This document shows positions 1-50,845 of a stretch of DNA of 50,845 nt, piece by piece. Both the position numbers and the translations under genes were made by a program. Where the stretch lies: the IMG/VR virus record IMGVR_UViG_3300047562_003060, positions 1 to 50,845 of that record; one strand, given 5' to 3'. The notes below the pieces were generated by a model. That model was given only the letters and a program-made list of their open reading frames with translations, made no database searches and was not told where the DNA came from. Origin of the DNA: a virus. Each line of letters opens with the position of its first letter. The stretch's first letter is position 1.

Positions 1-13
1 GGGACATAGTGAT

Positions 14-421
14 ATGGAAGCACTTCGCTATACTGAAGAAGAACTGAATGCGATGTGCGACAAGGCAGAATCAGACCAAGAGAAAGAAAAGTGCCGTGAG
101 TATAACCTGCGGGAAGCAGAGTATTATGATAAGCGAGCACAACTTGATATGAACTCGACTTATGATGAGATGATTTCTGCTGGTTATACTTTGACCGATG
201 ATGGTTTTTGGATTCCACCTCAGAAAGAAGAAACAGTAAAGAAGTGGGTACTTCCAACTGATGTTGATGGACTGACTGGTGATGTAATTGTAAATCTTCC
301 TGATGATCTTCTTGAAGCAGCGAATCTGAAAGAGGGTGACTATGTAGAATGGATCGACAATGGTGATGGATCTTACATTATGAAAAAAGTAACTCAACCA
401 CTTGGAATGGAGGAATGTTGA
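14..421 (+). CDS. Small protein with C-terminal AbrB-like domain
   Basis: The product has 135 residues. Its first ~70 are charged and probably helical. Residues ~80-130 look like a SpoVT/AbrB swapped-hairpin domain: a strand with TGD, then VNLPDDLLEAANLKEGDYVEW and an NGDGS turn before the last strand. Such domains bind DNA as dimers, usually as transition regulators or antitoxins; the role here is inferred from fold resemblance only. A shorter relative of the same type lies at 22716-22892. The gene stops in a four-base overlap with the next one, so the two are probably co-translated. The start is the only ATG near the window edge, and an upstream extension cannot be excluded. Confidence 0.8.
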   Translation: MEALRYTEEELNAMCDKAESDQEKEKCREYNLREAEYYDKRAQLDMNSTYDEMISAGYTLTDDGFWIPPQKEETVKKWVLPTDVDGLTGDVIVNLPDDLLEAANLKEGDYVEWIDNGDGSYIMKKVTQPLGMEEC

Positions 422-645
422 TGGCGTTATCACAATCTGTTGAAGAATCATTGAAAGAAGCAGAAGCATCTTTACGAAACGCATTAGCATACGCTGCTCG
501 TCAAGAACGCCCGATGGTATGTTCAGTGATTGCCGATCTTATCAGTCGTATTGAAACTCTACAAACGACTGATTCTCTACTTGATAAACTTGAGAATCGT
601 AAACCAGGAGACTCTGGATTTTTTGGAAACATTTTTGGAGAATGA
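421..645 (+). CDS. Small helical protein, unknown function
   Basis: This 74-residue protein overlaps the previous stop (TGATG). An ATG at 415 is in frame, but GGAGG at 409-413 is 7 bases from the ATG at 421 and only 1 from 415, so 421 is chosen. The N-terminal half is helical with alternating Glu/Ala and there are no membrane segments. The tail is polar and ends in a Gly/Phe-rich stretch. No family is recognised. It sits in a run of co-directional, overlapping small genes of the kind that fill accessory regions of cyanophage genomes. Confidence 0.75.
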   Translation: MALSQSVEESLKEAEASLRNALAYAARQERPMVCSVIADLISRIETLQTTDSLLDKLENRKPGDSGFFGNIFGE

Positions 646-1022
646 TGACTGAAAAGCAACCTAATGAATTTGGTAAAGCAATGCAGGAGTGGTGGGATTC
701 TGATTCCTTTAAAGAACTTCAAAAAGCAAATAAAGAAGCAAAAGAAAGGGCAGTAGGAAAGTATTTTATGCTTTCTGAAGAAGATAAACTTGATATGATT
801 CAGGCAATCTGCTATATTATGTGTAAGGCAGAAAGTGAGGGAACTTCACATCGGGGTCTTATGGATGCTTTGGGCATTTATCCTGCTGGTTTCTGGGTAG
901 ATCATCTTATGGATGTTCATAATGCTCTCTGGTCTTATTATCACGACAAGAAACAAGAGCAAGAATTGAAAGATGATTTAGATTCCCTTAAAAATTTTAT
1001 CAATGAACGATCCAAAATGTAA
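645..1022 (+). CDS. Conserved cyanophage-type hypothetical protein
   Basis: A 125-residue acidic, helical protein. The core, with YPAGFWVDHLMDVHNALWSYY around residues 83-103, is Trp- and His-rich and resembles small conserved cyanophage proteins known to me only as hypotheticals. Two adjacent ATGs are possible. The second is preferred because GGAG at 637-640 leaves 4 bases before it and only 1 before the first. The C-terminus overlaps the next gene by 20 bases in another frame. No catalytic motif is visible. Confidence 0.75.
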   Translation: MTEKQPNEFGKAMQEWWDSDSFKELQKANKEAKERAVGKYFMLSEEDKLDMIQAICYIMCKAESEGTSHRGLMDALGIYPAGFWVDHLMDVHNALWSYYHDKKQEQELKDDLDSLKNFINERSKM

Positions 1023-1512
1023 AAGATTTCATAGAAAATATGAAAACTTTAGTTTATGTGTTAATATTGGAGAAAAGGGTTACGTTCTAGCAGAACATCC
1101 AAATGAAAGATATACTATTTTTTATTATGTAATCTATGGATCTGGACTTTTTGGAAAAGTATTTGACGTGGAAAATCCTATAATTTTAGACTCTAAAAAA
1201 AGTAAGATCTTCGATGTACAACATTATATTAATGATAAGGTTTTATTTGAGGCAACTGAAGATTTTTACATCATTGGATTTAATACTCTAGATAAAAATA
1301 TTAAATGGAAATACTTTTTACTGAACCAAGAAACAAAAAAAGTTAAATCTGAATATTCAAAGTCATATTTGGTTTGTTTGAATGGAAAACCTTTAATTAA
1401 TAATTATGAGTTTAAAAGATATGATTATTCTTCATTATTGAAGAATAAAGAATATGAATGTGAGATAAAAGAAAAAGATGTTATAATTATCTTTAGTCAA
1501 ATTGATTCTTAA
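1003..1512 (+). CDS. Hypothetical protein, possible cupin-like beta fold
   Basis: The product has 169 residues and is rich in beta-branched and aromatic residues, with evenly spaced hydrophobic strands suggesting an all-beta, perhaps cupin-like, barrel. No HxD or HxH metal site is obvious, so the function is unknown. It overlaps the preceding gene by 20 bases and ends immediately before the dioxygenase-like gene at 1514, so the two are probably translated together and could act as partners. It is more AT-rich than its upstream neighbours. The cupin idea rests on strand pattern alone. Confidence 0.65.
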   Translation: MNDPKCKRFHRKYENFSLCVNIGEKGYVLAEHPNERYTIFYYVIYGSGLFGKVFDVENPIILDSKKSKIFDVQHYINDKVLFEATEDFYIIGFNTLDKNIKWKYFLLNQETKKVKSEYSKSYLVCLNGKPLINNYEFKRYDYSSLLKNKEYECEIKEKDVIIIFSQIDS

Positions 1513-1513
1513 A

Positions 1514-1996
1514 ATGATCAAGAAGAATGATTTAATTCTCATTTATGAATGGGCAAAGAAAACAAAGTTTCCTCTTAAAAAAGCACCAACCTCCAATGGA
1601 TATGCAAATAAAGACATTTATAGTTCACCGTTTAAGAGTGTTATAAAAACAATTATAATTCGCAAAAAATTAATGACTGAAGAAGTTTTTAATATTATGA
1701 GTAATGATGATATTTTGTATGCAACATATTCATTGTTTGAAGGAGGGACAATATTAATTCCTCATAGAGATCCAAATGTGTATAAAGAACCCTATAAAAG
1801 AATTCAAATTCCTTTAACTATTCCAAATAAAGAACAATGTTATATGACCTGGAATGGGCAAAAAATTCATTGGGAAGAAGGCGTTCCTCAAATATTTCCA
1901 GTAATGGATGTTATCCATGATGGTGGAAATCTTTCAGATAAACCAATGGAGTTTATTATGATTGATGTTAAGAAATCAACAATGGTTGAAATATAA
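1514..1996 (+). CDS. Aspartyl/asparaginyl beta-hydroxylase-like Fe(II)/2OG dioxygenase
   Basis: This 160-residue protein resembles the Asp/Asn beta-hydroxylase family (2-oxoglutarate- and Fe(II)-dependent oxygenases). Visible family marks are GGTILIPHRD (His84 and Asp86, the HxD metal pair), KRIQIPL (Arg96, as in the RxHxPL strand), a Trp/Gly turn at 113-123, and VIHDGGNLSDKP with His135 as third metal ligand. The Arg that usually binds 2-oxoglutarate, about ten residues further on, is not evident (Lys143 and Met145 lie there), so activity is uncertain. The TTG at 1502 in frame is less likely than this ATG. The substrate is unknown. Confidence 0.7.
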   Translation: MIKKNDLILIYEWAKKTKFPLKKAPTSNGYANKDIYSSPFKSVIKTIIIRKKLMTEEVFNIMSNDDILYATYSLFEGGTILIPHRDPNVYKEPYKRIQIPLTIPNKEQCYMTWNGQKIHWEEGVPQIFPVMDVIHDGGNLSDKPMEFIMIDVKKSTMVEI

Positions 1997-2097
1997 TTAA
2001 ACTAATGAAGATTTGTAACGTGATCCCAAAGAAAACATTAAGTTTCTAGATAGTTATGTATTGAAATGCTAATATTGGGACACATCGCAAAAAACTT

Positions 2098-2274
2098 ATG
2101 ACACTAGCAAAAACTGGAACTAAAAATCTCTCTCAAGAAGAATGGAATGAACTTGTAGCACTTAAAGATGCTATAACTTATTCTCCTCAGACAGTTTCTG
2201 CTCAAAAAATGGAAAAATTTACTGAACTGATGGTTCGATCTCTTGAAGGTAAGGGTGATTGCACACCACGATAA
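2098..2274 (+). CDS. Small conserved cyanophage-type protein
   Basis: A 58-residue protein with a helical pattern typical of a small cyanophage family: an LSQEEWNELVALKDAI helix, a short loop, then KMEKFTELMVRSLEGKGD. No function is known to me. The start ATG follows about 100 bases of AT-rich spacer after the dioxygenase-like gene, so it may have its own promoter there, but no clean -35/-10 pair is visible. It ends just before the AAATAAATA sequence upstream of cp12. Confidence 0.75.
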   Translation: MTLAKTGTKNLSQEEWNELVALKDAITYSPQTVSAQKMEKFTELMVRSLEGKGDCTPR

Positions 2275-2282
2275 AATAAATA
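2275..2282 (+). promoter_or_regulatory. Possible T4-type late promoter before cp12
   Basis: AATAAATA lies 21 bases upstream of the cp12 start. It resembles the TATAAATA late motif recognised by the T4 gp55 sigma factor, but lacks the TATA/CATA 5' part seen before the structural genes. Weak call, made from position and partial match. Confidence 0.3.
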
Positions 2283-2303
2283 TTATTATCACATTACAAA
2301 ACT

Positions 2304-2516
2304 ATGGAAAACATCGATCAACACATCCAAAAAGACGTAGAAATTTTGAATGATCCACAAACTTCTCCACAAGCAAGAAGGCATACTGAGGAAGAGTTAG
2401 AAGCACTTAAAGTATATAAAGAACATCATCCTGAAGATTCACACGATCCAACACCATTAGAACTTTATTGTGATGCGAACCCTAATGCTCTTGAGTGTAG
2501 AGTTTATGATGACTGA
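2304..2516 (+). CDS. cp12: CP12-like Calvin cycle inhibitor (auxiliary metabolic gene)
   Basis: The 70-residue product ends in the CP12 signature: LELYCDANPNALECRVYDD at residues 52-70, with Cys56 and Cys65 eight residues apart. In cyanobacteria CP12 joins glyceraldehyde-3-phosphate dehydrogenase and phosphoribulokinase into an inactive complex. T4-like cyanophages are known to carry it, and the accepted view is that it slows the Calvin cycle so carbon feeds NADPH and nucleotide synthesis. The GAPDH-binding C-terminus is intact here. The N-terminal Cys pair of full-length CP12 is absent and the AWD_VEE core motif is not clear. The gene has its own spacer upstream and a strong hairpin downstream, so it may be a single-gene unit. 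Confidence 0.9.
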   Translation: MENIDQHIQKDVEILNDPQTSPQARRHTEEELEALKVYKEHHPEDSHDPTPLELYCDANPNALECRVYDD

Positions 2517-2540
2517 GGATGGTTTCTAAACTGTCACATT

Positions 2541-2570
2541 GGGTCTCCTGGTTCTCTGGGAGACCCTTTA
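2541..2570 (+). terminator. Intrinsic terminator after cp12
   Basis: GGGTCTCC (2541-2548) pairs with GGAGACCC (2559-2566) around a 10-base loop, followed by TTTA. It is placed 24 bases after the cp12 stop. The T tract is short. Confidence 0.7.
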
Positions 2571-2596
2571 TGATATGAGTAGTTCAAAAAAACCAA

Positions 2597-2665
2597 ATGA
2601 CCATCACCATCTCCTATGTTCTTGAGGATGCAGAGTGCATCTTATCAAATCTCTACAATCTATGA
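2597..2665 (+). CDS. Possible 22-residue leader peptide
   Basis: A short frame starting ATGACC and ending in a TGA that overlaps the start of the secreted protein at 2662 (ATGA). The overlap fits translational coupling, but the frame is too short to support by composition alone. It could equally be noncoding spacer between the cp12 terminator and the next gene. Confidence 0.25.
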   Translation: MTITISYVLEDAECILSNLYNL

Positions 2666-2889
2666 AAACTTTACTTCTTCTTTCTCTTACGTTTCTACCC
2701 TTACCAGTGTCTGCAATTACTTGGGGAGAGTTCTGGGCACCATTTACCTATGATCGCGTTCCAAGAAGATACTATGAACCAATATGTCGTCGTCGGGTCT
2801 ATCGTGAAGAATATGTTCCTGGTGATCGGTGGAATCCAGGATATGTGAGATCATGGTCTGAGTGGATTTCTGTTCCTTGTGATTATTGA
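2662..2889 (+). CDS. Small exported protein, unknown function
   Basis: A 75-residue protein with a clear signal peptide: MK followed by a Leu-rich segment to about residue 16, then a PVSA-I cleavage site near 18/19. The mature part is short, rich in Arg, Tyr and Trp, and has two Cys (in EPICRRR and VPCDY) that could form a disulphide in the periplasm. An in-frame GTG at 2635 would add nine residues before the signal peptide and is rejected. No family is recognised. It ends in an ATGA overlap with a short frame and lies upstream of a SprT-like protease gene. Confidence 0.75.
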   Translation: MKTLLLLSLTFLPLPVSAITWGEFWAPFTYDRVPRRYYEPICRRRVYREEYVPGDRWNPGYVRSWSEWISVPCDY

Positions 2890-3023
2890 TGACTAAAACT
2901 GACAAACTCATCTTCATTTCTTCTTTTCTTTGGTTTTTGCATTGGAGTCAATGTCTTACATTCAAACTTTTGGTTATGGGTATCGAAAGCGTCTCTGTGA
3001 AAACGTTACCTCTTGGTTTCTAA
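2889..3023 (+). CDS. Short hydrophobic frame overlapping the SprT-like gene
   Basis: A 44-residue frame starts in an ATGA overlap with the preceding stop and has one hydrophobic segment (FISSFLWFLHW). Its second half is read out of frame across the first 24 codons of the SprT-like gene, which argues that only the 5' part is native. It may be the remnant of a small membrane protein truncated by a frameshift, or chance. Confidence 0.25.
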   Translation: MTKTDKLIFISSFLWFLHWSQCLTFKLLVMGIESVSVKTLPLGF

Positions 3024-3427
3024 ATCGATTTTTTCCACGTCATAAGATTTACGTTGATATTCTTCATCGTGGTCTGAATCGTGAACATGTTTATGGGTAT
3101 TGTGACGTTGTAGGGGAAACTTATCGTCCTCGTGAGTTTTTGATTGAACTGAATACTTATATGGATGATGAGTTGTACACAAAAACTCTTTTGCATGAAT
3201 TAACTCACCTGCGACAGTGGGTGAATGGTTCTTTGAAGCTTCGCTATGGAAAAATGTGTTATTGTCAAGAACCCGTTGAAAACTACAGTTATGAAGATCA
3301 ACCACATGAAATAGAGGCGCGAGAGCAGGAAGAAATTCTGTATGTGGAGTTTTTATTTGATAATAAGGGGGGATCAGTTTCACAAGTGGCACAGTCCTTT
3401 TCAAATCGTTTGATGCAACCACTATAG
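2951..3427 (+). CDS. SprT-like zinc metalloprotease-fold protein
   Basis: A 158-residue protein with a zincin active-site helix, LLHELTHLRQW (His82, Glu83, His86), as in SprT-like proteins. A downstream QPHEIEARE segment around residues 118-124 probably supplies the third zinc ligand. Two close Cys (CYC, 103 and 105) are also present. SprT-like domains occur in many cyanophages. Their eukaryotic relative Spartan removes DNA-protein crosslinks, but no substrate is established for the phage forms. The ATG at 2951 has GGAG 4 bases upstream, and is preferred to the TTG at 2930. Confidence 0.8.
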   Translation: MSYIQTFGYGYRKRLCENVTSWFLNRFFPRHKIYVDILHRGLNREHVYGYCDVVGETYRPREFLIELNTYMDDELYTKTLLHELTHLRQWVNGSLKLRYGKMCYCQEPVENYSYEDQPHEIEAREQEEILYVEFLFDNKGGSVSQVAQSFSNRLMQPL

Positions 3428-3451
3428 TGTGTCAGTAGTCAACTTACTACT

Positions 3452-3598
3452 ATGAAACCTTCTTATTTTATTATTTTCTTCATCGGTATTGTTTGTGGAT
3501 GGGGAATTTATCAATTTGAAACTAAAAGTTCCTCTCTCAGATATGATCAACCTTCTGTTTGTGAAGTTCTTGGCAAAAATCACCCAGAATGCAAATGA
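3452..3598 (+). CDS. Small single-pass membrane protein
   Basis: 48 residues: residues ~4-20 form a hydrophobic helix (YFIIFFIGIVCGWGIY), followed by a short polar tail with two Cys (SVCEVLGKNHPECK) that could pair if periplasmic. The stop overlaps the start of the next gene. No homologue is recognised. It belongs to the run of small overlapping genes downstream of the protease. Confidence 0.6.
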   Translation: MKPSYFIIFFIGIVCGWGIYQFETKSSSLRYDQPSVCEVLGKNHPECK

Positions 3599-3798
3599 AT
3601 GACGAAGAAATTCAAGAGTTTTTAAATGCTTTTGATGATTTTATGAAACACGCAGAAATGGAAGAGTTTAAGTTTGTTCAACGATCAGAGTATGATCGTT
3701 ATCAAAAGGAAAGTAAAATGGCAATTGAAATGGAAATTGAACAAAAAGCGGCAGAGCTTGAAGTAACTGTTGACTATTACATTGCAGAATTCATGTGA
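3595..3798 (+). CDS. Small acidic coiled-coil-like protein
   Basis: 67 residues, almost entirely helical and acidic, rich in Glu, Lys and Met with heptad-like spacing in the second half (KMAIEMEIEQKAAELE). The ATG at 3595 overlaps the previous stop; an earlier in-frame ATG at 3589 lies two codons upstream. The function is unknown. It overlaps the next start by one base (TGATG). Confidence 0.7.
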   Translation: MNDEEIQEFLNAFDDFMKHAEMEEFKFVQRSEYDRYQKESKMAIEMEIEQKAAELEVTVDYYIAEFM

Positions 3799-3977
3799 TG
3801 GATAGACATATTAAGTTAGTTCTTGCTCTCCAACAAACTGAAAACATCTACGAACTCTTAAAAGATGGGGAGTATGCTGGATTCTTTTCATCTCATCTTC
3901 TTCCGATTAAATTTGAAATTGAACGTCAATTGGTTTGCTTGACAAACACAAACAACTATTCTAAAATTGATGAGTAA
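3798..3977 (+). CDS. Conserved cyanophage-type hypothetical protein
   Basis: 59 residues. The pattern MDRHIKLVLALQQTENIYEL, then LKDGEYAGFF and LLPIKFEIERQL, matches a small cyanophage family I know only as hypothetical. The start overlaps the previous stop; a GTG one codon upstream is in frame but not needed. The protein is helical and soluble, with no motif indicating activity. Confidence 0.75.
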   Translation: MDRHIKLVLALQQTENIYELLKDGEYAGFFSSHLLPIKFEIERQLVCLTNTNNYSKIDE

Positions 3978-4221
3978 TCTAACACAAGAAATGAAGTATC
4001 TTTACATTGTCACTTACTGGGTTCCCTTTCCTTCTTCGGAGTATGGTGGCACAATCAGTCTAATTGCAGAATCTGATGCAGAGGCATTTGAGATTCTTTC
4101 CAATTCCGATGATTTTGACGATAGTTACACAGATCGCATCATGGAGCGGGTGGTAAATGCTCATAAGTTTGCTCTGGCAAATGAAGAGAAATCCCGTATT
4201 GTTGATATTTTCATTACGTGA
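3970..4221 (+). CDS. Hypothetical protein
   Basis: 83 residues, overlapping the previous gene by 8 bases. The compact core looks like a small alpha/beta domain: YLYIVTYWVPF, then a Gly-containing turn, ISLIAESDAEAFEIL, then an acidic loop and a helix. The SDAEAFEIL part recalls small domains in which a strand is followed by an Ala-rich helix, but this is no basis for a function. An in-frame ATG at 3991 would remove seven residues. Confidence 0.7.
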   Translation: MSNLTQEMKYLYIVTYWVPFPSSEYGGTISLIAESDAEAFEILSNSDDFDDSYTDRIMERVVNAHKFALANEEKSRIVDIFIT

Positions 4222-4224
4222 TTT

Positions 4225-4467
4225 ATGAAATACGAACCACAGATCAACGATTATGTAATATGGAACAACGGCAAAGGCGTTGAGGGGTGGGTTTATTTTA
4301 AATGTAAGGAATATATTACAATAGAAAAGTCAATACGTCCAAAAGATTGTGAAAATCTACAAGCATGTTGCCTACACGCCAACGAACGATTACTTGTTCT
4401 TTGTTATAAACCTCAATGGAATCAATTAGATCATGTCAGATCAAGAGAATCAATCTATGAAACCTAA
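4225..4467 (+). CDS. Conserved cyanophage-type hypothetical, small beta domain
   Basis: 80 residues. The core NDYVIWNNGKGVEGWVYFKC followed by EYITIE and a Cys-rich stretch (CENLQACCLHANERLLVLC) suggests a small SH3-like beta barrel, possibly metal-binding through its Cys residues. This resembles conserved but uncharacterised cyanophage proteins. The gene starts four bases after the preceding stop and its 3' end overlaps the following membrane-protein gene. Confidence 0.75.
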   Translation: MKYEPQINDYVIWNNGKGVEGWVYFKCKEYITIEKSIRPKDCENLQACCLHANERLLVLCYKPQWNQLDHVRSRESIYET

Positions 4468-4729
4468 AAGTCCTTGGAGGTGGTGGGCAAAAGCATTGGG
4501 AGAAAAAGCATCAAAATGTGACAAGGAATCAGATAGAGTTGCAATTATTCGCACTGTTATCTTTGCAACTTATCTGATTACCAACTGTTTCATTATTGCT
4601 GGAGTAATTCGACAATGGAATAAGCAAACAACAATTGAAATCTTTATTGAAAGTCCTCATGAAGTACCAAGTAATTTACTTAAAGCCCAAGAAGAAAATG
4701 GTTTCCAAGCAAATCGCAACTTTTTATAA
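4457..4729 (+). CDS. Single-pass membrane protein of cyanophage type
   Basis: 90 residues from this start; an ATG at 4433 would add eight. The order of segments is SPWRWWAKALGEKAS near the N-terminus, an acidic-basic linker ending in DRVAIIRT, one transmembrane helix (FATYLITNCFIIAGVI), and a soluble tail. This layout is familiar from conserved cyanophage membrane proteins without a known function. The shorter form is preferred because it reduces overlap with the preceding gene to 11 bases and starts at the conserved part. Confidence 0.7.
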   Translation: MKPKSPWRWWAKALGEKASKCDKESDRVAIIRTVIFATYLITNCFIIAGVIRQWNKQTTIEIFIESPHEVPSNLLKAQEENGFQANRNFL

Positions 4730-4808
4730 AATTGAAGACGCTTCAATGTGGGAAAAGCATGTCATTCAACAAGGATGCACCAACGTTGAAATTGTGCCAG
4801 TTTTTTAA
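4698..4808 (+). CDS. 36-residue conserved-looking peptide
   Basis: A short frame (MVSKQIATFYKIEDASMWEK, then HVIQQGCTNVEIVPVF) overlaps the end of the membrane-protein gene. The strand-helix-strand pattern and codon use look real, and similar small peptides recur in cyanophages. It is followed by a short inverted repeat (AAGTG/CACTT, 4807-4822). Confidence 0.6.
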   Translation: MVSKQIATFYKIEDASMWEKHVIQQGCTNVEIVPVF

Positions 4809-4913
4809 GTGGCACATCACTTCGTCAATATCAGACCAAATGCCTTACAATACATTTGTTGATTGAGGAAACCCTTGACACTGACTGAAGAAACTGGAGA
4901 AAACTATTGTGAT

Positions 4914-5117
4914 ATGAAACCTATCACGATAGAATTTACCTTTGAAGAGCATGATCTTCTGAATTTTATTCTATGTCATGCTGTTGATGGAATGGATCTT
5001 GCTGTTCCCTGCATTTATGATCTTCCTGAAGACTCTGAAATTCGGCAGCGTTATGAAATGCTTGAACACATGAAAAATCACTCCTATTCCCTCTGGGCAC
5101 AACGATTTGGTAACTAA
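4914..5117 (+). CDS. Hypothetical protein
   Basis: 67 residues from the ATG at 4914. The TTG-initiated extension to 4863 is rejected because it runs through spacer containing promoter-like words (TACAAT at 4846-4851, TTGACA at 4875-4880, though without a well-spaced partner). The protein has a strand (PITIEFTFEEHDLL) followed by helices and a conserved-looking ending, SYSLWAQRFGN. No function is recognised. It probably begins a unit that includes the three membrane proteins downstream. Confidence 0.7.
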   Translation: MKPITIEFTFEEHDLLNFILCHAVDGMDLAVPCIYDLPEDSEIRQRYEMLEHMKNHSYSLWAQRFGN

Positions 5118-5120
5118 TTT

Positions 5121-5312
5121 ATGAAAAACTCTACTGCTATTGGTGTTGCTTTTGGGATTCTTGTTCTTGTTACTGCAGGACTATTCTTACAAGCATGGAT
5201 TCTTGGTATTATTCTGTCTTGGTTTAGTGTCTCACTGACATTCTGGCAGAATCTTTTGATTATTGTTCTTGCTAATATGATTACTTATAACTCTGGAGGT
5301 TCTACAAAATGA
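5121..5312 (+). CDS. Small two-helix membrane protein
   Basis: 63 residues with two hydrophobic segments (about 6-30 and 37-55) and short polar ends, so an integral membrane protein with both termini on the same side. It starts four bases after the previous stop and overlaps the next start. It lies in a cluster of three consecutive membrane-associated proteins ending with the SPFH-like protein, suggesting a joint role at the cell membrane. No family is recognised. Confidence 0.7.
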   Translation: MKNSTAIGVAFGILVLVTAGLFLQAWILGIILSWFSVSLTFWQNLLIIVLANMITYNSGGSTK

Positions 5313-5431
5313 TTACTACAATTATGGCAGGATTTGCCTTTGGATACTGTGTAATGGACATTATCCAAAACTATCGTGCTCGTCGCACTGTTGATGAACT
5401 ATTGAAATCTACTCTGGAGAATGACAAATGA
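5309..5431 (+). CDS. 40-residue membrane-associated peptide
   Basis: A short frame coupled by ATGA-type overlaps at both ends. The N-terminal half is hydrophobic (TTIMAGFAFGYCVMDII) and the C-terminal half polar. The double overlap and its position between two membrane-protein genes support it as a real gene; the function is unknown. Confidence 0.65.
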   Translation: MITTIMAGFAFGYCVMDIIQNYRARRTVDELLKSTLENDK

Positions 5432-5835
5432 ACAAACAAAACGGATTTATTGATTCTGGCGTTGCTTTAGTTGCTCTTGCTGGTGTGATTGTGATTGCTG
5501 GTCTTGCTTTTGGTCTTCCACAGTATGGTGTGTGGACTAAAACTCTCAGCGGTAAAGCACAACTTCAAGAAGCAGAATATACTCGTCAGGTAGCAGTGCT
5601 TGAGGCACAAGCAAAGAAAGATTCGGCACAACAACTTGCCGATGCTGAAATCATCCGTGCCACTGGTGTTGCTAAGGCAAACCAAATTATTGGTGATTCA
5701 TTGAAGGATAACCGTGAGTATCTTCAGTATCTGTATATTACTGGTCTTGAAGATGGTAGCAAAAATGGTAATGTAACCATCTATGTTCCCACCGAAGGTG
5801 GAATGCCCGTGCCAACACTTCAGATGAACAAGTGA
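5428..5835 (+). CDS. SPFH/prohibitin-like membrane protein
   Basis: 135 residues: an N-terminal transmembrane helix (about 10-30), then a long Ala/Gln/Glu-rich helix (44-86) containing LADAEIIRATGVAKANQII, and a C-terminal NVTIYVPTEGGMPV. The helix with its ATGxAxA pattern and the VPT ending match the region after the band-7 domain of prohibitin-like (SPFH) proteins. The band-7 domain itself is missing, so this is a short form. Similar proteins occur in cyanophages, where a role at the host membrane is only assumed. A terminator follows directly. Confidence 0.7.
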   Translation: MNKQNGFIDSGVALVALAGVIVIAGLAFGLPQYGVWTKTLSGKAQLQEAEYTRQVAVLEAQAKKDSAQQLADAEIIRATGVAKANQIIGDSLKDNREYLQYLYITGLEDGSKNGNVTIYVPTEGGMPVPTLQMNK

Positions 5836-5840
5836 CATAC

Positions 5841-5864
5841 AACCCACTCAAAAAGTGGGTTTTC
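5841..5864 (+). terminator. Intrinsic terminator
   Basis: AACCCACT (5841-5848) pairs with AGTGGGTT (5854-5861) around a 5-base loop and is followed by TTTCT. It sits 5 bases after the SPFH-like gene and separates the membrane-protein group from the HNH gene. Confidence 0.85.
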
Positions 5865-5902
5865 TGATATGATAGATACTCTAGGTAAGTTATAAAAGGT
5901 CG

Positions 5903-6376
5903 ATGCAACACTTACAACTCATACCACATCAAACAGTTCTTGTTCTCAATGCAAGTTATGAACCCATAAATTTTACACAATGGAAAAGAGCAGTAGTTCT
6001 ACTTCTGAAAGAAAAAGCACAAGTTCTTTCATCCAGAGTGATTCGATTGATTGACTATGTTAAAATTCCACTTCGTAAAATCATGTTTCATAAACCAACC
6101 AGAGCACTAATCTATCAACGTGATGATCACACATGTCAGTATTGCGGATCTCAAAAAAGATTAACAATTGATCATGTAATTCCAAAGTCCCGTGGTGGTC
6201 AAGATACATGGGAAAATATGGTTGTGGCATGTTCATCTTGCAATACTAAGAAAGGAAATACACTTCTTGAACAAACTGGTATGAAGTTGAAAAGAACTCC
6301 ACGACCAATGGAAAATAAAATTATTTTGAAACTTTATAAGTCGAATGTTTCGGAATGGAAATCTTATATTTACTAA
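5903..6376 (+). CDS. HNH endonuclease, cyanobacterial type
   Basis: 157 residues. Residues 10-60 (VLVLNASYEPINFTQWKRAVVLLL and on) match the N-terminal part common to cyanobacterial HNH proteins. The nuclease domain follows: CQYC (78-81), TIDHVIPKSRGG with Asp90 and His91, WENMV with Asn105, and CSSCN (110-114), that is, a zinc-bound HNH fold with all expected residues. Such genes in phages may be free-standing homing endonucleases or DNA-processing nucleases. It starts a new unit after the terminator. TATAAAAG a few bases upstream may be part of its promoter. Confidence 0.9.
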   Translation: MQHLQLIPHQTVLVLNASYEPINFTQWKRAVVLLLKEKAQVLSSRVIRLIDYVKIPLRKIMFHKPTRALIYQRDDHTCQYCGSQKRLTIDHVIPKSRGGQDTWENMVVACSSCNTKKGNTLLEQTGMKLKRTPRPMENKIILKLYKSNVSEWKSYIY

Positions 6377-6377
6377 T

Positions 6378-6578
6378 ATGAAAGAATCCGCAGAAAAACT
6401 GATGCAGTCCATTTGGAACGCAAGAAACTCAGGTGAAGACACAGAAGAAAAACTGATCGCTGCCACTTTGACTCTTGCATTAGAAGTCGTTCCGCAGTAT
6501 AATACTCATAACGGCATGGTCGTCATCGACAAAAACGATTTACTGTCTCTCTCCACTGAACTCCGTAATCTAACATGA
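6378..6578 (+). CDS. Hypothetical protein
   Basis: 66 residues, begins two bases after the HNH stop. It is helical: ESAEKLMQSIWNARNS, then an Ala/Leu-rich helix around LIAATLTLALEVV, ending in a short strand and helix. A frame reading upstream to 6345 would overlap the HNH gene and is rejected. It overlaps the next gene by four bases. The function is unknown. Confidence 0.7.
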   Translation: MKESAEKLMQSIWNARNSGEDTEEKLIAATLTLALEVVPQYNTHNGMVVIDKNDLLSLSTELRNLT

Positions 6579-6982
6579 AACTTAAAATAATTGCATATAA
6601 AACTGAATCAGGTATTTGGGCATTTGATCATGAGCATCAAAATACAGTTGCAGAAGCATTGTGTAACGGCACTGAAACTGTAATTGATTGGTATTATGAA
6701 ATGTTAAATGAAACTAAACCAGTCACTGGTGATAAAATTCAATTTTATCTTGATACTGACAAGTTTGATTATACTACTACTGAAATCAACTTAATCAAAA
6801 CTGATGAATTTGGTTCAGTTTATAAAGATAAAATGAGTTCTATGGAACTTTGGTTATGTCCTTGGTTGCAAGGATATTTTGGAGAAGTTCCTGAAACAAT
6901 TTACATTCATTGTGACTTGCACCACGAGTCTCTATATGATCCAGAATTCGAAGAATTGCTTGATATAATTATTGCAGAATAA
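6575..6982 (+). CDS. DUF6717-like hypothetical protein
   Basis: 135 residues. The first part (IAYKTESGIWAFDHEHQNTV, then EALCNGTETVIDWYYE) resembles the small DUF6717 family common in bacteria and phages, in which a Trp-containing strand pair is followed by an ALCNGTE motif. The second part is rich in Asp, Tyr and Trp and includes CPWLQGYFGEVPETIYIHCD. No activity is established for the family. The gene is coupled to the previous one and ends 5 bases before a terminator. The family assignment is from memory of the motif. Confidence 0.65.
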   Translation: MKLKIIAYKTESGIWAFDHEHQNTVAEALCNGTETVIDWYYEMLNETKPVTGDKIQFYLDTDKFDYTTTEINLIKTDEFGSVYKDKMSSMELWLCPWLQGYFGEVPETIYIHCDLHHESLYDPEFEELLDIIIAE

Positions 6983-6987
6983 ACAAT

Positions 6988-7011
6988 AAGAGGGTTTATA
7001 TCCTCTTTTTT
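6988..7011 (+). terminator. Intrinsic terminator
   Basis: AAGAGG (6988-6993) pairs with CCTCTT (7002-7007) around an 8-base loop and runs into a T tract (7006-7011). It separates the small-gene region from the late operon starting at 7048. Confidence 0.85.
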
Positions 7012-7026
7012 CATAAATATAAATAT
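7012..7026 (+). promoter_or_regulatory. T4-type late promoter (two overlapping matches)
   Basis: CATAAATAT (7012-7020) and TATAAATAT (7018-7026) both match the late-promoter element TATAAATA used by T4-like phages. They lie 22-36 bases before the start at 7048, directly after a terminator. This places the whole 7048-12093 operon in the late expression class, together with the structural genes. Confidence 0.7.
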
Positions 7027-7047
7027 GTAAAAGAAAAACGATTTACA

Positions 7048-8223
7048 ATGTCATATAGATATCATCAACTCTTAAAATATGTGTATTTTGAAGGTTATGC
7101 AAACTCTTATGAAGAAGCAGAGTATATTTTAGAACAATTGAGTGATGAAGAATTTGATGTGTTATGTGAAAATGTCTTCAGAAGTAGAGATACTGGAGCG
7201 GTAAATGCAGATGCTGATGAAAGGGCAGCAGAGATGCATAAAACGGTTTCTGGTGCATCACATACTTCATCAGAAAATAGAAAGAGACATCGTGATGCTG
7301 CTGCTCAACACTTAGTATCTGCAAGAAGAAAAAGAAGAAAAGCAAAAACTAATGAAGAATATGTGTATGAGAATGTTTCTGGTGGTAGAGGAAGGAGAGC
7401 AAGTTCAAGAAGAGCACCAATATCACAAAGAGTAAGTGATTCTGAAGCAAGAGAAATTCGCAGAAATGCAAGAGAAAATCCAAAACCAACTGCTTCTGCG
7501 CCAGAAGATGATAGTTTGGAAGCAATGAAATTAAGATTTAGAGCAGAAACTGATGCTGAAAATGCAGAAAAAGAAGCAAAAAAAGCAAAAAAAGCAAAAA
7601 AACCAACTACTGTTCCATCCAGGGGTGTGGAGGGAGATGAACCTGTATTGAGAAGAAAAACACCAGAGGGACATGGAAAAAGAGGTGCATCTCCCGTGGC
7701 AGTAGCTAAAAGAAGAGCAAGACTTTTATCTACTGGACAAGATCCTACACAACGATATACTTATTCTAGAACACCTACTCCAGAAAGTAAAGCGAGAGCA
7801 AAAAAAATTCGTGCTGCACTGAAAAAAAGAGATAAATGGGGAACACCAGAAGCAGCAAAAGAAGAATATGTGATTGATTATCTTGTAACGGAAGGATACA
7901 CTGACAATTATGATTCTGCGATTGCAATTTATGAATCAATGTCGGAAGAATGGTTAGATACAATTCTTGAAGTAAAGGGTAGGGGAAGAGTTCTTATGAG
8001 AAGCACACGAGATGCTAGTGAGCGAGGTATGAAAATAACACCAGAAAGAAAACTTGATTTAAAATTAGCTCAATTAGAACGCCAATATCCAGGAGATGGT
8101 AGTTTGGGAGATCTTGAAAATATAGAGCAAAGAATACAAAAAATGAGAACAGTTAAGGATACCCCAAGTATGCGAAAGCGTGTTGATAATGTACGTAACA
8201 TAACCAAACGATATAAGAGATGA
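7048..8223 (+). CDS. Very basic, low-complexity protein with a duplicated helical motif
   Basis: 391 residues, first gene of the late operon. Residues ~9-43 (VYFEGYANSYEEAEYILEQL, SDEEFDVLCE) and ~276-311 (IDYLVTEGYTDNYDSAIAIY, ESMSEEWLDTILE) are two copies of one motif: a hydrophobic start, EGY, then an acidic helix-turn-helix. Between and after them the chain is highly charged, rich in Arg, Lys, Ala and Glu, with an AKKAKKAKK run, and likely disordered. Composition and late expression fit a DNA-associated internal virion protein, but this is inference. It overlaps the next gene (ATGA). Confidence 0.75.
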   Translation: MSYRYHQLLKYVYFEGYANSYEEAEYILEQLSDEEFDVLCENVFRSRDTGAVNADADERAAEMHKTVSGASHTSSENRKRHRDAAAQHLVSARRKRRKAKTNEEYVYENVSGGRGRRASSRRAPISQRVSDSEAREIRRNARENPKPTASAPEDDSLEAMKLRFRAETDAENAEKEAKKAKKAKKPTTVPSRGVEGDEPVLRRKTPEGHGKRGASPVAVAKRRARLLSTGQDPTQRYTYSRTPTPESKARAKKIRAALKKRDKWGTPEAAKEEYVIDYLVTEGYTDNYDSAIAIYESMSEEWLDTILEVKGRGRVLMRSTRDASERGMKITPERKLDLKLAQLERQYPGDGSLGDLENIEQRIQKMRTVKDTPSMRKRVDNVRNITKRYKR

Positions 8224-8942
8224 AGACATTTCAACAATTTCTACAATTAGCAGAACGCTATTATAAACCTGATGAGAAATTGCCATCAGGTAAAACTCCC
8301 TATGAGAAGGCATCAGCATCTTACGAAAAACAAGATAAAGAGTATTATTCTAAACCAGAAAGTGAAAGAACATTAAAACATGCAACAAGAATGAACAAAC
8401 AAATAGGAAGAGTTAGGAAAAATGTTGCTCATGGTGCAGATAATCCACATTTTAATACATATAGTGATTTGAGTGGTGAAGTGAATGTAACGGGTCATAA
8501 GGATGATCATATGACCGTCAGACACCCAGAGTCTGGAGTTCGTTTTAGCATTTACAATACTGGTAAAAAAACAAGAGATGGGAAACCAGTTCATGATGTA
8601 GAATGGCATCATAACCAAGACACTAAATCGTTGTCTGATAGTGAAAGAAAAAAAATTCTTCGTTCTGCAAGAGATACTTGGACAAAACATATTTCACACC
8701 GTTTACCTCATGGTAGTGTAATTCGAAATTTCCCAATATCTAATTTTGGCAGTGATAATTCAGATGAAAGATATGCAAGAGCGACACTTTACTCCAGAAT
8801 TGGTGGATTTGGCCCTCGTAATGATAGAACTGGTTATCAGTTCGCTGGAGTGGGTAGAGAACCCTCACCAAGACAAAAGGCAAAAGGTAAAAAGAGAACA
8901 TATCCAATGAATTCAAATACCGAAACAAGTTCTGCATTTTAA
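8220..8942 (+). CDS. Tagged paralogue 1: putative head-packaged internal protein
   Basis: 240 residues. It opens MKTFQQFLQLAE-RYY, close to the T4 capsid-targeting sequence MKTYQEFIAE, with LAE fitting the [IL]xE rule of the gp21 prohead protease. The body shares with the next three genes LPSG near 21, AHGADNP, a His-rich strand pair, VEWHH, then ARDTWTKHISHRLPHGS, YSRIGGFG, QFAGVGREPSPRQKAKGKKR. The protein is basic. Expected role: packaged in the capsid core, trimmed, injected with DNA. The biochemical function is unknown. This is the most divergent member in the GFG region. Confidence 0.8.
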   Translation: MKTFQQFLQLAERYYKPDEKLPSGKTPYEKASASYEKQDKEYYSKPESERTLKHATRMNKQIGRVRKNVAHGADNPHFNTYSDLSGEVNVTGHKDDHMTVRHPESGVRFSIYNTGKKTRDGKPVHDVEWHHNQDTKSLSDSERKKILRSARDTWTKHISHRLPHGSVIRNFPISNFGSDNSDERYARATLYSRIGGFGPRNDRTGYQFAGVGREPSPRQKAKGKKRTYPMNSNTETSSAF

Positions 8943-8950
8943 AGAAAATT

Positions 8951-9622
8951 ATGAAAACCTTTCAAGAATTTTTAGAACTATCAGAACGCTATTATGATCC
9001 TTTTGAAAAACTTCCCTCTGGTAAGACACCACTTCAAAAAGCATCCGAACGATCAGAAACTGAATACAAAAACACAAAATATGGGAAAGGAAGACAAATC
9101 AGACAAAGAATTCAAACAAAAAGAAAGGTACTTCATGGTGCCGATAATCCAACACCAAATCGTCATGATCATCCACAATTAGACGTAAGTGGCGGCAGAA
9201 ATTATATAGATATTCGTCATAAAGATACTGGAATTCGTTATAATTTAACCAAACACGGAGAAACAGATGATGGAAAACATGTTTATGATGTTCAGTGGGG
9301 ACATAATAGACATCCATCAAAAATGAGCGATGATGAAAGAAAACAAGTCGCCAGAGATGCAAAAGACATGTGGGATACGCACGTTCAACACAGACTACCT
9401 CATGGTGCCATTCTGAAAAATACACCAATCGGTAACCCAACTCCAGAAAATCCAAATAAGAATACTAGAGCAAAATTATATCAAAGAGCAGGATTTGGTG
9501 AAGTTGGTAAATTTGGAAGACAATTTGCCGAAGTTGGCAGAGAACCTTCACCAAGACAAAAAGCAAAAGGTAAGAAAAGATTAAAACCTCTCTCTGGTGA
9601 TACTGAATTCAACTACGATTAA
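8951..9622 (+). CDS. Tagged paralogue 2: putative head-packaged internal protein
   Basis: 223 residues, 8 bases after paralogue 1. The tag is MKTFQEFLELSE-RYY, and a protease site after LSE (or FLE) is plausible. Conserved blocks follow in the same order: EKLPSGKTP, LHGADNPTPN, a strand with IRHKDTGIRYNL, VQWGHNR, ARDAKDMWDTHVQHRLPHGA, LYQRAGFG, QFAEVGREPSPRQKAKGKKR. The invariant Trp, His, Arg and Pro in the WDxHVxHRLPHG block look like a binding or catalytic centre; no known family was recognised. Same late unit as its neighbours. Confidence 0.8.
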   Translation: MKTFQEFLELSERYYDPFEKLPSGKTPLQKASERSETEYKNTKYGKGRQIRQRIQTKRKVLHGADNPTPNRHDHPQLDVSGGRNYIDIRHKDTGIRYNLTKHGETDDGKHVYDVQWGHNRHPSKMSDDERKQVARDAKDMWDTHVQHRLPHGAILKNTPIGNPTPENPNKNTRAKLYQRAGFGEVGKFGRQFAEVGREPSPRQKAKGKKRLKPLSGDTEFNYD

Positions 9623-9630
9623 GAACTCAG

Positions 9631-10362
9631 ATGAAAACATTTCAACAATTTCTACAATTAGCAGAACGTTATTATGAACCTGATGAGAAATTACCATCGG
9701 GTGAAACTCCTGTTGGAAAAGCGACAAGAAAGAGTCGTACAAGAGCAAAGACCATTGGTTCTCAGTCACCACAGAATCAAGAACGTTGGGCAAGACAATA
9801 TGATTTGACTCAAACAAAAGTCAAACATGGTGCAGATAATCCAGAATTGAATAGCAGAGTGAGTCATAAAGACAAAGATGATGTGAAAGTTCAACATGAT
9901 GAACGTGGAATGTATCTGAAACACAAACCATCTGGTGTTTATTATTGGGTGTATAAATCAGATGAATCGCCAGATTCTCATACAATTGAGTGGGGTCATG
10001 ACAGAGGAAATAGTATTCAAAGAAAACAAAGAATTAAACTCGCCAGAGATGCAAAGTCAGTCTGGGATCAACATGTGTCTCATCGTCTACCTCATGGTGG
10101 TGTGGTTCACAATACTCCTGCATCATCATATGATTCCAGAGGAAGAGAAAAACCAGTCAATCGTAGGTCAGAAATTTATAAGAGAGCAGGATTTGGTAAA
10201 TTAGATGATGAGGGAGATCAATTTGCATCAGTAGGTAGAGAACCATCACCAAGACAAAAAGCAAAGGGTAAGAAGAGATTAAAGCCACTTAATCCTACAA
10301 TAACAAAAGCAAATTTAAATTGGGGTAAAGATGATGACGATTATAACGAATGGGAGGATTAA
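9631..10362 (+). CDS. Tagged paralogue 3: putative head-packaged internal protein
   Basis: 243 residues, 8 bases after paralogue 2. The N-terminal 15 residues are identical to paralogue 1. Shared blocks: EKLPSGETP, VKHGADNPELN, SGVYYWVY, IEWGHDR, ARDAKSVWDQHVSHRLPHGG, IYKRAGFG, QFASVGREPSPRQKAKGKKR. The segment after the tag (residues ~30-65) differs freely between copies in length and sequence, as does the extreme C-terminus, here acidic (DDDDYNEWED). This pattern of fixed core and variable surfaces suggests diversification against varied targets. Confidence 0.8.
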   Translation: MKTFQQFLQLAERYYEPDEKLPSGETPVGKATRKSRTRAKTIGSQSPQNQERWARQYDLTQTKVKHGADNPELNSRVSHKDKDDVKVQHDERGMYLKHKPSGVYYWVYKSDESPDSHTIEWGHDRGNSIQRKQRIKLARDAKSVWDQHVSHRLPHGGVVHNTPASSYDSRGREKPVNRRSEIYKRAGFGKLDDEGDQFASVGREPSPRQKAKGKKRLKPLNPTITKANLNWGKDDDDYNEWED

Positions 10363-10367
10363 TTAAA

Positions 10368-11036
10368 ATGAAAACTTTCTCAGAGTTTCTGGAATTAACA
10401 GAACGTTACTATAAACCTGATGAGAAATTACCATCAGGTGAAACACCACTTGGTAAAGCAGTTAAAAAACAAGAAAAAAGAGAATCTGAAATTGGTCCAA
10501 ATTCAAATATTCGTCGCATGAACAGACATTCTGAAAAAATCGAAACAAAGGTCAAACATGGTTCCGATAATCCAAATTATAATGCAAGAGTTAACAATAG
10601 AGATGATGATGAAATTCGTGTAGATTCAGATGGTACTGATTATCTTACCGTGCATCATAAACCATCTAAGGTAACTTATAATGTAGTAAAACAACCTGGT
10701 CCTGGAAATATTCATAGTATTGAATGGAGTCATGAAAGAGGACATAGAAAAACTCTTCTTCCAAGCGAAAGAAATGATATTTCAAGGGATGCAAGAAGGG
10801 TATGGGATCAACATGTATCTCATCGTTTACCTCATGGTGCAACACTGCACAATAAACCAGCAAGAGAAGGTCTTGGTAGAATTTATAAAAGAGCAGGTTT
10901 TGGTAATGTAGACTCTGATAATGATCAATTCGCAAGAGTTGGTAGAGAAAAATCACCAAAACAAAGAGCAAAAGGTAAGAAAAGTAGACTTACACCACTC
11001 GACCCAAAAGAAACAAAGAAAAAAGCAAATTGGTAA
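10368..11036 (+). CDS. Tagged paralogue 4: putative head-packaged internal protein
   Basis: 222 residues. The ATG at 10368 begins the tag MKTFSEFLELTE-RYY; an ATG at 10350 would put six residues before it and overlap paralogue 3, so it is rejected. Blocks: EKLPSGETP, VKHGSDNP, VTYNVV, IEWSHERGH, SRDARRVWDQHVSHRLPHGA, IYKRAGFG, QFARVGREKSPKQRAKGKK. The loop before IYKRAGFG is shorter than in the other copies. It has a Shine-Dalgarno-like GGGAGG 10 bases upstream. Confidence 0.8.
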   Translation: MKTFSEFLELTERYYKPDEKLPSGETPLGKAVKKQEKRESEIGPNSNIRRMNRHSEKIETKVKHGSDNPNYNARVNNRDDDEIRVDSDGTDYLTVHHKPSKVTYNVVKQPGPGNIHSIEWSHERGHRKTLLPSERNDISRDARRVWDQHVSHRLPHGATLHNKPAREGLGRIYKRAGFGNVDSDNDQFARVGREKSPKQRAKGKKSRLTPLDPKETKKKANW

Positions 11037-11041
11037 TAAAA

Positions 11042-11293
11042 ATGAAAACATTCTCAGAATTTCTGGAAATTATTCAGGAAAAGAAAAAGGAATCAAGTAA
11101 AAAACAAAAAGAGAAACTTGTGAAAGGTATTGTAGTTCGACCAAATGTAGAACGATCTGAAGATGGAACTCTTTCTTATAGTTTAAAAGATCTACCAAAA
11201 CCTCCTGAAACAGAACCAGGATCTCCAGAAAGAAGAGTTCAGACTAGAGAAATTGAATCTCATGGTGCAAAGGAGTTTAAAAAAAAGAAATGA
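11042..11293 (+). CDS. Short tagged protein, tag without the paralogue core
   Basis: 83 residues. It keeps the same N-terminal tag (MKTFSEFLEIIQE) but none of the HGADNP or RLPHG blocks. The rest is highly charged: Lys/Glu-rich at 12-30, a short strand, a Pro/Glu linker, and a Lys-rich tail. It may be a small internal protein of its own or a remnant of a paralogue after internal deletion. Its existence next to the full-length copies shows that the tag can be attached to unrelated sequence, which is what a targeting signal would do. It overlaps the next gene by four bases. Confidence 0.7.
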   Translation: MKTFSEFLEIIQEKKKESSKKQKEKLVKGIVVRPNVERSEDGTLSYSLKDLPKPPETEPGSPERRVQTREIESHGAKEFKKKK

Positions 11294-12093
11294 AAACATT
11301 TAAACAGTTTCTTGATGAAGCACTTGTTGCCTCACTTGTAAAAGCAGCGACAAGATCTCTACTCAGAAATAAAGCAATTACTCAAAAAGTTGCAAGCACA
11401 ATGCCTCCAAGAACACTTTCATTACCAAGAAAGATTACTGGATTTCAGACTGCAAGAGGGTCAAAGTATACATATCAACAAAAACCAAAATCTTGGCCTC
11501 AAACTCAAAGAACAGCGCCACAAGATCCATATCATCCCACATCAGCAGGAACTAAACAAAAGTCAGATTGGACTTTGTTTACGACTCCCAAAGATTCAAT
11601 GACGATGAGACAAAGATTTGTTTCAGGATCAAAAGAACCATTTCATCAAGGATTACCACAATCAACACGACCCAAAATAGGTAGAGCACCAGTCGAAGTG
11701 TGGAATCAGTATGTAGAAAAAGGTGGAAAATCAGTAATACATCCAGGTAGTCGAATCACTGATATTCAAACTGCAACACCAGGATCTGGAGTTGGATTAT
11801 ATGGAGCACAAAGAAAAGAACTTGCTGATAGAGTAAAAGTAGAACTTAAAAGACCAGCAAATATTGAAGCATTGAAAAAAGAATTGGAAATGAAATCCAA
11901 ATCACCATCAACTTATCGTAATCTTGGTGCAGGAAGAATTGAAAGTGTGAAGGAGAATAAAATAGTAAAAGACTATGAATCTGTTCGTCAAGAGGATGAT
12001 ATCTATCAAACTGTACAACAAAAACTTGCAAATCCAAGACTTCGAAAACTGAGAAGATATTTGAATCGTGAAGTTGGACGTTATACCGTATAG
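11290..12093 (+). CDS. Tagged basic protein, putative internal virion protein
   Basis: 267 residues, basic (many Lys, Arg and Gln). Its start MKTFKQFLDE-A is the best match in the window to T4 MKTYQEFIAE-A, with an LDE site at the same position as the T4 cleavage site. The rest is unlike the four paralogues: a hydrophobic-basic helix (VASLVKAATRSLLRN), a Pro/Gln/Thr-rich middle, and a helical C-terminal third. No enzymatic family is recognised. It is the last gene of the late operon and lies just upstream of endonuclease genes. Confidence 0.75.
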   Translation: MKTFKQFLDEALVASLVKAATRSLLRNKAITQKVASTMPPRTLSLPRKITGFQTARGSKYTYQQKPKSWPQTQRTAPQDPYHPTSAGTKQKSDWTLFTTPKDSMTMRQRFVSGSKEPFHQGLPQSTRPKIGRAPVEVWNQYVEKGGKSVIHPGSRITDIQTATPGSGVGLYGAQRKELADRVKVELKRPANIEALKKELEMKSKSPSTYRNLGAGRIESVKENKIVKDYESVRQEDDIYQTVQQKLANPRLRKLRRYLNREVGRYTV

Positions 12094-12113
12094 TTCTATT
12101 ATAATTGTTAATA

Positions 12114-12122
12114 TATAAATTG
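12114..12122 (+). promoter_or_regulatory. Possible late promoter before GIY-YIG gene
   Basis: TATAAATTG lies 22 bases upstream of the endonuclease start, matching TATAAAT of the late element but not the final A. It may give the endonuclease its own late transcript. Confidence 0.35.
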
Positions 12123-12143
12123 TAAGTTTTTTAGTTATTTTTT

Positions 12144-12719
12144 ATGAAGAAAGAACATTATTATCTTTACATGATTCAATTCAGTGATGGAAGATTCTAC
12201 ATTGGTTGTCATAAAAGCGATTGTGAACCAGAGAAAGACACTGCATACATGGGATCACCAGTCACATTCAAACACCTATGGGAAGATCCCAATCTTACGA
12301 AGACAAAGCATATTTTAAAGGAAGTCGATTCTCATTCTGAACTTCGTAGATTGGAACCTATTTTAATTCGAAAGGCATGGGAAAAGTTTGGTGATAGATG
12401 TGTTAATCGCAATGCTTCTCCAGCGTTTCATCCAGAATCTAGCAAAAAAGGAGGAATTGAGTGTTATAAGCGCAAAAAAGGAATTCATGGAATGACAAGA
12501 GAAGAACGCATTAGATGTGGATCATTAGGTGGTAAAAAGTCAGCAGAAATCATTAGAGAAAAGTATGGAAGAGAATGTACTCTTCTTTCACCAGAGGGTA
12601 AATTAGTTAAATTTAAAAACATTAGAGAGTTTTCTAAAATTAACAACTTAGATCAGTCAAATTTATCAAAGGTTATCAATCGTAAGAGAATGTCTCATAA
12701 AGGATATCGTTTACCATGA
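12144..12719 (+). CDS. GIY-YIG homing endonuclease-like protein
   Basis: 191 residues. The N-terminal nuclease domain shows YLYMIQFSDGRFYIG (a GIY-YIG variant, residues 7-21), an acidic Tyr/Gly segment (DTAYMGS), and Glu71 in RRLEPILIRKAW as the probable catalytic Glu. The C-terminal ~45 residues (SPEGKLVKFKNIREFSKINN, then LDQSNLSKVINRK, HKGYRL) form a NUMOD-type helix-turn-helix that gives sequence specificity in phage homing endonucleases such as the T4 Seg family. It is free-standing, not in an intron, and converges with the opposite-strand endonuclease at 12725. Confidence 0.85.
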   Translation: MKKEHYYLYMIQFSDGRFYIGCHKSDCEPEKDTAYMGSPVTFKHLWEDPNLTKTKHILKEVDSHSELRRLEPILIRKAWEKFGDRCVNRNASPAFHPESSKKGGIECYKRKKGIHGMTREERIRCGSLGGKKSAEIIREKYGRECTLLSPEGKLVKFKNIREFSKINNLDQSNLSKVINRKRMSHKGYRLP

Positions 12720-12724
12720 TTAAC

Positions 12725-13441
12725 TTATGTAAAAAACCACATGTGACCTTTCCATGTATAACGTCCATTACTTCTGAGTGCTTTTACAAGACAAGATTTA
12801 CCACGTCCATTGTTCACTTGACGTAGGGCATCATTTATACTTTCAAAGTGTACTTCATTCCATGTAATTCGATTCACTGCTTTAATCGATTTCTTCAGCG
12901 ATTTCTTTTCTAATAAGCGCCAACGATATCCATAACATACTGAACCTTTCTTGGCGCATTTTAATATGTTACTATTATAGTTTCGATTACCAGTTAATTC
13001 TTCTGCTGCATCTCTACTGTTATCCCATTCTCTTACTTCTCCAGTTTCTAAGTTTAGTCCTTGTATACGAATACTTGCATGTTTACCATCACTTCTATGT
13101 TCTGGTTTAAATGTGTGAGGAACTTTTACTTTCTCTTTTTTTATAATAACTTCTTCTTCCTTTTCTTTCACTACGAATGAATCGTCATTATATTCTGGAT
13201 TGTATTGTTCAATCCAATACTGATATCTTTCTTCTAGTAAGGATTGATTTGATTCATCTATTTCCTTTATCATAAAGTTGTGTGTTCCGTACTTACGAAA
13301 CGCTTTATGTAATGGTTCTGATGACATTCTCTTTGAACGTTCAATATGAGATTGCCATTCCTTATTCATTGACTGAGTTGTCTTTCCGACGTACTTGTGT
13401 CCTGTTTGTCTATTGATGATAAGGTAGATGATTCCTTGCAT
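12725..13441 (-). CDS. GIY-YIG homing endonuclease, opposite strand
   Basis: 238 residues, the only convincing minus-strand gene here. The nuclease domain has GIIYLIINRQTGHKYVGKT (GIY-YIG, 3-21), SHI at 31-33, a KAFRKYG helix, and Glu70/71 in LLEERYQYWIEQY as catalytic candidate. A charged linker (about 90-110) leads to two NUMOD-like DNA-binding repeats (one near NSRDAAEEL...GYRWR, one near ESINDALRQV...GHMWFF). Opposite orientation and domain layout point to a mobile homing gene inserted in the late region. Three 21-bp-spaced TACAATA elements lie just upstream of its start. Confidence 0.9.
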   Translation of the reverse strand: MQGIIYLIINRQTGHKYVGKTTQSMNKEWQSHIERSKRMSSEPLHKAFRKYGTHNFMIKEIDESNQSLLEERYQYWIEQYNPEYNDDSFVVKEKEEEVIIKKEKVKVPHTFKPEHRSDGKHASIRIQGLNLETGEVREWDNSRDAAEELTGNRNYNSNILKCAKKGSVCYGYRWRLLEKKSLKKSIKAVNRITWNEVHFESINDALRQVNNGRGKSCLVKALRSNGRYTWKGHMWFFT

Positions 13442-13446
13442 TTGTG

Positions 13447-13495
13447 TATTGTAAAGATCCCTCTTTGTATTGTATGTATCTCTTTTTATATTGTA
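13447..13495 (-). repeat. Three TACAATA elements at 21-bp spacing
   Basis: Read on the minus strand, TACAATA occurs at 13495-13489, 13474-13468 and 13453-13447, exactly two helical turns apart, immediately upstream of the endonuclease start. TACAAT is also a good -10 hexamer. The set may be stacked promoters, or operator sites for autoregulation as known for I-TevI. Confidence 0.6.
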
Positions 13496-13611
13496 GAGAG
13501 TTTTTTTTGTTATGGTTTCGTTAAATTCTTGAAATAGATGTAGATGAATATAAGTTATTTTTATATTTCTTTATATTCTTCTAATATCTTATAAGTTCTT
13601 ATAGTTAAATG

Positions 13612-13680
13612 TCTTTAAGTGCTTAAAGTGCTTATAATACTCTCTAAGTGCTTATAAATGTCTTTAAGTGCTTATAAATG
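13612..13680 (+). repeat. Short tandem repeats, TCTTTAAGTGCTTATAAATG unit
   Basis: Two adjacent 20-base units (13641-13660 and 13661-13680) differ at one base. They are preceded by a degenerate unit starting at 13612 with an internal duplication of AGTGCTTA. Function unknown; possibly slippage or recombination sequence. Confidence 0.6.
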
Positions 13681-13840
13681 CCTGATTCTTATGCAAGTTT
13701 GGCGAGCATACCATAAGACGCGCAGTTTGTCAATCCCCAGGACGGCGAAAAAACTGGCACAGTGTCAGCATTATAAGACATTTTTATGTCATGAGACCTA
13801 TATATTCTTATGAGAATCTCGACGAGACTGGCACATATGC

Positions 13841-13869
13841 TTGATCTAGTCGAGATCTTATGCTATAAT
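13841..13869 (+). promoter_or_regulatory. Strong sigma70-type promoter with overlapping operator-like palindrome
   Basis: TTGATC (13841-13846), a 17-base spacer, and a consensus TATAAT (13864-13869) preceded by TGC, giving an extended -10. The spacer contains ATCTAGTCGAGATC (13844-13857), a partial palindrome overlapping the -35. The same 14-mer recurs twice near 20.8 kb, once inverted. This looks like an early promoter with a built-in binding site. Confidence 0.7.
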
Positions 13870-13892
13870 ACACACAGTTATCTCGACGAGTT

Positions 13893-14048
13893 ATGTACGA
13901 CGACTACGATCTCGACTATACATACGGCAATGATTATGCAGATCTCGACGAGGATACATATGCCGAACTAGGCACATCAGATCTCGACGAGGATTATGCA
14001 CGAGATGGGCAAGACTATCAAGATCTTGCATATCGACACTATGCATGA
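13893..14048 (+). CDS. Small, highly acidic Tyr/Asp-rich protein
   Basis: 51 residues, start 23 bases after a consensus -10 box. About half of the residues are Asp, Glu or Tyr; the motif DLDED occurs twice (around 18-21 and 30-34), each encoded by the CTCGACGAG repeat. A strongly negative small protein could be a nucleic-acid mimic, a class used by phages to block DNA-binding host proteins, but composition is the only evidence. A shorter frame at 13791-13844 encodes a similar NLDETGTYA, suggesting a partial duplication. Confidence 0.55.
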   Translation: MYDDYDLDYTYGNDYADLDEDTYAELGTSDLDEDYARDGQDYQDLAYRHYA

Positions 14049-14079
14049 TAGAATCTAGTACACATTACATCGAGTTCTT

Positions 14080-14229
14080 ATGCTAATGCAGAAACGCCAG
14101 GTCACGGTCACACTAGAATTAGAGTGCTATGACGATCTAGATGTGCATGATATTGATTGGAAAGAACTTCTAGAATTAGAAGGCGACGAGAATGTACACG
14201 TAAAGATTAAGGAGTTTGATCCATTTTGA
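14080..14229 (+). CDS. Small acidic conserved-looking protein
   Basis: 49 residues from the ATG at 14080 (47 from 14086). One amphipathic strand (RQVTVTLELECYDDLDV) is followed by an acidic helix (IDWKELLELEGDE) and a second strand (VHVKIKEF), a compact beta-alpha-beta pattern that I associate with small conserved cyanophage proteins of unknown role. It overlaps the next gene by four bases. Confidence 0.7.
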   Translation: MLMQKRQVTVTLELECYDDLDVHDIDWKELLELEGDENVHVKIKEFDPF

Positions 14230-14453
14230 AATTCTTTATTGACGAAGACTGGGTTTATTTCTGTAAGAATAGCACATTGTATAAGAGTCCTGTAGATTCT
14301 TATGGATTCTTTAATACTGACCATGGTGTACCTGTAGACGCTTGTGCGGAAGGTAAAGATATCGGCAAGGTATCACACTTTGAAAGATTGAAGAGTCTGC
14401 TTATGCCAAAATCTGAACTGTCTGATGATGTGGTACAGTTGACGCTGTTCTGA
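14226..14453 (+). CDS. Hypothetical protein with TTG start
   Basis: 75 residues, with TTG as start in a TTGA overlap with the preceding gene; no earlier ATG or GTG is available and the next Met is at residue 60. The N-terminal half is aromatic (FFIDEDWVYFCKN, SYGFFNTDH), the C-terminal part helical. No family is recognised. It is followed by spacer with a GGTTTCGAACAGG-like inverted repeat and then the first overlapping terminator-promoter module. Confidence 0.55.
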   Translation: MKFFIDEDWVYFCKNSTLYKSPVDSYGFFNTDHGVPVDACAEGKDIGKVSHFERLKSLLMPKSELSDDVVQLTLF

Positions 14454-14509
14454 CCTAGATTCGACCTGTTCGAAACCAACCCACTTGGGACACTCGAACA
14501 ACTGGCACA

Positions 14510-14545
14510 AGGGGTCTTGCAAACCAGTGAGATTCCTGCCATACT
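14510..14545 (+). promoter_or_regulatory. Overlapping terminator-promoter module 1
   Basis: AGGGGTCT (14510-14517) pairs with AGATTCCT (14530-14537), with G-T pairs. TTGCAA (14517-14522) begins in the hairpin, then a 17-base spacer and CATACT (14540-14545). The next gene starts 27 bases later after a CA-rich leader. Confidence 0.6.
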
Positions 14546-14571
14546 GAACTCGTTCAACACCTGAACCAACC

Positions 14572-14754
14572 ATGTCCATCTACACTGAAAACGGGTACGC
14601 CAATCGTGCTGAGTACCTGGATGAACTCCGTGAGGAGTACGGAGACCTTGTGGATATCCTCATCGGCGTGTTACCATCGTCTGAGGATTTCGACGGTCTT
14701 GTGACCGCTCTGGAGGATGCTCTGGAGTCTGGTGAGTACGCAGACCTGATCTGA
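14572..14754 (+). CDS. Small conserved cyanophage-type protein
   Basis: 60 residues. MSIYTENGYANRAEYLDEL, then EEYG and an acidic helical remainder (SEDFDGLVTALEDALESGEY) match a widespread small cyanophage family of unknown function. Acidic and soluble. It is preceded by module 1 and a leader of the form GTTCAACACCTGAACCAACC without Shine-Dalgarno bases, and followed by module 2, so it forms a single-gene cassette. Confidence 0.8.
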   Translation: MSIYTENGYANRAEYLDELREEYGDLVDILIGVLPSSEDFDGLVTALEDALESGEYADLI

Positions 14755-14760
14755 GTCTCT

Positions 14761-14796
14761 AGGGCACTTGACAGACGCTGTTAGGTGCCCTACAAT
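14761..14796 (+). promoter_or_regulatory. Overlapping terminator-promoter module 2 (best example)
   Basis: AGGGCAC (14761-14767) pairs with GTGCCCT (14785-14791). The loop carries a consensus TTGACA (14768-14773). After exactly 17 bases, which include the 3' arm of the hairpin, comes TACAAT (14791-14796). Upstream transcripts could end on the hairpin, though no T tract follows, while the same bases form the promoter for 14820. Confidence 0.75.
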
Positions 14797-14819
14797 GAAC
14801 ACGTTCACCACTCAACACC

Positions 14820-15284
14820 ATGTCAACTCGCTCACGCATTGGTTACGAACTTCCTGATCATTCAGTGGTTTCTGTCTACTGCCACTGGGATGGAAGTCCT
14901 AAAGACAATGGACGGATTCTGGTAGAACATTATCAGAACCGCTTAGATGTTCAGGTTCTCATTGACGGTGGTGGTATTTCATCACTTCGCACTCGTGGTG
15001 AATGGAACTCCAAAGCACTCAGAGATGAGAATGGAGAATGGATTTCTGACGCAGCAGGTTATCTGATGTATGAGAATGACCGTGATCCTCAACCACTCTA
15101 TTACACAGAACGTGGTGAAGAACTCGACATTGCTCATACTTCTTTCGACGAGTTTGTGAGTGGAAATCTTGGTGGGGAAGAGTATGCGTATCTGTATAAT
15201 CTCGACGATAATTGGAAGTGCTATAAGATGAACTATAAGGGTCCAGTGGATCTCGTCGAGATTCCTAACTATGTGACAGCATAA
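14820..15284 (+). CDS. Conserved phage protein (STRSRIG family)
   Basis: 154 residues. MSTRSRIGYELPD, VVSVYCHWDGSPKDNG, LVEHYQN, LIDGGGISSLRT and RDPQPLYYTERGEE are the marks of a protein found across many phages and bacteria and still without known function. A central Cys-His-Trp-Asp (CHWDG) element might be a binding site. Acidic and probably mixed alpha/beta. The single-gene cassette lies between module 2 and the terminator at 15295. An in-gene CTCGTCGAG (15252-15260) is the reverse complement of the dispersed CTCGACGAG repeat. Confidence 0.85.
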   Translation: MSTRSRIGYELPDHSVVSVYCHWDGSPKDNGRILVEHYQNRLDVQVLIDGGGISSLRTRGEWNSKALRDENGEWISDAAGYLMYENDRDPQPLYYTERGEELDIAHTSFDEFVSGNLGGEEYAYLYNLDDNWKCYKMNYKGPVDLVEIPNYVTA

Positions 15285-15294
15285 AAACTAGTAC

Positions 15295-15323
15295 ATGGGT
15301 CTTGACGGGGTGGCAAGACCCAT
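15295..15323 (+). terminator. Terminator-like hairpin
   Basis: ATGGGTCTTG (15295-15304) pairs with CAAGACCCAT (15314-15323), a 10-bp stem with a 9-base loop, followed only by TCT. It carries TTGACG at its 5' arm/loop junction, but a matching -10 would overlap the tRNA, so it is called here only as a terminator. Confidence 0.65.
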
Positions 15324-15328
15324 TCTAT

Positions 15329-15401
15329 GCTCCTTTAGCAATCTGGTGAATGCAGCGAACTCATAATTCGCCTGAGGCGTGTTCGATCCACGCAAGGAGC
15401 A
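15329..15401 (+). tRNA. tRNA with CAT anticodon (elongator Met or Ile2)
   Basis: A 73-base cloverleaf: acceptor GCTCCTT/AAGGAGC fully paired, a short D arm (GCA/TGC), anticodon stem GCGAA/TTCGC with loop CTCATAA (anticodon CAT), T stem GCGTG/CACGC with loop TTCGATC, discriminator A, no encoded CCA. The paired first base excludes initiator tRNA. CAT could read Met, or AUA Ile if modified to lysidine. Confidence 0.9.
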
Positions 15402-15430
15402 TTGACAATCTAGGTCTTATGATCTAGAAT
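15402..15430 (+). promoter_or_regulatory. Sigma70-type promoter between the two tRNAs
   Basis: TTGACA (15402-15407) begins directly after the tRNA discriminator base. It is followed by a 17-base spacer and TAGAAT (15425-15430), 9 bases before the tRNA-Leu 5' end, so tRNA-Leu can be transcribed independently. Confidence 0.75.
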
Positions 15431-15439
15431 GTCATACAT

Positions 15440-15524
15440 GGGACGGTGGTGGAATTGGTAGACACCCCAGACTTAAAATCTGTTGAGCATCTTGCTCGTG
15501 CGGGTTCAAGTCCCGCTCGTCCTA
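15440..15524 (+). tRNA. tRNA-Leu (TAA)
   Basis: An 85-base class II tRNA: acceptor GGGACGG/TCGTCCT with two G-T pairs, D arm with GGTAGACAC, anticodon stem CAGA/TCTG with loop CTTAAAA (anticodon TAA), a long variable arm hairpin GAGCATCTTGCTC, T stem GCGGG/CCCGC with loop TTCAAGT, discriminator A as expected for Leu, no encoded CCA. It reads UUA, a codon frequent in the AT-rich structural genes of this phage but rarer in GC-rich hosts. Confidence 0.95.
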
Positions 15525-15525
15525 C

Positions 15526-15542
15526 TGGCACGCAGTGTGCCA
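15526..15542 (+). terminator. Small hairpin after tRNA-Leu
   Basis: TGGCAC (15526-15531) pairs with GTGCCA (15537-15542) around 5 bases, just after the tRNA. It may stop or protect the tRNA transcript; no T tract follows. Its 5' arm is the TGGCAC word also seen in the CTGGCACA elements. Confidence 0.45.
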
Positions 15543-15573
15543 ATCCGACTATCTTATAGAATCAAAACACATC

Positions 15574-15795
15574 ATGCGTAACTTTAAAATCAACAGCACC
15601 GCCATCTCTGACCTGAGCGTGGACGGTGATCAGGTGAGCATCCAGTTCACCAGCAGCGACAAGCAGTACACCTTCCGTGCTGCCGATCCTAGCACCTTTG
15701 TTGCAGATCTTGAGCAAGTGATTTCCGATCCTGAGGGTTCGGTGGGTTCCTACATCCACCGCGCCCGCAAGAGCGAGCAACTTGTGGAAGTCTGA
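15574..15795 (+). CDS. KTSC-like small protein
   Basis: 73 residues from the ATG at 15574; the earlier in-frame ATG at 15535 lies in the tRNA-flanking hairpin. NSTAISDLSVDGDQVSIQFT, then TSSDKQYTFRAADPSTF and a final GSVGSYIHRARKSEQL fit the KTSC domain pattern (S-S-I start, a Y-x-Y/F strand pair, a late S-x-G-x-x-I/F helix). KTSC domains are small and of unknown function, often in phages. A second, similar protein is at 19463. GC-rich codon use contrasts with the structural genes. Followed by a strong terminator. Confidence 0.75.
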   Translation: MRNFKINSTAISDLSVDGDQVSIQFTSSDKQYTFRAADPSTFVADLEQVISDPEGSVGSYIHRARKSEQLVEV

Positions 15796-15808
15796 TAACT
15801 GGCACAAT

Positions 15809-15831
15809 GGGGGCGGCAACGCCCCCTTTTT
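15809..15831 (+). terminator. Strong intrinsic terminator
   Basis: GGGGGCG (15809-15815), GCAA tetraloop, CGCCCCC (15820-15826), then TTTTT. A textbook terminator 13 bases after the KTSC-like gene. Confidence 0.95.
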
Positions 15832-15866
15832 GGTTTATTGTTCCCTTGTCCAACACCACACCTCTT

Positions 15867-16001
15867 ATGGACTTCGACACTGATTTTTGGTCTGAGATTC
15901 AAGACGCTCCTGGCGAAATCTTCGACATTCCTGAAATGAGGGATGAAGATGAGGATGAGCAGACTTGGAATGAGTTTGTCAACAGCAACATGACACTCTA
16001 A
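15867..16001 (+). CDS. Small very acidic protein
   Basis: 44 residues, strongly acidic (MDFDTDFWSEIQD, EMRDEDEDEQTWNEF). The start is taken at the ATG after a CA-rich leader (CAACACCACACC) and not at 15807, which lies inside the terminator. It is a single-gene cassette between the terminator at 15809 and module 3. The function is unknown; the negative charge is the only notable property. Confidence 0.65.
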   Translation: MDFDTDFWSEIQDAPGEIFDIPEMRDEDEDEQTWNEFVNSNMTL

Positions 16002-16012
16002 CAACTGGCACA

Positions 16013-16048
16013 AGGGATCTTGAACAACCTCAGGATCCCTGCAATACT
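16013..16048 (+). promoter_or_regulatory. Overlapping terminator-promoter module 3
   Basis: AGGGATC (16013-16019) pairs with GATCCCT (16034-16040). TTGAAC (16020-16025) lies in the loop, followed by a 17-base spacer and AATACT (16043-16048). It is preceded by the conserved CAACTGGCACA element and serves the operon starting at 16075. Confidence 0.7.
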
Positions 16049-16074
16049 ACCTTTGTTCTCAAGACACCCACCCC

Positions 16075-16248
16075 ATGGCAGACACACTCTCCAAGCAAGT
16101 CTACCGACAACTGTTCACCGAAGATCAGTGGGATCTGATCTATAACTTCATCGGCAATGCGCTTGATGATGATCCTGAGATCTTCAATCCTGAAGATGTT
16201 TATGCCATCAGGAACAAGATTCATGCTCTCTTTGATGAGGAAGACTGA
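16075..16248 (+). CDS. Hypothetical helical protein, first of a five-gene operon
   Basis: 57 residues, helical (LSKQVYRQLFTEDQWDLIYN, then an acidic second half with PEIFNPEDVYAIRNKIHAL). It follows module 3 and a CA-rich leader ending ACACCCACCCC before the ATG. It overlaps the next start by one base. No family is recognised. This and the next four genes overlap end to start, so a single transcript and coupled translation are likely. Confidence 0.7.
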   Translation: MADTLSKQVYRQLFTEDQWDLIYNFIGNALDDDPEIFNPEDVYAIRNKIHALFDEED

Positions 16249-16394
16249 TGACCCTCACACACCTCAACTATCAGGAATTGGATGCTCTCATGGCAATTCT
16301 TGAGACTAGCGATTGGCACTACCTGACTGAACTTACAGAGGCGGACATTCCGCTTCTGTATGATAAACTCACCGAAATGAGGGATGAAATCTAA
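16248..16394 (+). CDS. Small hypothetical protein
   Basis: 48 residues, helical throughout (YQELDALMAILETSDWHYLT, then ADIPLLYDKLTEMRDEI). It starts on the last base of the preceding stop and its own stop overlaps the next start. The function is unknown. Coupling with its neighbours and a full-length open frame in the expected position support it. Confidence 0.7.
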   Translation: MTLTHLNYQELDALMAILETSDWHYLTELTEADIPLLYDKLTEMRDEI

Positions 16395-16522
16395 TGACTC
16401 CTGACACTTACACATTCTCTGGTGATGCTGTGACAGTTCTTGGACTGGTCGGTGTCATCTCCACTGGTATCATCCTGATGGTATCATTCACAAGGTACTG
16501 GAACTCACCTCTTCGTAAATGA
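16394..16522 (+). CDS. Small single-pass membrane protein
   Basis: 42 residues with one transmembrane helix (VTVLGLVGVISTGIILMVSF, residues 13-32) and a short basic C-terminal tail (RYWNSPLRK), suggesting an N-out/C-in orientation. Coupled by overlaps at both ends. The function is unknown. Confidence 0.7.
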   Translation: MTPDTYTFSGDAVTVLGLVGVISTGIILMVSFTRYWNSPLRK

Positions 16523-16686
16523 CTGAAACTCTCCGACAGTATCACTTCACCGACGAACAGATTGACTTCCTGATGCGAATTGTGCGAAATAATGCACAGT
16601 TTGAAGATGGTGAAGATCGTGAGTTCATGGAAGAACTTGCGAATCAAATTGAAGACCAAATTGTCAACCACCCTGACAATGACTGA
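16519..16686 (+). CDS. Small acidic helical protein
   Basis: 55 residues, overlapping the preceding gene by four bases. Helices FTDEQIDFLMRIVRNNA and EFMEELANQIEDQIV flank an acidic turn (EDGEDRE). It resembles the companion proteins of this operon in length and acidity but shares no clear motif with them. The function is unknown. Confidence 0.7.
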   Translation: MTETLRQYHFTDEQIDFLMRIVRNNAQFEDGEDREFMEELANQIEDQIVNHPDND

Positions 16687-16852
16687 TGCAGAGAAAGTCT
16701 TCGCTCTGACTGAGATTCTGGGTGATGTTATACACACTCTGGAATTGAAACAGTATGACATCGAAGATCCACAACTGTCGCATGAATGTGTGACTGATGC
16801 TGATGAGTTTCATCAGCGAATGATGAATGTTCTTTACCCACAGACGATCTGA
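16679..16852 (+). CDS. Small hypothetical protein, last of the operon
   Basis: 57 residues from the ATG at 16679, overlapping the preceding stop by 8 bases; the longer frame upstream reads antisense-like sequence and is rejected. Helical N-terminus (EKVFALTEILGDVIHTLEL), then an acidic segment and a short helix. It ends 3 bases before the CTGGCACA element and module 4. The function is unknown. Confidence 0.65.
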   Translation: MTDAEKVFALTEILGDVIHTLELKQYDIEDPQLSHECVTDADEFHQRMMNVLYPQTI

Positions 16853-16863
16853 CAACTGGCACA

Positions 16864-16899
16864 AGGGATCTTGTGTTCTCATGAGATTCCTGCCATACT
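16864..16899 (+). promoter_or_regulatory. Overlapping terminator-promoter module 4
   Basis: AGGGATCT (16864-16871) pairs with AGATTCCT (16884-16891), one G-T pair. TTGTGT (16871-16876) sits at the loop edge, then a 17-base spacer and CATACT (16894-16899). Relative to module 1 the stem bases differ but pairing is kept. Confidence 0.65.
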
Positions 16900-16921
16900 A
16901 CCTTTGTTCCTGAGACACCTC

Positions 16922-17119
16922 ATGACCTACCAACAACTTCTGCAACAGTTACAGCAACTCACAGAAGAACAACTGAATCAGGATGTTTGCATCTGCGATT
17001 CTAAGTTTGACTGTGGTGATGATACTGACGCAGAGTATTATCAGGATGGTGTAGAGTTTGTGTTTGCAACTGAGGAATGTGATGTCCTCGATGTTGATCA
17101 CCCTATCATTCGCTTCTGA
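16922..17119 (+). CDS. Small MTYQQLL paralogue 1
   Basis: 65 residues from the ATG after a leader ending GAGACACCTC. N-terminal helix MTYQQLLQQLQQLTEEQL, then a strand with a CICDSKFDC cluster and an acidic, Tyr-rich beta part (EYYQDGVEFVF). The next gene begins with the same MTYQQLLQ and keeps the spacing, so the two are tandem duplicates. The pattern is common among small cyanophage proteins of unknown function. Confidence 0.75.
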   Translation: MTYQQLLQQLQQLTEEQLNQDVCICDSKFDCGDDTDAEYYQDGVEFVFATEECDVLDVDHPIIRF

Positions 17120-17298
17120 TGACCTACCAACAACTCCTCCAGATCATTCAGACTCTCGACAAGGATCAACTCGACAGAGAGGTTCTTGTCTATGATTCTT
17201 CTACTGATGGTTGGTATGATGACGGAACTCAACTCAAAGTAACAAGTTCTGCAGTTCCTGGACTTGTTGATTCTAATTTTCCTTATCTTCTTGTTTAA
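17119..17298 (+). CDS. Small MTYQQLL paralogue 2
   Basis: 59 residues, starting on the last base of the previous stop. MTYQQLLQIIQTLDKDQLDR, then EVLVYDSSTDGWYDDGTQL mirror the upstream paralogue, but its Cys residues are missing and the C-terminal part differs. The function is unknown. Probably co-transcribed with its duplicate from module 4. Confidence 0.75.
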   Translation: MTYQQLLQIIQTLDKDQLDREVLVYDSSTDGWYDDGTQLKVTSSAVPGLVDSNFPYLLV

Positions 17299-17300
17299 TT

Positions 17301-17447
17301 ATGACCAAACAACTTCTGATCGCACAACTTCGCCAAGGACAAAATGGGAACGACATCCTTCACATTCTTGATGTACTCTGTAATGGGATGGACAGTAGTG
17401 AATCTAGTCAAGATAATGTCCCAACACTAGACGAGATCCAGTTCTGA
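17301..17447 (+). CDS. Small conserved-looking protein
   Basis: 48 residues, two bases after the preceding stop. The first part, KQLLIAQLRQGQNGNDILHI, ends in LDVLCNGM; this helix-NGxxIL-helix arrangement recurs in small cyanophage proteins. The tail is polar. The stop lies just before the first CTCGACGAG repeat at 17450. Confidence 0.65.
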   Translation: MTKQLLIAQLRQGQNGNDILHILDVLCNGMDSSESSQDNVPTLDEIQF

Positions 17448-17449
17448 AA

Positions 17450-17535
17450 CTCGACGAGGTGTGACACATCATCTAGTGGAACACCTCTCTCGACGAGATC
17501 AGCAACATCAACTAGATTACACACATCTCGACGAG
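17450..17535 (+). repeat. Three CTCGACGAG repeats in spacer
   Basis: Exact copies at 17450-17458, 17489-17497 and 17527-17535, spaced 39 and 38 bases, with CTAG-containing words in between. Four more exact copies lie at 13818-13826, 13882-13890, 13944-13952 and 13983-13991. Confidence 0.75.
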
Positions 17536-17541
17536 AACATC

Positions 17542-17730
17542 ATGCAACTCGCAACTGTCACACCCATCTCTAGAAAAGCAAAGAATCGCTTTGTTAACAT
17601 CATGGAGAACAATGCTCAGTGTATCATTGAGCAACACAAAGGTAACAAAGTGTTTCTTACATCCATGAACAAGCGTTACCATTTCTGGGTGACTATTGAC
17701 AACGACTTAGACTGGATGGTATCATTCTAA
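17542..17730 (+). CDS. Small conserved-looking basic protein
   Basis: 62 residues. The ATG at 17542 is chosen over the GTG at 17461 because the 5' extension runs through the repeat spacer and reads as low-quality coding sequence. TPISRKAKNRFVNIM, a Cys-containing strand, GNKVFLTSMNKRYHFWV and DLDWMVSF suggest a small beta-rich protein with a basic N-terminus, similar to cyanophage hypotheticals. The function is unknown. Confidence 0.65.
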   Translation: MQLATVTPISRKAKNRFVNIMENNAQCIIEQHKGNKVFLTSMNKRYHFWVTIDNDLDWMVSF

Positions 17731-18073
17731 ACCAAGACGGAAGGGGTTTGCCGTCGCTTTCTTGTTAAAGTTACCCAGCGCGAAAGAGAACCGATAATTA
17801 TAGGGTCTAGGTGAGGTGGAACAGGAGACGGAGTGGTGACCGTCTCCTTTTTTTTGTCTTCTCACAATGCTCTGAGACCAACCCTCCATCTTATCACACT
17901 GCTCTGGGTTCTGGTAGGTACGGGTTCCCCTGTTGCCCAATACCTATAAGTGCAAAAAACCCGTGGTGTGTGCCAATCGAACCAGTGGCACAAGGTCGCT
18001 GGATCTGGTCGGTTCTGGTGTGGCATCATTCACACATCGGCGCACCACTGACGCCGACCACCACCCCAGACAA
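17731..18073. other. Noncoding spacer with hairpins
   Basis: About 340 bases without a convincing gene. It contains a small hairpin GACGG/CCGTC (17736-17755) after the preceding gene, a stretch with TAATTATAGGG, a strong terminator (17824-17855), then ~200 bases rich in GG/TG words including the inverted pair GTGCC/GGCAC around 17970-17990. The open frame reading through 17933-18073 looks like chance. A small RNA ending at 17855 is possible but not shown. Confidence 0.5.
17824..17855 (+). terminator. Strong intrinsic terminator
   Basis: GGAGACGG (17824-17831) pairs with CCGTCTCC (17840-17847) and is followed by eight T (17848-17855). It is ~95 bases after the preceding stop, so it may end a noncoding transcript. 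Confidence 0.95.
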
Positions 18074-18550
18074 ATGACCGACCTTCAGAGTCTCCTGATT
18101 AACATCGAAGAACTGAAAGTTCAGTTCGCAAAGAGTTTTGAAACCATCGAAACTGCTGTGTCATTGTTGCAAACTCAGCAACAACAACAGAAGATCAGTG
18201 TAGATCAAACTGCTCTCAAGTTTGTTGACTTTTTCGCACAAGAACTGGAAAACAACATCTCTGGAGGCAAATTGTTCGCTGCTCGATTGAACTTCATTCG
18301 GCAGAATTACGATAAAATGTATTATCAATCCTTAAATGACATTTACAAGGAATTGATTAACAAACCCGCACCAGGTTGGGCAAAGCGTCGTCAACTTTTG
18401 CTGACTGCATCTGCAATCTGGCGTTATACTTTCCACGGTCGTTCTTATGATCTTAAGTGTCAAATTGAAGCGGCAATGGAGTGTGGCGATTGTGGGCAAT
18501 TTGTGCGCCCAATGGTAGAAAGAATGATCCAGGAAAAACTCTGGGTGTGA
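18074..18550 (+). CDS. Hypothetical helical protein
   Basis: 158 residues from the ATG at 18074, after a leader rich in CCACC; the upstream in-frame extension is rejected. Residues 1-45 are a Gln-rich coiled-coil-like helix (ending LLQTQQQQQK), followed by a mixed helical domain with FFAQELENNISGGKLF, then a C-terminal part containing ECGDCGQF. A CxxC pair alone is not enough for a zinc site. No family is recognised. Followed by a GC hairpin and -10 element. Confidence 0.75.
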   Translation: MTDLQSLLINIEELKVQFAKSFETIETAVSLLQTQQQQQKISVDQTALKFVDFFAQELENNISGGKLFAARLNFIRQNYDKMYYQSLNDIYKELINKPAPGWAKRRQLLLTASAIWRYTFHGRSYDLKCQIEAAMECGDCGQFVRPMVERMIQEKLWV

Positions 18551-18566
18551 CAGTTTGTTAAGTTGC

Positions 18567-18606
18567 ACACGGGGGGCGTCAGTGCTCCCCCTGTGCCCTG
18601 TAGGAT
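18567..18606 (+). promoter_or_regulatory. Terminator hairpin followed by TAGGAT -10
   Basis: CACA plus five G (18567-18575) pair with five C plus TGTG (18587-18595). TAGGAT (18601-18606) follows, 25 bases before the gene-88-like start. No good -35 is seen at 17 bases (GTCAGT), so the promoter half is weaker than in modules 1-4. Confidence 0.5.
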
Positions 18607-18630
18607 ACCTGCAGTTCACACCACTGAACC

Positions 18631-19389
18631 ATGCTTCACTTCTCCAAGGGCAACGCCAAACTCGGCAAGCAAACTCTAATTTTTAACCTGCCCGCAGGCA
18701 AAACCTGCCCTGGCGCTCTCTTTTGCAAGTCTTTTGCCGTTGTTGATTCTAACGGCAAGCGCAGCATTCAAGACGGCGAGCACACAATCTTCCGCTGTTT
18801 TGCCGCTTCTTCTGAAGTGCAATACGACGCAGCGTTTGAGAATCGCGCCAACAATCTGAGTATGATTGTTGATGCTCTGCAGAATGGAACCGTTCCAGGT
18901 TATTCTGTAAGTGCTGCAGATCTCATCCACAACAGCATCCAAGAACACCGCACAAAGAATACCAAACTGGTGCGGATTCATGAGTCTGGCGACTTCTTTT
19001 CGGGAGCGTATTTGGACGCATGGGTTGAGGTTGCACACCGCAATCCTGATCTTAAGTTCTACTGCTATTCTAAGAGTTTGCAACTCTTTCTCAACTTCAA
19101 GTTGCCTGCTAACTTCTACTTCACTGCATCCTATGGTGGCAAGTGGGATCGCCTAATTGATGAGGGATTCTTCACTCGTTACGCCAAAGTCTTTATGACT
19201 GAGGATGATGCAAACGCTGCAGGGTTGGAAGTAGATCACGATGATTCACACTGTTTTGGTGACAAACCGTTTGCGCTGTTAGTGCATGGAACTCAACCGA
19301 AAGGTAGTGAATGGGGCGCTGCAATCCGTCAGCGTCGTGCTAACAAACAGTTTGGCGGTTACAGTAAGAAAACCACTGTGACGGTCTGA
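18631..19389 (+). CDS. Gene product 88 (GP88) family protein
   Basis: 252 residues, the largest gene of the cassette region. LHFSKGNAKLGKQTLIFNLP, TCPGALFCKSF (Cys26, Cys32), FRCFAASS (Cys56) and VRIHESGDFFSGAYLDAWVEV, followed by KFYCYSKSL and FYFTASYGG, are the conserved blocks of the phage GP88 family, first named from mycobacteriophages and also present in cyanophages. The conserved Cys and the His-Glu-Ser-Gly-Asp block suggest a metal or Fe-S site and an enzymatic role, but the function is not established. GC-rich codon use. Confidence 0.85.
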   Translation: MLHFSKGNAKLGKQTLIFNLPAGKTCPGALFCKSFAVVDSNGKRSIQDGEHTIFRCFAASSEVQYDAAFENRANNLSMIVDALQNGTVPGYSVSAADLIHNSIQEHRTKNTKLVRIHESGDFFSGAYLDAWVEVAHRNPDLKFYCYSKSLQLFLNFKLPANFYFTASYGGKWDRLIDEGFFTRYAKVFMTEDDANAAGLEVDHDDSHCFGDKPFALLVHGTQPKGSEWGAAIRQRRANKQFGGYSKKTTVTV

Positions 19390-19401
19390 CAACCTGCACA
19401 C

Positions 19402-19434
19402 GGGGGGATCAGATCCCCCCACACCGCCTATAGA
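19402..19434 (+). promoter_or_regulatory. Terminator hairpin followed by TATAGA -10
   Basis: GGGGGGA (19402-19408) pairs with TCCCCCC (19414-19420) around a 5-base loop. TATAGA (19429-19434) lies 28 bases before the next start. The -35 position (GGATCA) is poor. Same layout as the other modules. Confidence 0.5.
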
Positions 19435-19462
19435 CTTACGGAGTCAACCACACCACCCACCC

Positions 19463-19735
19463 ATGGCAACCGCAACCGACTTCACGATCAACGCAGCAGT
19501 CACCAGCAGCGCCATCGCCCATCTTGAGATCATTCGCGCCGAGGGTGATTGTTACGATCTGTTAGTAACATTCACCAGTAGCGATAAAGTCTACCGCTAC
19601 GCTTGGGAAGATGAAGGAGAGTGTGAGCGTTGGTTTGCACTTCTGAGTGATGATGAAGCAAAAGAGGCGACAAGTTGGGGGCAATTGTTTAACCGTGCTC
19701 TGAAGCACGGTGACATTGAACAGATCAAAGTCTGA
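19463..19735 (+). CDS. KTSC-like small protein, second copy
   Basis: 90 residues. VTSSAIAHLEI, then LLVTFTSSDKVYRYAW, and the ending SWGQLFNRALKHGDIEQIKV follow the same KTSC-like plan as 15574: a Ser-Ser start, a TFTSSDK-Y-x-Y strand pair and a terminal helix. The two share the FTSSDK word but are otherwise diverged. An acidic insertion (EDEGECERWF) lies between strand and helix. The leader is CA-rich without Shine-Dalgarno. The long terminator at 19741 follows directly. Confidence 0.7.
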   Translation: MATATDFTINAAVTSSAIAHLEIIRAEGDCYDLLVTFTSSDKVYRYAWEDEGECERWFALLSDDEAKEATSWGQLFNRALKHGDIEQIKV

Positions 19736-19740
19736 TCCTA

Positions 19741-19788
19741 AAGTATAAAAGAGGGGGCAACTTTCGCCCCCTTTCTTTATACTTTTTT
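19741..19788 (+). terminator. Long two-part terminator
   Basis: An outer stem AAGTATAAA (19741-19749)/TTTATACTT (19776-19784) encloses an inner stem GGGGGC (19753-19758)/GCCCCC (19766-19771). A T tract follows on the plus strand, and an A tract precedes it at 19747-19750. Confidence 0.9.
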
Positions 19789-19986
19789 CTTAAAAAAAAG
19801 TTGGCAGGGGGCGTGGCGACCATTTCATCATCAGGCGTACCCCCGCCCTCTTTCGATTGTCCCCATAGTCTACAGGCACCACTGACCCATAAAACCCCTG
19901 CAGTGGACAGTCTGACCGCTGGCACAACCTGGATGGATCTGCCCCCCATCTGCCCCCATACTGGTATCAGTTCACCACACCACCCA

Positions 19987-20250
19987 ATGAACTTCCACCT
20001 TCTCATCCGTACCATGGTTCGCAGCATCCTGATCCAACAGGGTGCCATGAGAGGCGCTGAGATCGTCCGTAGCATGGGTCTGGATCCTGCTCGCCACAAG
20101 GGCACCATCCATGCCGTTCTGGTCGATCTGGAGCGCCTTGGAACGCTCTCAGCAACGCGCCATGAGAAGACTGGCAAGCGTGAGTATTGGAGCATTGAAC
20201 CCGATGCGATCCGCTGGCGTGATCGGATCGTTGCTGCTCTGATCGGTTGA
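19987..20250 (+). CDS. Small winged-helix-like DNA-binding protein
   Basis: 87 residues from the ATG at 19987 after a leader GTTCACCACACCACCCA. RSILIQQGAMRGAEIVRSMG, GTIHAVLVDLERLGTL and SATRHEKTGKREYWSIEP read as helix, helix-turn-helix recognition helix and a beta wing, as in winged-HTH transcription regulators; the TGKREYW wing is typical. The target is unknown. It could control the palindromic operator-like sites seen nearby. The ~190 bases upstream hold no gene; CATACT at 19960 may be its -10. Confidence 0.7.
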   Translation: MNFHLLIRTMVRSILIQQGAMRGAEIVRSMGLDPARHKGTIHAVLVDLERLGTLSATRHEKTGKREYWSIEPDAIRWRDRIVAALIG

Positions 20251-20257
20251 ACCACAC

Positions 20258-20294
20258 GGGGGAGGTTGATCCCTCCCCCTTCCTATGGTAGGAT
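20258..20294 (+). promoter_or_regulatory. Overlapping terminator-promoter module 5
   Basis: GGGGGAGG (20258-20265) pairs with CCTCCCCC (20272-20279). The -35 TTGATC (20266-20271) forms exactly the loop. After a 17-base spacer containing the whole 3' arm comes TAGGAT (20289-20294). The gene at 20318 follows a CA-rich leader. Confidence 0.75.
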
Positions 20295-20317
20295 TCCTGC
20301 AGTTCACACCACACCAC

Positions 20318-20494
20318 ATGCGAACCTTCTCACCTGCCTCCGATCTCCGCACTCGCCAACTGGTCTGGGCAGTGCTCAAGAACGGCACATCCGTCACCCA
20401 CGCGGGGTGTGAGATCACCACCCTAACCGCCGTGGAGATCTCCGCGCACTACTTTAAGAAGTACGGCGAACCGCTGAAACCGCTGGCGGTCTGA
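20318..20494 (+). CDS. Small protein with HTH-like segment
   Basis: 58 residues from the ATG at the end of a CACACCACACCAC leader. LRTRQLVWAVLKNGTSVTHA followed by ITTLTAVEISAHYFKKYG looks like a helix-turn-helix (a helix, GTSVT turn, and TAVEISAHYF recognition helix), so DNA binding is possible but unproven. Basic and GC-rich. It is a single-gene cassette downstream of the winged-helix gene, ending just before TACAAT (20498-20503). Confidence 0.6.
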   Translation: MRTFSPASDLRTRQLVWAVLKNGTSVTHAGCEITTLTAVEISAHYFKKYGEPLKPLAV

Positions 20495-20553
20495 TACAAT
20501 ACATGGGAGGGGTTCGGACGGACTCCTCCTCATCACCACCCCCCCCAACTACC

Positions 20554-20709
20554 ATGCAAACCTTTCTCACCGCTGAAGAAATCCTGCAGTTAGTTACAAC
20601 TGGAATCGTTGAACTTACTGATGATCTTATGCTCAGAATGACAGAATCTTATGAAGATTCAGAATGGTACAATGACCCCAACAATGTAATGTCAAAGCAT
20701 CATTATTGA
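20554..20709 (+). CDS. Small acidic protein
   Basis: 51 residues. FLTAEEILQLVTTGIVELTD, then LMLRMTESYEDSEWYNDP: a helical, acidic little protein without recognisable family. Preceded by TACAAT (20498-20503), an imperfect GGAGG/CTCC hairpin and a leader ACCACCCCCCCCAACTACC. Followed by the 24-bp tandem repeats. Confidence 0.6.
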   Translation: MQTFLTAEEILQLVTTGIVELTDDLMLRMTESYEDSEWYNDPNNVMSKHHY

Positions 20710-20726
20710 ATCTCGACAAGAATAGT

Positions 20727-20774
20727 CTAGTCTAGATTCACACATCACATCTAGTCTAGATTCACACATCACAT
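20727..20774 (+). repeat. Two perfect tandem 24-bp repeats
   Basis: The unit begins CTAGTCTAGATTC and ends ACACATCACAT (20727-20750, 20751-20774), followed by a third partial unit. Rich in CTAG, a tetranucleotide usually avoided in many bacterial and phage genomes. Confidence 0.85.
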
Positions 20775-20811
20775 CTAGTCGAGATCACATACATACAGAT
20801 CTCGACTAGAT
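20773..20811 (+). repeat. Perfect 14-bp inverted repeat
   Basis: ATCTAGTCGAGATC (20773-20786) and GATCTCGACTAGAT (20798-20811) are exact reverse complements separated by 11 bases (ACATACATACA). The arm is identical to 13844-13857, inside the promoter at 13841. No T tract follows, so an operator or RNA-processing stem is likelier than a terminator. Confidence 0.85.
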
Positions 20812-20840
20812 ACATACACAACTAGATCACATCTAGATTC

Positions 20841-21005
20841 ATGCACAACACATCACAACAAATCAATTCAATCGGGTTCACAATTACTTATCAAACGCCA
20901 TACAATAATTGTGAATGGCGCACACAATCTTTCACCACAAAAGAAGAGGCAGAAAGAATGATTAGATTCTATCAGTCTTGTGGTTCACCTGCTAAGTTTA
21001 TCTGA
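20841..21005 (+). CDS. Small conserved-looking protein
   Basis: 54 residues: GFTITYQTPYNNCEWRTQSF, then TTKEEAERMIRFYQSCGSPA. The strand-strand-helix pattern with xTxEEAERMI resembles small domains that recur in cyanophage proteins. The function is unknown. Preceded by the repeat spacer, with no Shine-Dalgarno site. It ends 10 bases before the basic peptide gene at 21016, which has GAGGAAAG upstream. Confidence 0.65.
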   Translation: MHNTSQQINSIGFTITYQTPYNNCEWRTQSFTTKEEAERMIRFYQSCGSPAKFI

Positions 21006-21015
21006 GGAAAGAATT

Positions 21016-21141
21016 ATGTTTGGAAGATGGATTCATAAGGATGGTAAATCCCGTCCTGATCGTAGATTCAAGAACGTAAAGTCTCAAGCAAAGACTAACG
21101 GAGCAAAGAAGGCAGCGAATACTAGAAAGAAGAAAAAGTAA
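21016..21141 (+). CDS. Very basic 41-residue peptide
   Basis: MFGRWIHKDGKSRPDRRFKN, then VKSQAKTNGAKKAANTRKKK and a final K: nearly half of the residues are Lys or Arg, the last six mostly Lys. It has a good ribosome-binding site (GAGGAAAG 4 bases upstream), unlike its cassette neighbours. Likely binds nucleic acid; a role in DNA compaction, or in binding RNA, is inference. A second small basic protein is at 24064. A hairpin follows. Confidence 0.7.
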   Translation: MFGRWIHKDGKSRPDRRFKNVKSQAKTNGAKKAANTRKKKK

Positions 21142-21147
21142 TTCTTA

Positions 21148-21188
21148 ATTCTTTATACTTTTCCCTGAGTATAAAGAATAACTCAGGG
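21148..21188 (+). terminator. Two mutually exclusive hairpins
   Basis: Stem A: ATTCTTTATACT (21148-21159)/AGTATAAAGAAT (21168-21179), 12 bp. Stem B: CCCTGAGT (21163-21170)/ACTCAGGG (21181-21188), 8 bp. The 3' arm of A overlaps both arms of B, so only one can form at a time. Probably a terminator or attenuator for the basic peptide transcript. Confidence 0.7.
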
Positions 21189-21270
21189 TTGAATGTAAAC
21201 TTTAGTCAGTGGTGTGGTTTATTCTTTACATTCATCCCTGTCTTATTCTTTATACAAACTGGGGTCATAA

Positions 21271-21352
21271 CGCTACTGTTATACTGCAGATTCCGCAAGC
21301 GTTATGATGCACATGTCGCTACTGTTATGACATAGATTCCGCAAGCGTTATG
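21271..21352 (+). repeat. Two 36-bp direct repeats with internal hairpin
   Basis: CGCTACTGTTAT, five variable bases, then AGATTCCGCAAGCGTTATG at 21271-21306 and 21317-21352. In copy 1, CATAACGCT (21266-21274) pairs with AGCGTTATG (21298-21306). Copy 1 contains TGTTATACT, an extended -10 match; copy 2 has TGTTATGAC. Confidence 0.75.
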
Positions 21353-21449
21353 GGATCGGTGCCCTTGTGCCAATTCTGGGACTGGACAAAACCCCTTGAC
21401 CTGGCGTGGCAGGTATGGGAATCTATGGGGGTCAAACGCCACTGACGAC

Positions 21450-21617
21450 GTGCCTACTACTGAGACCGCCAAGACCGTTACCCTCACCAAGTCCGACTGG
21501 GACACAGTGAGGGTCGCTATCCTTTGCTACGCGACTGAGCAAAGGCACGAGGGCAACACCGCTTGGAGCGGGATGCTGCAAGAGGTCTACGCTGCCCTGC
21601 GCGACCAAACTGCCTAA
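21450..21617 (+). CDS. Small protein with GTG start
   Basis: 55 residues if GTG at 21450 is used; the frame is open upstream to a TTG at 21396, but that TTG is part of a TTGACC -35-like box, so the shorter form is preferred. TAKTVTLTKSDWDTVRVAIL, then CYATEQRHEG and MLQEVYAALRDQ: a strand followed by two helices, similar to short phage proteins with a TLTxxEWxxxxxAI pattern. The function is unknown. GC-rich. Followed by module 6. Confidence 0.6.
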   Translation: MPTTETAKTVTLTKSDWDTVRVAILCYATEQRHEGNTAWSGMLQEVYAALRDQTA

Positions 21618-21624
21618 ACGTAAC

Positions 21625-21663
21625 GGGAGAGGGTTGACCCCTCTCCCACCCATGCTGTAGGAT
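21625..21663 (+). promoter_or_regulatory. Overlapping terminator-promoter module 6
   Basis: GGGAGAGGG (21625-21633) pairs with CCCTCTCCC (21639-21647). The -35 TTGACC (21634-21639) makes up the loop, then an 18-base spacer and TAGGAT (21658-21663), 30 bases before the GTG start at 21694. Confidence 0.75.
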
Positions 21664-21693
21664 TCCAGAGTCAACCACACACACCCTGACATC

Positions 21694-21945
21694 GTGAACC
21701 TAAACACCGAGCACGCACCCTGGAGCGCCAACCTGAGCGCCGCCGATCAAGCGGCGGAAGAGTTCCGCGCTCGCGTCGGAACCCGTCAGCGTCTGGATCC
21801 CGTCCCTGCAGAATGGGCGGATCGCTTCACGCCTGAGACGTGGGCGGCGTACCAGCGCGAGCGTTACGACTGCTACCACACTTGTGCGGGTATGTTGACG
21901 CCCGAAGGGTATCTGCGCGGCGTGCGCTTGCGCGACATGCTCTGA
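21694..21945 (+). CDS. Small GC-rich hypothetical protein, GTG start
   Basis: 83 residues, start GTG after a GTCAACCACACACACCC leader. Acidic and Ala/Arg-rich: NLSAADQAAEEFRARVG, RFTPETWAAYQRERYDC, CAGMLTPEGYLRGVRL. No family is recognised. Its codon use (GCC, CGC, GAG) is among the most GC-rich in the window, unlike the structural genes, which may reflect recent acquisition from a GC-rich host. Ends 15 bases before the hairpin at 21961. Confidence 0.7.
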   Translation: MNLNTEHAPWSANLSAADQAAEEFRARVGTRQRLDPVPAEWADRFTPETWAAYQRERYDCYHTCAGMLTPEGYLRGVRLRDML

Positions 21946-21960
21946 TCCGTGATACAGTTA

Positions 21961-21982
21961 GGGAGACCCGCAGGGGTCTCCC
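21961..21982 (+). terminator. Terminator-like hairpin
   Basis: GGGAGACCC (21961-21969), GCAG loop, GGGTCTCCC (21974-21982). No T tract. TACAGT at 21953-21958 just upstream could be a -10, which would place the hairpin in the leader of the DUF6011 gene. Confidence 0.65.
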
Positions 21983-22013
21983 ATCTCACCAAACCACACC
22001 TAAGGTAAGCACC

Positions 22014-22433
22014 ATGCGCCATCCCATTGTTCGCCACACTGAGCGTCCCGCCTACTCTTTTGCTGGCATCGTAAGTGCAATCGAGGAGGCACAGAATCGC
22101 GGTCTCAAGCGTATCACAATGCGCTTTCAAGACTTTATAGTTAAACCCAGCAAATACGCTGGCAAGATGTATGTTTTCTCTCACGATAAAGAGGTGAATC
22201 AGTGGGGCACACTGAGCAACATCTATCTGGGTTGGATTACATCGAACGCCACTAACCTAGGTGAGGTTGATCTAATCAAGCGAGTGCAATCCGTGGCAGC
22301 AGATCCTTACGCTGCCGCTAAACTTTACGGGCAGAACACTGGTTCTTGCTCATGTTGCGGGCGTGAGTTAACCAATGCCCTGTCAATCGAGTTGGGTATT
22401 GGTCCTATCTGTAGGGAGAAGTTCGGTCTCTAA
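22014..22433 (+). CDS. DUF6011-domain protein
   Basis: 139 residues from the ATG at 22014; the open frame continues upstream to 21840 across the hairpin and the previous gene and is rejected. The C-terminal 35 residues, TGSCSCCGRELTNALSIELG followed by IGPICREKFGL, are the zinc-binding DUF6011 pattern: CxCCGRxLT...S...GIGPxC. N-terminal residues 14-70 form a separate mixed domain with a KRITMRFQDF strand. Domains of this type occur in many phage proteins; the function is unknown. A terminator follows. Confidence 0.8.
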   Translation: MRHPIVRHTERPAYSFAGIVSAIEEAQNRGLKRITMRFQDFIVKPSKYAGKMYVFSHDKEVNQWGTLSNIYLGWITSNATNLGEVDLIKRVQSVAADPYAAAKLYGQNTGSCSCCGRELTNALSIELGIGPICREKFGL

Positions 22434-22445
22434 GTAACACTTAGT

Positions 22446-22474
22446 GGGCGGCAGTTGTTTATACTCTGCCGCCC
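22446..22474 (+). terminator. Terminator-like hairpin
   Basis: GGGCGGCAG (22446-22454) pairs with CTGCCGCCC (22466-22474), a 9-bp GC-rich stem 12 bases after the DUF6011 stop. No clear T tract. It closes the GC-rich cassette region. Confidence 0.75.
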
Positions 22475-22484
22475 CTATCTGTGA

Positions 22485-22564
22485 GTGATTAGCAGTCCTT
22501 ATCATTCGTTCGTGATTAGCAGTCCTTATCATTCGTTCGTTCGTGATTAGCAGTCCTTATGGGT
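22485..22564 (+). repeat. Three tandem copies of a 27-31 bp unit
   Basis: GTGATTAGCAGTCCTTAT followed by CATTCGTTC occurs at 22485 and 22512 (the second with an extra GTTC) and again, truncated, at 22543-22560. Lies in a ~280-base gene-free spacer that continues with a G-rich stretch and an AACACT/AGTGTT inverted repeat (22618-22643). Confidence 0.8.
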
Positions 22565-22664
22565 CGGGGTGGCGGTCGCGGGGGGTTCATGGGGGCGGAT
22601 CCCCGATATAAAAACGCAACACTACCCTAACCTACAAAGTGTTACCCAAGCGTTCAAAATATAA

Positions 22665-22693
22665 GAGTCAAAACAAAAAAATTCCTATATAAT
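22665..22693 (+). promoter_or_regulatory. Sigma70-type promoter
   Basis: A consensus TATAAT (22688-22693) with a 17-base spacer from a partial -35, GAGTCA (22665-22670, three of six bases matching). It lies 22 bases before the AbrB-like gene at 22716. Confidence 0.6.
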
Positions 22694-22715
22694 TTGAAAA
22701 CTGAAAAACCCTTAT

Positions 22716-22892
22716 ATGAAAAAAAATTCCGCAGAAAATTTTAAGTCCCTACAAGTCGATCCAATCACTGGGGAGTATTATATTAATTTGCCCGAATGGA
22801 TGGTGAATGAACTCTCATGGTATGAAGATACAGAAATCAAACTCGAAGTTGATGGAGACGAATTAATACTTTCAGAAAAAGAAAATGATTGA
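22716..22892 (+). CDS. Small AbrB-like protein
   Basis: 58 residues. SLQVDPITGEYYINLPEWMV, then NELSWYEDTEIKLEVDGDEL: strand-TGEYYINLPxxxxxELxW-x-D-strand, the swapped-hairpin AbrB pattern, and the same plan as the C-terminal domain of the protein at 14-421. Probably a DNA-binding regulator. Its stop overlaps the next start. First gene after the GC-rich region, with a consensus -10 close upstream. Confidence 0.75.
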   Translation: MKKNSAENFKSLQVDPITGEYYINLPEWMVNELSWYEDTEIKLEVDGDELILSEKEND

Positions 22893-23076
22893 AAACAAAT
22901 ATCACATTTACCTAAAAGATAAGTGCATATATCATTCACTATCTCAAGAACAATTTGACAATACTTGGAAAATGATCAATGAGTTTCTCACTGTCACTGA
23001 TGACACGAAAAAAGAAGATCTCTCATATGAAGAAGTTCTTTTCTCAAGAGAAATCATTTTAAATTCATCTCATTGA
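22885..23076 (+). CDS. Small conserved cyanophage-type protein
   Basis: 63 residues, coupled to the AbrB-like gene. YHIYLKDKCIYHSLSQEQFD, then a Trp-containing helix and EDLSYEEVLFSREI match a small cyanophage family of unknown function in which a Y-x-I/V-Y-L-x-G/D-K strand pair precedes an LSxEEF helix. The protein at 23888 follows the same plan, so the two are paralogues. Its stop codon lies within the -35 box of the next promoter. Confidence 0.75.
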   Translation: MIENKYHIYLKDKCIYHSLSQEQFDNTWKMINEFLTVTDDTKKEDLSYEEVLFSREIILNSSH

Positions 23077-23101
23077 CAAGCGACTATATAACTGGTATGA
23101 T
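23073..23101 (+). promoter_or_regulatory. Consensus-like sigma70 promoter
   Basis: TTGACA (23073-23078), 17-base spacer, TATGAT (23096-23101), 23 bases before the glycosyltransferase-like gene. The -35 overlaps the preceding stop codon. Confidence 0.85.
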
Positions 23102-23124
23102 ATTGAAGTAAAAACTATTCAATT

Positions 23125-23883
23125 ATGGCTAAAGGATTTACTGTAAAAGCAAAAGCGCCAGTAGCAAGTTCAAATACTCCAGAATGGGATTATGAATTAG
23201 CAAAGGAGATGGTCAGAGGAAAATCCATCGTCTTTTGTTTACCAGGAAGAGGAGTTTCTTATGCTTATCTAAAAAACTTTGTACAACTTTGTTTTGACTT
23301 AGTACAAGCAGGAGCGAGCATTCAAATCTCGCAAGACTATTCATCCATGGTAAACTTTGCAAGATGTAAATGTTTAGGAGCAAATGTACTGCGTGGACCT
23401 GATCAACTTCCCTGGGATGGAAAATTGCATTATGATTGGCAGTTGTGGATTGACTCTGACATTATCTTCAACACAGAAAAATTCTGGCAGTTGATCTTAA
23501 TGGACAAAGACATTGCAAGTGGTTGGTATTGTACCGAAGATGGTCATACAACTTCAGTGGCCCATTGGATGGAAGAAGAAGATTTCAGAAGCAACGGTGG
23601 TGTTATGAATCATGAGACCATTGAGAGCATCAGCAAGCGTCGTAAACCATTCACAGTTGATTATGCCGGATTTGGATGGTTAATGATCAAGAAGGGAGTT
23701 TTCGAACATCCAGAAATGAAATATCCTTGGTTCGCGCCAAAAATGCAAATCTTCGAATCTGGTGAAGTTCAAGACATGTGTGGTGAAGATGTGTCATTCT
23801 GTCTGGATGCAAAAGAAGCAGGATTTGAAATCTGGTGTGATCCTCGTATCAGAGTTGGTCACGAAAAAACAAGAGTTATTTGA
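23125..23883 (+). CDS. Glycosyltransferase-like protein (GT-A type)
   Basis: 252 residues. SIVFCLPGRGVSYAYLKNF (35-52), a region reading SQDYSSMVNFARCKCLGANV, then WIDSDIIF with Asp110-Ser-Asp112 as the DxD metal and nucleotide-sugar site, GYWY-like GWYCTEDGH, and VDYAGFGWLMIKKGVF. This layout is that of GT-A-fold transferases common in T4-like cyanophages, where they might modify host surface sugars, virion proteins or phage DNA; the acceptor is unknown. It has its own good promoter. Confidence 0.8.
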   Translation: MAKGFTVKAKAPVASSNTPEWDYELAKEMVRGKSIVFCLPGRGVSYAYLKNFVQLCFDLVQAGASIQISQDYSSMVNFARCKCLGANVLRGPDQLPWDGKLHYDWQLWIDSDIIFNTEKFWQLILMDKDIASGWYCTEDGHTTSVAHWMEEEDFRSNGGVMNHETIESISKRRKPFTVDYAGFGWLMIKKGVFEHPEMKYPWFAPKMQIFESGEVQDMCGEDVSFCLDAKEAGFEIWCDPRIRVGHEKTRVI

Positions 23884-23887
23884 ATCA

Positions 23888-24058
23888 ATGACAAGTAATC
23901 ACGAAAAATACAATATCTACTGCAATGGTCGCAAAATTTATTCCGATCTTTCAGAGGAAGACTATTTTGATGTGATGGAAGACTTAGCGCAAGAGTTTTA
24001 TGAAAAAGGAACTCCTGCACCTTATGAATTAAACACTGAAATTATTAAGGAGAATTAA
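23888..24058 (+). CDS. Small conserved cyanophage-type protein, paralogue
   Basis: 56 residues from the ATG at 23888, four bases after the preceding stop. EKYNIYCNGRKIYSDLSEED followed by YFDVMEDLAQEFYEKG repeats the plan of 22885: strand, turn, KIY strand, LSEED helix. The function is unknown. The open frame upstream overlaps the glycosyltransferase gene and is rejected. Confidence 0.75.
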   Translation: MTSNHEKYNIYCNGRKIYSDLSEEDYFDVMEDLAQEFYEKGTPAPYELNTEIIKEN

Positions 24059-24063
24059 ATCTT

Positions 24064-24219
24064 ATGGCAACGAAAGCAAAAGGTGGTTTGAACAAGAACA
24101 GTTCTTATATTCCAGGGCCTCCTAAGAAATCTCGTCAAGGAACTGGTATGGGAACCAAGTACGCTGCTACTTCTCGTAATGGGGCACGTAAGAAGTATAG
24201 GGGTCAAGGTAAAGGATGA
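24064..24219 (+). CDS. Small basic Gly-rich protein of cyanophage type
   Basis: 51 residues: MATKAKGGLNKNSSYIPGPP, then KKSRQGTGMGTKYAATSRNG and ARKKYRGQGKG. Very basic and Gly-rich, without hydrophobic core, so probably disordered alone and nucleic-acid-binding. I recognise it as a conserved small cyanophage protein without a known role. It starts five bases after the preceding stop and overlaps the next gene by four bases. Confidence 0.75.
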   Translation: MATKAKGGLNKNSSYIPGPPKKSRQGTGMGTKYAATSRNGARKKYRGQGKG

Positions 24220-24872
24220 GTCAACTAATCACCAACATACCAGCTAAAAAAGTTTGGGTTCGTAAAGAATACTTACGCGATTTGCAAGACGGTCATGGTG
24301 AATTTGTAGAGGGCGTTTGGGTAACGGCAAAGTCATTACCTGGACGCTCTTTTTATTTTGAAACTTATTTACCTGAATATGGAGCACTGTATGATAAGTT
24401 ACCAATCTCTGCATTTGTCTCGTCTCCAAGAACTCCAGAACCTGATTTAGATCTCACAAATCTTCAATTTTGGGATTGTATGAGTTATGGTGTAGTATGT
24501 GTAAATAAACAACACATTGGAGAACTTCATTTTGAAGTTAGAACTAGAAACTATGGATCACTCAAAGGAGAATATCTGTTTAGTTTAGACAACTATCATC
24601 CATATAATGATAAAATTGATTGTGGAACAAGTGAACTACCCGAAGAACATAAATCACACAATTGCATTTTACTCGAAAATGGGCAATTTGGACTTTATCC
24701 TAACAACAGAATGAGACTTTATAGTCCATCAAGAACTCCAGATGAGGTTAAAACACCAGATTTTAAAATTTCAACAAAATTTTATAGAACTGAAATTGAT
24801 ATTAAGTGGGGTAGATTAGGAGATACGGACGAATATTTTTGGGAAACCTCCGAAGAAAAGCAAAATAAATAA
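24216..24872 (+). CDS. Conserved cyanophage hypothetical protein
   Basis: 218 residues. VWVRKEYLRDLQDGHGEFVE, GVWVTAKSLPGRSFYFETYL, PEYGALYDKLPISAF, then YLFSLDNYHPY, LPEEHKSHNCILLENGQFG, YPNNRMRLY and RLGDTDEYFWET are strongly patterned blocks that I know from a conserved cyanophage protein annotated as hypothetical. Beta-rich, acidic, no visible catalytic motif. It is coupled to the small basic protein upstream. AAATAAATAA at its 3' end (24864-24872) resembles a late promoter for the following gene. Confidence 0.8.
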   Translation: MSQLITNIPAKKVWVRKEYLRDLQDGHGEFVEGVWVTAKSLPGRSFYFETYLPEYGALYDKLPISAFVSSPRTPEPDLDLTNLQFWDCMSYGVVCVNKQHIGELHFEVRTRNYGSLKGEYLFSLDNYHPYNDKIDCGTSELPEEHKSHNCILLENGQFGLYPNNRMRLYSPSRTPDEVKTPDFKISTKFYRTEIDIKWGRLGDTDEYFWETSEEKQNK

Positions 24873-24907
24873 GTTGTTTTGCATAAACTGAATTGGAACA
24901 GTATTCA

Positions 24908-25234
24908 ATGGGTAAGCACCTGCTCCTAGAGGTGTATGATGTTGATTTTGAAGCGATTAATGATGTAGAATCGCTTCAAAATACAATGATCGAAGGTATA
25001 AATCGCGCAAAAATGACGATTTTGAACACTTTTTCCCATTGTTTTGTTCCACAAGGATGTACAATAGTGATTTCACTCGCAGAAAGTCATGTTTCTTGTC
25101 ACACATGGCCTGAAAATGGGTGTCTTGCGATTGATGTTTATACTTGTGGTGATGGAAATCCAAAATTAATCGCACTTGAACTTTTAAAATACTTAAATTC
25201 TGATAATTATAGGATTAGAGAGATAGATCGTTAA
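24908..25234 (+). CDS. speD: S-adenosylmethionine decarboxylase proenzyme-like
   Basis: 108 residues from ATG 24908; a TTG at 24893 would add five. LAESHVSCHTWPENG (58-71) contains the self-cleavage site between Glu59 and Ser60, which gives the pyruvoyl group, with His65 and Cys80 (in DVYTCGDG) as the other conserved residues. SpeD makes decarboxylated AdoMet for spermidine synthesis. It is a known auxiliary gene of T4-like cyanophages, possibly supplying polyamines for DNA packaging. All active-site residues are present, so it should be functional. A terminator pair follows. Confidence 0.93.
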   Translation: MGKHLLLEVYDVDFEAINDVESLQNTMIEGINRAKMTILNTFSHCFVPQGCTIVISLAESHVSCHTWPENGCLAIDVYTCGDGNPKLIALELLKYLNSDNYRIREIDR

Positions 25235-25242
25235 ATAGTTTT

Positions 25243-25293
25243 AAGGAGATAGCAACCTCCTTTCAAAAAAGTTCTGTTTTTACACAAAAACAG
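25243..25293 (+). terminator. Two consecutive hairpins after speD
   Basis: AAGGAG (25243-25248) pairs with CTCCTT (25257-25262), followed by TTTC. CTGTTTTT (25274-25281) pairs with AAAAACAG (25286-25293) around ACAC. The second hairpin ends 8 bases before the next start and may act in its leader. Confidence 0.7.
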
Positions 25294-25301
25294 GAGCTAC
25301 A

Positions 25302-25550
25302 ATGTCTAATTTACCAGTTGATAGAGATTCAAGTTACATGCACAGGATGTGGGGAACTACATCTCTTGTAACTGATTACCAGAATACCCAAAAAAATAAG
25401 GTGATTCAAGAAATTATGCATGATGATATTCCCAAAAATCAGCATCATCTTAAAGAGCAGACAGAAATGCATCAAAAAATCCGAAATTCGCAAGATTATG
25501 ATGATTGGGAGTACGGTACAGAACCAAATTATGGAATTTCCTGGAAATAA
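25302..25550 (+). CDS. Hypothetical protein before the structural block
   Basis: 82 residues, polar and His-rich: a start with LPVDRDSSYMHRMWGTTSLV, a helical middle with IMHDDIPKNQHHLKEQTEMH, and an acidic aromatic end (DYDDWEYG). Preceded by GGAGCTAC as ribosome-binding site. It has no recognised family. Position between speD and the late promoter of gp25 suggests it is read from upstream and ends where the structural operon begins. Confidence 0.7.
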   Translation: MSNLPVDRDSSYMHRMWGTTSLVTDYQNTQKNKVIQEIMHDDIPKNQHHLKEQTEMHQKIRNSQDYDDWEYGTEPNYGISWK

Positions 25551-25551
25551 A

Positions 25552-25560
25552 CATAAATAA
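25552..25560 (+). promoter_or_regulatory. T4-type late promoter for the baseplate operon
   Basis: CATAAATAA, 22 bases before gp25. The same nine bases occur at 49860 and, with T as first base, at 40390, each before a structural gene. Confidence 0.85.
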
Positions 25561-25582
25561 CTGAAGAAAAAATCCTGTTCAA

Positions 25583-25993
25583 ATGGCAATCAATCCGGTT
25601 ACAAGGATATCAAGATCATTTAAAGATATTAGTTTATCTTTTGAACCTCATCCTGTGACAAAAGATTTGCCAATTTTAAAAAATGAAAGGGCGATTATAA
25701 GATCGGTTCGAAATATTGTAGAAACTATACCAACTGAAAGGTTTTTTAATTCAGATTTTGGTTCCTCAGTGAGATCTAATTTATTTGGTATTCTTGATTA
25801 TGCTACAGTTTCAATTATTGAGGACGAAATTAAAACTTCAATCAATAATTATGAACCAAGGGTTGAAAATATTAAGGTTATCATTAATCCGGAATTAGAT
25901 AATAATTCTTTAGAAATTTCAATTATTTTTGATATTATTGGACAGGATTTTCCAACACAAGAGTTTACTTTTATTTTAGAGGCAACGAGATAA
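25583..25993 (+). CDS. gp25: Baseplate wedge protein gp25 (lysozyme-like fold family)
   Basis: 136 residues. ISLSFEPHPVTKDLPILKNE, AIIRSVRNIVETIPTERFF and SDFGSSVRSNLFG are the conserved core of the GPW/gp25 family, followed by EDEIKTSINNYEPRVENIKV and a terminal strand. In T4, gp25 joins the wedge to the sheath and central hub; it is a universal contractile-tail component. Length is typical. It starts the structural operon behind a late promoter, and the next gene follows after one base, the usual cyanophage order gp25-gp6. Confidence 0.95.
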   Translation: MAINPVTRISRSFKDISLSFEPHPVTKDLPILKNERAIIRSVRNIVETIPTERFFNSDFGSSVRSNLFGILDYATVSIIEDEIKTSINNYEPRVENIKVIINPELDNNSLEISIIFDIIGQDFPTQEFTFILEATR

Positions 25994-25994
25994 A

Positions 25995-27902
25995 ATGCCT
26001 TTTACTAACTATACCAATCTAGACTTTGATCAAATAAAAACCTCAATTAAAGATTATTTGAGGGCTAATTCAACTTTCACCGACTTTGATTTTGAAGGAT
26101 CAAATTTTTCAGTTTTAATTGATACTTTAGCGTATAATACCTATATTAATGCATTTAATTCAAATTTAGCAGTAAACGAAGTATTTTTAGATTCGGCAAC
26201 GATTAGAGAAAACGTAGTATCTCTTGCTAAAAATATTGGTTACGTTCCAAGATCCCGTAAGTGTTCAACTGCAGTTGTCTCATTTGACATACAAACGACA
26301 AGCAATTCTTCAACACTTACTCTTCAACCAGAAATAGTTTGTGTAGGTTCAGTAGATAATAGTTCTTATATTTTTTCAGTACCAGAAGAAATCACTCGCA
26401 ATGTATCCGAAAGTGGTGTTGCAAGATTTGAAAATATCACCATTTATCAAGGTAGAGTTTTAACAGCAACATTTACTGTTGACAGTTCTTTAGATCAAAA
26501 ATTCATAATTCCTAATCCATATGTTGACACGAGTACAATTCGGGTTTATATAAAAGGAATAGGAGATTCTGGACTAGGTAAAAAATATACTTTAATTGAT
26601 AATATTATTACAGTCAACAAAGACTCTGAAACTTTCTTAATTCAAGAAGTTAAGGATGAAAAATACGAACTTTTGTTTGGTGATGATGTATTTGGTAAAA
26701 AACTTGTGAATGGATCAATTATTACGGTACACTATATTGTAACCGAAGGTAAAGATGGAAATGGATCCTCAGAGTTTAGTTTTGTTGGTTCAATTAAAAA
26801 TTCTAACGGAGTTGTAATTGCACCTTCAAACACTGTCACTGTTACAACTGTAGATTCATCAAAAAATGGTTCAAATATAGAATCAATTGATTCTATTAAA
26901 TATTTTGCACCTAGACTCTATTCATCTCAATATAGAGCTGTAACTTCCAATGATTATGAATCAATCATCAAAAATATCATTTACCCAAATGCTGAAGTTG
27001 TTAATGTAGTTGGTGGCGAAGAATTAGATCCTCCAGAATATGGATCTATTACAATATCAATTAAACCAAAAGAAGGATTATATCTTTCAGAATTTGAGAA
27101 GCAACTTGTATTATCAAAATTAAAACAATATTCAATTACAGGAATTAATCAAAAGATAATCGATATCAAAGTTCTCTACGTTGAATTGGATTCCTATACT
27201 TATTATAATAGTGCAACTTCTCCCGGACCAGAATCTTTAAAAACTAAAGTTACAAATTCACTATCGTCTTATTCAAATTCTTTGGATGTAAATAGATTTG
27301 GAGGAAGATTTAAGTATAGTAAATTACTACAGATTATTGATAATACTGATGTATCAATAACTTCTAATATTACTAAAATTATAATTCGAAGAAATTTAAA
27401 TGTATTATTAAATCAATTTACTGAATATGAACTATGTTATGGAAATAGATTTCATATTAACTTTGAGAGTGGTGGAAATATAAAATCTACAGGATTTAAA
27501 ATTGCAACAGAATCTGAATTTTTATATTTAACTGACGTACCAAATCCCGATAAACTGACCGGTACACTTGCAGTCATAAAATTATCTACTGTTCCAGGTC
27601 AAACTCCAAGAACAATAATCAAGTCTGCAGGAATTGTTGATTATGTGAGAGGTGAAATTAGATTAAATGCAATTAATATTGTTGAAACTGAAAAACCTAA
27701 TAGTGTAGTTGAGATTCAAGCGTATCCAGAATCAAATGATGTTGTTGCACTCAAAGATCTTTATTTAACTTTAGACATTTCAAAAAGTAAAATAAATATG
27801 ATTAAAGATGTAATATCTTCAGGTGAAAACACATCTGGCGTTTTATTTGCTAGAGATTACTATCAATCAAGTTACTCTAACGGAAGTTTAATTAGAGAAT
27901 AA
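25995..27902 (+). CDS. gp6: Baseplate wedge protein gp6
   Basis: 635 residues, the usual size. DQIKTSIKDYLRANSTFTDF, then DFEGSNFSVLIDTLAYNTYI, NLAVNEVFLDSATIRENVVSLAKNIGYVPRS (read in two parts) are the N-terminal hallmark of T4-like gp6. A central J-like region has KYFAPRLYSSQYRAVTSNDYES near residues 302-323, and the C-terminal part resembles a P2 J-type beta domain. gp6 dimers form the inner ring of the baseplate around the hub. It follows gp25 directly and its stop lies one base before the giant gene. Confidence 0.93.
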   Translation: MPFTNYTNLDFDQIKTSIKDYLRANSTFTDFDFEGSNFSVLIDTLAYNTYINAFNSNLAVNEVFLDSATIRENVVSLAKNIGYVPRSRKCSTAVVSFDIQTTSNSSTLTLQPEIVCVGSVDNSSYIFSVPEEITRNVSESGVARFENITIYQGRVLTATFTVDSSLDQKFIIPNPYVDTSTIRVYIKGIGDSGLGKKYTLIDNIITVNKDSETFLIQEVKDEKYELLFGDDVFGKKLVNGSIITVHYIVTEGKDGNGSSEFSFVGSIKNSNGVVIAPSNTVTVTTVDSSKNGSNIESIDSIKYFAPRLYSSQYRAVTSNDYESIIKNIIYPNAEVVNVVGGEELDPPEYGSITISIKPKEGLYLSEFEKQLVLSKLKQYSITGINQKIIDIKVLYVELDSYTYYNSATSPGPESLKTKVTNSLSSYSNSLDVNRFGGRFKYSKLLQIIDNTDVSITSNITKIIIRRNLNVLLNQFTEYELCYGNRFHINFESGGNIKSTGFKIATESEFLYLTDVPNPDKLTGTLAVIKLSTVPGQTPRTIIKSAGIVDYVRGEIRLNAINIVETEKPNSVVEIQAYPESNDVVALKDLYLTLDISKSKINMIKDVISSGENTSGVLFARDYYQSSYSNGSLIRE

Positions 27903-27903
27903 T

Positions 27904-30900
27904 ATGGTACAGTCAAATTTTGAATCCAAGGTAAAAATTCAAGACATTATTGATAATCAGATACCAGAATTTATTTTAGCAGAAAATCCAAAATTTTCTG
28001 AATTTTTGAAGCAGTATTATATTTCTCAAGAAAATCAAGGTGCAAATATAGATCTCATTGAAAATTTAGTAGAATATCTTAAGTTAGATAATTTAACGCC
28101 AGATGTAATATCCGGAAATTCATCTTTAACACAAAATGTATCGTCAAATGACACAACCATTTATGTTAACAATACTAATGGATTTCCAAATTATTATGGA
28201 TTAATTCAAATTGATGATGAAATTATTACATATAAAGAGAAATTAAATGATAGATTTGTTGGATGTATTCGTGGTTTTAGTGGAATTAAGTCTTATGAAT
28301 CGGAATTAGTTTTTAGTTCCACTCAGGCATCTACACATTCAACTGGAACTAAAATTGTCAATTTGAGTGTATTATTTTTACAAAAGTTTTATGAGAAGAT
28401 AAAGTTTACCTTTTTACCTGGACTAGAAAAAGTAGATCTTCATACATCTTTAAATGTAACCAATTTTATTAAAAATTCTTCAACATTTTACAGATCAAAA
28501 GGAAGCAAAGAATCATTCCGCATTTTATTTAATGCATTATATGGAATTGAACCAACTGTAGTAGATTTAGAAACTTTTCTTTTCAAATCATCAGGATCAA
28601 ATTATAAAAGAAGAAAGGAACTGATATTTGAAAATTTAAATTCAAATACAAATCCATTAGCACTTGTAGGACATCAAGTAACAAAAACTAATAATTCATC
28701 TGTTTTTGGTTCAGTATCTGAAGCAGAAATATTTACTCGCAATAATAAAACTTATTATAAGTTTTATATTTTTGTTGGATATGATGATTCCAATTCAGAA
28801 AGCAGTGGTGAATTTTCAATTACACCATCAACAAAAGTTGTAGAAAAAATATTATCTACAAGTAATGAAAATGTAATCACTGTAGATTCTACAATTGGGT
28901 TTCCAAAATCTGGTAGTGTATTTTATAATCAAATAGAAATTTTTTATACTGATAAGAGTGTAAACCAGTTTTTTGGGTGCTATACTCAAGGAAAAACTTA
29001 TGTAGATCTTAATATCGATAAAACTTCGGTTTTACATTCAAATGACACTTATTTTGGATATGAAAATGGAGACAAGACTAAAAAAGTAGTTCTTCGTCTT
29101 TTGGGAACAATTAATGGTATGGTGATTAATAATTTAAATAATTCGGAATATATTTTTACTGAAGGTGATAAAATTTATATTAAAGAATTAGGAAATTTAA
29201 TTACTCCCGGAATAGAAAATAATTCACAAATAATTTCTAATAGTTTAATTTATAATACTAGTTCCAGATATCAACTTAATAAAATTTTAAGTTCAAATTC
29301 ATCTCTTACACTTTCAGATTTAGATAAATCATCACTTAAAGTTGGAGATTATGTAGAATTTTTAGAAAGAAATACAGAAATTATAGCGAATATAAGAAAT
29401 GATGAAAATGAAATTATAAGAACATTCGATAATCAGAGAATTGAAGGCATTGCATTAAATCCAAATGAACCCGGATGGCAAATAGAATTTGATTTTGATT
29501 TACTTTTGTTAGATCCTTTAAAGGAATATGATATAAGAAGAAAATTAAAAACTGCATCTAGTTTACCCACTGCATCACCATTAAAGTATAATAATGTTAC
29601 TTGCGATATAACAAATCTATATTCTCAAAGTAATGAAACCTTTTATATTGCATCAAATTCACTACCATCTTATGCAATAGATAAAAATATATTTTCTTAT
29701 ACTGCATCATCAGTAGTAAATTTCAATAATATTGAACAAAAATATGAATCTATTGAATTTTCTAGTATAATATCTCTCATAAGTGGCGATAAAGTATTTT
29801 ATTCATACACAAATTCTCCAATACCCGGATTATCTGAAGGAGAATATTATATAAAGGTTTCGACAAATAAAAAACAAATAAAATTATATAGTTCAAAATC
29901 ATTTATAGCAATAGATAAGTTCTTATATTTGGGTTCAATCCCAGATAATAGTGCTCATACATTTACATTACTTCAACAAAAGACTGAGGATGGGAAAATT
30001 TATCCTCAAAAATTATTGAAAAAAATTAATCAAAATACATTTAATTCAGATGATACTCCAGAATCAATTGGAACAGAAACAATTGGAATTCTTGCAAATG
30101 GTGTTGAAATCTATAGTTACATATCAAATGATAAAGTTTTTTACGGTCCTTTAGAATCTGTAACGATTTTAAATTCTGGAGAACAGTATGATGTTATAAA
30201 TCCACCAAGATTACAATTTTCTTATGGAAATGCTAAATTGCAACCTATTGTTCAGGGTTATGTAGATAAAGTACATGTTGATCCTCAAGAATTTAATATT
30301 GATACTCCAATAGAAGTTAAAATAACAGGAGGAAATGGAAAAGGTGCTGTATTAGAACCAATAATAAGTTTAAAAAGTAGAGAAATATTTTTTGATGCTA
30401 GAGAGTTGTCTAACGGTGGTGGATTAAGTTTATCATCGGAAACAATTACATTTTTAACAAAACATAATTTAGTTGATGGGCAGAAAATAATTTATGATAT
30501 TGATAGTATTAGTAATCAAAAAATAGGATTAGGAACTTTTCAAGGATCTGATGATATTGTCAATTCTTACTTAGAGAATAATTCTGTTTTTTATGCAAAA
30601 GTTGTCAATGATCAAACTATTCAAATTTACCCATCATTTGATGACTATAGATCTGGAATAAACACTGTTGGGTTCACTACTGTTGGAAATCTAGGTATTC
30701 ATAAATTTAAGACTGAACCAAAGAGAATTTTAGAATCAGTTAAAGTTATAAATGGGGGTGAAGGATTTACAAACAGAAAATTAATTGTAAATCCATCAGG
30801 AATATCTACTTATAATCATACTGTCAATTTCATTAACCATGGATTTTCAAGTGGAGAATTAGTTTCATATGACTATGAAACATCTACCATTTCTGGAATA

Positions 30901-33900
30901 TCGTCTACTAATCAATATTATATTTTAAAAGTTAATAATGATTCTTTTAGAATTTGCAATGCTGGTGTAGCAGGTACTGATAATCAAAATTATATTAGAG
31001 AAAATTATGTTAAATTTTCTTCAGCGGGATCTGGATATCAATATTTTAGTTATCCAAAAATAACCACTGAAATTGTATATTCGTCAGAAAATTCAAACGA
31101 CATAAAAACTATTACAACCACTCCAGTGGTAAAAGGGTCTATAGTTGGAACTTATCTTTATGAAAAAGGTAATAATTATGGATCTAATGTATTAAATTTA
31201 GAGAATACTCCTGATATTAAAGTTCTAACCGGAGAATTTGCAAAACTTAATCCAGTTATTATTAATGGAAAAATAACAAAGATTTTAATTTCTTATTCTG
31301 GATTGAATTATTATTCTGTTCCAGAAATAGTTGTAGAAAGTAAGAGTGGAATTGGTGCTATACTAAGAGCGACAATATTGAATGGAAAAGTAAATTCAGT
31401 TATTGTTGTAAATAGTGGATATGGATACGATCCAAACGATACGATTATTAAAGTAGTATCTTCTGGTAAAAACGCAGTGTTTTTACCTAAAATAAGAGCA
31501 TTAACATTGAATAATTCCTACAAATATGGAATTCAAACCCAAAATTATCGTAATCCATCTTATGAATTTTTACGTAAGACAAAAAATAATAATTTACAAT
31601 ATGTAGTAACAGGTTATTCTGAATTATTAAAAAATTTATTTAATGAAAGTGACCAAAATCATTCCCCAATCATAGGTTGGTCTTATGATGGAATTCCTAT
31701 CTATGGTCCTTTTGGATATTCAAACCCAAGCAATCCTGGGGAAGGTATAAAGTTATTAAAATCAGGTTATTCAATAGCAACAATAGAAAATAGAGTATCT
31801 ACTGATGATTTTCCATTAGGATTTTTTATTGATGACTATAAATTTACTAATTCTGGAGATTTAGATGAATATAATGGTAGATTTTGTAAAACTCCAGAAT
31901 ATCCAAATGGAGCATATGTTTATTTTGCTACAGCAATTTTAAACCCAGAAAATGAGTATGTAGGATTTTTTCCATATTTTATAGGAAAAAATTATAGAAA
32001 TAAACCAATCATTGAAAATATTAAGTTATTACTAGATCAAACTTTTGATTTTAACCAATCAAATTTACTAAGAAACACACTACCTTACAAATCTGGTCAA
32101 AAATATGGAAGGAATGATTTTATTTCATATAATTTCGATCAACTATCGGAAGTAAGTAATACAGTTTCTGGCGAAATTGCGGATGTAAAAATTATAAATG
32201 GTGGGGATAATTATAAAGTTGGTGATATACTATACTTCAATAATGATGAAACTTCTGGATATGGATTAGATTGTATTGTAGAAAAAATAAAGGGTGAAAA
32301 AATTGATAAAATAGAGTCTGAGATAAAAATATATGAAAATGCAAAGCTATTAAAATATAGTGATAATAATTTTTATGTAAAATATCAACCTAATTATGAT
32401 ATTGTTAATAACTCTTTTGTTACTTTGTCCGGATTAACTTCATCCTTTTCACATTTAAATGGTGAGCACTTAGTAACTTTACCAGAATTTCAAACCAAAC
32501 TAAGTCTTCAAATACCAAATACTAATGCTGGTATTGTTACTGATATTTACCTCCAAAGTTTCCCAAGACAAGTTTCTATAGGAAGTTCAATTAAAATTAT
32601 CAATAGTAGTGGAGACAAATATTTTACAATACTAAATTATTTTGATGATATTGGTGCTTTAAGAGTAGAAAGAACAAATTCTGGATTGTGTACAGCAAAT
32701 TCTACAGTTGTATTTTTACCAGATATAATTATCAATGAAAATAATGAAATTTTAAGATCTTCTAATGAAAATTATTTAAGGTATTTTAATCCGGTAACTT
32801 CTGTTGGTGTTGGTACTTCATCAGGTACATTTACAACTAAAACAATATATAATGGACTCAAGCAACTTACAATTCCTTTACAAACACAATCAATTTACTT
32901 ACCAAATCATGGATTTTTTACTGGTCAAAAAATTATTTTTAGAAAATCAAAAACAAACGCAGGATCTATACTAGTTTCTAAAGAACCTGATAGTACTCCA
33001 TTCTCACTTTTAGCATCTGGTTCAAGTGAGGTAGTATATGCAATAAACAAGTCTAGAGACTATATTGGAATAAGCACTTTAGTTGCAGATTCTCAAAATA
33101 CAAATGGATTATATTTTAGATCTGATCCTAATCCTGGGATCATAGATGGTATAGATGATCATAAGTATAAGTATTCTTTTGAAAGTGTATATCCAGAAAT
33201 ATTATGCAATGTAACAAATGTAAGAAGTACAGTTTCAGTTTCAACTTCGCATAATCTGTCAAAAGATGACTTAATTAATTTGACAGTTAAACCTCAAAAA
33301 AGTGTTGGTATAGGTAGTACTTTATTCATAAATTTAGAATATATTGACTCTATCAAGTCAATAGGGATAAACAAACTAAAATTTACTCCAAGTGAGGTTA
33401 ATTTATCAGACAATAGATTAAACATATTAAATCATAATCTCAGTAGTGGTGACAAAGTTTTTTATATCTCAACTTCAGTAATTGGAGGATTAAGTACAGG
33501 TTCTTTCTATGTTTATAAAATTGATATTAACAATATCAGTTTGTGTGAATCTTATATTGATTCAATTTCAAATCCTGCAAAAACAATAACATTTACATCG
33601 GTTGGTATTGGTACCCAAGAGTTAACTCTAATTCAACCAAGAATAAATGTTGTAAGAAACAATGATTTAGTTTTTAACGTATCTGATTCTTCTTTGGAGG
33701 ATTATAATTTTAAATTGTATTTTGATAAGAATTTGAAGAAAGAGTTTGTATCTGCACCATCATCTAGTTCGTTTTCCATAGTTGGAGTTAATACTATAGG
33801 TGTTAGTTCAGATGCTTCCATAACTTTAAAATATTCAGATTCTTTACCAGATAAACTTTATTATAGTTTAGAAAAAAATAATGAATTGGTATCTGTAAAA

Positions 33901-36900
33901 GATGACATTAAAAACAGTTCAGAAATTTATTTTACTAATAGTGTTTACTCAGGAACTTATCAAGTATTTAACTTAAGTAATACTTCATTTGATATTAGAT
34001 TAAAAACTATACCTGAAGAATCGTTATATAATTATTCGGATTGTAAAATTTTAGAATATTCTACAAACTCAACTTCTACTTCTGGAACAGTCGATAAAAT
34101 TAAAATCATAAATTCAGGTTCAAATTACAAAAATATACCATATCTTACAAAAACTAATTCCGTAAATGGAGTAGGTTTAGATGTGATTCCAGTTTCAACT
34201 AACGTTGGAAAACTTGATAGTATTCGTATAAAAAATAGTGGTTTTGATTATTCTATAGATAAGACTTTATCTCCAAAACCAAGTACAACAAATATTATAA
34301 AAATATCTTTTTCTAACACACTTTTAAATGTAATTGTTAATGATGGTGGAAAAGGATACGCATCTGCTCCAAATTTAGTTATCGTAGACTCTGTGACAGG
34401 TGAAAAAATAAACAAAGGTCTTCTTGTTGCAAAAATGAGTGGTTCCAGTAGCACTGGAAACAAAAACATAGCATCAGTATCTATAGAATCTCCGATTAAT
34501 GGATTGCCATCTAATCCAGTTACAATAAAGTCAGTTAATAATTCAAATGGAATTATTATTGACAGGGTTGAATCGTCAAGATCTGGAATATTAACATGTT
34601 TGATAAGAACTCCAGTTTTAGGATTTTCAGTAGATCCTTTTTCTGCAGGTGATGAAGTATTTTTAGAAAACATTGAAATAGTTCCCAATAGTGGCAGAGG
34701 ATTCAATTCTGAAAATCATGGATATCAATTTTTTAAAATAATTGAATATACCCAAGAATCTAACCCCGGAAGAATGGTTATTAAAATACCTCAATTATAT
34801 GGAGATCCTGGGGAAGCAGTTTTATTTCAAGTTAATACATTTGCTACAGTAATCAAGAAAACAAAATATCCATCTTTTTCTGTAAAACAAGATTATAGTT
34901 CATTTTTACCTAATGAAGATATTATTTTAATTTCTGGAGAAGATAATATATTGACAGGTTTAACAGTTGGAAAATCTAATAAAAGTTATTTAAAACTATT
35001 AGGAGACTATGAATTACAAGTTGGTGACATAATAAAAGGATCTGTAACTGGTTATTCAGCTACAGTAGAAAAAGTAAATTCTTTTGATGGAACATTTATA
35101 ATTGGATCAGAAAATGTAAATTCTTTAGGTTGGGAAAATGAAGTTGGAAGATTAAGTAACGATGTACAATTTTTACCTGATAATGATTATTATCAAAATT
35201 TATCATATACATTAAAAACTAACAAAACTTGGAATGAAGTATCTTCTATTGTCAATTCTTTAGTTCATCCAATAGGAACAAAAAATTTCATTGACACTCA
35301 AATTGCATCATCATCAACTGGTATTGGGTCTACATCATCTTTAAGTTCAAAAGTAGATATTACTCAATCATTCATATCAGAATTTAGAGTTGATACTATA
35401 AAAGATTTAGATGTTGTTACGGATTTTGATGTAAATTTAAATGCTTCAAAAATAATTAAATTTAAAAATATAAAGTTACAAGATTATTTTGAAGCAAAAA
35501 CTAACAGAGTTTTACAAATAGATGATATTAGTGGATTATTTTCTAGTACTGATGATAATGAAAAAAGATTGGATGGAATCATATTGTCTATGCCTAAAGA
35601 TCAATCTTTTGGAAGATTTTTATTCCAGGTAAAATCATCAAACAAAAATTTAATTAAAGATAACGTAAATGAAATACAATTTACAGAAATAATTTGTCTA
35701 AAAGATTCTAGACAAGTATCATTTATTGAAAAAAGTACTTTGACAAATGGTCATGACAATGGTGAAGAACCAGTTTTCTTTGATTCTAAGATAGCAGAAA
35801 TAAAACCAGTTTATGATGATTCTAAAAATTATTATTTTACATTTTTACCAAAAGATCCATATAATATAGATTACGAAATTAAAATATTAAGTACATCATT
35901 TTTAACAAATAGTGAGTCAAATTCATCATTAGATTTTGATTCAACTACTGTGTTTAGCACGGTAGATTTAGTTCTTCCTCAAGAGTTTAAAAATATTCTA
36001 TCACTCGATTCTTCAAAATATTCATCTTTCTGTTCGCAAATACAAATTTTGAATAGAAAGACTTTTGAAATGAATTATGTTGAAATTTATGCCTCTTATG
36101 ATGGTGATAATATTTATTATGCCAATTATTATTTTGATTCTAAAGGTAATGGAAATCTTTCTCCTTCAGGAGAAAGTTATGGATTTATAGGATCTTTTGG
36201 ATTTAGTATTACTAATTCCGGATTACTTAAATTAGATTATTTAAATGAAACTAATCTCGATAATATAACAGTTAGTGCAAAAACAATTTGCTTTAATAAT
36301 AACTCCTCCGTAGGAATTGATAGTACTTATAGATTCAAAACAAAGAATCAAAACGATGAATCTGAAAGAACTGCAATAATCAGTTCGGGAACCACATCAG
36401 TTTCCACTTCTTCAACAATTTTCTCTTATAATAGTCAATTATTTTCAAGTATAAAATCTGTAGTTAAGGTAAGTATTGGAAACACTACATGCATATCACA
36501 ACTCATGGTAATACATGATAATTTAAATTCATTTATTACAGAGTATCCTGTTCTTTTTTCTGGTGATAATAATATTTATGAGATTGCCACTCCTTATTCA
36601 TTGATTGGTATAGGAACTTTTAGTTCATCATTTACTCAGGACAAGTTTTCAGTAATATTTAAACCACATAGTAATTTTGAAAATGAAAATATTTCAATAA
36701 GATATTATAATGAAATATTCTATAGTTTCTTGGATGAGATAAACTTACCACAAAATCTTTCTATTAATCCATTATTAGAGAAAGTTAATGTTGCAAAACA
36801 TTTTGGAATAAATTCTAAAGATAAAAACAGATTAAATTTTAATCTGAGATATAAAGAAACTCCAATATTTGCAAAAACATTTGATCCTGGAGATTCTGAT

Positions 36901-39900
36901 ATATTTAACCAATCAACAGGAGTTTTCACAATTCCAAATCATTTCTTTAGCACTGGAGAAAGGTTGATTTATACTCCAGGATCAACTTTTATTGATGTTG
37001 GTCAGAGTGCTATGGGAATCCCACCAGCATCAATAACAGATGCTGGAATCACAACAGATAAATTACCATCAAGTGTTTATGCTATTAAATTGAGTAATGA
37101 TACTTTCAAAATAGCTCTTACAAAAATAAATGCTGAAGGATCTACCGCAGTTACTATTACAGATATTGGAGAAGGAAATGCTCATACATTTGAAATGTTT
37201 AAGAAAAATGAAAAATCTCTAATTACTATTAATAATTTAATTCAGTATCCATTATCTTACACTGGTATTGCACATTCACTTTTTGGAAATGGTGGGCAAA
37301 TTGGAGTTGGTAATTCATTCTTCACATTGAGTGGAATTAGTTCAATAAAACCGACAGATTTGTTGAAAATTGATAATGAATATATGAAAGTATTAAACGT
37401 TGGGATAGGTACAAGTAACTCCGGACCAATAACATTTACATATGGTGATAAAAATATTGTTGAAGTTGAAAGAGGTTTTGTTGGAACTTCAGCAACTTCA
37501 CACTCAGATGATTCTGAAGTAAAAGTTTTTGTAGGATCATATAATATAGTTAAAGACCAAATATATTTTACTCATCCACCAAGAGGAAATATATTTGATC
37601 TAGTTACCAATGATGAAAGAAATTTAAAGAGGTCGAGAGCATCTTTTAGTGGAAGAGTATTTTTAAGAAAAGATTATTCTTCCAATGTTATTTTTGACGA
37701 TATCTCTAGACAATTTACTGGTGTTGGGCAAACATTTATATTGAAATCTCAAGGAATAAACACAGTAGGATTAGGAACAACCTCAGGTAATGGAATATTA
37801 TTAATAAATGGAATTTATCAAACTCCTCTTACCCAAAATGTAACAAATAATAATTTTGAAATTATACAAGACACAACACTAGGTATTAGTAGTGTAGTTT
37901 TTAGTGGTATAAGAGATCCTAATACTGATGAAATTAATATTTCAGAATCTGATATCAATCAAAATCAATTACCAAGAGGGGGAATTATCGTTTCTTTAGG
38001 TTCAACCGCAGGTCTTGGATATGCTCCATTAGTTGGTGCAAATATTAAAGCAGTTATTGATAACTCAGATGGTTCAATTGTAAATATAGTTGGTATTGCA
38101 ACGACTGGAAGTCCGATAGCATTTACAACAGTATCATACAATAATCAAAGTGGAATTTTAGACATTTTTTCACCATCAGTGTCCGAATTGTCTGGAGTAA
38201 ATCAGGTAAAATTAGTTGGACTTGGATTTACTTGCCCATCAAATCCTGGAATAGTATCATATTTCCCAAGTCACAATGATTCCCTCAACATTATTGGAAT
38301 TGGTACTACTTCATTCTCAGTCAGAGTAGGAACTAGTACTCTTCCACACTATTATGTTGGATATGGAACAATATATCCTTGGTATGAGAATTTAAATTTT
38401 GGATCTGGATATAGAAATCCAGTTTCTGTGGCAGTAACTGAAAAAAATCATGTAGGAAGTGCTGCAACAATAACAGCAACTGTCGGTGCTGGAGGAACAT
38501 TATCTTTCAATATTATTGGAGGGGGTACAGGATACTCAAATCCAACAATTGCAATTTCACCACCATCATATGAAAATTTAAGTGTTATAGGAATATCTAG
38601 ATTAGGAATAGGGGAAACTACTGATACTGGAATTGGTTTACTATTAAACGTTGAAGTTGGTGCAAGTAGAACAACTGGAATAGGTTCAACTTATTTTGAA
38701 GTTTCTTCATTTAAAATAACAAGACCTGGATATAATTTTAGAAGAGGTGATATTTTTAAACCTGTTGGTCTTGTTACTGCACAAGGACTAGATAGTCCTT
38801 TAGAAGAATTTAGACTTACTGTTTTGGAAACATATAATGATAGTTTTGCATCTTGGCAATTTGGTGAAATGAACTTAATAGATTCTGTTAAAAAATATCA
38901 AAATGGAACTAGAACTAATTTCCCACTATATTATGATAATCAATTACTAAGTTTCCAAACTAACGTAGATGATCCAGACTCTCAAGTTATAGATTTTGAT
39001 TCCTTACTTGTCATCTTTATAAATGGAATACTTCAAGAACCAAAAATTGCATATGAATTTGTTGGCGGTTCTACAGTAAGATTTTTAACTGCACCGAAAA
39101 TAGATGATAATGTAGAAATTTATTTTTACGTTGGAACTAGAGGTTCAGACTCCGACCAATTTGATGTCACTTCACCACTTCAAGTTGGTGATACAGTTCA
39201 AATATATAGTAATAATTCAAATTTACAATCTACCAGTACGCAAAATCCAAGAACTATTTTTGATATTTTATCATCATCCTTACTAGAGACTAATTTATAT
39301 TCTGATCAAGGAATTGATTCTAGTAATTTGAAGCCAGTTTATTGGACAAAACAAAAAGAAGATCTTATTATAAACGAAACTGTATATTCAAAATCTAGAG
39401 ATTCTTTAGAACCTCAAATTTACCCAACATCGAAAATTATAAAGGATGTTACATCTTCATCCGACGAAATATTTGTTGATAGTTTAGGATTATTTAACTA
39501 TGAAGATGAAGAAAACGAAGTATTTGATTTAATTATCATACCTTCTGAACAATCAGTCCAAGTTGGTATAGTGACTGCAGTTGTTTCTGCTTCAGGTACA
39601 ATACAATCTTTAAATATTGAAAATCCAGGAAGTGGGTACGGCAATTACACTCCTAGTATTAAAATATCCAATCCATATGTTGGAATTACAACATTTAAAA
39701 TTGATGAAAATACAATTGGAATAGGATCTACAGCAACAGCGCAATTGATAGTATCCAATGGTTCAATAACTAATGCAGCAGTTATCAATCCAGGTTTAGG
39801 TTACACAAATACAAATATTCCACAAGTTATTGTTGAAGAACCGCCATTTTTATTTGAAAATTGCACTGGAGCAAACATTGCTATAGGTTTTGATGGATTA

Positions 39901-40383
39901 GTTGTAGGTATTGGTACCACAGATGGAATTGGTACAAGTTTAGCTATGAAATTCAAATTAGAAAGATATAGTGGAAATTTTTCAACTTTATCTGTTGGAT
40001 ATCCAATTTATATTTTTGATACTAACGTTGGATCTGGTTTAACATCTATAGATTCTAATGATTCTCAAATTGTGGCAATTTCAACTTCTTTTGTAGATAA
40101 TATTTATTATGTTCACAATATCGACACTAACTCGGGTGAGATAGTGTGCAATATACTATCAGATAGCACTAATGTTATTGGAATTGCAACTACAGGTAAT
40201 ACAGCAAATCCGGTTGGAAAATTTTCTTGGGGTAAAATTGGAGGTATCGTTCGAGGATCTAATCCAGTTTCAATTGCAGTTAGTGGATATAATGTAAGTT
40301 CTGGATTATCAACATATCCATCTATACAAAGAAGAGGATATGGATTAAGAAAAACTGGAGCACTTAAAAAAGATTTGTCTTGA
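27904..40383 (+). CDS. Giant baseplate/tail structural protein with YHYH domain
   Basis: 4159 residues, one uninterrupted frame. The N-terminus (IPEFILAENPKFSEFLKQYY, then FRILFNALYGIEP near 200) is that of the large cyanophage virion protein encoded between gp6 and gp8, the position of T4 gp7. A YHYH domain is visible around residues 1230-1345: HSPIIGWSYDGIPIYGPFGY (from 1253) and FCKTPEYPNGAYVYF. Much of the chain consists of beta modules ending in GGxGYxxxPxI-type turns, plus short repeats of the form VDSTxGFPxxG. Low-GC throughout. Probable role: wedge arm or fibre-attachment protein. Confidence 0.85.
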   Translation: MVQSNFESKVKIQDIIDNQIPEFILAENPKFSEFLKQYYISQENQGANIDLIENLVEYLKLDNLTPDVISGNSSLTQNVSSNDTTIYVNNTNGFPNYYGLIQIDDEIITYKEKLNDRFVGCIRGFSGIKSYESELVFSSTQASTHSTGTKIVNLSVLFLQKFYEKIKFTFLPGLEKVDLHTSLNVTNFIKNSSTFYRSKGSKESFRILFNALYGIEPTVVDLETFLFKSSGSNYKRRKELIFENLNSNTNPLALVGHQVTKTNNSSVFGSVSEAEIFTRNNKTYYKFYIFVGYDDSNSESSGEFSITPSTKVVEKILSTSNENVITVDSTIGFPKSGSVFYNQIEIFYTDKSVNQFFGCYTQGKTYVDLNIDKTSVLHSNDTYFGYENGDKTKKVVLRLLGTINGMVINNLNNSEYIFTEGDKIYIKELGNLITPGIENNSQIISNSLIYNTSSRYQLNKILSSNSSLTLSDLDKSSLKVGDYVEFLERNTEIIANIRNDENEIIRTFDNQRIEGIALNPNEPGWQIEFDFDLLLLDPLKEYDIRRKLKTASSLPTASPLKYNNVTCDITNLYSQSNETFYIASNSLPSYAIDKNIFSYTASSVVNFNNIEQKYESIEFSSIISLISGDKVFYSYTNSPIPGLSEGEYYIKVSTNKKQIKLYSSKSFIAIDKFLYLGSIPDNSAHTFTLLQQKTEDGKIYPQKLLKKINQNTFNSDDTPESIGTETIGILANGVEIYSYISNDKVFYGPLESVTILNSGEQYDVINPPRLQFSYGNAKLQPIVQGYVDKVHVDPQEFNIDTPIEVKITGGNGKGAVLEPIISLKSREIFFDARELSNGGGLSLSSETITFLTKHNLVDGQKIIYDIDSISNQKIGLGTFQGSDDIVNSYLENNSVFYAKVVNDQTIQIYPSFDDYRSGINTVGFTTVGNLGIHKFKTEPKRILESVKVINGGEGFTNRKLIVNPSGISTYNHTVNFINHGFSSGELVSYDYETSTISGISSTNQYYILKVNNDSFRICNAGVAGTDNQNYIRENYVKFSSAGSGYQYFSYPKITTEIVYSSENSNDIKTITTTPVVKGSIVGTYLYEKGNNYGSNVLNLENTPDIKVLTGEFAKLNPVIINGKITKILISYSGLNYYSVPEIVVESKSGIGAILRATILNGKVNSVIVVNSGYGYDPNDTIIKVVSSGKNAVFLPKIRALTLNNSYKYGIQTQNYRNPSYEFLRKTKNNNLQYVVTGYSELLKNLFNESDQNHSPIIGWSYDGIPIYGPFGYSNPSNPGEGIKLLKSGYSIATIENRVSTDDFPLGFFIDDYKFTNSGDLDEYNGRFCKTPEYPNGAYVYFATAILNPENEYVGFFPYFIGKNYRNKPIIENIKLLLDQTFDFNQSNLLRNTLPYKSGQKYGRNDFISYNFDQLSEVSNTVSGEIADVKIINGGDNYKVGDILYFNNDETSGYGLDCIVEKIKGEKIDKIESEIKIYENAKLLKYSDNNFYVKYQPNYDIVNNSFVTLSGLTSSFSHLNGEHLVTLPEFQTKLSLQIPNTNAGIVTDIYLQSFPRQVSIGSSIKIINSSGDKYFTILNYFDDIGALRVERTNSGLCTANSTVVFLPDIIINENNEILRSSNENYLRYFNPVTSVGVGTSSGTFTTKTIYNGLKQLTIPLQTQSIYLPNHGFFTGQKIIFRKSKTNAGSILVSKEPDSTPFSLLASGSSEVVYAINKSRDYIGISTLVADSQNTNGLYFRSDPNPGIIDGIDDHKYKYSFESVYPEILCNVTNVRSTVSVSTSHNLSKDDLINLTVKPQKSVGIGSTLFINLEYIDSIKSIGINKLKFTPSEVNLSDNRLNILNHNLSSGDKVFYISTSVIGGLSTGSFYVYKIDINNISLCESYIDSISNPAKTITFTSVGIGTQELTLIQPRINVVRNNDLVFNVSDSSLEDYNFKLYFDKNLKKEFVSAPSSSSFSIVGVNTIGVSSDASITLKYSDSLPDKLYYSLEKNNELVSVKDDIKNSSEIYFTNSVYSGTYQVFNLSNTSFDIRLKTIPEESLYNYSDCKILEYSTNSTSTSGTVDKIKIINSGSNYKNIPYLTKTNSVNGVGLDVIPVSTNVGKLDSIRIKNSGFDYSIDKTLSPKPSTTNIIKISFSNTLLNVIVNDGGKGYASAPNLVIVDSVTGEKINKGLLVAKMSGSSSTGNKNIASVSIESPINGLPSNPVTIKSVNNSNGIIIDRVESSRSGILTCLIRTPVLGFSVDPFSAGDEVFLENIEIVPNSGRGFNSENHGYQFFKIIEYTQESNPGRMVIKIPQLYGDPGEAVLFQVNTFATVIKKTKYPSFSVKQDYSSFLPNEDIILISGEDNILTGLTVGKSNKSYLKLLGDYELQVGDIIKGSVTGYSATVEKVNSFDGTFIIGSENVNSLGWENEVGRLSNDVQFLPDNDYYQNLSYTLKTNKTWNEVSSIVNSLVHPIGTKNFIDTQIASSSTGIGSTSSLSSKVDITQSFISEFRVDTIKDLDVVTDFDVNLNASKIIKFKNIKLQDYFEAKTNRVLQIDDISGLFSSTDDNEKRLDGIILSMPKDQSFGRFLFQVKSSNKNLIKDNVNEIQFTEIICLKDSRQVSFIEKSTLTNGHDNGEEPVFFDSKIAEIKPVYDDSKNYYFTFLPKDPYNIDYEIKILSTSFLTNSESNSSLDFDSTTVFSTVDLVLPQEFKNILSLDSSKYSSFCSQIQILNRKTFEMNYVEIYASYDGDNIYYANYYFDSKGNGNLSPSGESYGFIGSFGFSITNSGLLKLDYLNETNLDNITVSAKTICFNNNSSVGIDSTYRFKTKNQNDESERTAIISSGTTSVSTSSTIFSYNSQLFSSIKSVVKVSIGNTTCISQLMVIHDNLNSFITEYPVLFSGDNNIYEIATPYSLIGIGTFSSSFTQDKFSVIFKPHSNFENENISIRYYNEIFYSFLDEINLPQNLSINPLLEKVNVAKHFGINSKDKNRLNFNLRYKETPIFAKTFDPGDSDIFNQSTGVFTIPNHFFSTGERLIYTPGSTFIDVGQSAMGIPPASITDAGITTDKLPSSVYAIKLSNDTFKIALTKINAEGSTAVTITDIGEGNAHTFEMFKKNEKSLITINNLIQYPLSYTGIAHSLFGNGGQIGVGNSFFTLSGISSIKPTDLLKIDNEYMKVLNVGIGTSNSGPITFTYGDKNIVEVERGFVGTSATSHSDDSEVKVFVGSYNIVKDQIYFTHPPRGNIFDLVTNDERNLKRSRASFSGRVFLRKDYSSNVIFDDISRQFTGVGQTFILKSQGINTVGLGTTSGNGILLINGIYQTPLTQNVTNNNFEIIQDTTLGISSVVFSGIRDPNTDEINISESDINQNQLPRGGIIVSLGSTAGLGYAPLVGANIKAVIDNSDGSIVNIVGIATTGSPIAFTTVSYNNQSGILDIFSPSVSELSGVNQVKLVGLGFTCPSNPGIVSYFPSHNDSLNIIGIGTTSFSVRVGTSTLPHYYVGYGTIYPWYENLNFGSGYRNPVSVAVTEKNHVGSAATITATVGAGGTLSFNIIGGGTGYSNPTIAISPPSYENLSVIGISRLGIGETTDTGIGLLLNVEVGASRTTGIGSTYFEVSSFKITRPGYNFRRGDIFKPVGLVTAQGLDSPLEEFRLTVLETYNDSFASWQFGEMNLIDSVKKYQNGTRTNFPLYYDNQLLSFQTNVDDPDSQVIDFDSLLVIFINGILQEPKIAYEFVGGSTVRFLTAPKIDDNVEIYFYVGTRGSDSDQFDVTSPLQVGDTVQIYSNNSNLQSTSTQNPRTIFDILSSSLLETNLYSDQGIDSSNLKPVYWTKQKEDLIINETVYSKSRDSLEPQIYPTSKIIKDVTSSSDEIFVDSLGLFNYEDEENEVFDLIIIPSEQSVQVGIVTAVVSASGTIQSLNIENPGSGYGNYTPSIKISNPYVGITTFKIDENTIGIGSTATAQLIVSNGSITNAAVINPGLGYTNTNIPQVIVEEPPFLFENCTGANIAIGFDGLVVGIGTTDGIGTSLAMKFKLERYSGNFSTLSVGYPIYIFDTNVGSGLTSIDSNDSQIVAISTSFVDNIYYVHNIDTNSGEIVCNILSDSTNVIGIATTGNTANPVGKFSWGKIGGIVRGSNPVSIAVSGYNVSSGLSTYPSIQRRGYGLRKTGALKKDLS

Positions 40384-40389
40384 GCATGA

Positions 40390-40398
40390 TATAAATAA
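40390..40398 (+). promoter_or_regulatory. T4-type late promoter before gp8
   Basis: TATAAATAA, a full match to the late consensus, 18 bases before the gp8 start and 7 bases after the giant gene. Allows gp8 and the next gene to be made independently of the 12.5-kb upstream gene. Confidence 0.85.
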
Positions 40399-40415
40399 TA
40401 AAAAAACATCTTAAC

Positions 40416-42008
40416 ATGCCAGCTTTTGTTACAGATCAATTTAGAATTTTAAATACCAATAATTTCGTTAATTCTATAGACTCTGGTACTGATAATTACT
40501 ACGTTTTTGTTGGTCTCCCAAATCCAGTACGAAATGGATTTGGGAGAAATATAAATTGGGACTATCAAGATGCACCAGATCCAAACTTAGCAGTATTACC
40601 AAATCCCACTGATAATTTTGATTATTTACCACACTATGGGGACACTATAGTGTATGGAAAGAAAATAATATCTCAAAATGTTAAAAGATGTATAAGGAGA
40701 ATTGACTGGACTCAAGGTGTAAGATACGATATGTATCGTCATGATTATAGTGTATCTAATAGATCTAAGGTTACAGATAGATCTAGATTATATGATGCAA
40801 ATTATTATGTTATGAATAGTGAATATCAGGTGTATATTTGCATATCAAACGGATCTAGTGGAACTAATCCTACAGGTAATCAATCTCAAGATGAACCATT
40901 ATTTGTAGATTTGGAACCATCAAAAGCAGGGACTAGTGGGGATGGATATATATGGAAATATTTGTTTACAATTTCACCAACAGATATTATAAAATTTGAT
41001 TCCGTCGAGTACATACCATTACCAAACAATTGGGAAACCTCTACTTTACCACAAATAGTTTCAGTTAGAGAAAACGGAGACTCTACTCTTAATAACAATC
41101 AAATTAAGTTTGTGTATATTGATAATGGTGGAGGTAGTTATAATACTGGAGAAGTTAAAATTCTCGGTGATGGGTCTGGAGCAAGAGTCTATGTAGAAAC
41201 TAATGAAGATAATCAAATAGTAAAAACAACTGTAACTGCTGGTGGTAGTGGATATACTTACGGGATAGTGGATCTTGGACCATTGCAAATTAGTGATAGT
41301 ATACAATTTCCAGCGAAGCTTATTCCAATTATACCACCTTCTAGAGGACACGGATACGATTTATATAAAGAATTGGGTGCTGATAGAGTTTTAATTTATA
41401 GTAGATTTGATGATTCTTCAAAAGATTTTCCAGTAGACACTAAATTTGCTCAAATAGGAATATTAAAAAACCCAAAAAACTTTGTTTCAGATAGTCTTTA
41501 TACTGCGGATAGATTTTCTGCTTTATATTCTTTAAAAATAAATCTATCTACAGGATCTCCAATACCAATAGTGGGAGAAAGAATAGAACAAATTTTCTCA
41601 AATGGATCTAAAGCACTTGGATATGTAGCTTCTTATGATAGAGTAACAACAGTACTAAAATATTTTAAAGATAGATCTTTATACTACCAACCTGGTGGAC
41701 CAGATTATGATCAAACAGACTATGTTGGAATTTCATCATCTGCTGATGCAACAGTTAATTTCAGCACCAGTGGAGGTCAAGTTAGAGGTGTTGAGAGTGG
41801 TTTTATATCTAGTATAGACAGCACATTTAATAATTCTGTAGTAACTGTAGGGAATAAAACAATTAATTTAGATGTTAGTTTTATTTCTGGAATTGCAAAA
41901 CCTGAAATAAATAAAACATCCGGAGATATTCTTTATATTGATAATAGGCCTTTAGTAGAAAGAAACTCTAGGCAAAAAGAAGATATCAAAATTATTCTAG
42001 AATTCTAA
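40416..42008 (+). CDS. gp8: Baseplate wedge protein gp8
   Basis: 530 residues, the size of cyanophage gp8 and longer than T4 gp8. FVTDQFRILNTNNFVNSI, YYVFVGLPNPVRNG, a WDYQDAPDPNLAVLPNPTDN block, and RRIDWTQGVRYDMYRHDYS, then YICISNGSSGTNPTGN and YIWKYLFTISPTDIIKF are family blocks. Residues ~230-295 include two GGxxSGY-type turns like those in the giant protein. gp8 is a wedge component that joins gp10 and gp7 in T4. The start is one of the few Met codons near the late promoter. Confidence 0.92.
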   Translation: MPAFVTDQFRILNTNNFVNSIDSGTDNYYVFVGLPNPVRNGFGRNINWDYQDAPDPNLAVLPNPTDNFDYLPHYGDTIVYGKKIISQNVKRCIRRIDWTQGVRYDMYRHDYSVSNRSKVTDRSRLYDANYYVMNSEYQVYICISNGSSGTNPTGNQSQDEPLFVDLEPSKAGTSGDGYIWKYLFTISPTDIIKFDSVEYIPLPNNWETSTLPQIVSVRENGDSTLNNNQIKFVYIDNGGGSYNTGEVKILGDGSGARVYVETNEDNQIVKTTVTAGGSGYTYGIVDLGPLQISDSIQFPAKLIPIIPPSRGHGYDLYKELGADRVLIYSRFDDSSKDFPVDTKFAQIGILKNPKNFVSDSLYTADRFSALYSLKINLSTGSPIPIVGERIEQIFSNGSKALGYVASYDRVTTVLKYFKDRSLYYQPGGPDYDQTDYVGISSSADATVNFSTSGGQVRGVESGFISSIDSTFNNSVVTVGNKTINLDVSFISGIAKPEINKTSGDILYIDNRPLVERNSRQKEDIKIILEF

Positions 42009-42011
42009 AAA

Positions 42012-45000
42012 ATGGCACAAAAAACTAATCTCAACGTTAATCCATATTTTGATGATTTTAATTCTGACAAAAATTTTTACAAGGTTTTGTTTAATCCAGC
42101 AAAACCTGTACAGACTAGAGAATTAAATACAATTCAATCTATTTTACAAAATCAAATAGAATCTTTTGGAAGTCATATTTTTAAGGAAGGATCTGTCGTC
42201 ATACCTGGTGGAATAACTTATGACCCAGAATATTCTGCAGTAAAATTAAATTTCAATTCATTTGGAGTTGATATCTCTACGTATATAAACAAATATGTTG
42301 GTCAAACTATTAGAGGACAAGTTTCGGGAATAACAGCAACTATATCTCAAATTGTTTTACCAAATAGTAATGGTGTCGAAAATATTACTTTATACGTAAA
42401 ATATAAAGAATCCGATTCAAGTTATAGTAAAAAATCATTTTTAGATGGTGAATCGTTACTTTCTACAGAATCAATATCTTATGGAATTAATAACACTATA
42501 ATTCCGGAAAATACACCATTTGCTTCTTTAATATCTGAAAACGCAACTTCTTTGGGATCATCTGTTTCTGTAGACAATGGAGTTTATTTTGTTAGAGGAA
42601 CTTTTGTAAATGTTAATAAAGAGACTTTAATTTTAGACTACTATACAAATATTTCTTCTTATAGAGTAGGATTTAAAGTATCTGAACAAATTGTAACAAC
42701 AAAGGATGATGAAAGTTTATTTGATAATGCAAAAGGTTTTACAAACTATGCATCCCCAGGTGCTGATAGACTAAAAATATCTTTATCTTTAACAAAAAAA
42801 CTTTTATCCGATACTAATGATATTGATTTTATCGAATTAGTTAGAGTTGAAAATGGATTTATTAAAAAGTTAGAAAATAAAACAGATTATAATTTACTAA
42901 AAGATTATATAGCTCAGAGAACATATGATGAATCTGGAAATTACACCGTTTCACCATTTAAAGTTTCTATTAATAATTCACTAAATGACTTATTAGGAAA
43001 TAATGGAGTTTACTTTGAAGGTGAATTAACTTCATCAGGTAATCAACCATCTGATGATTTAATGTCCGTAACTATAAGTCCAGGAAAAGCATATGTTAAA
43101 GGATATGATGTTGATAAAACTGGAACTACAATTCTGGATGTAAGCAAACCAAGAGATAAACAAACTGTAAGTGACGTATTAGTTCCCTTTAAAATGGGAA
43201 ACATTTTGAGAATTAATAATCTTTACGGTGCACCAATAAACAGATCTACGGTATATTTTTACAGTCAAAGAAGAAATGGTGCAACAAGTTCCCCAAATGG
43301 TACTGAAATAGGATCAGCAAGAGTTTATTTATGTAAATTAACTGACGCAGCATATGAGGGTGCAAAAACAAAATGGGATTTATACCTTTATGATGTTCAA
43401 TTTTATTCTTACTTAACTATTAATAATTCTTTAACTTCAACAGAATTACCAATTTCTTCACAAATTGTTGGAACTAGTAGTGGTGCTATTGGTTATGTTG
43501 TAAATGCTGGAACAAGTGACAACGTAATAAAAGTAAGGCAAATATCAGGAAACTTTTTACAGAATGAAAGCATATCGATTAATGGTACAAATTTATTATC
43601 GAGATCAATTTTAAGTATAAAAAAATACAATTCATCGGATATTAAATCAGTATTTTCTTCAGGAAGTCCCGCATTTTTAGCAGACTCTATTTTAGATTCT
43701 TTCATTCCTGTTGGTTTTAGTACTCAAGATGAAATTACAATTAGTTCGAATGGAACGACAACTTCGAGTAAAGGATTCAGTGGAATAAGTACAGACACAA
43801 TAGTAAAATATTCCAGACCAGGATTTAGTACAGAAACATATAACGTTATCAGTAGTATCAATCCAACTTCATTTACATTAAGTGGAATATCAACAGTTTC
43901 TAATGTAAATGATGGTGCAGTAACTGATTCTCAAATTCAATCTCGTTTCGTAATCGGAAAATCGAACATAATTGAGCAAAACTCATCATACTTATATTCA
44001 GTATTACCAAATAATAATATATCTGATATAGATTTAAGTGGATCGCAATTAAAATTCTCAGCACAATCAACAGAGTCTGTCGTAATATCTGGTGGAACTT
44101 TATCCTTAAATACTTCGAACTTTACTTTAGCGGGAAATTCTAGTACCATTAAATTTGACACCTTTGATGCCGAAAAGTATTCAATTCATTATAGTGATGG
44201 TTCAACACAATCACTGACTGATGATCAGGTTACTTTTAACTCTGAGTATACCCAAGTTACTTTTAAAGGATTAACTGACGGAAAAACAACAAGTCTAATT
44301 AATGCTACATTTACAAAAACTGGAATACAAAGCAAAACAAAAGTCCATAAAAAAAGTACAATTGTTAATGTAAATTTATCAAAATATTCAAAGTCTGGAA
44401 CTGGAATAAGTACTTCAGTAAATGATGGTTTAGACTATAATCAATTTTATGGATTAAGAGTTCAAGACAATGAAATTTGTTTAAGATATCCAGATGTAAT
44501 AAGAGTTTTAGCAGTTTATGAATCACTAGACACTTCTTCACCATCTTTTGATAAATTGAACTTTTCGTCATTATATAATGTTTCAGATAATTCTGTAGTT
44601 GGTGAAAACTTAGTAGGAAAAACTAGCAAATCAATTGCACGAATTGTATATAAAGATCCATCTTACCCAAATAGTGTTGAAATTGTTTATCTAAACAATA
44701 ATAGATTTGAATCTGGGGAAGAAATAACTTTTAAACAATCAAACATAACAGCAGAACTTTCTTCAATATCTTTTGGTAGATATAAAAATATAACAAATGC
44801 ATTCAAACTCGATAAGGGACAAAGAAATGAATACTATGATTATTCCAGAATAATAAGAAGTCAAAATGAACCTGAACCGAATAAAAAATTATCTATAGTA
44901 TTTGATCATTTCGAAGTCTCTGATGCAGATAGTGGAGATTTATTCAGTATTGCAAGTTATAATCAAGAAAATTATTTAAGAGATATACCTAGTATTGGAT

Positions 45001-48000
45001 TTTTAAATATTAGAGCATCAGATACTTTAGATTTTAGACCAAGAGTTTCTTATTTTAGTGGATCTTCATCATCACCATTTGACCTTTCATCAAGAAATTT
45101 TGGACAAACTCCAAAAGTTATAATTACTCCAAATGAATCTAGTTTAGTCAAATATAATTTTTATCTTGGAAGAATAGATAAAGTTTGTATTGATAGTTAC
45201 GGTGGTATAATTGTAGAAAAAGGAACTTCTTCAACGAATCCAAAAGAACCCATAAAATTTGCAGATACTCTTGAAATTGCGACTATTTCATTACCACCTT
45301 ATCTTTATGATAGTTCCGATGCAAAAATAAGTCTCATTGATAATAGAAGATATACAATGAGGGATATTGGAAGAATAGAAGATAGGGTTGAAAATTTAGA
45401 GTTAATCACTTCACTTTCTTTATTAGAATTGAATACACAATCCTTACAAATAAAAGATGCTGACGGTTTAGATAGGTTTAAAACTGGATTTTTTGCAGAT
45501 TCATTCAAAGATAATAATTTTATTGATCTTGTAAATTCTTCTGTTGAAGTAATTTCGGAAGCAACAGTTAAAGAATTGACACCATTAATTTCAAAAAATT
45601 CATTAAAAAATGAAATTATACCTTTAACACCACAATCCGACAGTCAGTTAGATTTAACTCAAAATTTCGAATTATTGGATACTAGAGTTAAAAAAACTGG
45701 ACAAGTAGTAACTTTAAATTATGAAAGTGTGGATTGGATAACCCAACCTTTAGCAACTGTACAAAATGATGGGTCTCCTAGAGTTGAAAATGTAAATCCA
45801 TTTGAGGTAGTTCAATATGTTGGTGATATTAGACTGCATCCATTTTCGGATACTTGGGTAAGAACAGTTTCCCTTGAAGATAGACTTATTGTTTTAGAGA
45901 ATAATATTAACTTAGAAAGTCAAATAACTACAGAAAGACTTACTTTAACATCTGAAGATAACAGTGGAAAAGGTAATTTAGGAATTGCTGAAGTTAGAGA
46001 CACTTGGACAGACTTGAGTTTATCTGATACTCCTGTTGAAGGAACTACAGAAGTATTTGTAAGTACAGATGAAAGTATATCCGAAGCTTCTATGGAAAGA
46101 ACTTTCGTAGATAGTCAATTTGATCTTTTCATGAGATCAAGAAATACTGAATTTTCGGCAGCAAACTTATCACCATTTACACGTTACTATCATTTCTTAG
46201 ATGGTCATTCAAATATCGATTTTACTCCAAAGTTAGTTGAAGTTTCAAAAGATTCATCATTACAAAATTTAGGAACCAAAGGAGTTTTTCAAGTTGGAGA
46301 AACTATAGTTGGTACTTTTAATGGCGAAACAATTATCAGATTTAGATTATGCCAAGCAAATCATAAATTTGGAACATTCAACAATCCAAAAATTAATGAA
46401 ACTTATAATGCAAATCCATACTCAAAATCTGAAACTTTACCTGCAGGATATAGTGAATCATCACCTGTTTTAAATGTAGATACATTTTCACTTGCCGATG
46501 AAGTTCAGGGAAAATATTTTGGATATTTAGTTAAAGGTACATTATTAGTTGGTGAAACTAGTGGAGCATCTGCTTACGTAAAAGACTTGAGATTGATCAC
46601 TGATAACTATGGCGATTTAATTGGCACATTTTTTATAAGAGATCCAAATTCACGTCCAACACCATTAATAAGGATACCAACTGGCAATAAAACTTTTAAA
46701 TTGTCATCTAGCGAATCAAATCAAAATGGTTTAGTAAATAATTCAGAAGTCTCTACTGCAGAAACTTCATACTCTTCAGAAGGAACAGTACAAACTTATC
46801 AAAATATTATAAGACAAAACAAAATTACTGCTTCTTTGACAACTACAAATAATATAAGAGTAAGAACATTGAATGCAGTTAGAAATGAAGATATTTCCAC
46901 TGCAAACCTTCCACCACAACAAGTATTTAATATAACTAATATAATTCAAAGACAAGCACATGCGGATCCTTTAGCACAAACTTTCCTTGTTGGTTCTAGT
47001 CGTGGATTAAATTCATTTAACGATGATGCTAATGGTGCATTTTTAACGGCAGTTGACCTATTCTTCGCATCAAAAGATCCTGGAAATGCTTCAATAACAG
47101 TTCAGATTAGAACAACCGAACTTGGAATTCCTACTCTATCAATAATTGGAGATCCAGTTACTCTTAGACCCGATGATATTAAAGTTTCTGATGATGGTTC
47201 AGTTCCAACCAGGGTAACATTTCCATATCCAATCTGCTTACCACCAGGATTAGAGTATGCAATAGTCATATTAGCACCTCAAAGTACCAAATATAATTTA
47301 TGGTGTGCCAGAATGGGTGAAAAAGTTATTAGTTCCCTCACATTACCGGATGTTGAATCTGCAAGATACACTAAACAATTTGCAATAGGTAGTTTATTCA
47401 AATCACAAAACGGTTCATTATGGTCAGAAGATCAATATGAAGACTTAAAATTTAAGTTGTACAAAGCAAAATTTGTTGAAACTAATGGTGTTGTTTATTT
47501 CCACAATCCATCATTAGAAAAAAATAATCAATACATTAGAAAATTACAACCAAATCCAATTACCACGCTACCAAGAAAGTTAAAAGTAGGAATAACAACA
47601 GTATATGATAGCACTCAAGTAAATACAATTTTAGTGGCAGGTAGAAAAATAACTGAGACGACAAAAGGTTACATTTATGGAAATATTGTTAGTACTGGAT
47701 GTTCAGTTTCCGATGTGGCAATCAATACGGGTGGTAGAAATTACCCAGTTGGAGTATCTACAGTAAATACTTTTAATTTAACTGGAAATGGATCTGGACT
47801 ACAGTTAAAAGTTACGGTTGGTTCTGGTGGAAATATTACTGAAATTAATGAAATTAAATCTTTTGGATCTGGATATGCAATTGGGGATGTCGTTGGTATA
47901 GTTACATCTACAACTAGTGGTGATTCCAATACATCAAAAGGACAAGGTTGTTTAATAACGGTTACTGGAAATAATAATGCAATAGATACTTTATATTTGA

Positions 48001-49499
48001 CTAATGTTCAGGCAGAATCTTTTACAAATGGATCTGAGTTAAGATATTATAATAATGAAGGAAATGCAGTTACTTTAGGATCTACAACTATTACTTCCTC
48101 ACAAACTTATGGAAGTTTTTCTGACGGAAACTATTTTAAAGTAAATCATTTTAATCATGGAATGTATGCAGTAAATAATCTTGTTGAGGTGAGCGGAGTA
48201 CTGCCAAATACTGTAACAGTATCACTTCCTTCTCAGTTAGATAGAACTGGATCAGTTATGAATATAACAAATACAGATTCTACATATTTCCAGACATTTG
48301 AGGGGTTTGCTGTAAGTCCTTCAAATCCTGGGTATGTATTAATTAATAATGAAATAATTAAGTATACACAGGTAAATTCATCATCTTTAGAGGGATTGGA
48401 ACGTGGTGTAGATGGGTCAGTTGTAATAGATCATCCACAAAATTCTATTATCAAAAAATATGAATTAAATGGAGTTTCCCTGAGAAGAATTAATAAAGTT
48501 CATGATATATCTGATGTTGGTATAGATTTGGACGAATATTATTTACAAATTGATAGAGATGGTAGTCCTGGAAATTTTGCATTAGATCGTTCAACAGATC
48601 TTTCAACTGAAATAAATGGACAAAAGTTACCAATACTTTCATTTAATTCAGAATCATCCGTTGGTGGAAATTCAGTCTATGCATCAGAAAATATTGTTTT
48701 TGACACTGTAGTTCCATATTTTGATGCGATAAATATTGGATTACCAAATCAAATAAGTGCTCAAATTAGAACAATAACAGGAACAAGTTCTGGTGGTAGT
48801 GAGGTATCATTTAGTGATCTTAGTTATGAAGACGTATCAATTAATCAACCAAATAAATTAAATAATTTGAGAATGATTGCATCTAAAGTAAATTCTGATG
48901 AATACTTAGATTCTATGCCAAGAAATAAATCATTTATTACAGCATTATCAATTTCATCAAATAATTATAATTTATCACCAATGATATTTTTAGATAATAC
49001 ATTTACTGAATTTAGATGTGCCAGATTAAATAGTCCAAAAATAAATTATATTTCTGACAATAGAATAAATGGACTATCAAATGATCCCCATGCAGCAATT
49101 TATGTATCGAAAACTATTAGATTAACACAACCATCAAATAGTTTGAGGGTAATATTGTCAGCATATAAACATTCTTCTAGTGATTTTAGAGTTTTATATT
49201 CATTAGTAAAAGCAGAATCTGCCGAAATTTTACCATCTTTTACTTTATTCCCAGGATATGGTAATTTAACTACAGATAATAATTTAGATGGATATTTGGA
49301 TATAGTTGATGAATCATTGAATAGTGGTCTCCCAGACAAAATTACTCCAAGTAGTTTAGATAACCAGTTTATTGAACATCAATATACTGCACCGAATGTG
49401 GGACCATTTATTGGATTTAAGATTAAAATTGTTATGTCTGGAACAAGACAAGATAAATATCCAAGATTTAAAGATATTAGAGCAATAGCATTGTTATGA
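42012..49499 (+). CDS. Large virion structural protein with N-terminal DUF4815
   Basis: 2495 residues. NLNVNPYFDDFNSDKNFYKV, LFNPAKPVQTRELNTIQSIL, QNQIESFGSHIFKEGSVVIP and GGITYDPEYSAVKLN are the start of the DUF4815 family, typical of cyanophage baseplate or fibre proteins and possibly filling the place of T4 gp10. The rest is beta-rich, with a coiled-coil-like segment near 1115-1145 (RRYTMRDIGRIEDRVENLEL) and GGRNYPVGVST, FGSGYAIGD turns of the kind seen in the giant protein. Starts three bases after gp8. Host contact is likely but not shown. Confidence 0.85.
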   Translation: MAQKTNLNVNPYFDDFNSDKNFYKVLFNPAKPVQTRELNTIQSILQNQIESFGSHIFKEGSVVIPGGITYDPEYSAVKLNFNSFGVDISTYINKYVGQTIRGQVSGITATISQIVLPNSNGVENITLYVKYKESDSSYSKKSFLDGESLLSTESISYGINNTIIPENTPFASLISENATSLGSSVSVDNGVYFVRGTFVNVNKETLILDYYTNISSYRVGFKVSEQIVTTKDDESLFDNAKGFTNYASPGADRLKISLSLTKKLLSDTNDIDFIELVRVENGFIKKLENKTDYNLLKDYIAQRTYDESGNYTVSPFKVSINNSLNDLLGNNGVYFEGELTSSGNQPSDDLMSVTISPGKAYVKGYDVDKTGTTILDVSKPRDKQTVSDVLVPFKMGNILRINNLYGAPINRSTVYFYSQRRNGATSSPNGTEIGSARVYLCKLTDAAYEGAKTKWDLYLYDVQFYSYLTINNSLTSTELPISSQIVGTSSGAIGYVVNAGTSDNVIKVRQISGNFLQNESISINGTNLLSRSILSIKKYNSSDIKSVFSSGSPAFLADSILDSFIPVGFSTQDEITISSNGTTTSSKGFSGISTDTIVKYSRPGFSTETYNVISSINPTSFTLSGISTVSNVNDGAVTDSQIQSRFVIGKSNIIEQNSSYLYSVLPNNNISDIDLSGSQLKFSAQSTESVVISGGTLSLNTSNFTLAGNSSTIKFDTFDAEKYSIHYSDGSTQSLTDDQVTFNSEYTQVTFKGLTDGKTTSLINATFTKTGIQSKTKVHKKSTIVNVNLSKYSKSGTGISTSVNDGLDYNQFYGLRVQDNEICLRYPDVIRVLAVYESLDTSSPSFDKLNFSSLYNVSDNSVVGENLVGKTSKSIARIVYKDPSYPNSVEIVYLNNNRFESGEEITFKQSNITAELSSISFGRYKNITNAFKLDKGQRNEYYDYSRIIRSQNEPEPNKKLSIVFDHFEVSDADSGDLFSIASYNQENYLRDIPSIGFLNIRASDTLDFRPRVSYFSGSSSSPFDLSSRNFGQTPKVIITPNESSLVKYNFYLGRIDKVCIDSYGGIIVEKGTSSTNPKEPIKFADTLEIATISLPPYLYDSSDAKISLIDNRRYTMRDIGRIEDRVENLELITSLSLLELNTQSLQIKDADGLDRFKTGFFADSFKDNNFIDLVNSSVEVISEATVKELTPLISKNSLKNEIIPLTPQSDSQLDLTQNFELLDTRVKKTGQVVTLNYESVDWITQPLATVQNDGSPRVENVNPFEVVQYVGDIRLHPFSDTWVRTVSLEDRLIVLENNINLESQITTERLTLTSEDNSGKGNLGIAEVRDTWTDLSLSDTPVEGTTEVFVSTDESISEASMERTFVDSQFDLFMRSRNTEFSAANLSPFTRYYHFLDGHSNIDFTPKLVEVSKDSSLQNLGTKGVFQVGETIVGTFNGETIIRFRLCQANHKFGTFNNPKINETYNANPYSKSETLPAGYSESSPVLNVDTFSLADEVQGKYFGYLVKGTLLVGETSGASAYVKDLRLITDNYGDLIGTFFIRDPNSRPTPLIRIPTGNKTFKLSSSESNQNGLVNNSEVSTAETSYSSEGTVQTYQNIIRQNKITASLTTTNNIRVRTLNAVRNEDISTANLPPQQVFNITNIIQRQAHADPLAQTFLVGSSRGLNSFNDDANGAFLTAVDLFFASKDPGNASITVQIRTTELGIPTLSIIGDPVTLRPDDIKVSDDGSVPTRVTFPYPICLPPGLEYAIVILAPQSTKYNLWCARMGEKVISSLTLPDVESARYTKQFAIGSLFKSQNGSLWSEDQYEDLKFKLYKAKFVETNGVVYFHNPSLEKNNQYIRKLQPNPITTLPRKLKVGITTVYDSTQVNTILVAGRKITETTKGYIYGNIVSTGCSVSDVAINTGGRNYPVGVSTVNTFNLTGNGSGLQLKVTVGSGGNITEINEIKSFGSGYAIGDVVGIVTSTTSGDSNTSKGQGCLITVTGNNNAIDTLYLTNVQAESFTNGSELRYYNNEGNAVTLGSTTITSSQTYGSFSDGNYFKVNHFNHGMYAVNNLVEVSGVLPNTVTVSLPSQLDRTGSVMNITNTDSTYFQTFEGFAVSPSNPGYVLINNEIIKYTQVNSSSLEGLERGVDGSVVIDHPQNSIIKKYELNGVSLRRINKVHDISDVGIDLDEYYLQIDRDGSPGNFALDRSTDLSTEINGQKLPILSFNSESSVGGNSVYASENIVFDTVVPYFDAINIGLPNQISAQIRTITGTSSGGSEVSFSDLSYEDVSINQPNKLNNLRMIASKVNSDEYLDSMPRNKSFITALSISSNNYNLSPMIFLDNTFTEFRCARLNSPKINYISDNRINGLSNDPHAAIYVSKTIRLTQPSNSLRVILSAYKHSSSDFRVLYSLVKAESAEILPSFTLFPGYGNLTTDNNLDGYLDIVDESLNSGLPDKITPSSLDNQFIEHQYTAPNVGPFIGFKIKIVMSGTRQDKYPRFKDIRAIALL

Positions 49500-49714
49500 T
49501 GAATAATTTAATTGCGGTAGAAGGACATCCAAATCTTTTTAGAGATAAAAATACTGGTGCGATTGTAAATTGTGATAATGCTTCTTATGAACAATATTTA
49601 AATAGTCTTTCAAATAGAATGAACACAAAAAAGGAAATTCAATCTTTAAAAAATGAAGTAAGTGAGATTAAATTATTGCTAACGGAGTTGTTAAATGAAA
49701 CCAGAAGACATTGA
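49496..49714 (+). CDS. Small cyanophage protein of the structural block
   Basis: 72 residues, coupled to the preceding gene by ATGATGA; the second ATG (49499) is equally possible. NLIAVEGHPNLFRDKNTGAI, then VNCDNASYEQYLNSL, followed by a coiled coil EIQSLKNEVSEIKLLLTELL. The plan (VEGHxNLxRDxxTGAI plus C-terminal coiled coil) is conserved in T4-like cyanophages. The function is unknown, but the location among baseplate genes suggests a minor virion or assembly protein. Confidence 0.85.
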   Translation: MMNNLIAVEGHPNLFRDKNTGAIVNCDNASYEQYLNSLSNRMNTKKEIQSLKNEVSEIKLLLTELLNETRRH

Positions 49715-49859
49715 TTTACAAGATATCAATAAATTATTTGAATATGAAAAGCATTGTCGCGTGATTGATGAGATGAATCAAAATGATTTAAAATTGTTTG
49801 CCAAACTTTACCTTAGGTTATACTTACAACAACAAGAAATTTTAGCATTAATAAATTGA
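49695..49859 (+). CDS. Small helical protein of the structural block
   Basis: 54 residues: MKPEDIDLQDINKLFEYEKH, then an acidic helix and LKLFAKLYLRLYLQQQEILA. Fully helical, overlapping the previous gene by 20 bases. It follows the pattern of a small conserved cyanophage protein next to the 72-residue one. The function is unknown. The stop lies directly before a late promoter. Confidence 0.8.
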   Translation: MKPEDIDLQDINKLFEYEKHCRVIDEMNQNDLKLFAKLYLRLYLQQQEILALIN

Positions 49860-49868
49860 CATAAATAA
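49860..49868 (+). promoter_or_regulatory. T4-type late promoter
   Basis: CATAAATAA starts at the base after the preceding stop codon, 21 bases before the gene at 49890. Confidence 0.85.
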
Positions 49869-49889
49869 AATATATATGGTTTTTGGTAA

Positions 49890-50240
49890 ATGGCAGCAGC
49901 ATATGTAGTTAATTTAAACATTGACACAAATACTACATTTACTCAAAGTTTTACTTTAGCTAATGATAATGGAGCACCTCTTGATCTAAGTGGGTATGAT
50001 GTTAAATCTCAGATGAGAAAACATCCACAAAGTAATTCTTATGTTAATTTTATAGCTACGGCAATTTCTCCACCATCTCAAGGTATTATAGTCATAGAAT
50101 TGGAACCACAAACTTCTAATTCTTTAAAACCTGGGAGATACATGTATGATGTTATTATTAAAAATAATGTTACAAATGAAAAACTTAAAGTAGTTGAAGG
50201 ATCCGCAATTGTTTCTAGTAGTATAACAAGAGATAGTTAA
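49890..50240 (+). CDS. Putative virion protein, small beta domain
   Basis: 116 residues. YVVNLNIDTNTTFTQSFTLA, an NGAPLDLSGYDVKSQMRKHP strand-turn, and GRYMYDVIIKN, GSAIVSSSITR form an immunoglobulin-like beta sandwich pattern, as in the N-terminal domains of some phage baseplate or fibre proteins. LDLSGYDVKSQMR is a frequent motif in such domains. It has its own late promoter and lies directly before gp13, so a neck, tail or decoration role is likely. The exact role is unknown. Confidence 0.75.
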   Translation: MAAAYVVNLNIDTNTTFTQSFTLANDNGAPLDLSGYDVKSQMRKHPQSNSYVNFIATAISPPSQGIIVIELEPQTSNSLKPGRYMYDVIIKNNVTNEKLKVVEGSAIVSSSITRDS

Positions 50241-50244
50241 TAAA

Positions 50245-50845
50245 ATGGCAAAACCAGCATCGAGACAACAATTGATAGATTATTGTTTAAGAAGACTGGG
50301 TGCTCCAGTTTTAGAAATTAATGTAGATGATGATCAAATAGATGATTTAGTAGATGATGCTCTCCAATACTTTCATGAAAGACATTTTGATGGTGTTGAA
50401 AGAATGTACTTAAAGTATAAAATCACTCAAGAAGATATTAATCGTGGAAAAGCATCTGGAACTAGCGGTCCAGGTTTAACAACAACAACTGCAACATCTA
50501 ATGTAGGTTCTTTTAATTTTTATGAAACTTCAAATTATATACAAGTTCCAGATTCTGTAATAGGAATAGAAAAAGTTTTTAAATTTGATACTAGTTCTAT
50601 TTCTGGCGGAATGTTTAGTATAAAATATCAATTATTTTTAAATGATCTTTACTACTTTAATTCGGTAGAATTGTTACAGTATGCGATGGTTAAAAGTTAT
50701 CTAGAAGATATTGATTTCTTATTAACTACCGACAAACAAATAAGATTCAATAAAAGACAAAATAGAATGTATTTGGATATTGATTGGGGAGCGCAAACTG
50801 CTGGTAATTTTTTGATTATAGATTGTTATAGAATTTTAGATCCTA
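50245..50845 (+). CDS. gp13: Neck protein gp13 (partial, runs off the window)
   Basis: The first 200 residues are present, with no stop before the edge. ASRQQLIDYCLRRLGAPVLE, INVDDDQIDDLVDDALQYFH and ERHFDGVERMYLKYKI are the characteristic start of cyanophage gp13, followed by YIQVPDSVIGIEKVF, LNDLYYFNSVELLQYAMVKS and a WxxDxxW-like IDWG strand. gp13 and gp14 form the neck that seals the head-tail joint after DNA packaging. The start is four bases after the previous stop. The missing C-terminal part should lie just to the right, followed by gp14. Confidence 0.93.
   Translation, partial: MAKPASRQQLIDYCLRRLGAPVLEINVDDDQIDDLVDDALQYFHERHFDGVERMYLKYKITQEDINRGKASGTSGPGLTTTTATSNVGSFNFYETSNYIQVPDSVIGIEKVFKFDTSSISGGMFSIKYQLFLNDLYYFNSVELLQYAMVKSYLEDIDFLLTTDKQIRFNKRQNRMYLDIDWGAQTAGNFLIIDCYRILDP

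What the first reader, a model, noticed from the sequence alone, without database searches (positions are those of the whole stretch)
8220..12093. A tandem family of proteins with T4-like capsid-targeting tags: candidate injected effector arsenal
Six consecutive genes begin MKTF-x-x-FL followed by an [IL]xE-type site (LAE, LSE, LTE, LDE). T4 internal proteins IPI, IPII, IPIII and Alt carry MKTYQEFIAE, which targets them into the prohead core and is removed by the gp21 protease; some (IPI*) are injected and block host restriction. The operon has a late promoter, as needed for packaging. Four members are paralogues with a fixed core (HGADNP, WxxHVxHRLPHG, AGFG, VGREPSPRQKAKGKKR) and variable inserts. 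The tag sits on three different bodies (four paralogues, an 83-residue protein, a 267-residue protein), as a portable signal would. That the core is an anti-defence or host-takeover effector is inference.
Basis: partly seen in the sequence, partly recalled or inferred. Interest (0 to 1): 0.85.

Follow-up and report, generated by a model that had tools for sequence, protein, structure and literature searches.

The report
Capsid-tagged protein arsenal in cyanophages
Six neighbouring genes of a wild virus of cyanobacteria begin with the same short address label that phage T4 uses to load proteins into its head for injection, and the same label sits on dozens of unrelated, mostly basic proteins and enzymes in related viruses, some of them already found inside purified virus particles.

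Summary
In detail: six consecutive late-operon ORFs (8220-12093) start MKTFxxFL followed by [IL]xE. Four are paralogues; two are unrelated. T4 IPII and IPIII start MKTYQEFIAE|A and IPI starts MKTFKEF...ITE|A, so the resemblance to T4's capsid-targeting sequence is close.

Independent tests support a packaging tag. (1) In four cyanophages with virion proteomics, 5 of 8 proteins with this motif were found in virions (1.5 expected, P = 0.007), including all three 'regulatory' virion proteins of S-CREM2; the three misses are small proteins. (2) In homologues found by core sequence alone, every complete member has the tag or a variant of it, and [ILV]xE always directly precedes [RK]YY although leader length varies. 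(3) The tag sits on about 57 sequence clusters with median mature pI 9.8, against 5.8 for untagged neighbours (P = 2e-17). (4) Bodies include GNAT, ADP-ribosyltransferase, methyltransferase, P-loop kinase and wall-hydrolase folds.

The four paralogues' core is predicted to be GNAT-like, with low TM-scores and no acetyl-CoA motif. Packaging is well supported; injection and host action are inferred. It works like T4 internal proteins; as a cyanophage arsenal it was not described in the papers searched.

The parts
7013..7025 (+). two overlapping T4-type late-promoter-like motifs (CATAAATA, TATAAATA) at the head of the operon
   Evidence: a terminator-like hairpin lies just upstream at 6988-7007
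7048..8223 (+). first gene of the operon, 391 aa, basic (pI 9.7), no capsid tag; role unknown
8220..8942 (+). tagged paralogue 1 (240 aa), leader MKTFQQFLQLAE, GNAT-like core; stop codon included
8220..8255 (+). capsid-targeting-like leader of paralogue 1, predicted cut after LAE
8951..9622 (+). tagged paralogue 2 (223 aa), leader MKTFQEFLELSE
8951..8986 (+). leader of paralogue 2
9631..10362 (+). tagged paralogue 3 (243 aa), leader MKTFQQFLQLAE; model md1119f54f03b
9631..9666 (+). leader of paralogue 3
10368..11036 (+). tagged paralogue 4 (222 aa), leader MKTFSEFLELTE
10368..10403 (+). leader of paralogue 4
11042..11293 (+). 83-aa tagged basic protein, leader MKTFSEFLEIIQE, body unrelated to the paralogues
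11042..11080 (+). leader of the 83-aa protein
11290..12093 (+). 267-aa tagged basic protein, leader MKTFKQFLDE, body of a third kind (relatives L021, L024)
11290..11319 (+). leader of the 267-aa protein, predicted cut after LDE

Best explanation
The six proteins are head-internal proteins of a T4-like cyanophage, sorted by a T4-type capsid-targeting leader. Late in infection the operon is read from the ATAAATA promoter. The leader, mainly its aromatic residues F4 and F7, docks the protein on the scaffold core of the prohead. The phage's gp21-type protease then cuts after [IL]xE: between E12 and R13 in the four paralogues, E13 and K14 in the 83-aa protein, E10 and A11 in the 267-aa protein. The freed, strongly basic proteins (pI 9.6-10.4) stay with the DNA and enter the next cell with it. 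There they act before phage genes are expressed, most likely as counter-defence or take-over factors. The four paralogues share a divergent GNAT-like fold that has lost the usual acetyl-CoA loop; they have probably diverged to fit variants of one host target, as T4 IPI, IPII and IPIII each block a different GmrSD enzyme. Shown here: tag, site, operon, promoter motif, basicity, portability, virion presence of tagged proteins in related phages, predicted fold. Inferred: packaging of these six, cleavage, injection, target.
For: T4 comparison: IPII and IPIII start MKTYQEFIAE|A, IPI starts MKTFKEF with an ITE|A site. In T4, residues 4 and 7 set targeting and residues 8 and 10 processing (PMC9026906), the positions conserved here. 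Virion proteomics, motif M..[FYW]..[FYW][ILVM].E fixed from T4: S-CREM2 has 3 hits in 219 CDS (SAM hydrolase, APH-like kinase, cytidylyltransferase), all 3 in virions; the only S-SM1 hit (T4-GC190, MKKFSAFLNEA) was detected in virions; in S-SCSM1 the NMNAT MKSFLQFLKEA is a virion protein. Pooled 5/8 against 1.48 expected, P = 0.0068. Core-only search: 47 loci; all complete distinct members keep the leader or a variant, and [ILV]xE always directly precedes [RK]YY. In fused proteins the junctions keep it too (AKTFEEFIAIAE|KYY, KRLSEFLEIVE|KYY). Where the search did not force it, E10 occurs in 20/25 tagged representatives (6% null) and [ILVM]xE in 23/25 (18% null). Basicity: 57 tagged clusters, median mature pI 9.8 vs 5.8 in same-contig ORFs, P = 2e-17; T4 IPs 8.9-9.5. 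Bodies: GNAT, DPBB/RlpA, glucosaminidase, AAA_33, Methyltransf_23 by Pfam; ADP-ribosyltransferase by fold (top 18 PDB hits all Tpt1/KptA) and weakly by Pfam (ART-PolyVal, PARP). Core fold: model pLDDT 84; PDB hits almost all GNATs, AtaT first.
Against: No proteome of this phage exists, and gp21, gp22 and gp23 lie outside the fragment. In S-SZBM1 the two strictly tagged proteins (105 and 165 aa) were not detected, nor was the 106-aa one of S-SCSM1; carry-over of abundant enzymes through CsCl purification cannot be excluded (the authors' own caveat). The proteomics test rests on 8 proteins, three of them one orthologous enzyme. The late-promoter motif is as frequent before untagged as before tagged genes (18% vs 20%), so it does not set them apart. 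GNAT matches have TM-scores of 0.2-0.4 and a best E of 1.7e-3; there is no Pfam, PHROG or PDB sequence hit, and profile comparison with tagged true GNATs fails. No host target is known.
Confidence: 0.72

Rival explanations
1. They are packaged and cleaved head proteins, but serve only head assembly or DNA condensation inside the capsid, not host take-over.
For: T4 IPIII affects head morphogenesis (PMC9026906); the six window proteins are small and very basic, as expected of DNA-binding filler; the 83-aa protein has no recognisable fold.
Against: The same tag carries enzymes with no assembly role: ADP-ribosyltransferase, GNAT, methyltransferase, P-loop kinase, and SAM lyase and kinase in S-CREM2 virions. 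The repertoire varies from phage to phage, unlike an assembly part.
Confidence: 0.15
2. The MKTFxxFL start is an inherited N-terminal helix spread by duplication and recombination at gene starts, with no targeting role.
For: Genes 1 and 3 are nearly identical in DNA over the first 70 nt, so some copies spread by recent duplication; fused proteins keep internal copies.
Against: The tag lies on many unrelated sequence clusters with synonymous differences, keeps F4, F7, [ILV]8 and E10, ends at [ILV]xE whatever its length, marks proteins found in virions and predicts basic pI.
Confidence: 0.08
3. The tagged proteins are virion proteins of the tail or baseplate rather than of the head interior.
For: The operon lies upstream of baseplate genes (gp25 and gp6 homologues at 25583-27902), and wall-active domains such as RlpA and glucosaminidase also carry the tag.
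Against: None of the annotated tail or baseplate proteins of the S-CREM2 and S-SZBM1 genomes has the motif at its start; the T4 proteins with it are in the head; the strong basicity suits packing with DNA.
Confidence: 0.05

Closest known systems
Phage T4 internal proteins IPI, IPII, IPIII (capsid-targeting sequence, gp21 processing, GmrSD inhibition)
   Same: N-terminal MKT[FY]xEF leader, [LI]xE cleavage site ending it, unrelated bodies behind one leader, several genes per phage, strongly basic mature proteins.
   Different: No body homology beyond the leader; six genes in a row, four of them paralogues; relatives carry recognisable enzymes and fused multi-domain versions with internal [ILV]xE sites; the host is probably a cyanobacterium, and GmrSD-type targets are not shown.
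T4 Alt (injected ADP-ribosyltransferase)
   Same: An enzyme carried in the head and processed by gp21 (PMC9026906). Relatives of the window carry ADP-ribosyltransferase-fold proteins behind the same tag, next to or fused with the window's core family.
   Different: Alt's leader is 7 residues and so not the MKTYQEFIAE 10-mer; Alt itself was not compared here by sequence.
Virion-associated enzymes of cultured cyanophages (S-CREM2 SAM hydrolase and APH-like kinase; cytidylyltransferase/NMNAT of S-SM1, S-SCSM1, S-SZBM1; S-CRM01 kinase)
   Same: Same kind of leader: MKDFDSFLEE, VKRFDAFLTEE, MKNFSSFLTEA, MKKFSAFLNEA, MKSFLQFLKEA, MISFDQFLSEK, and a shortened MRFRQFIIEA in S-SZBM1; found in purified virions.
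   Different: Different bodies; their authors did not recognise the leader as a targeting signal in the texts read.
SPN3US and phiKZ ejection proteins
   Same: Head-packaged, protease-processed, ejected proteins.
   Different: Mostly long propeptides (over 100 residues) and AxE sites in SPN3US rather than a 10-17 residue MKTF leader with [IL]xE (PMC5694885).
GNAT acetyltransferases (AtaT, AAC(6'), Naa80)
   Same: Predicted order of strands and helices, and the 'R..IYKRxGFG' stretch of the paralogues, resemble the C-terminal half of GNATs.
   Different: No acetyl-CoA loop (Q/RxxGxG/A), low TM-scores, no sequence-profile match.

Membership tests
T4-type capsid-targeted internal protein | N-terminal leader with aromatic residues at 4 and 7 (MKT[FY]xxF) | tested here: met
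   all six window proteins; T4 control IPI-III
T4-type capsid-targeted internal protein | [LI]xE protease site closing the leader | tested here: met
   LAE, LSE, LAE, LTE, IQE, LDE; conserved before [RK]YY in all complete homologues. Presence of the site, not cleavage, was tested
T4-type capsid-targeted internal protein | cleavage by gp21 and packaging in the head | not testable with these tools
   no proteome of this phage; relatives with the motif are in virions in 5 of 8 cases
T4-type capsid-targeted internal protein | basic mature protein | tested here: met
   pI 9.6-10.4 against a window median of 5.1; T4 IPs 8.9-9.5
T4-type capsid-targeted internal protein | late transcription | tested here: inconclusive
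   ATAAATA x2 before the first gene, but the motif does not distinguish tagged from untagged genes in these contigs
T4-type capsid-targeted internal protein | leader shared by unrelated bodies | tested here: met
   three body types in the window; 57 clusters in IMG/VR contigs, a count by clustering that may join or split some
T4-type capsid-targeted internal protein | injected into the host and acting there | not testable with these tools
   inferred from T4 (PMC12373910)
GNAT acetyltransferase | GNAT fold | tested here: inconclusive
   AlphaFold2 pLDDT 84; nearly all top PDB hits are GNATs, but TM 0.2-0.4, best E 1.7e-3
GNAT acetyltransferase | acetyl-CoA-binding loop Q/RxxGxG/A | tested here: not met
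   absent between the last core strand and the long helix in the aligned members; present in most of the separate tagged GNATs
T4 IPI/IPII/IPIII by homology of the mature body | sequence similarity beyond the leader | tested here: not met
   BLASTP: the best alignments cover only the first 7-21 residues, E 0.02 or worse

The most novel reading that the evidence does not exclude
T4-like cyanophages and related environmental phages use a single portable capsid-targeting leader as a general loading code. Dozens of unrelated host-acting proteins (ADP-ribosyltransferases, acetyltransferase-like, methyltransferase, kinase-like and cell-wall enzymes) are loaded into the head, in some phages as polyproteins cut at each internal [ILV]xE site by the head protease, and delivered with the DNA. 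The leader would then allow the injected repertoire of most such phages to be read from sequence.
Probability: 0.55. Interest if true: 0.9.

Novelty: new variant of a known kind. Interest (0 to 1): 0.8.

Why it matters
Which phage proteins enter the cell with the DNA is an open question for the abundant cyanobacterial phages. If the leader is a loading code, the injected repertoire can be listed from genomes alone, puzzling enzymes in cyanophage virions (SAM lyase, kinases, NMNAT-like) get a simple explanation, and many 'hypothetical' genes gain a testable location and a likely role in the first minutes of infection.

Tried and rejected
Late promoter as a special mark of tagged genes: rejected; 31/153 tagged against 160/897 untagged genes in the same contigs have the motif, though 33/171 against 0.9% of random positions looked impressive.

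Other late motif CTTAAATA: no excess.

Sequence searches of the six proteins in Pfam and PHROGs, of genes 3 and 6 in INPHARED phages, and of the core profile in PDB: no usable hit.

Profile comparison of the core with tagged true GNATs: probability 1.8%, so no sequence-level proof of a GNAT relation.

S-SZBM1 as an independent proteome: strict motif 0 of 2 detected. Its detected cytidylyltransferase has a shortened start, MRFRQFIIEA, which I did not count.

The first homologue search used patterns from the tag itself or directly after it, so it could not test tag loss; a second search used only core patterns.

A first tag scan of S-CREM2 gave no hits because its regex fixed residue 3 too narrowly; the test reported uses the motif taken from the T4 literature.

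Homing-endonuclease neighbours as an explanation: they may explain gene traffic, not the tag.
Full report
WHAT IS THERE. Six + strand ORFs at 8220-12093 begin MKTF[QSK][QE]FL and follow each other with gaps of 5-8 nt or ATGA overlaps. No other ORF of 60 aa or more in the 50,845-base window starts this way. Genes 1-4 are paralogues (44-54% identical to gene 3); the 83-aa and 267-aa proteins are of two other kinds. The window is an IMG/VR virus record of a T4-like phage. Its baseplate region has DNA similarity (72-78%) only to Synechococcus phages S-SRM01 and S-SKS1, so a cyanobacterial host is likely but not shown. A second contig of 15,450 bases encodes the same six proteins identically.

PROMOTER. 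The operon starts with a seventh, untagged gene at 7048. CATAAATATAAATA at 7012-7025 holds two overlapping ATAAATA motifs 23-29 nt before it. In the window ATAAATA precedes 7 genes at 19-37 nt, more than any of 20 other 7-mers of the same letters. This fits late transcription but does not single out tagged genes: in other contigs untagged genes have the motif as often.

T4 CONTROL. In the T4 record IPII and IPIII start MKTYQEFIAEA, and IPI starts MKTFKEFTSTTTPVSTITEA. The window leaders match IPI best over the first seven residues. In T4, leader residues 4 and 7 matter for targeting, 8 and 10 for processing, and the protease cuts after L/I-x-E (PMC9026906). T4 IPI, IPII and IPIII are injected and block different GmrSD enzymes (PMC12373910).

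IS THE MOTIF A VIRION TAG IN CYANOPHAGES? I fixed the motif from T4 as M..[FYW]..[FYW][ILVM].E and applied it to four cyanophages with virion proteomics. S-CREM2 (PMC10665884 Table 3): 3 of 219 CDS match, the SAM hydrolase, the APH-like kinase and the cytidylyltransferase. All three are virion proteins, and they are exactly the authors' three 'regulatory' ones. A looser motif gives 5 of 6 detected (P = 0.003). S-SM1: one match, SSM1_190, T4-GC190, named as newly detected in virions (PMC3037559). S-SCSM1: the NMNAT (virion) and a 106-aa protein (not detected). S-SZBM1: two small proteins, neither detected. Pooled, 5 of 8 were detected against 1.48 expected, stratified exact P = 0.0068. Limits: few proteins, three of them one orthologous enzyme, CDS totals for S-SM1 and S-SCSM1 taken as about 235 and 282, and the motif was tested after I had already seen the S-CREM2 leaders. 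S-CRM01 has a run of neighbouring genes with such starts around its kinase, a protein the literature reports in virions.

DO HOMOLOGUES KEEP THE TAG? A search by core sequence only (VxHGADNP and QFAxVGR patterns) found 47 loci. Of 42 distinct cores, 3 are cut by contig ends. Of the other 39, 33 match the tag pattern directly, and inspection of the remaining 6 shows the leader with a different residue or start (MRIF, MVTY, MITF, VKTF) or at an internal fusion junction. The leader up to the site is 10 to 17 residues long, but [ILV]xE always stands directly before [RK]YY; the one divergent member, L017, lacks RYY and has FLEE instead. Several ORFs are fusions: two cores in one, an ADP-ribosyltransferase-like domain plus core, a P-loop kinase plus core. 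Their junctions keep F..F or a remnant and [ILV]xE (VFEEFIELAE|RYY, KRLSEFLEIVE|KYY, AKTFEEFIAIAE|KYY). The head protease could cut such polyproteins apart; that is inference, and recent fusion alone could also leave these remnants.

HOW WIDE IS IT? From these and the homologue loci I took 173 tagged ORFs in 57 single-linkage clusters. Single linkage chains through tags and fusions, and short proteins may stay apart, so 57 is only approximate. Where the search had not forced it, residue 10 is E in 20 of 25 (6% in untagged proteins) and [ILVM]xE occurs in residues 8-20 in 23 of 25 (18%). Mature pI of the 57 representatives has median 9.8; 917 untagged ORFs from the same contigs have 5.8 (P = 2e-17). 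The six window proteins have 9.6-10.4 and other window ORFs a median of 5.1. T4 IPs have 8.9-9.5.

WHAT THE TAGGED BODIES ARE. Pfam finds GNAT acetyltransferase, DPBB lytic transglycosylase (RlpA-like), glucosaminidase, AAA_33 P-loop and methyltransferase domains behind the tag, and SAM lyase and cytidylyltransferase in S-CREM2. A family of ten tagged proteins (A6), members of which lie next to or fused with the window's core in relatives, gives a model with pLDDT 80. Its 18 best PDB matches are all Tpt1/KptA, followed by diphtheria toxin, all of the ADP-ribosyltransferase superfamily; Pfam agrees weakly (ART-PolyVal, PARP).

THE CORE OF THE FOUR PARALOGUES. AlphaFold2 gives pLDDT 84. Nearly all leading PDB hits are GNATs, first the toxin acetyltransferase AtaT (E 1.7e-3), but TM-scores are 0.2-0.4. 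The best hit among viral models is a 276-aa protein of S-SRM01; the 276-aa S-SRM01 protein at 82315-83145 starts MKTFQEFQES, and I take it to be the same one. The 'R..IYKRxGFG' stretch resembles the GNAT C-terminal half, while the acetyl-CoA loop is missing. So 'GNAT-like, perhaps not catalytic' is a working guess, about even odds.

VERDICT. It works like the T4 internal-protein system. By leader, site, basicity and portability it meets the testable features; packaging, cleavage and injection of these six were not testable. No paper in the searched library was found to describe such leaders in cyanophages, but subscription papers and preprints were not searched, so novelty is provisional. Confidence: about 0.85 that the leader is a capsid-targeting signal, 0.72 for the full packaged-and-injected account, 0.5 for a GNAT-like fold, lower for any given target.

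Noticed in passing
7048-8223: The untagged first gene of the operon is also very basic (pI 9.7) and holds repeats of the kind DYLxxEGYxxxxxxAxxIxxxMSxEW, a form of which is also seen in a tagged protein of L061; it may be another internal protein.
   Followed up: partly
11290-12093 and L013:8684-9202: The 267-aa protein and an unrelated tagged GNAT in L013 share a C-terminal stretch (EDDIYxT...RLxKLRRxxNRExGRYTV), suggesting a second portable module at the other end.
   Followed up: no
12144-13441: Two GIY-YIG-like endonuclease ORFs (by eye) on opposite strands directly follow the tagged operon; similar ones flank tagged genes in L007-L009. They may drive gene traffic here.
   Followed up: no
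14000-22500: G+C rises to 43-53% against 25-39% in the rest of the window, with two tRNA genes inside. A second contig (L005) runs across the first boundary, which argues against a misassembly there.
   Followed up: partly
S-CREM2 OR473000 7704-10313; S-H34 L159:5282-8010; S-CRM01 gene 128 (L156:8422-8973): A Cas9-like virion protein of S-CREM2 and relatives carry a leader-like stretch about 16 residues after the annotated start (LRFASFMAEA, AGFSSFLKEA, LSLDSFIKEA).
   Followed up: no
27904-40383: A single 4,159-aa ORF sits in the place of the giant virion protein next to gp6 in S-SM1.
   Followed up: no
S-SZBM1 SSZBM1_191 and S-SCSM1 SSCSM1_30; L034:429-755: A small tagged family (about 105 aa, VNISGDFNG after the leader) recurs in several cyanophages but was not detected in two virion proteomes.
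   Followed up: partly
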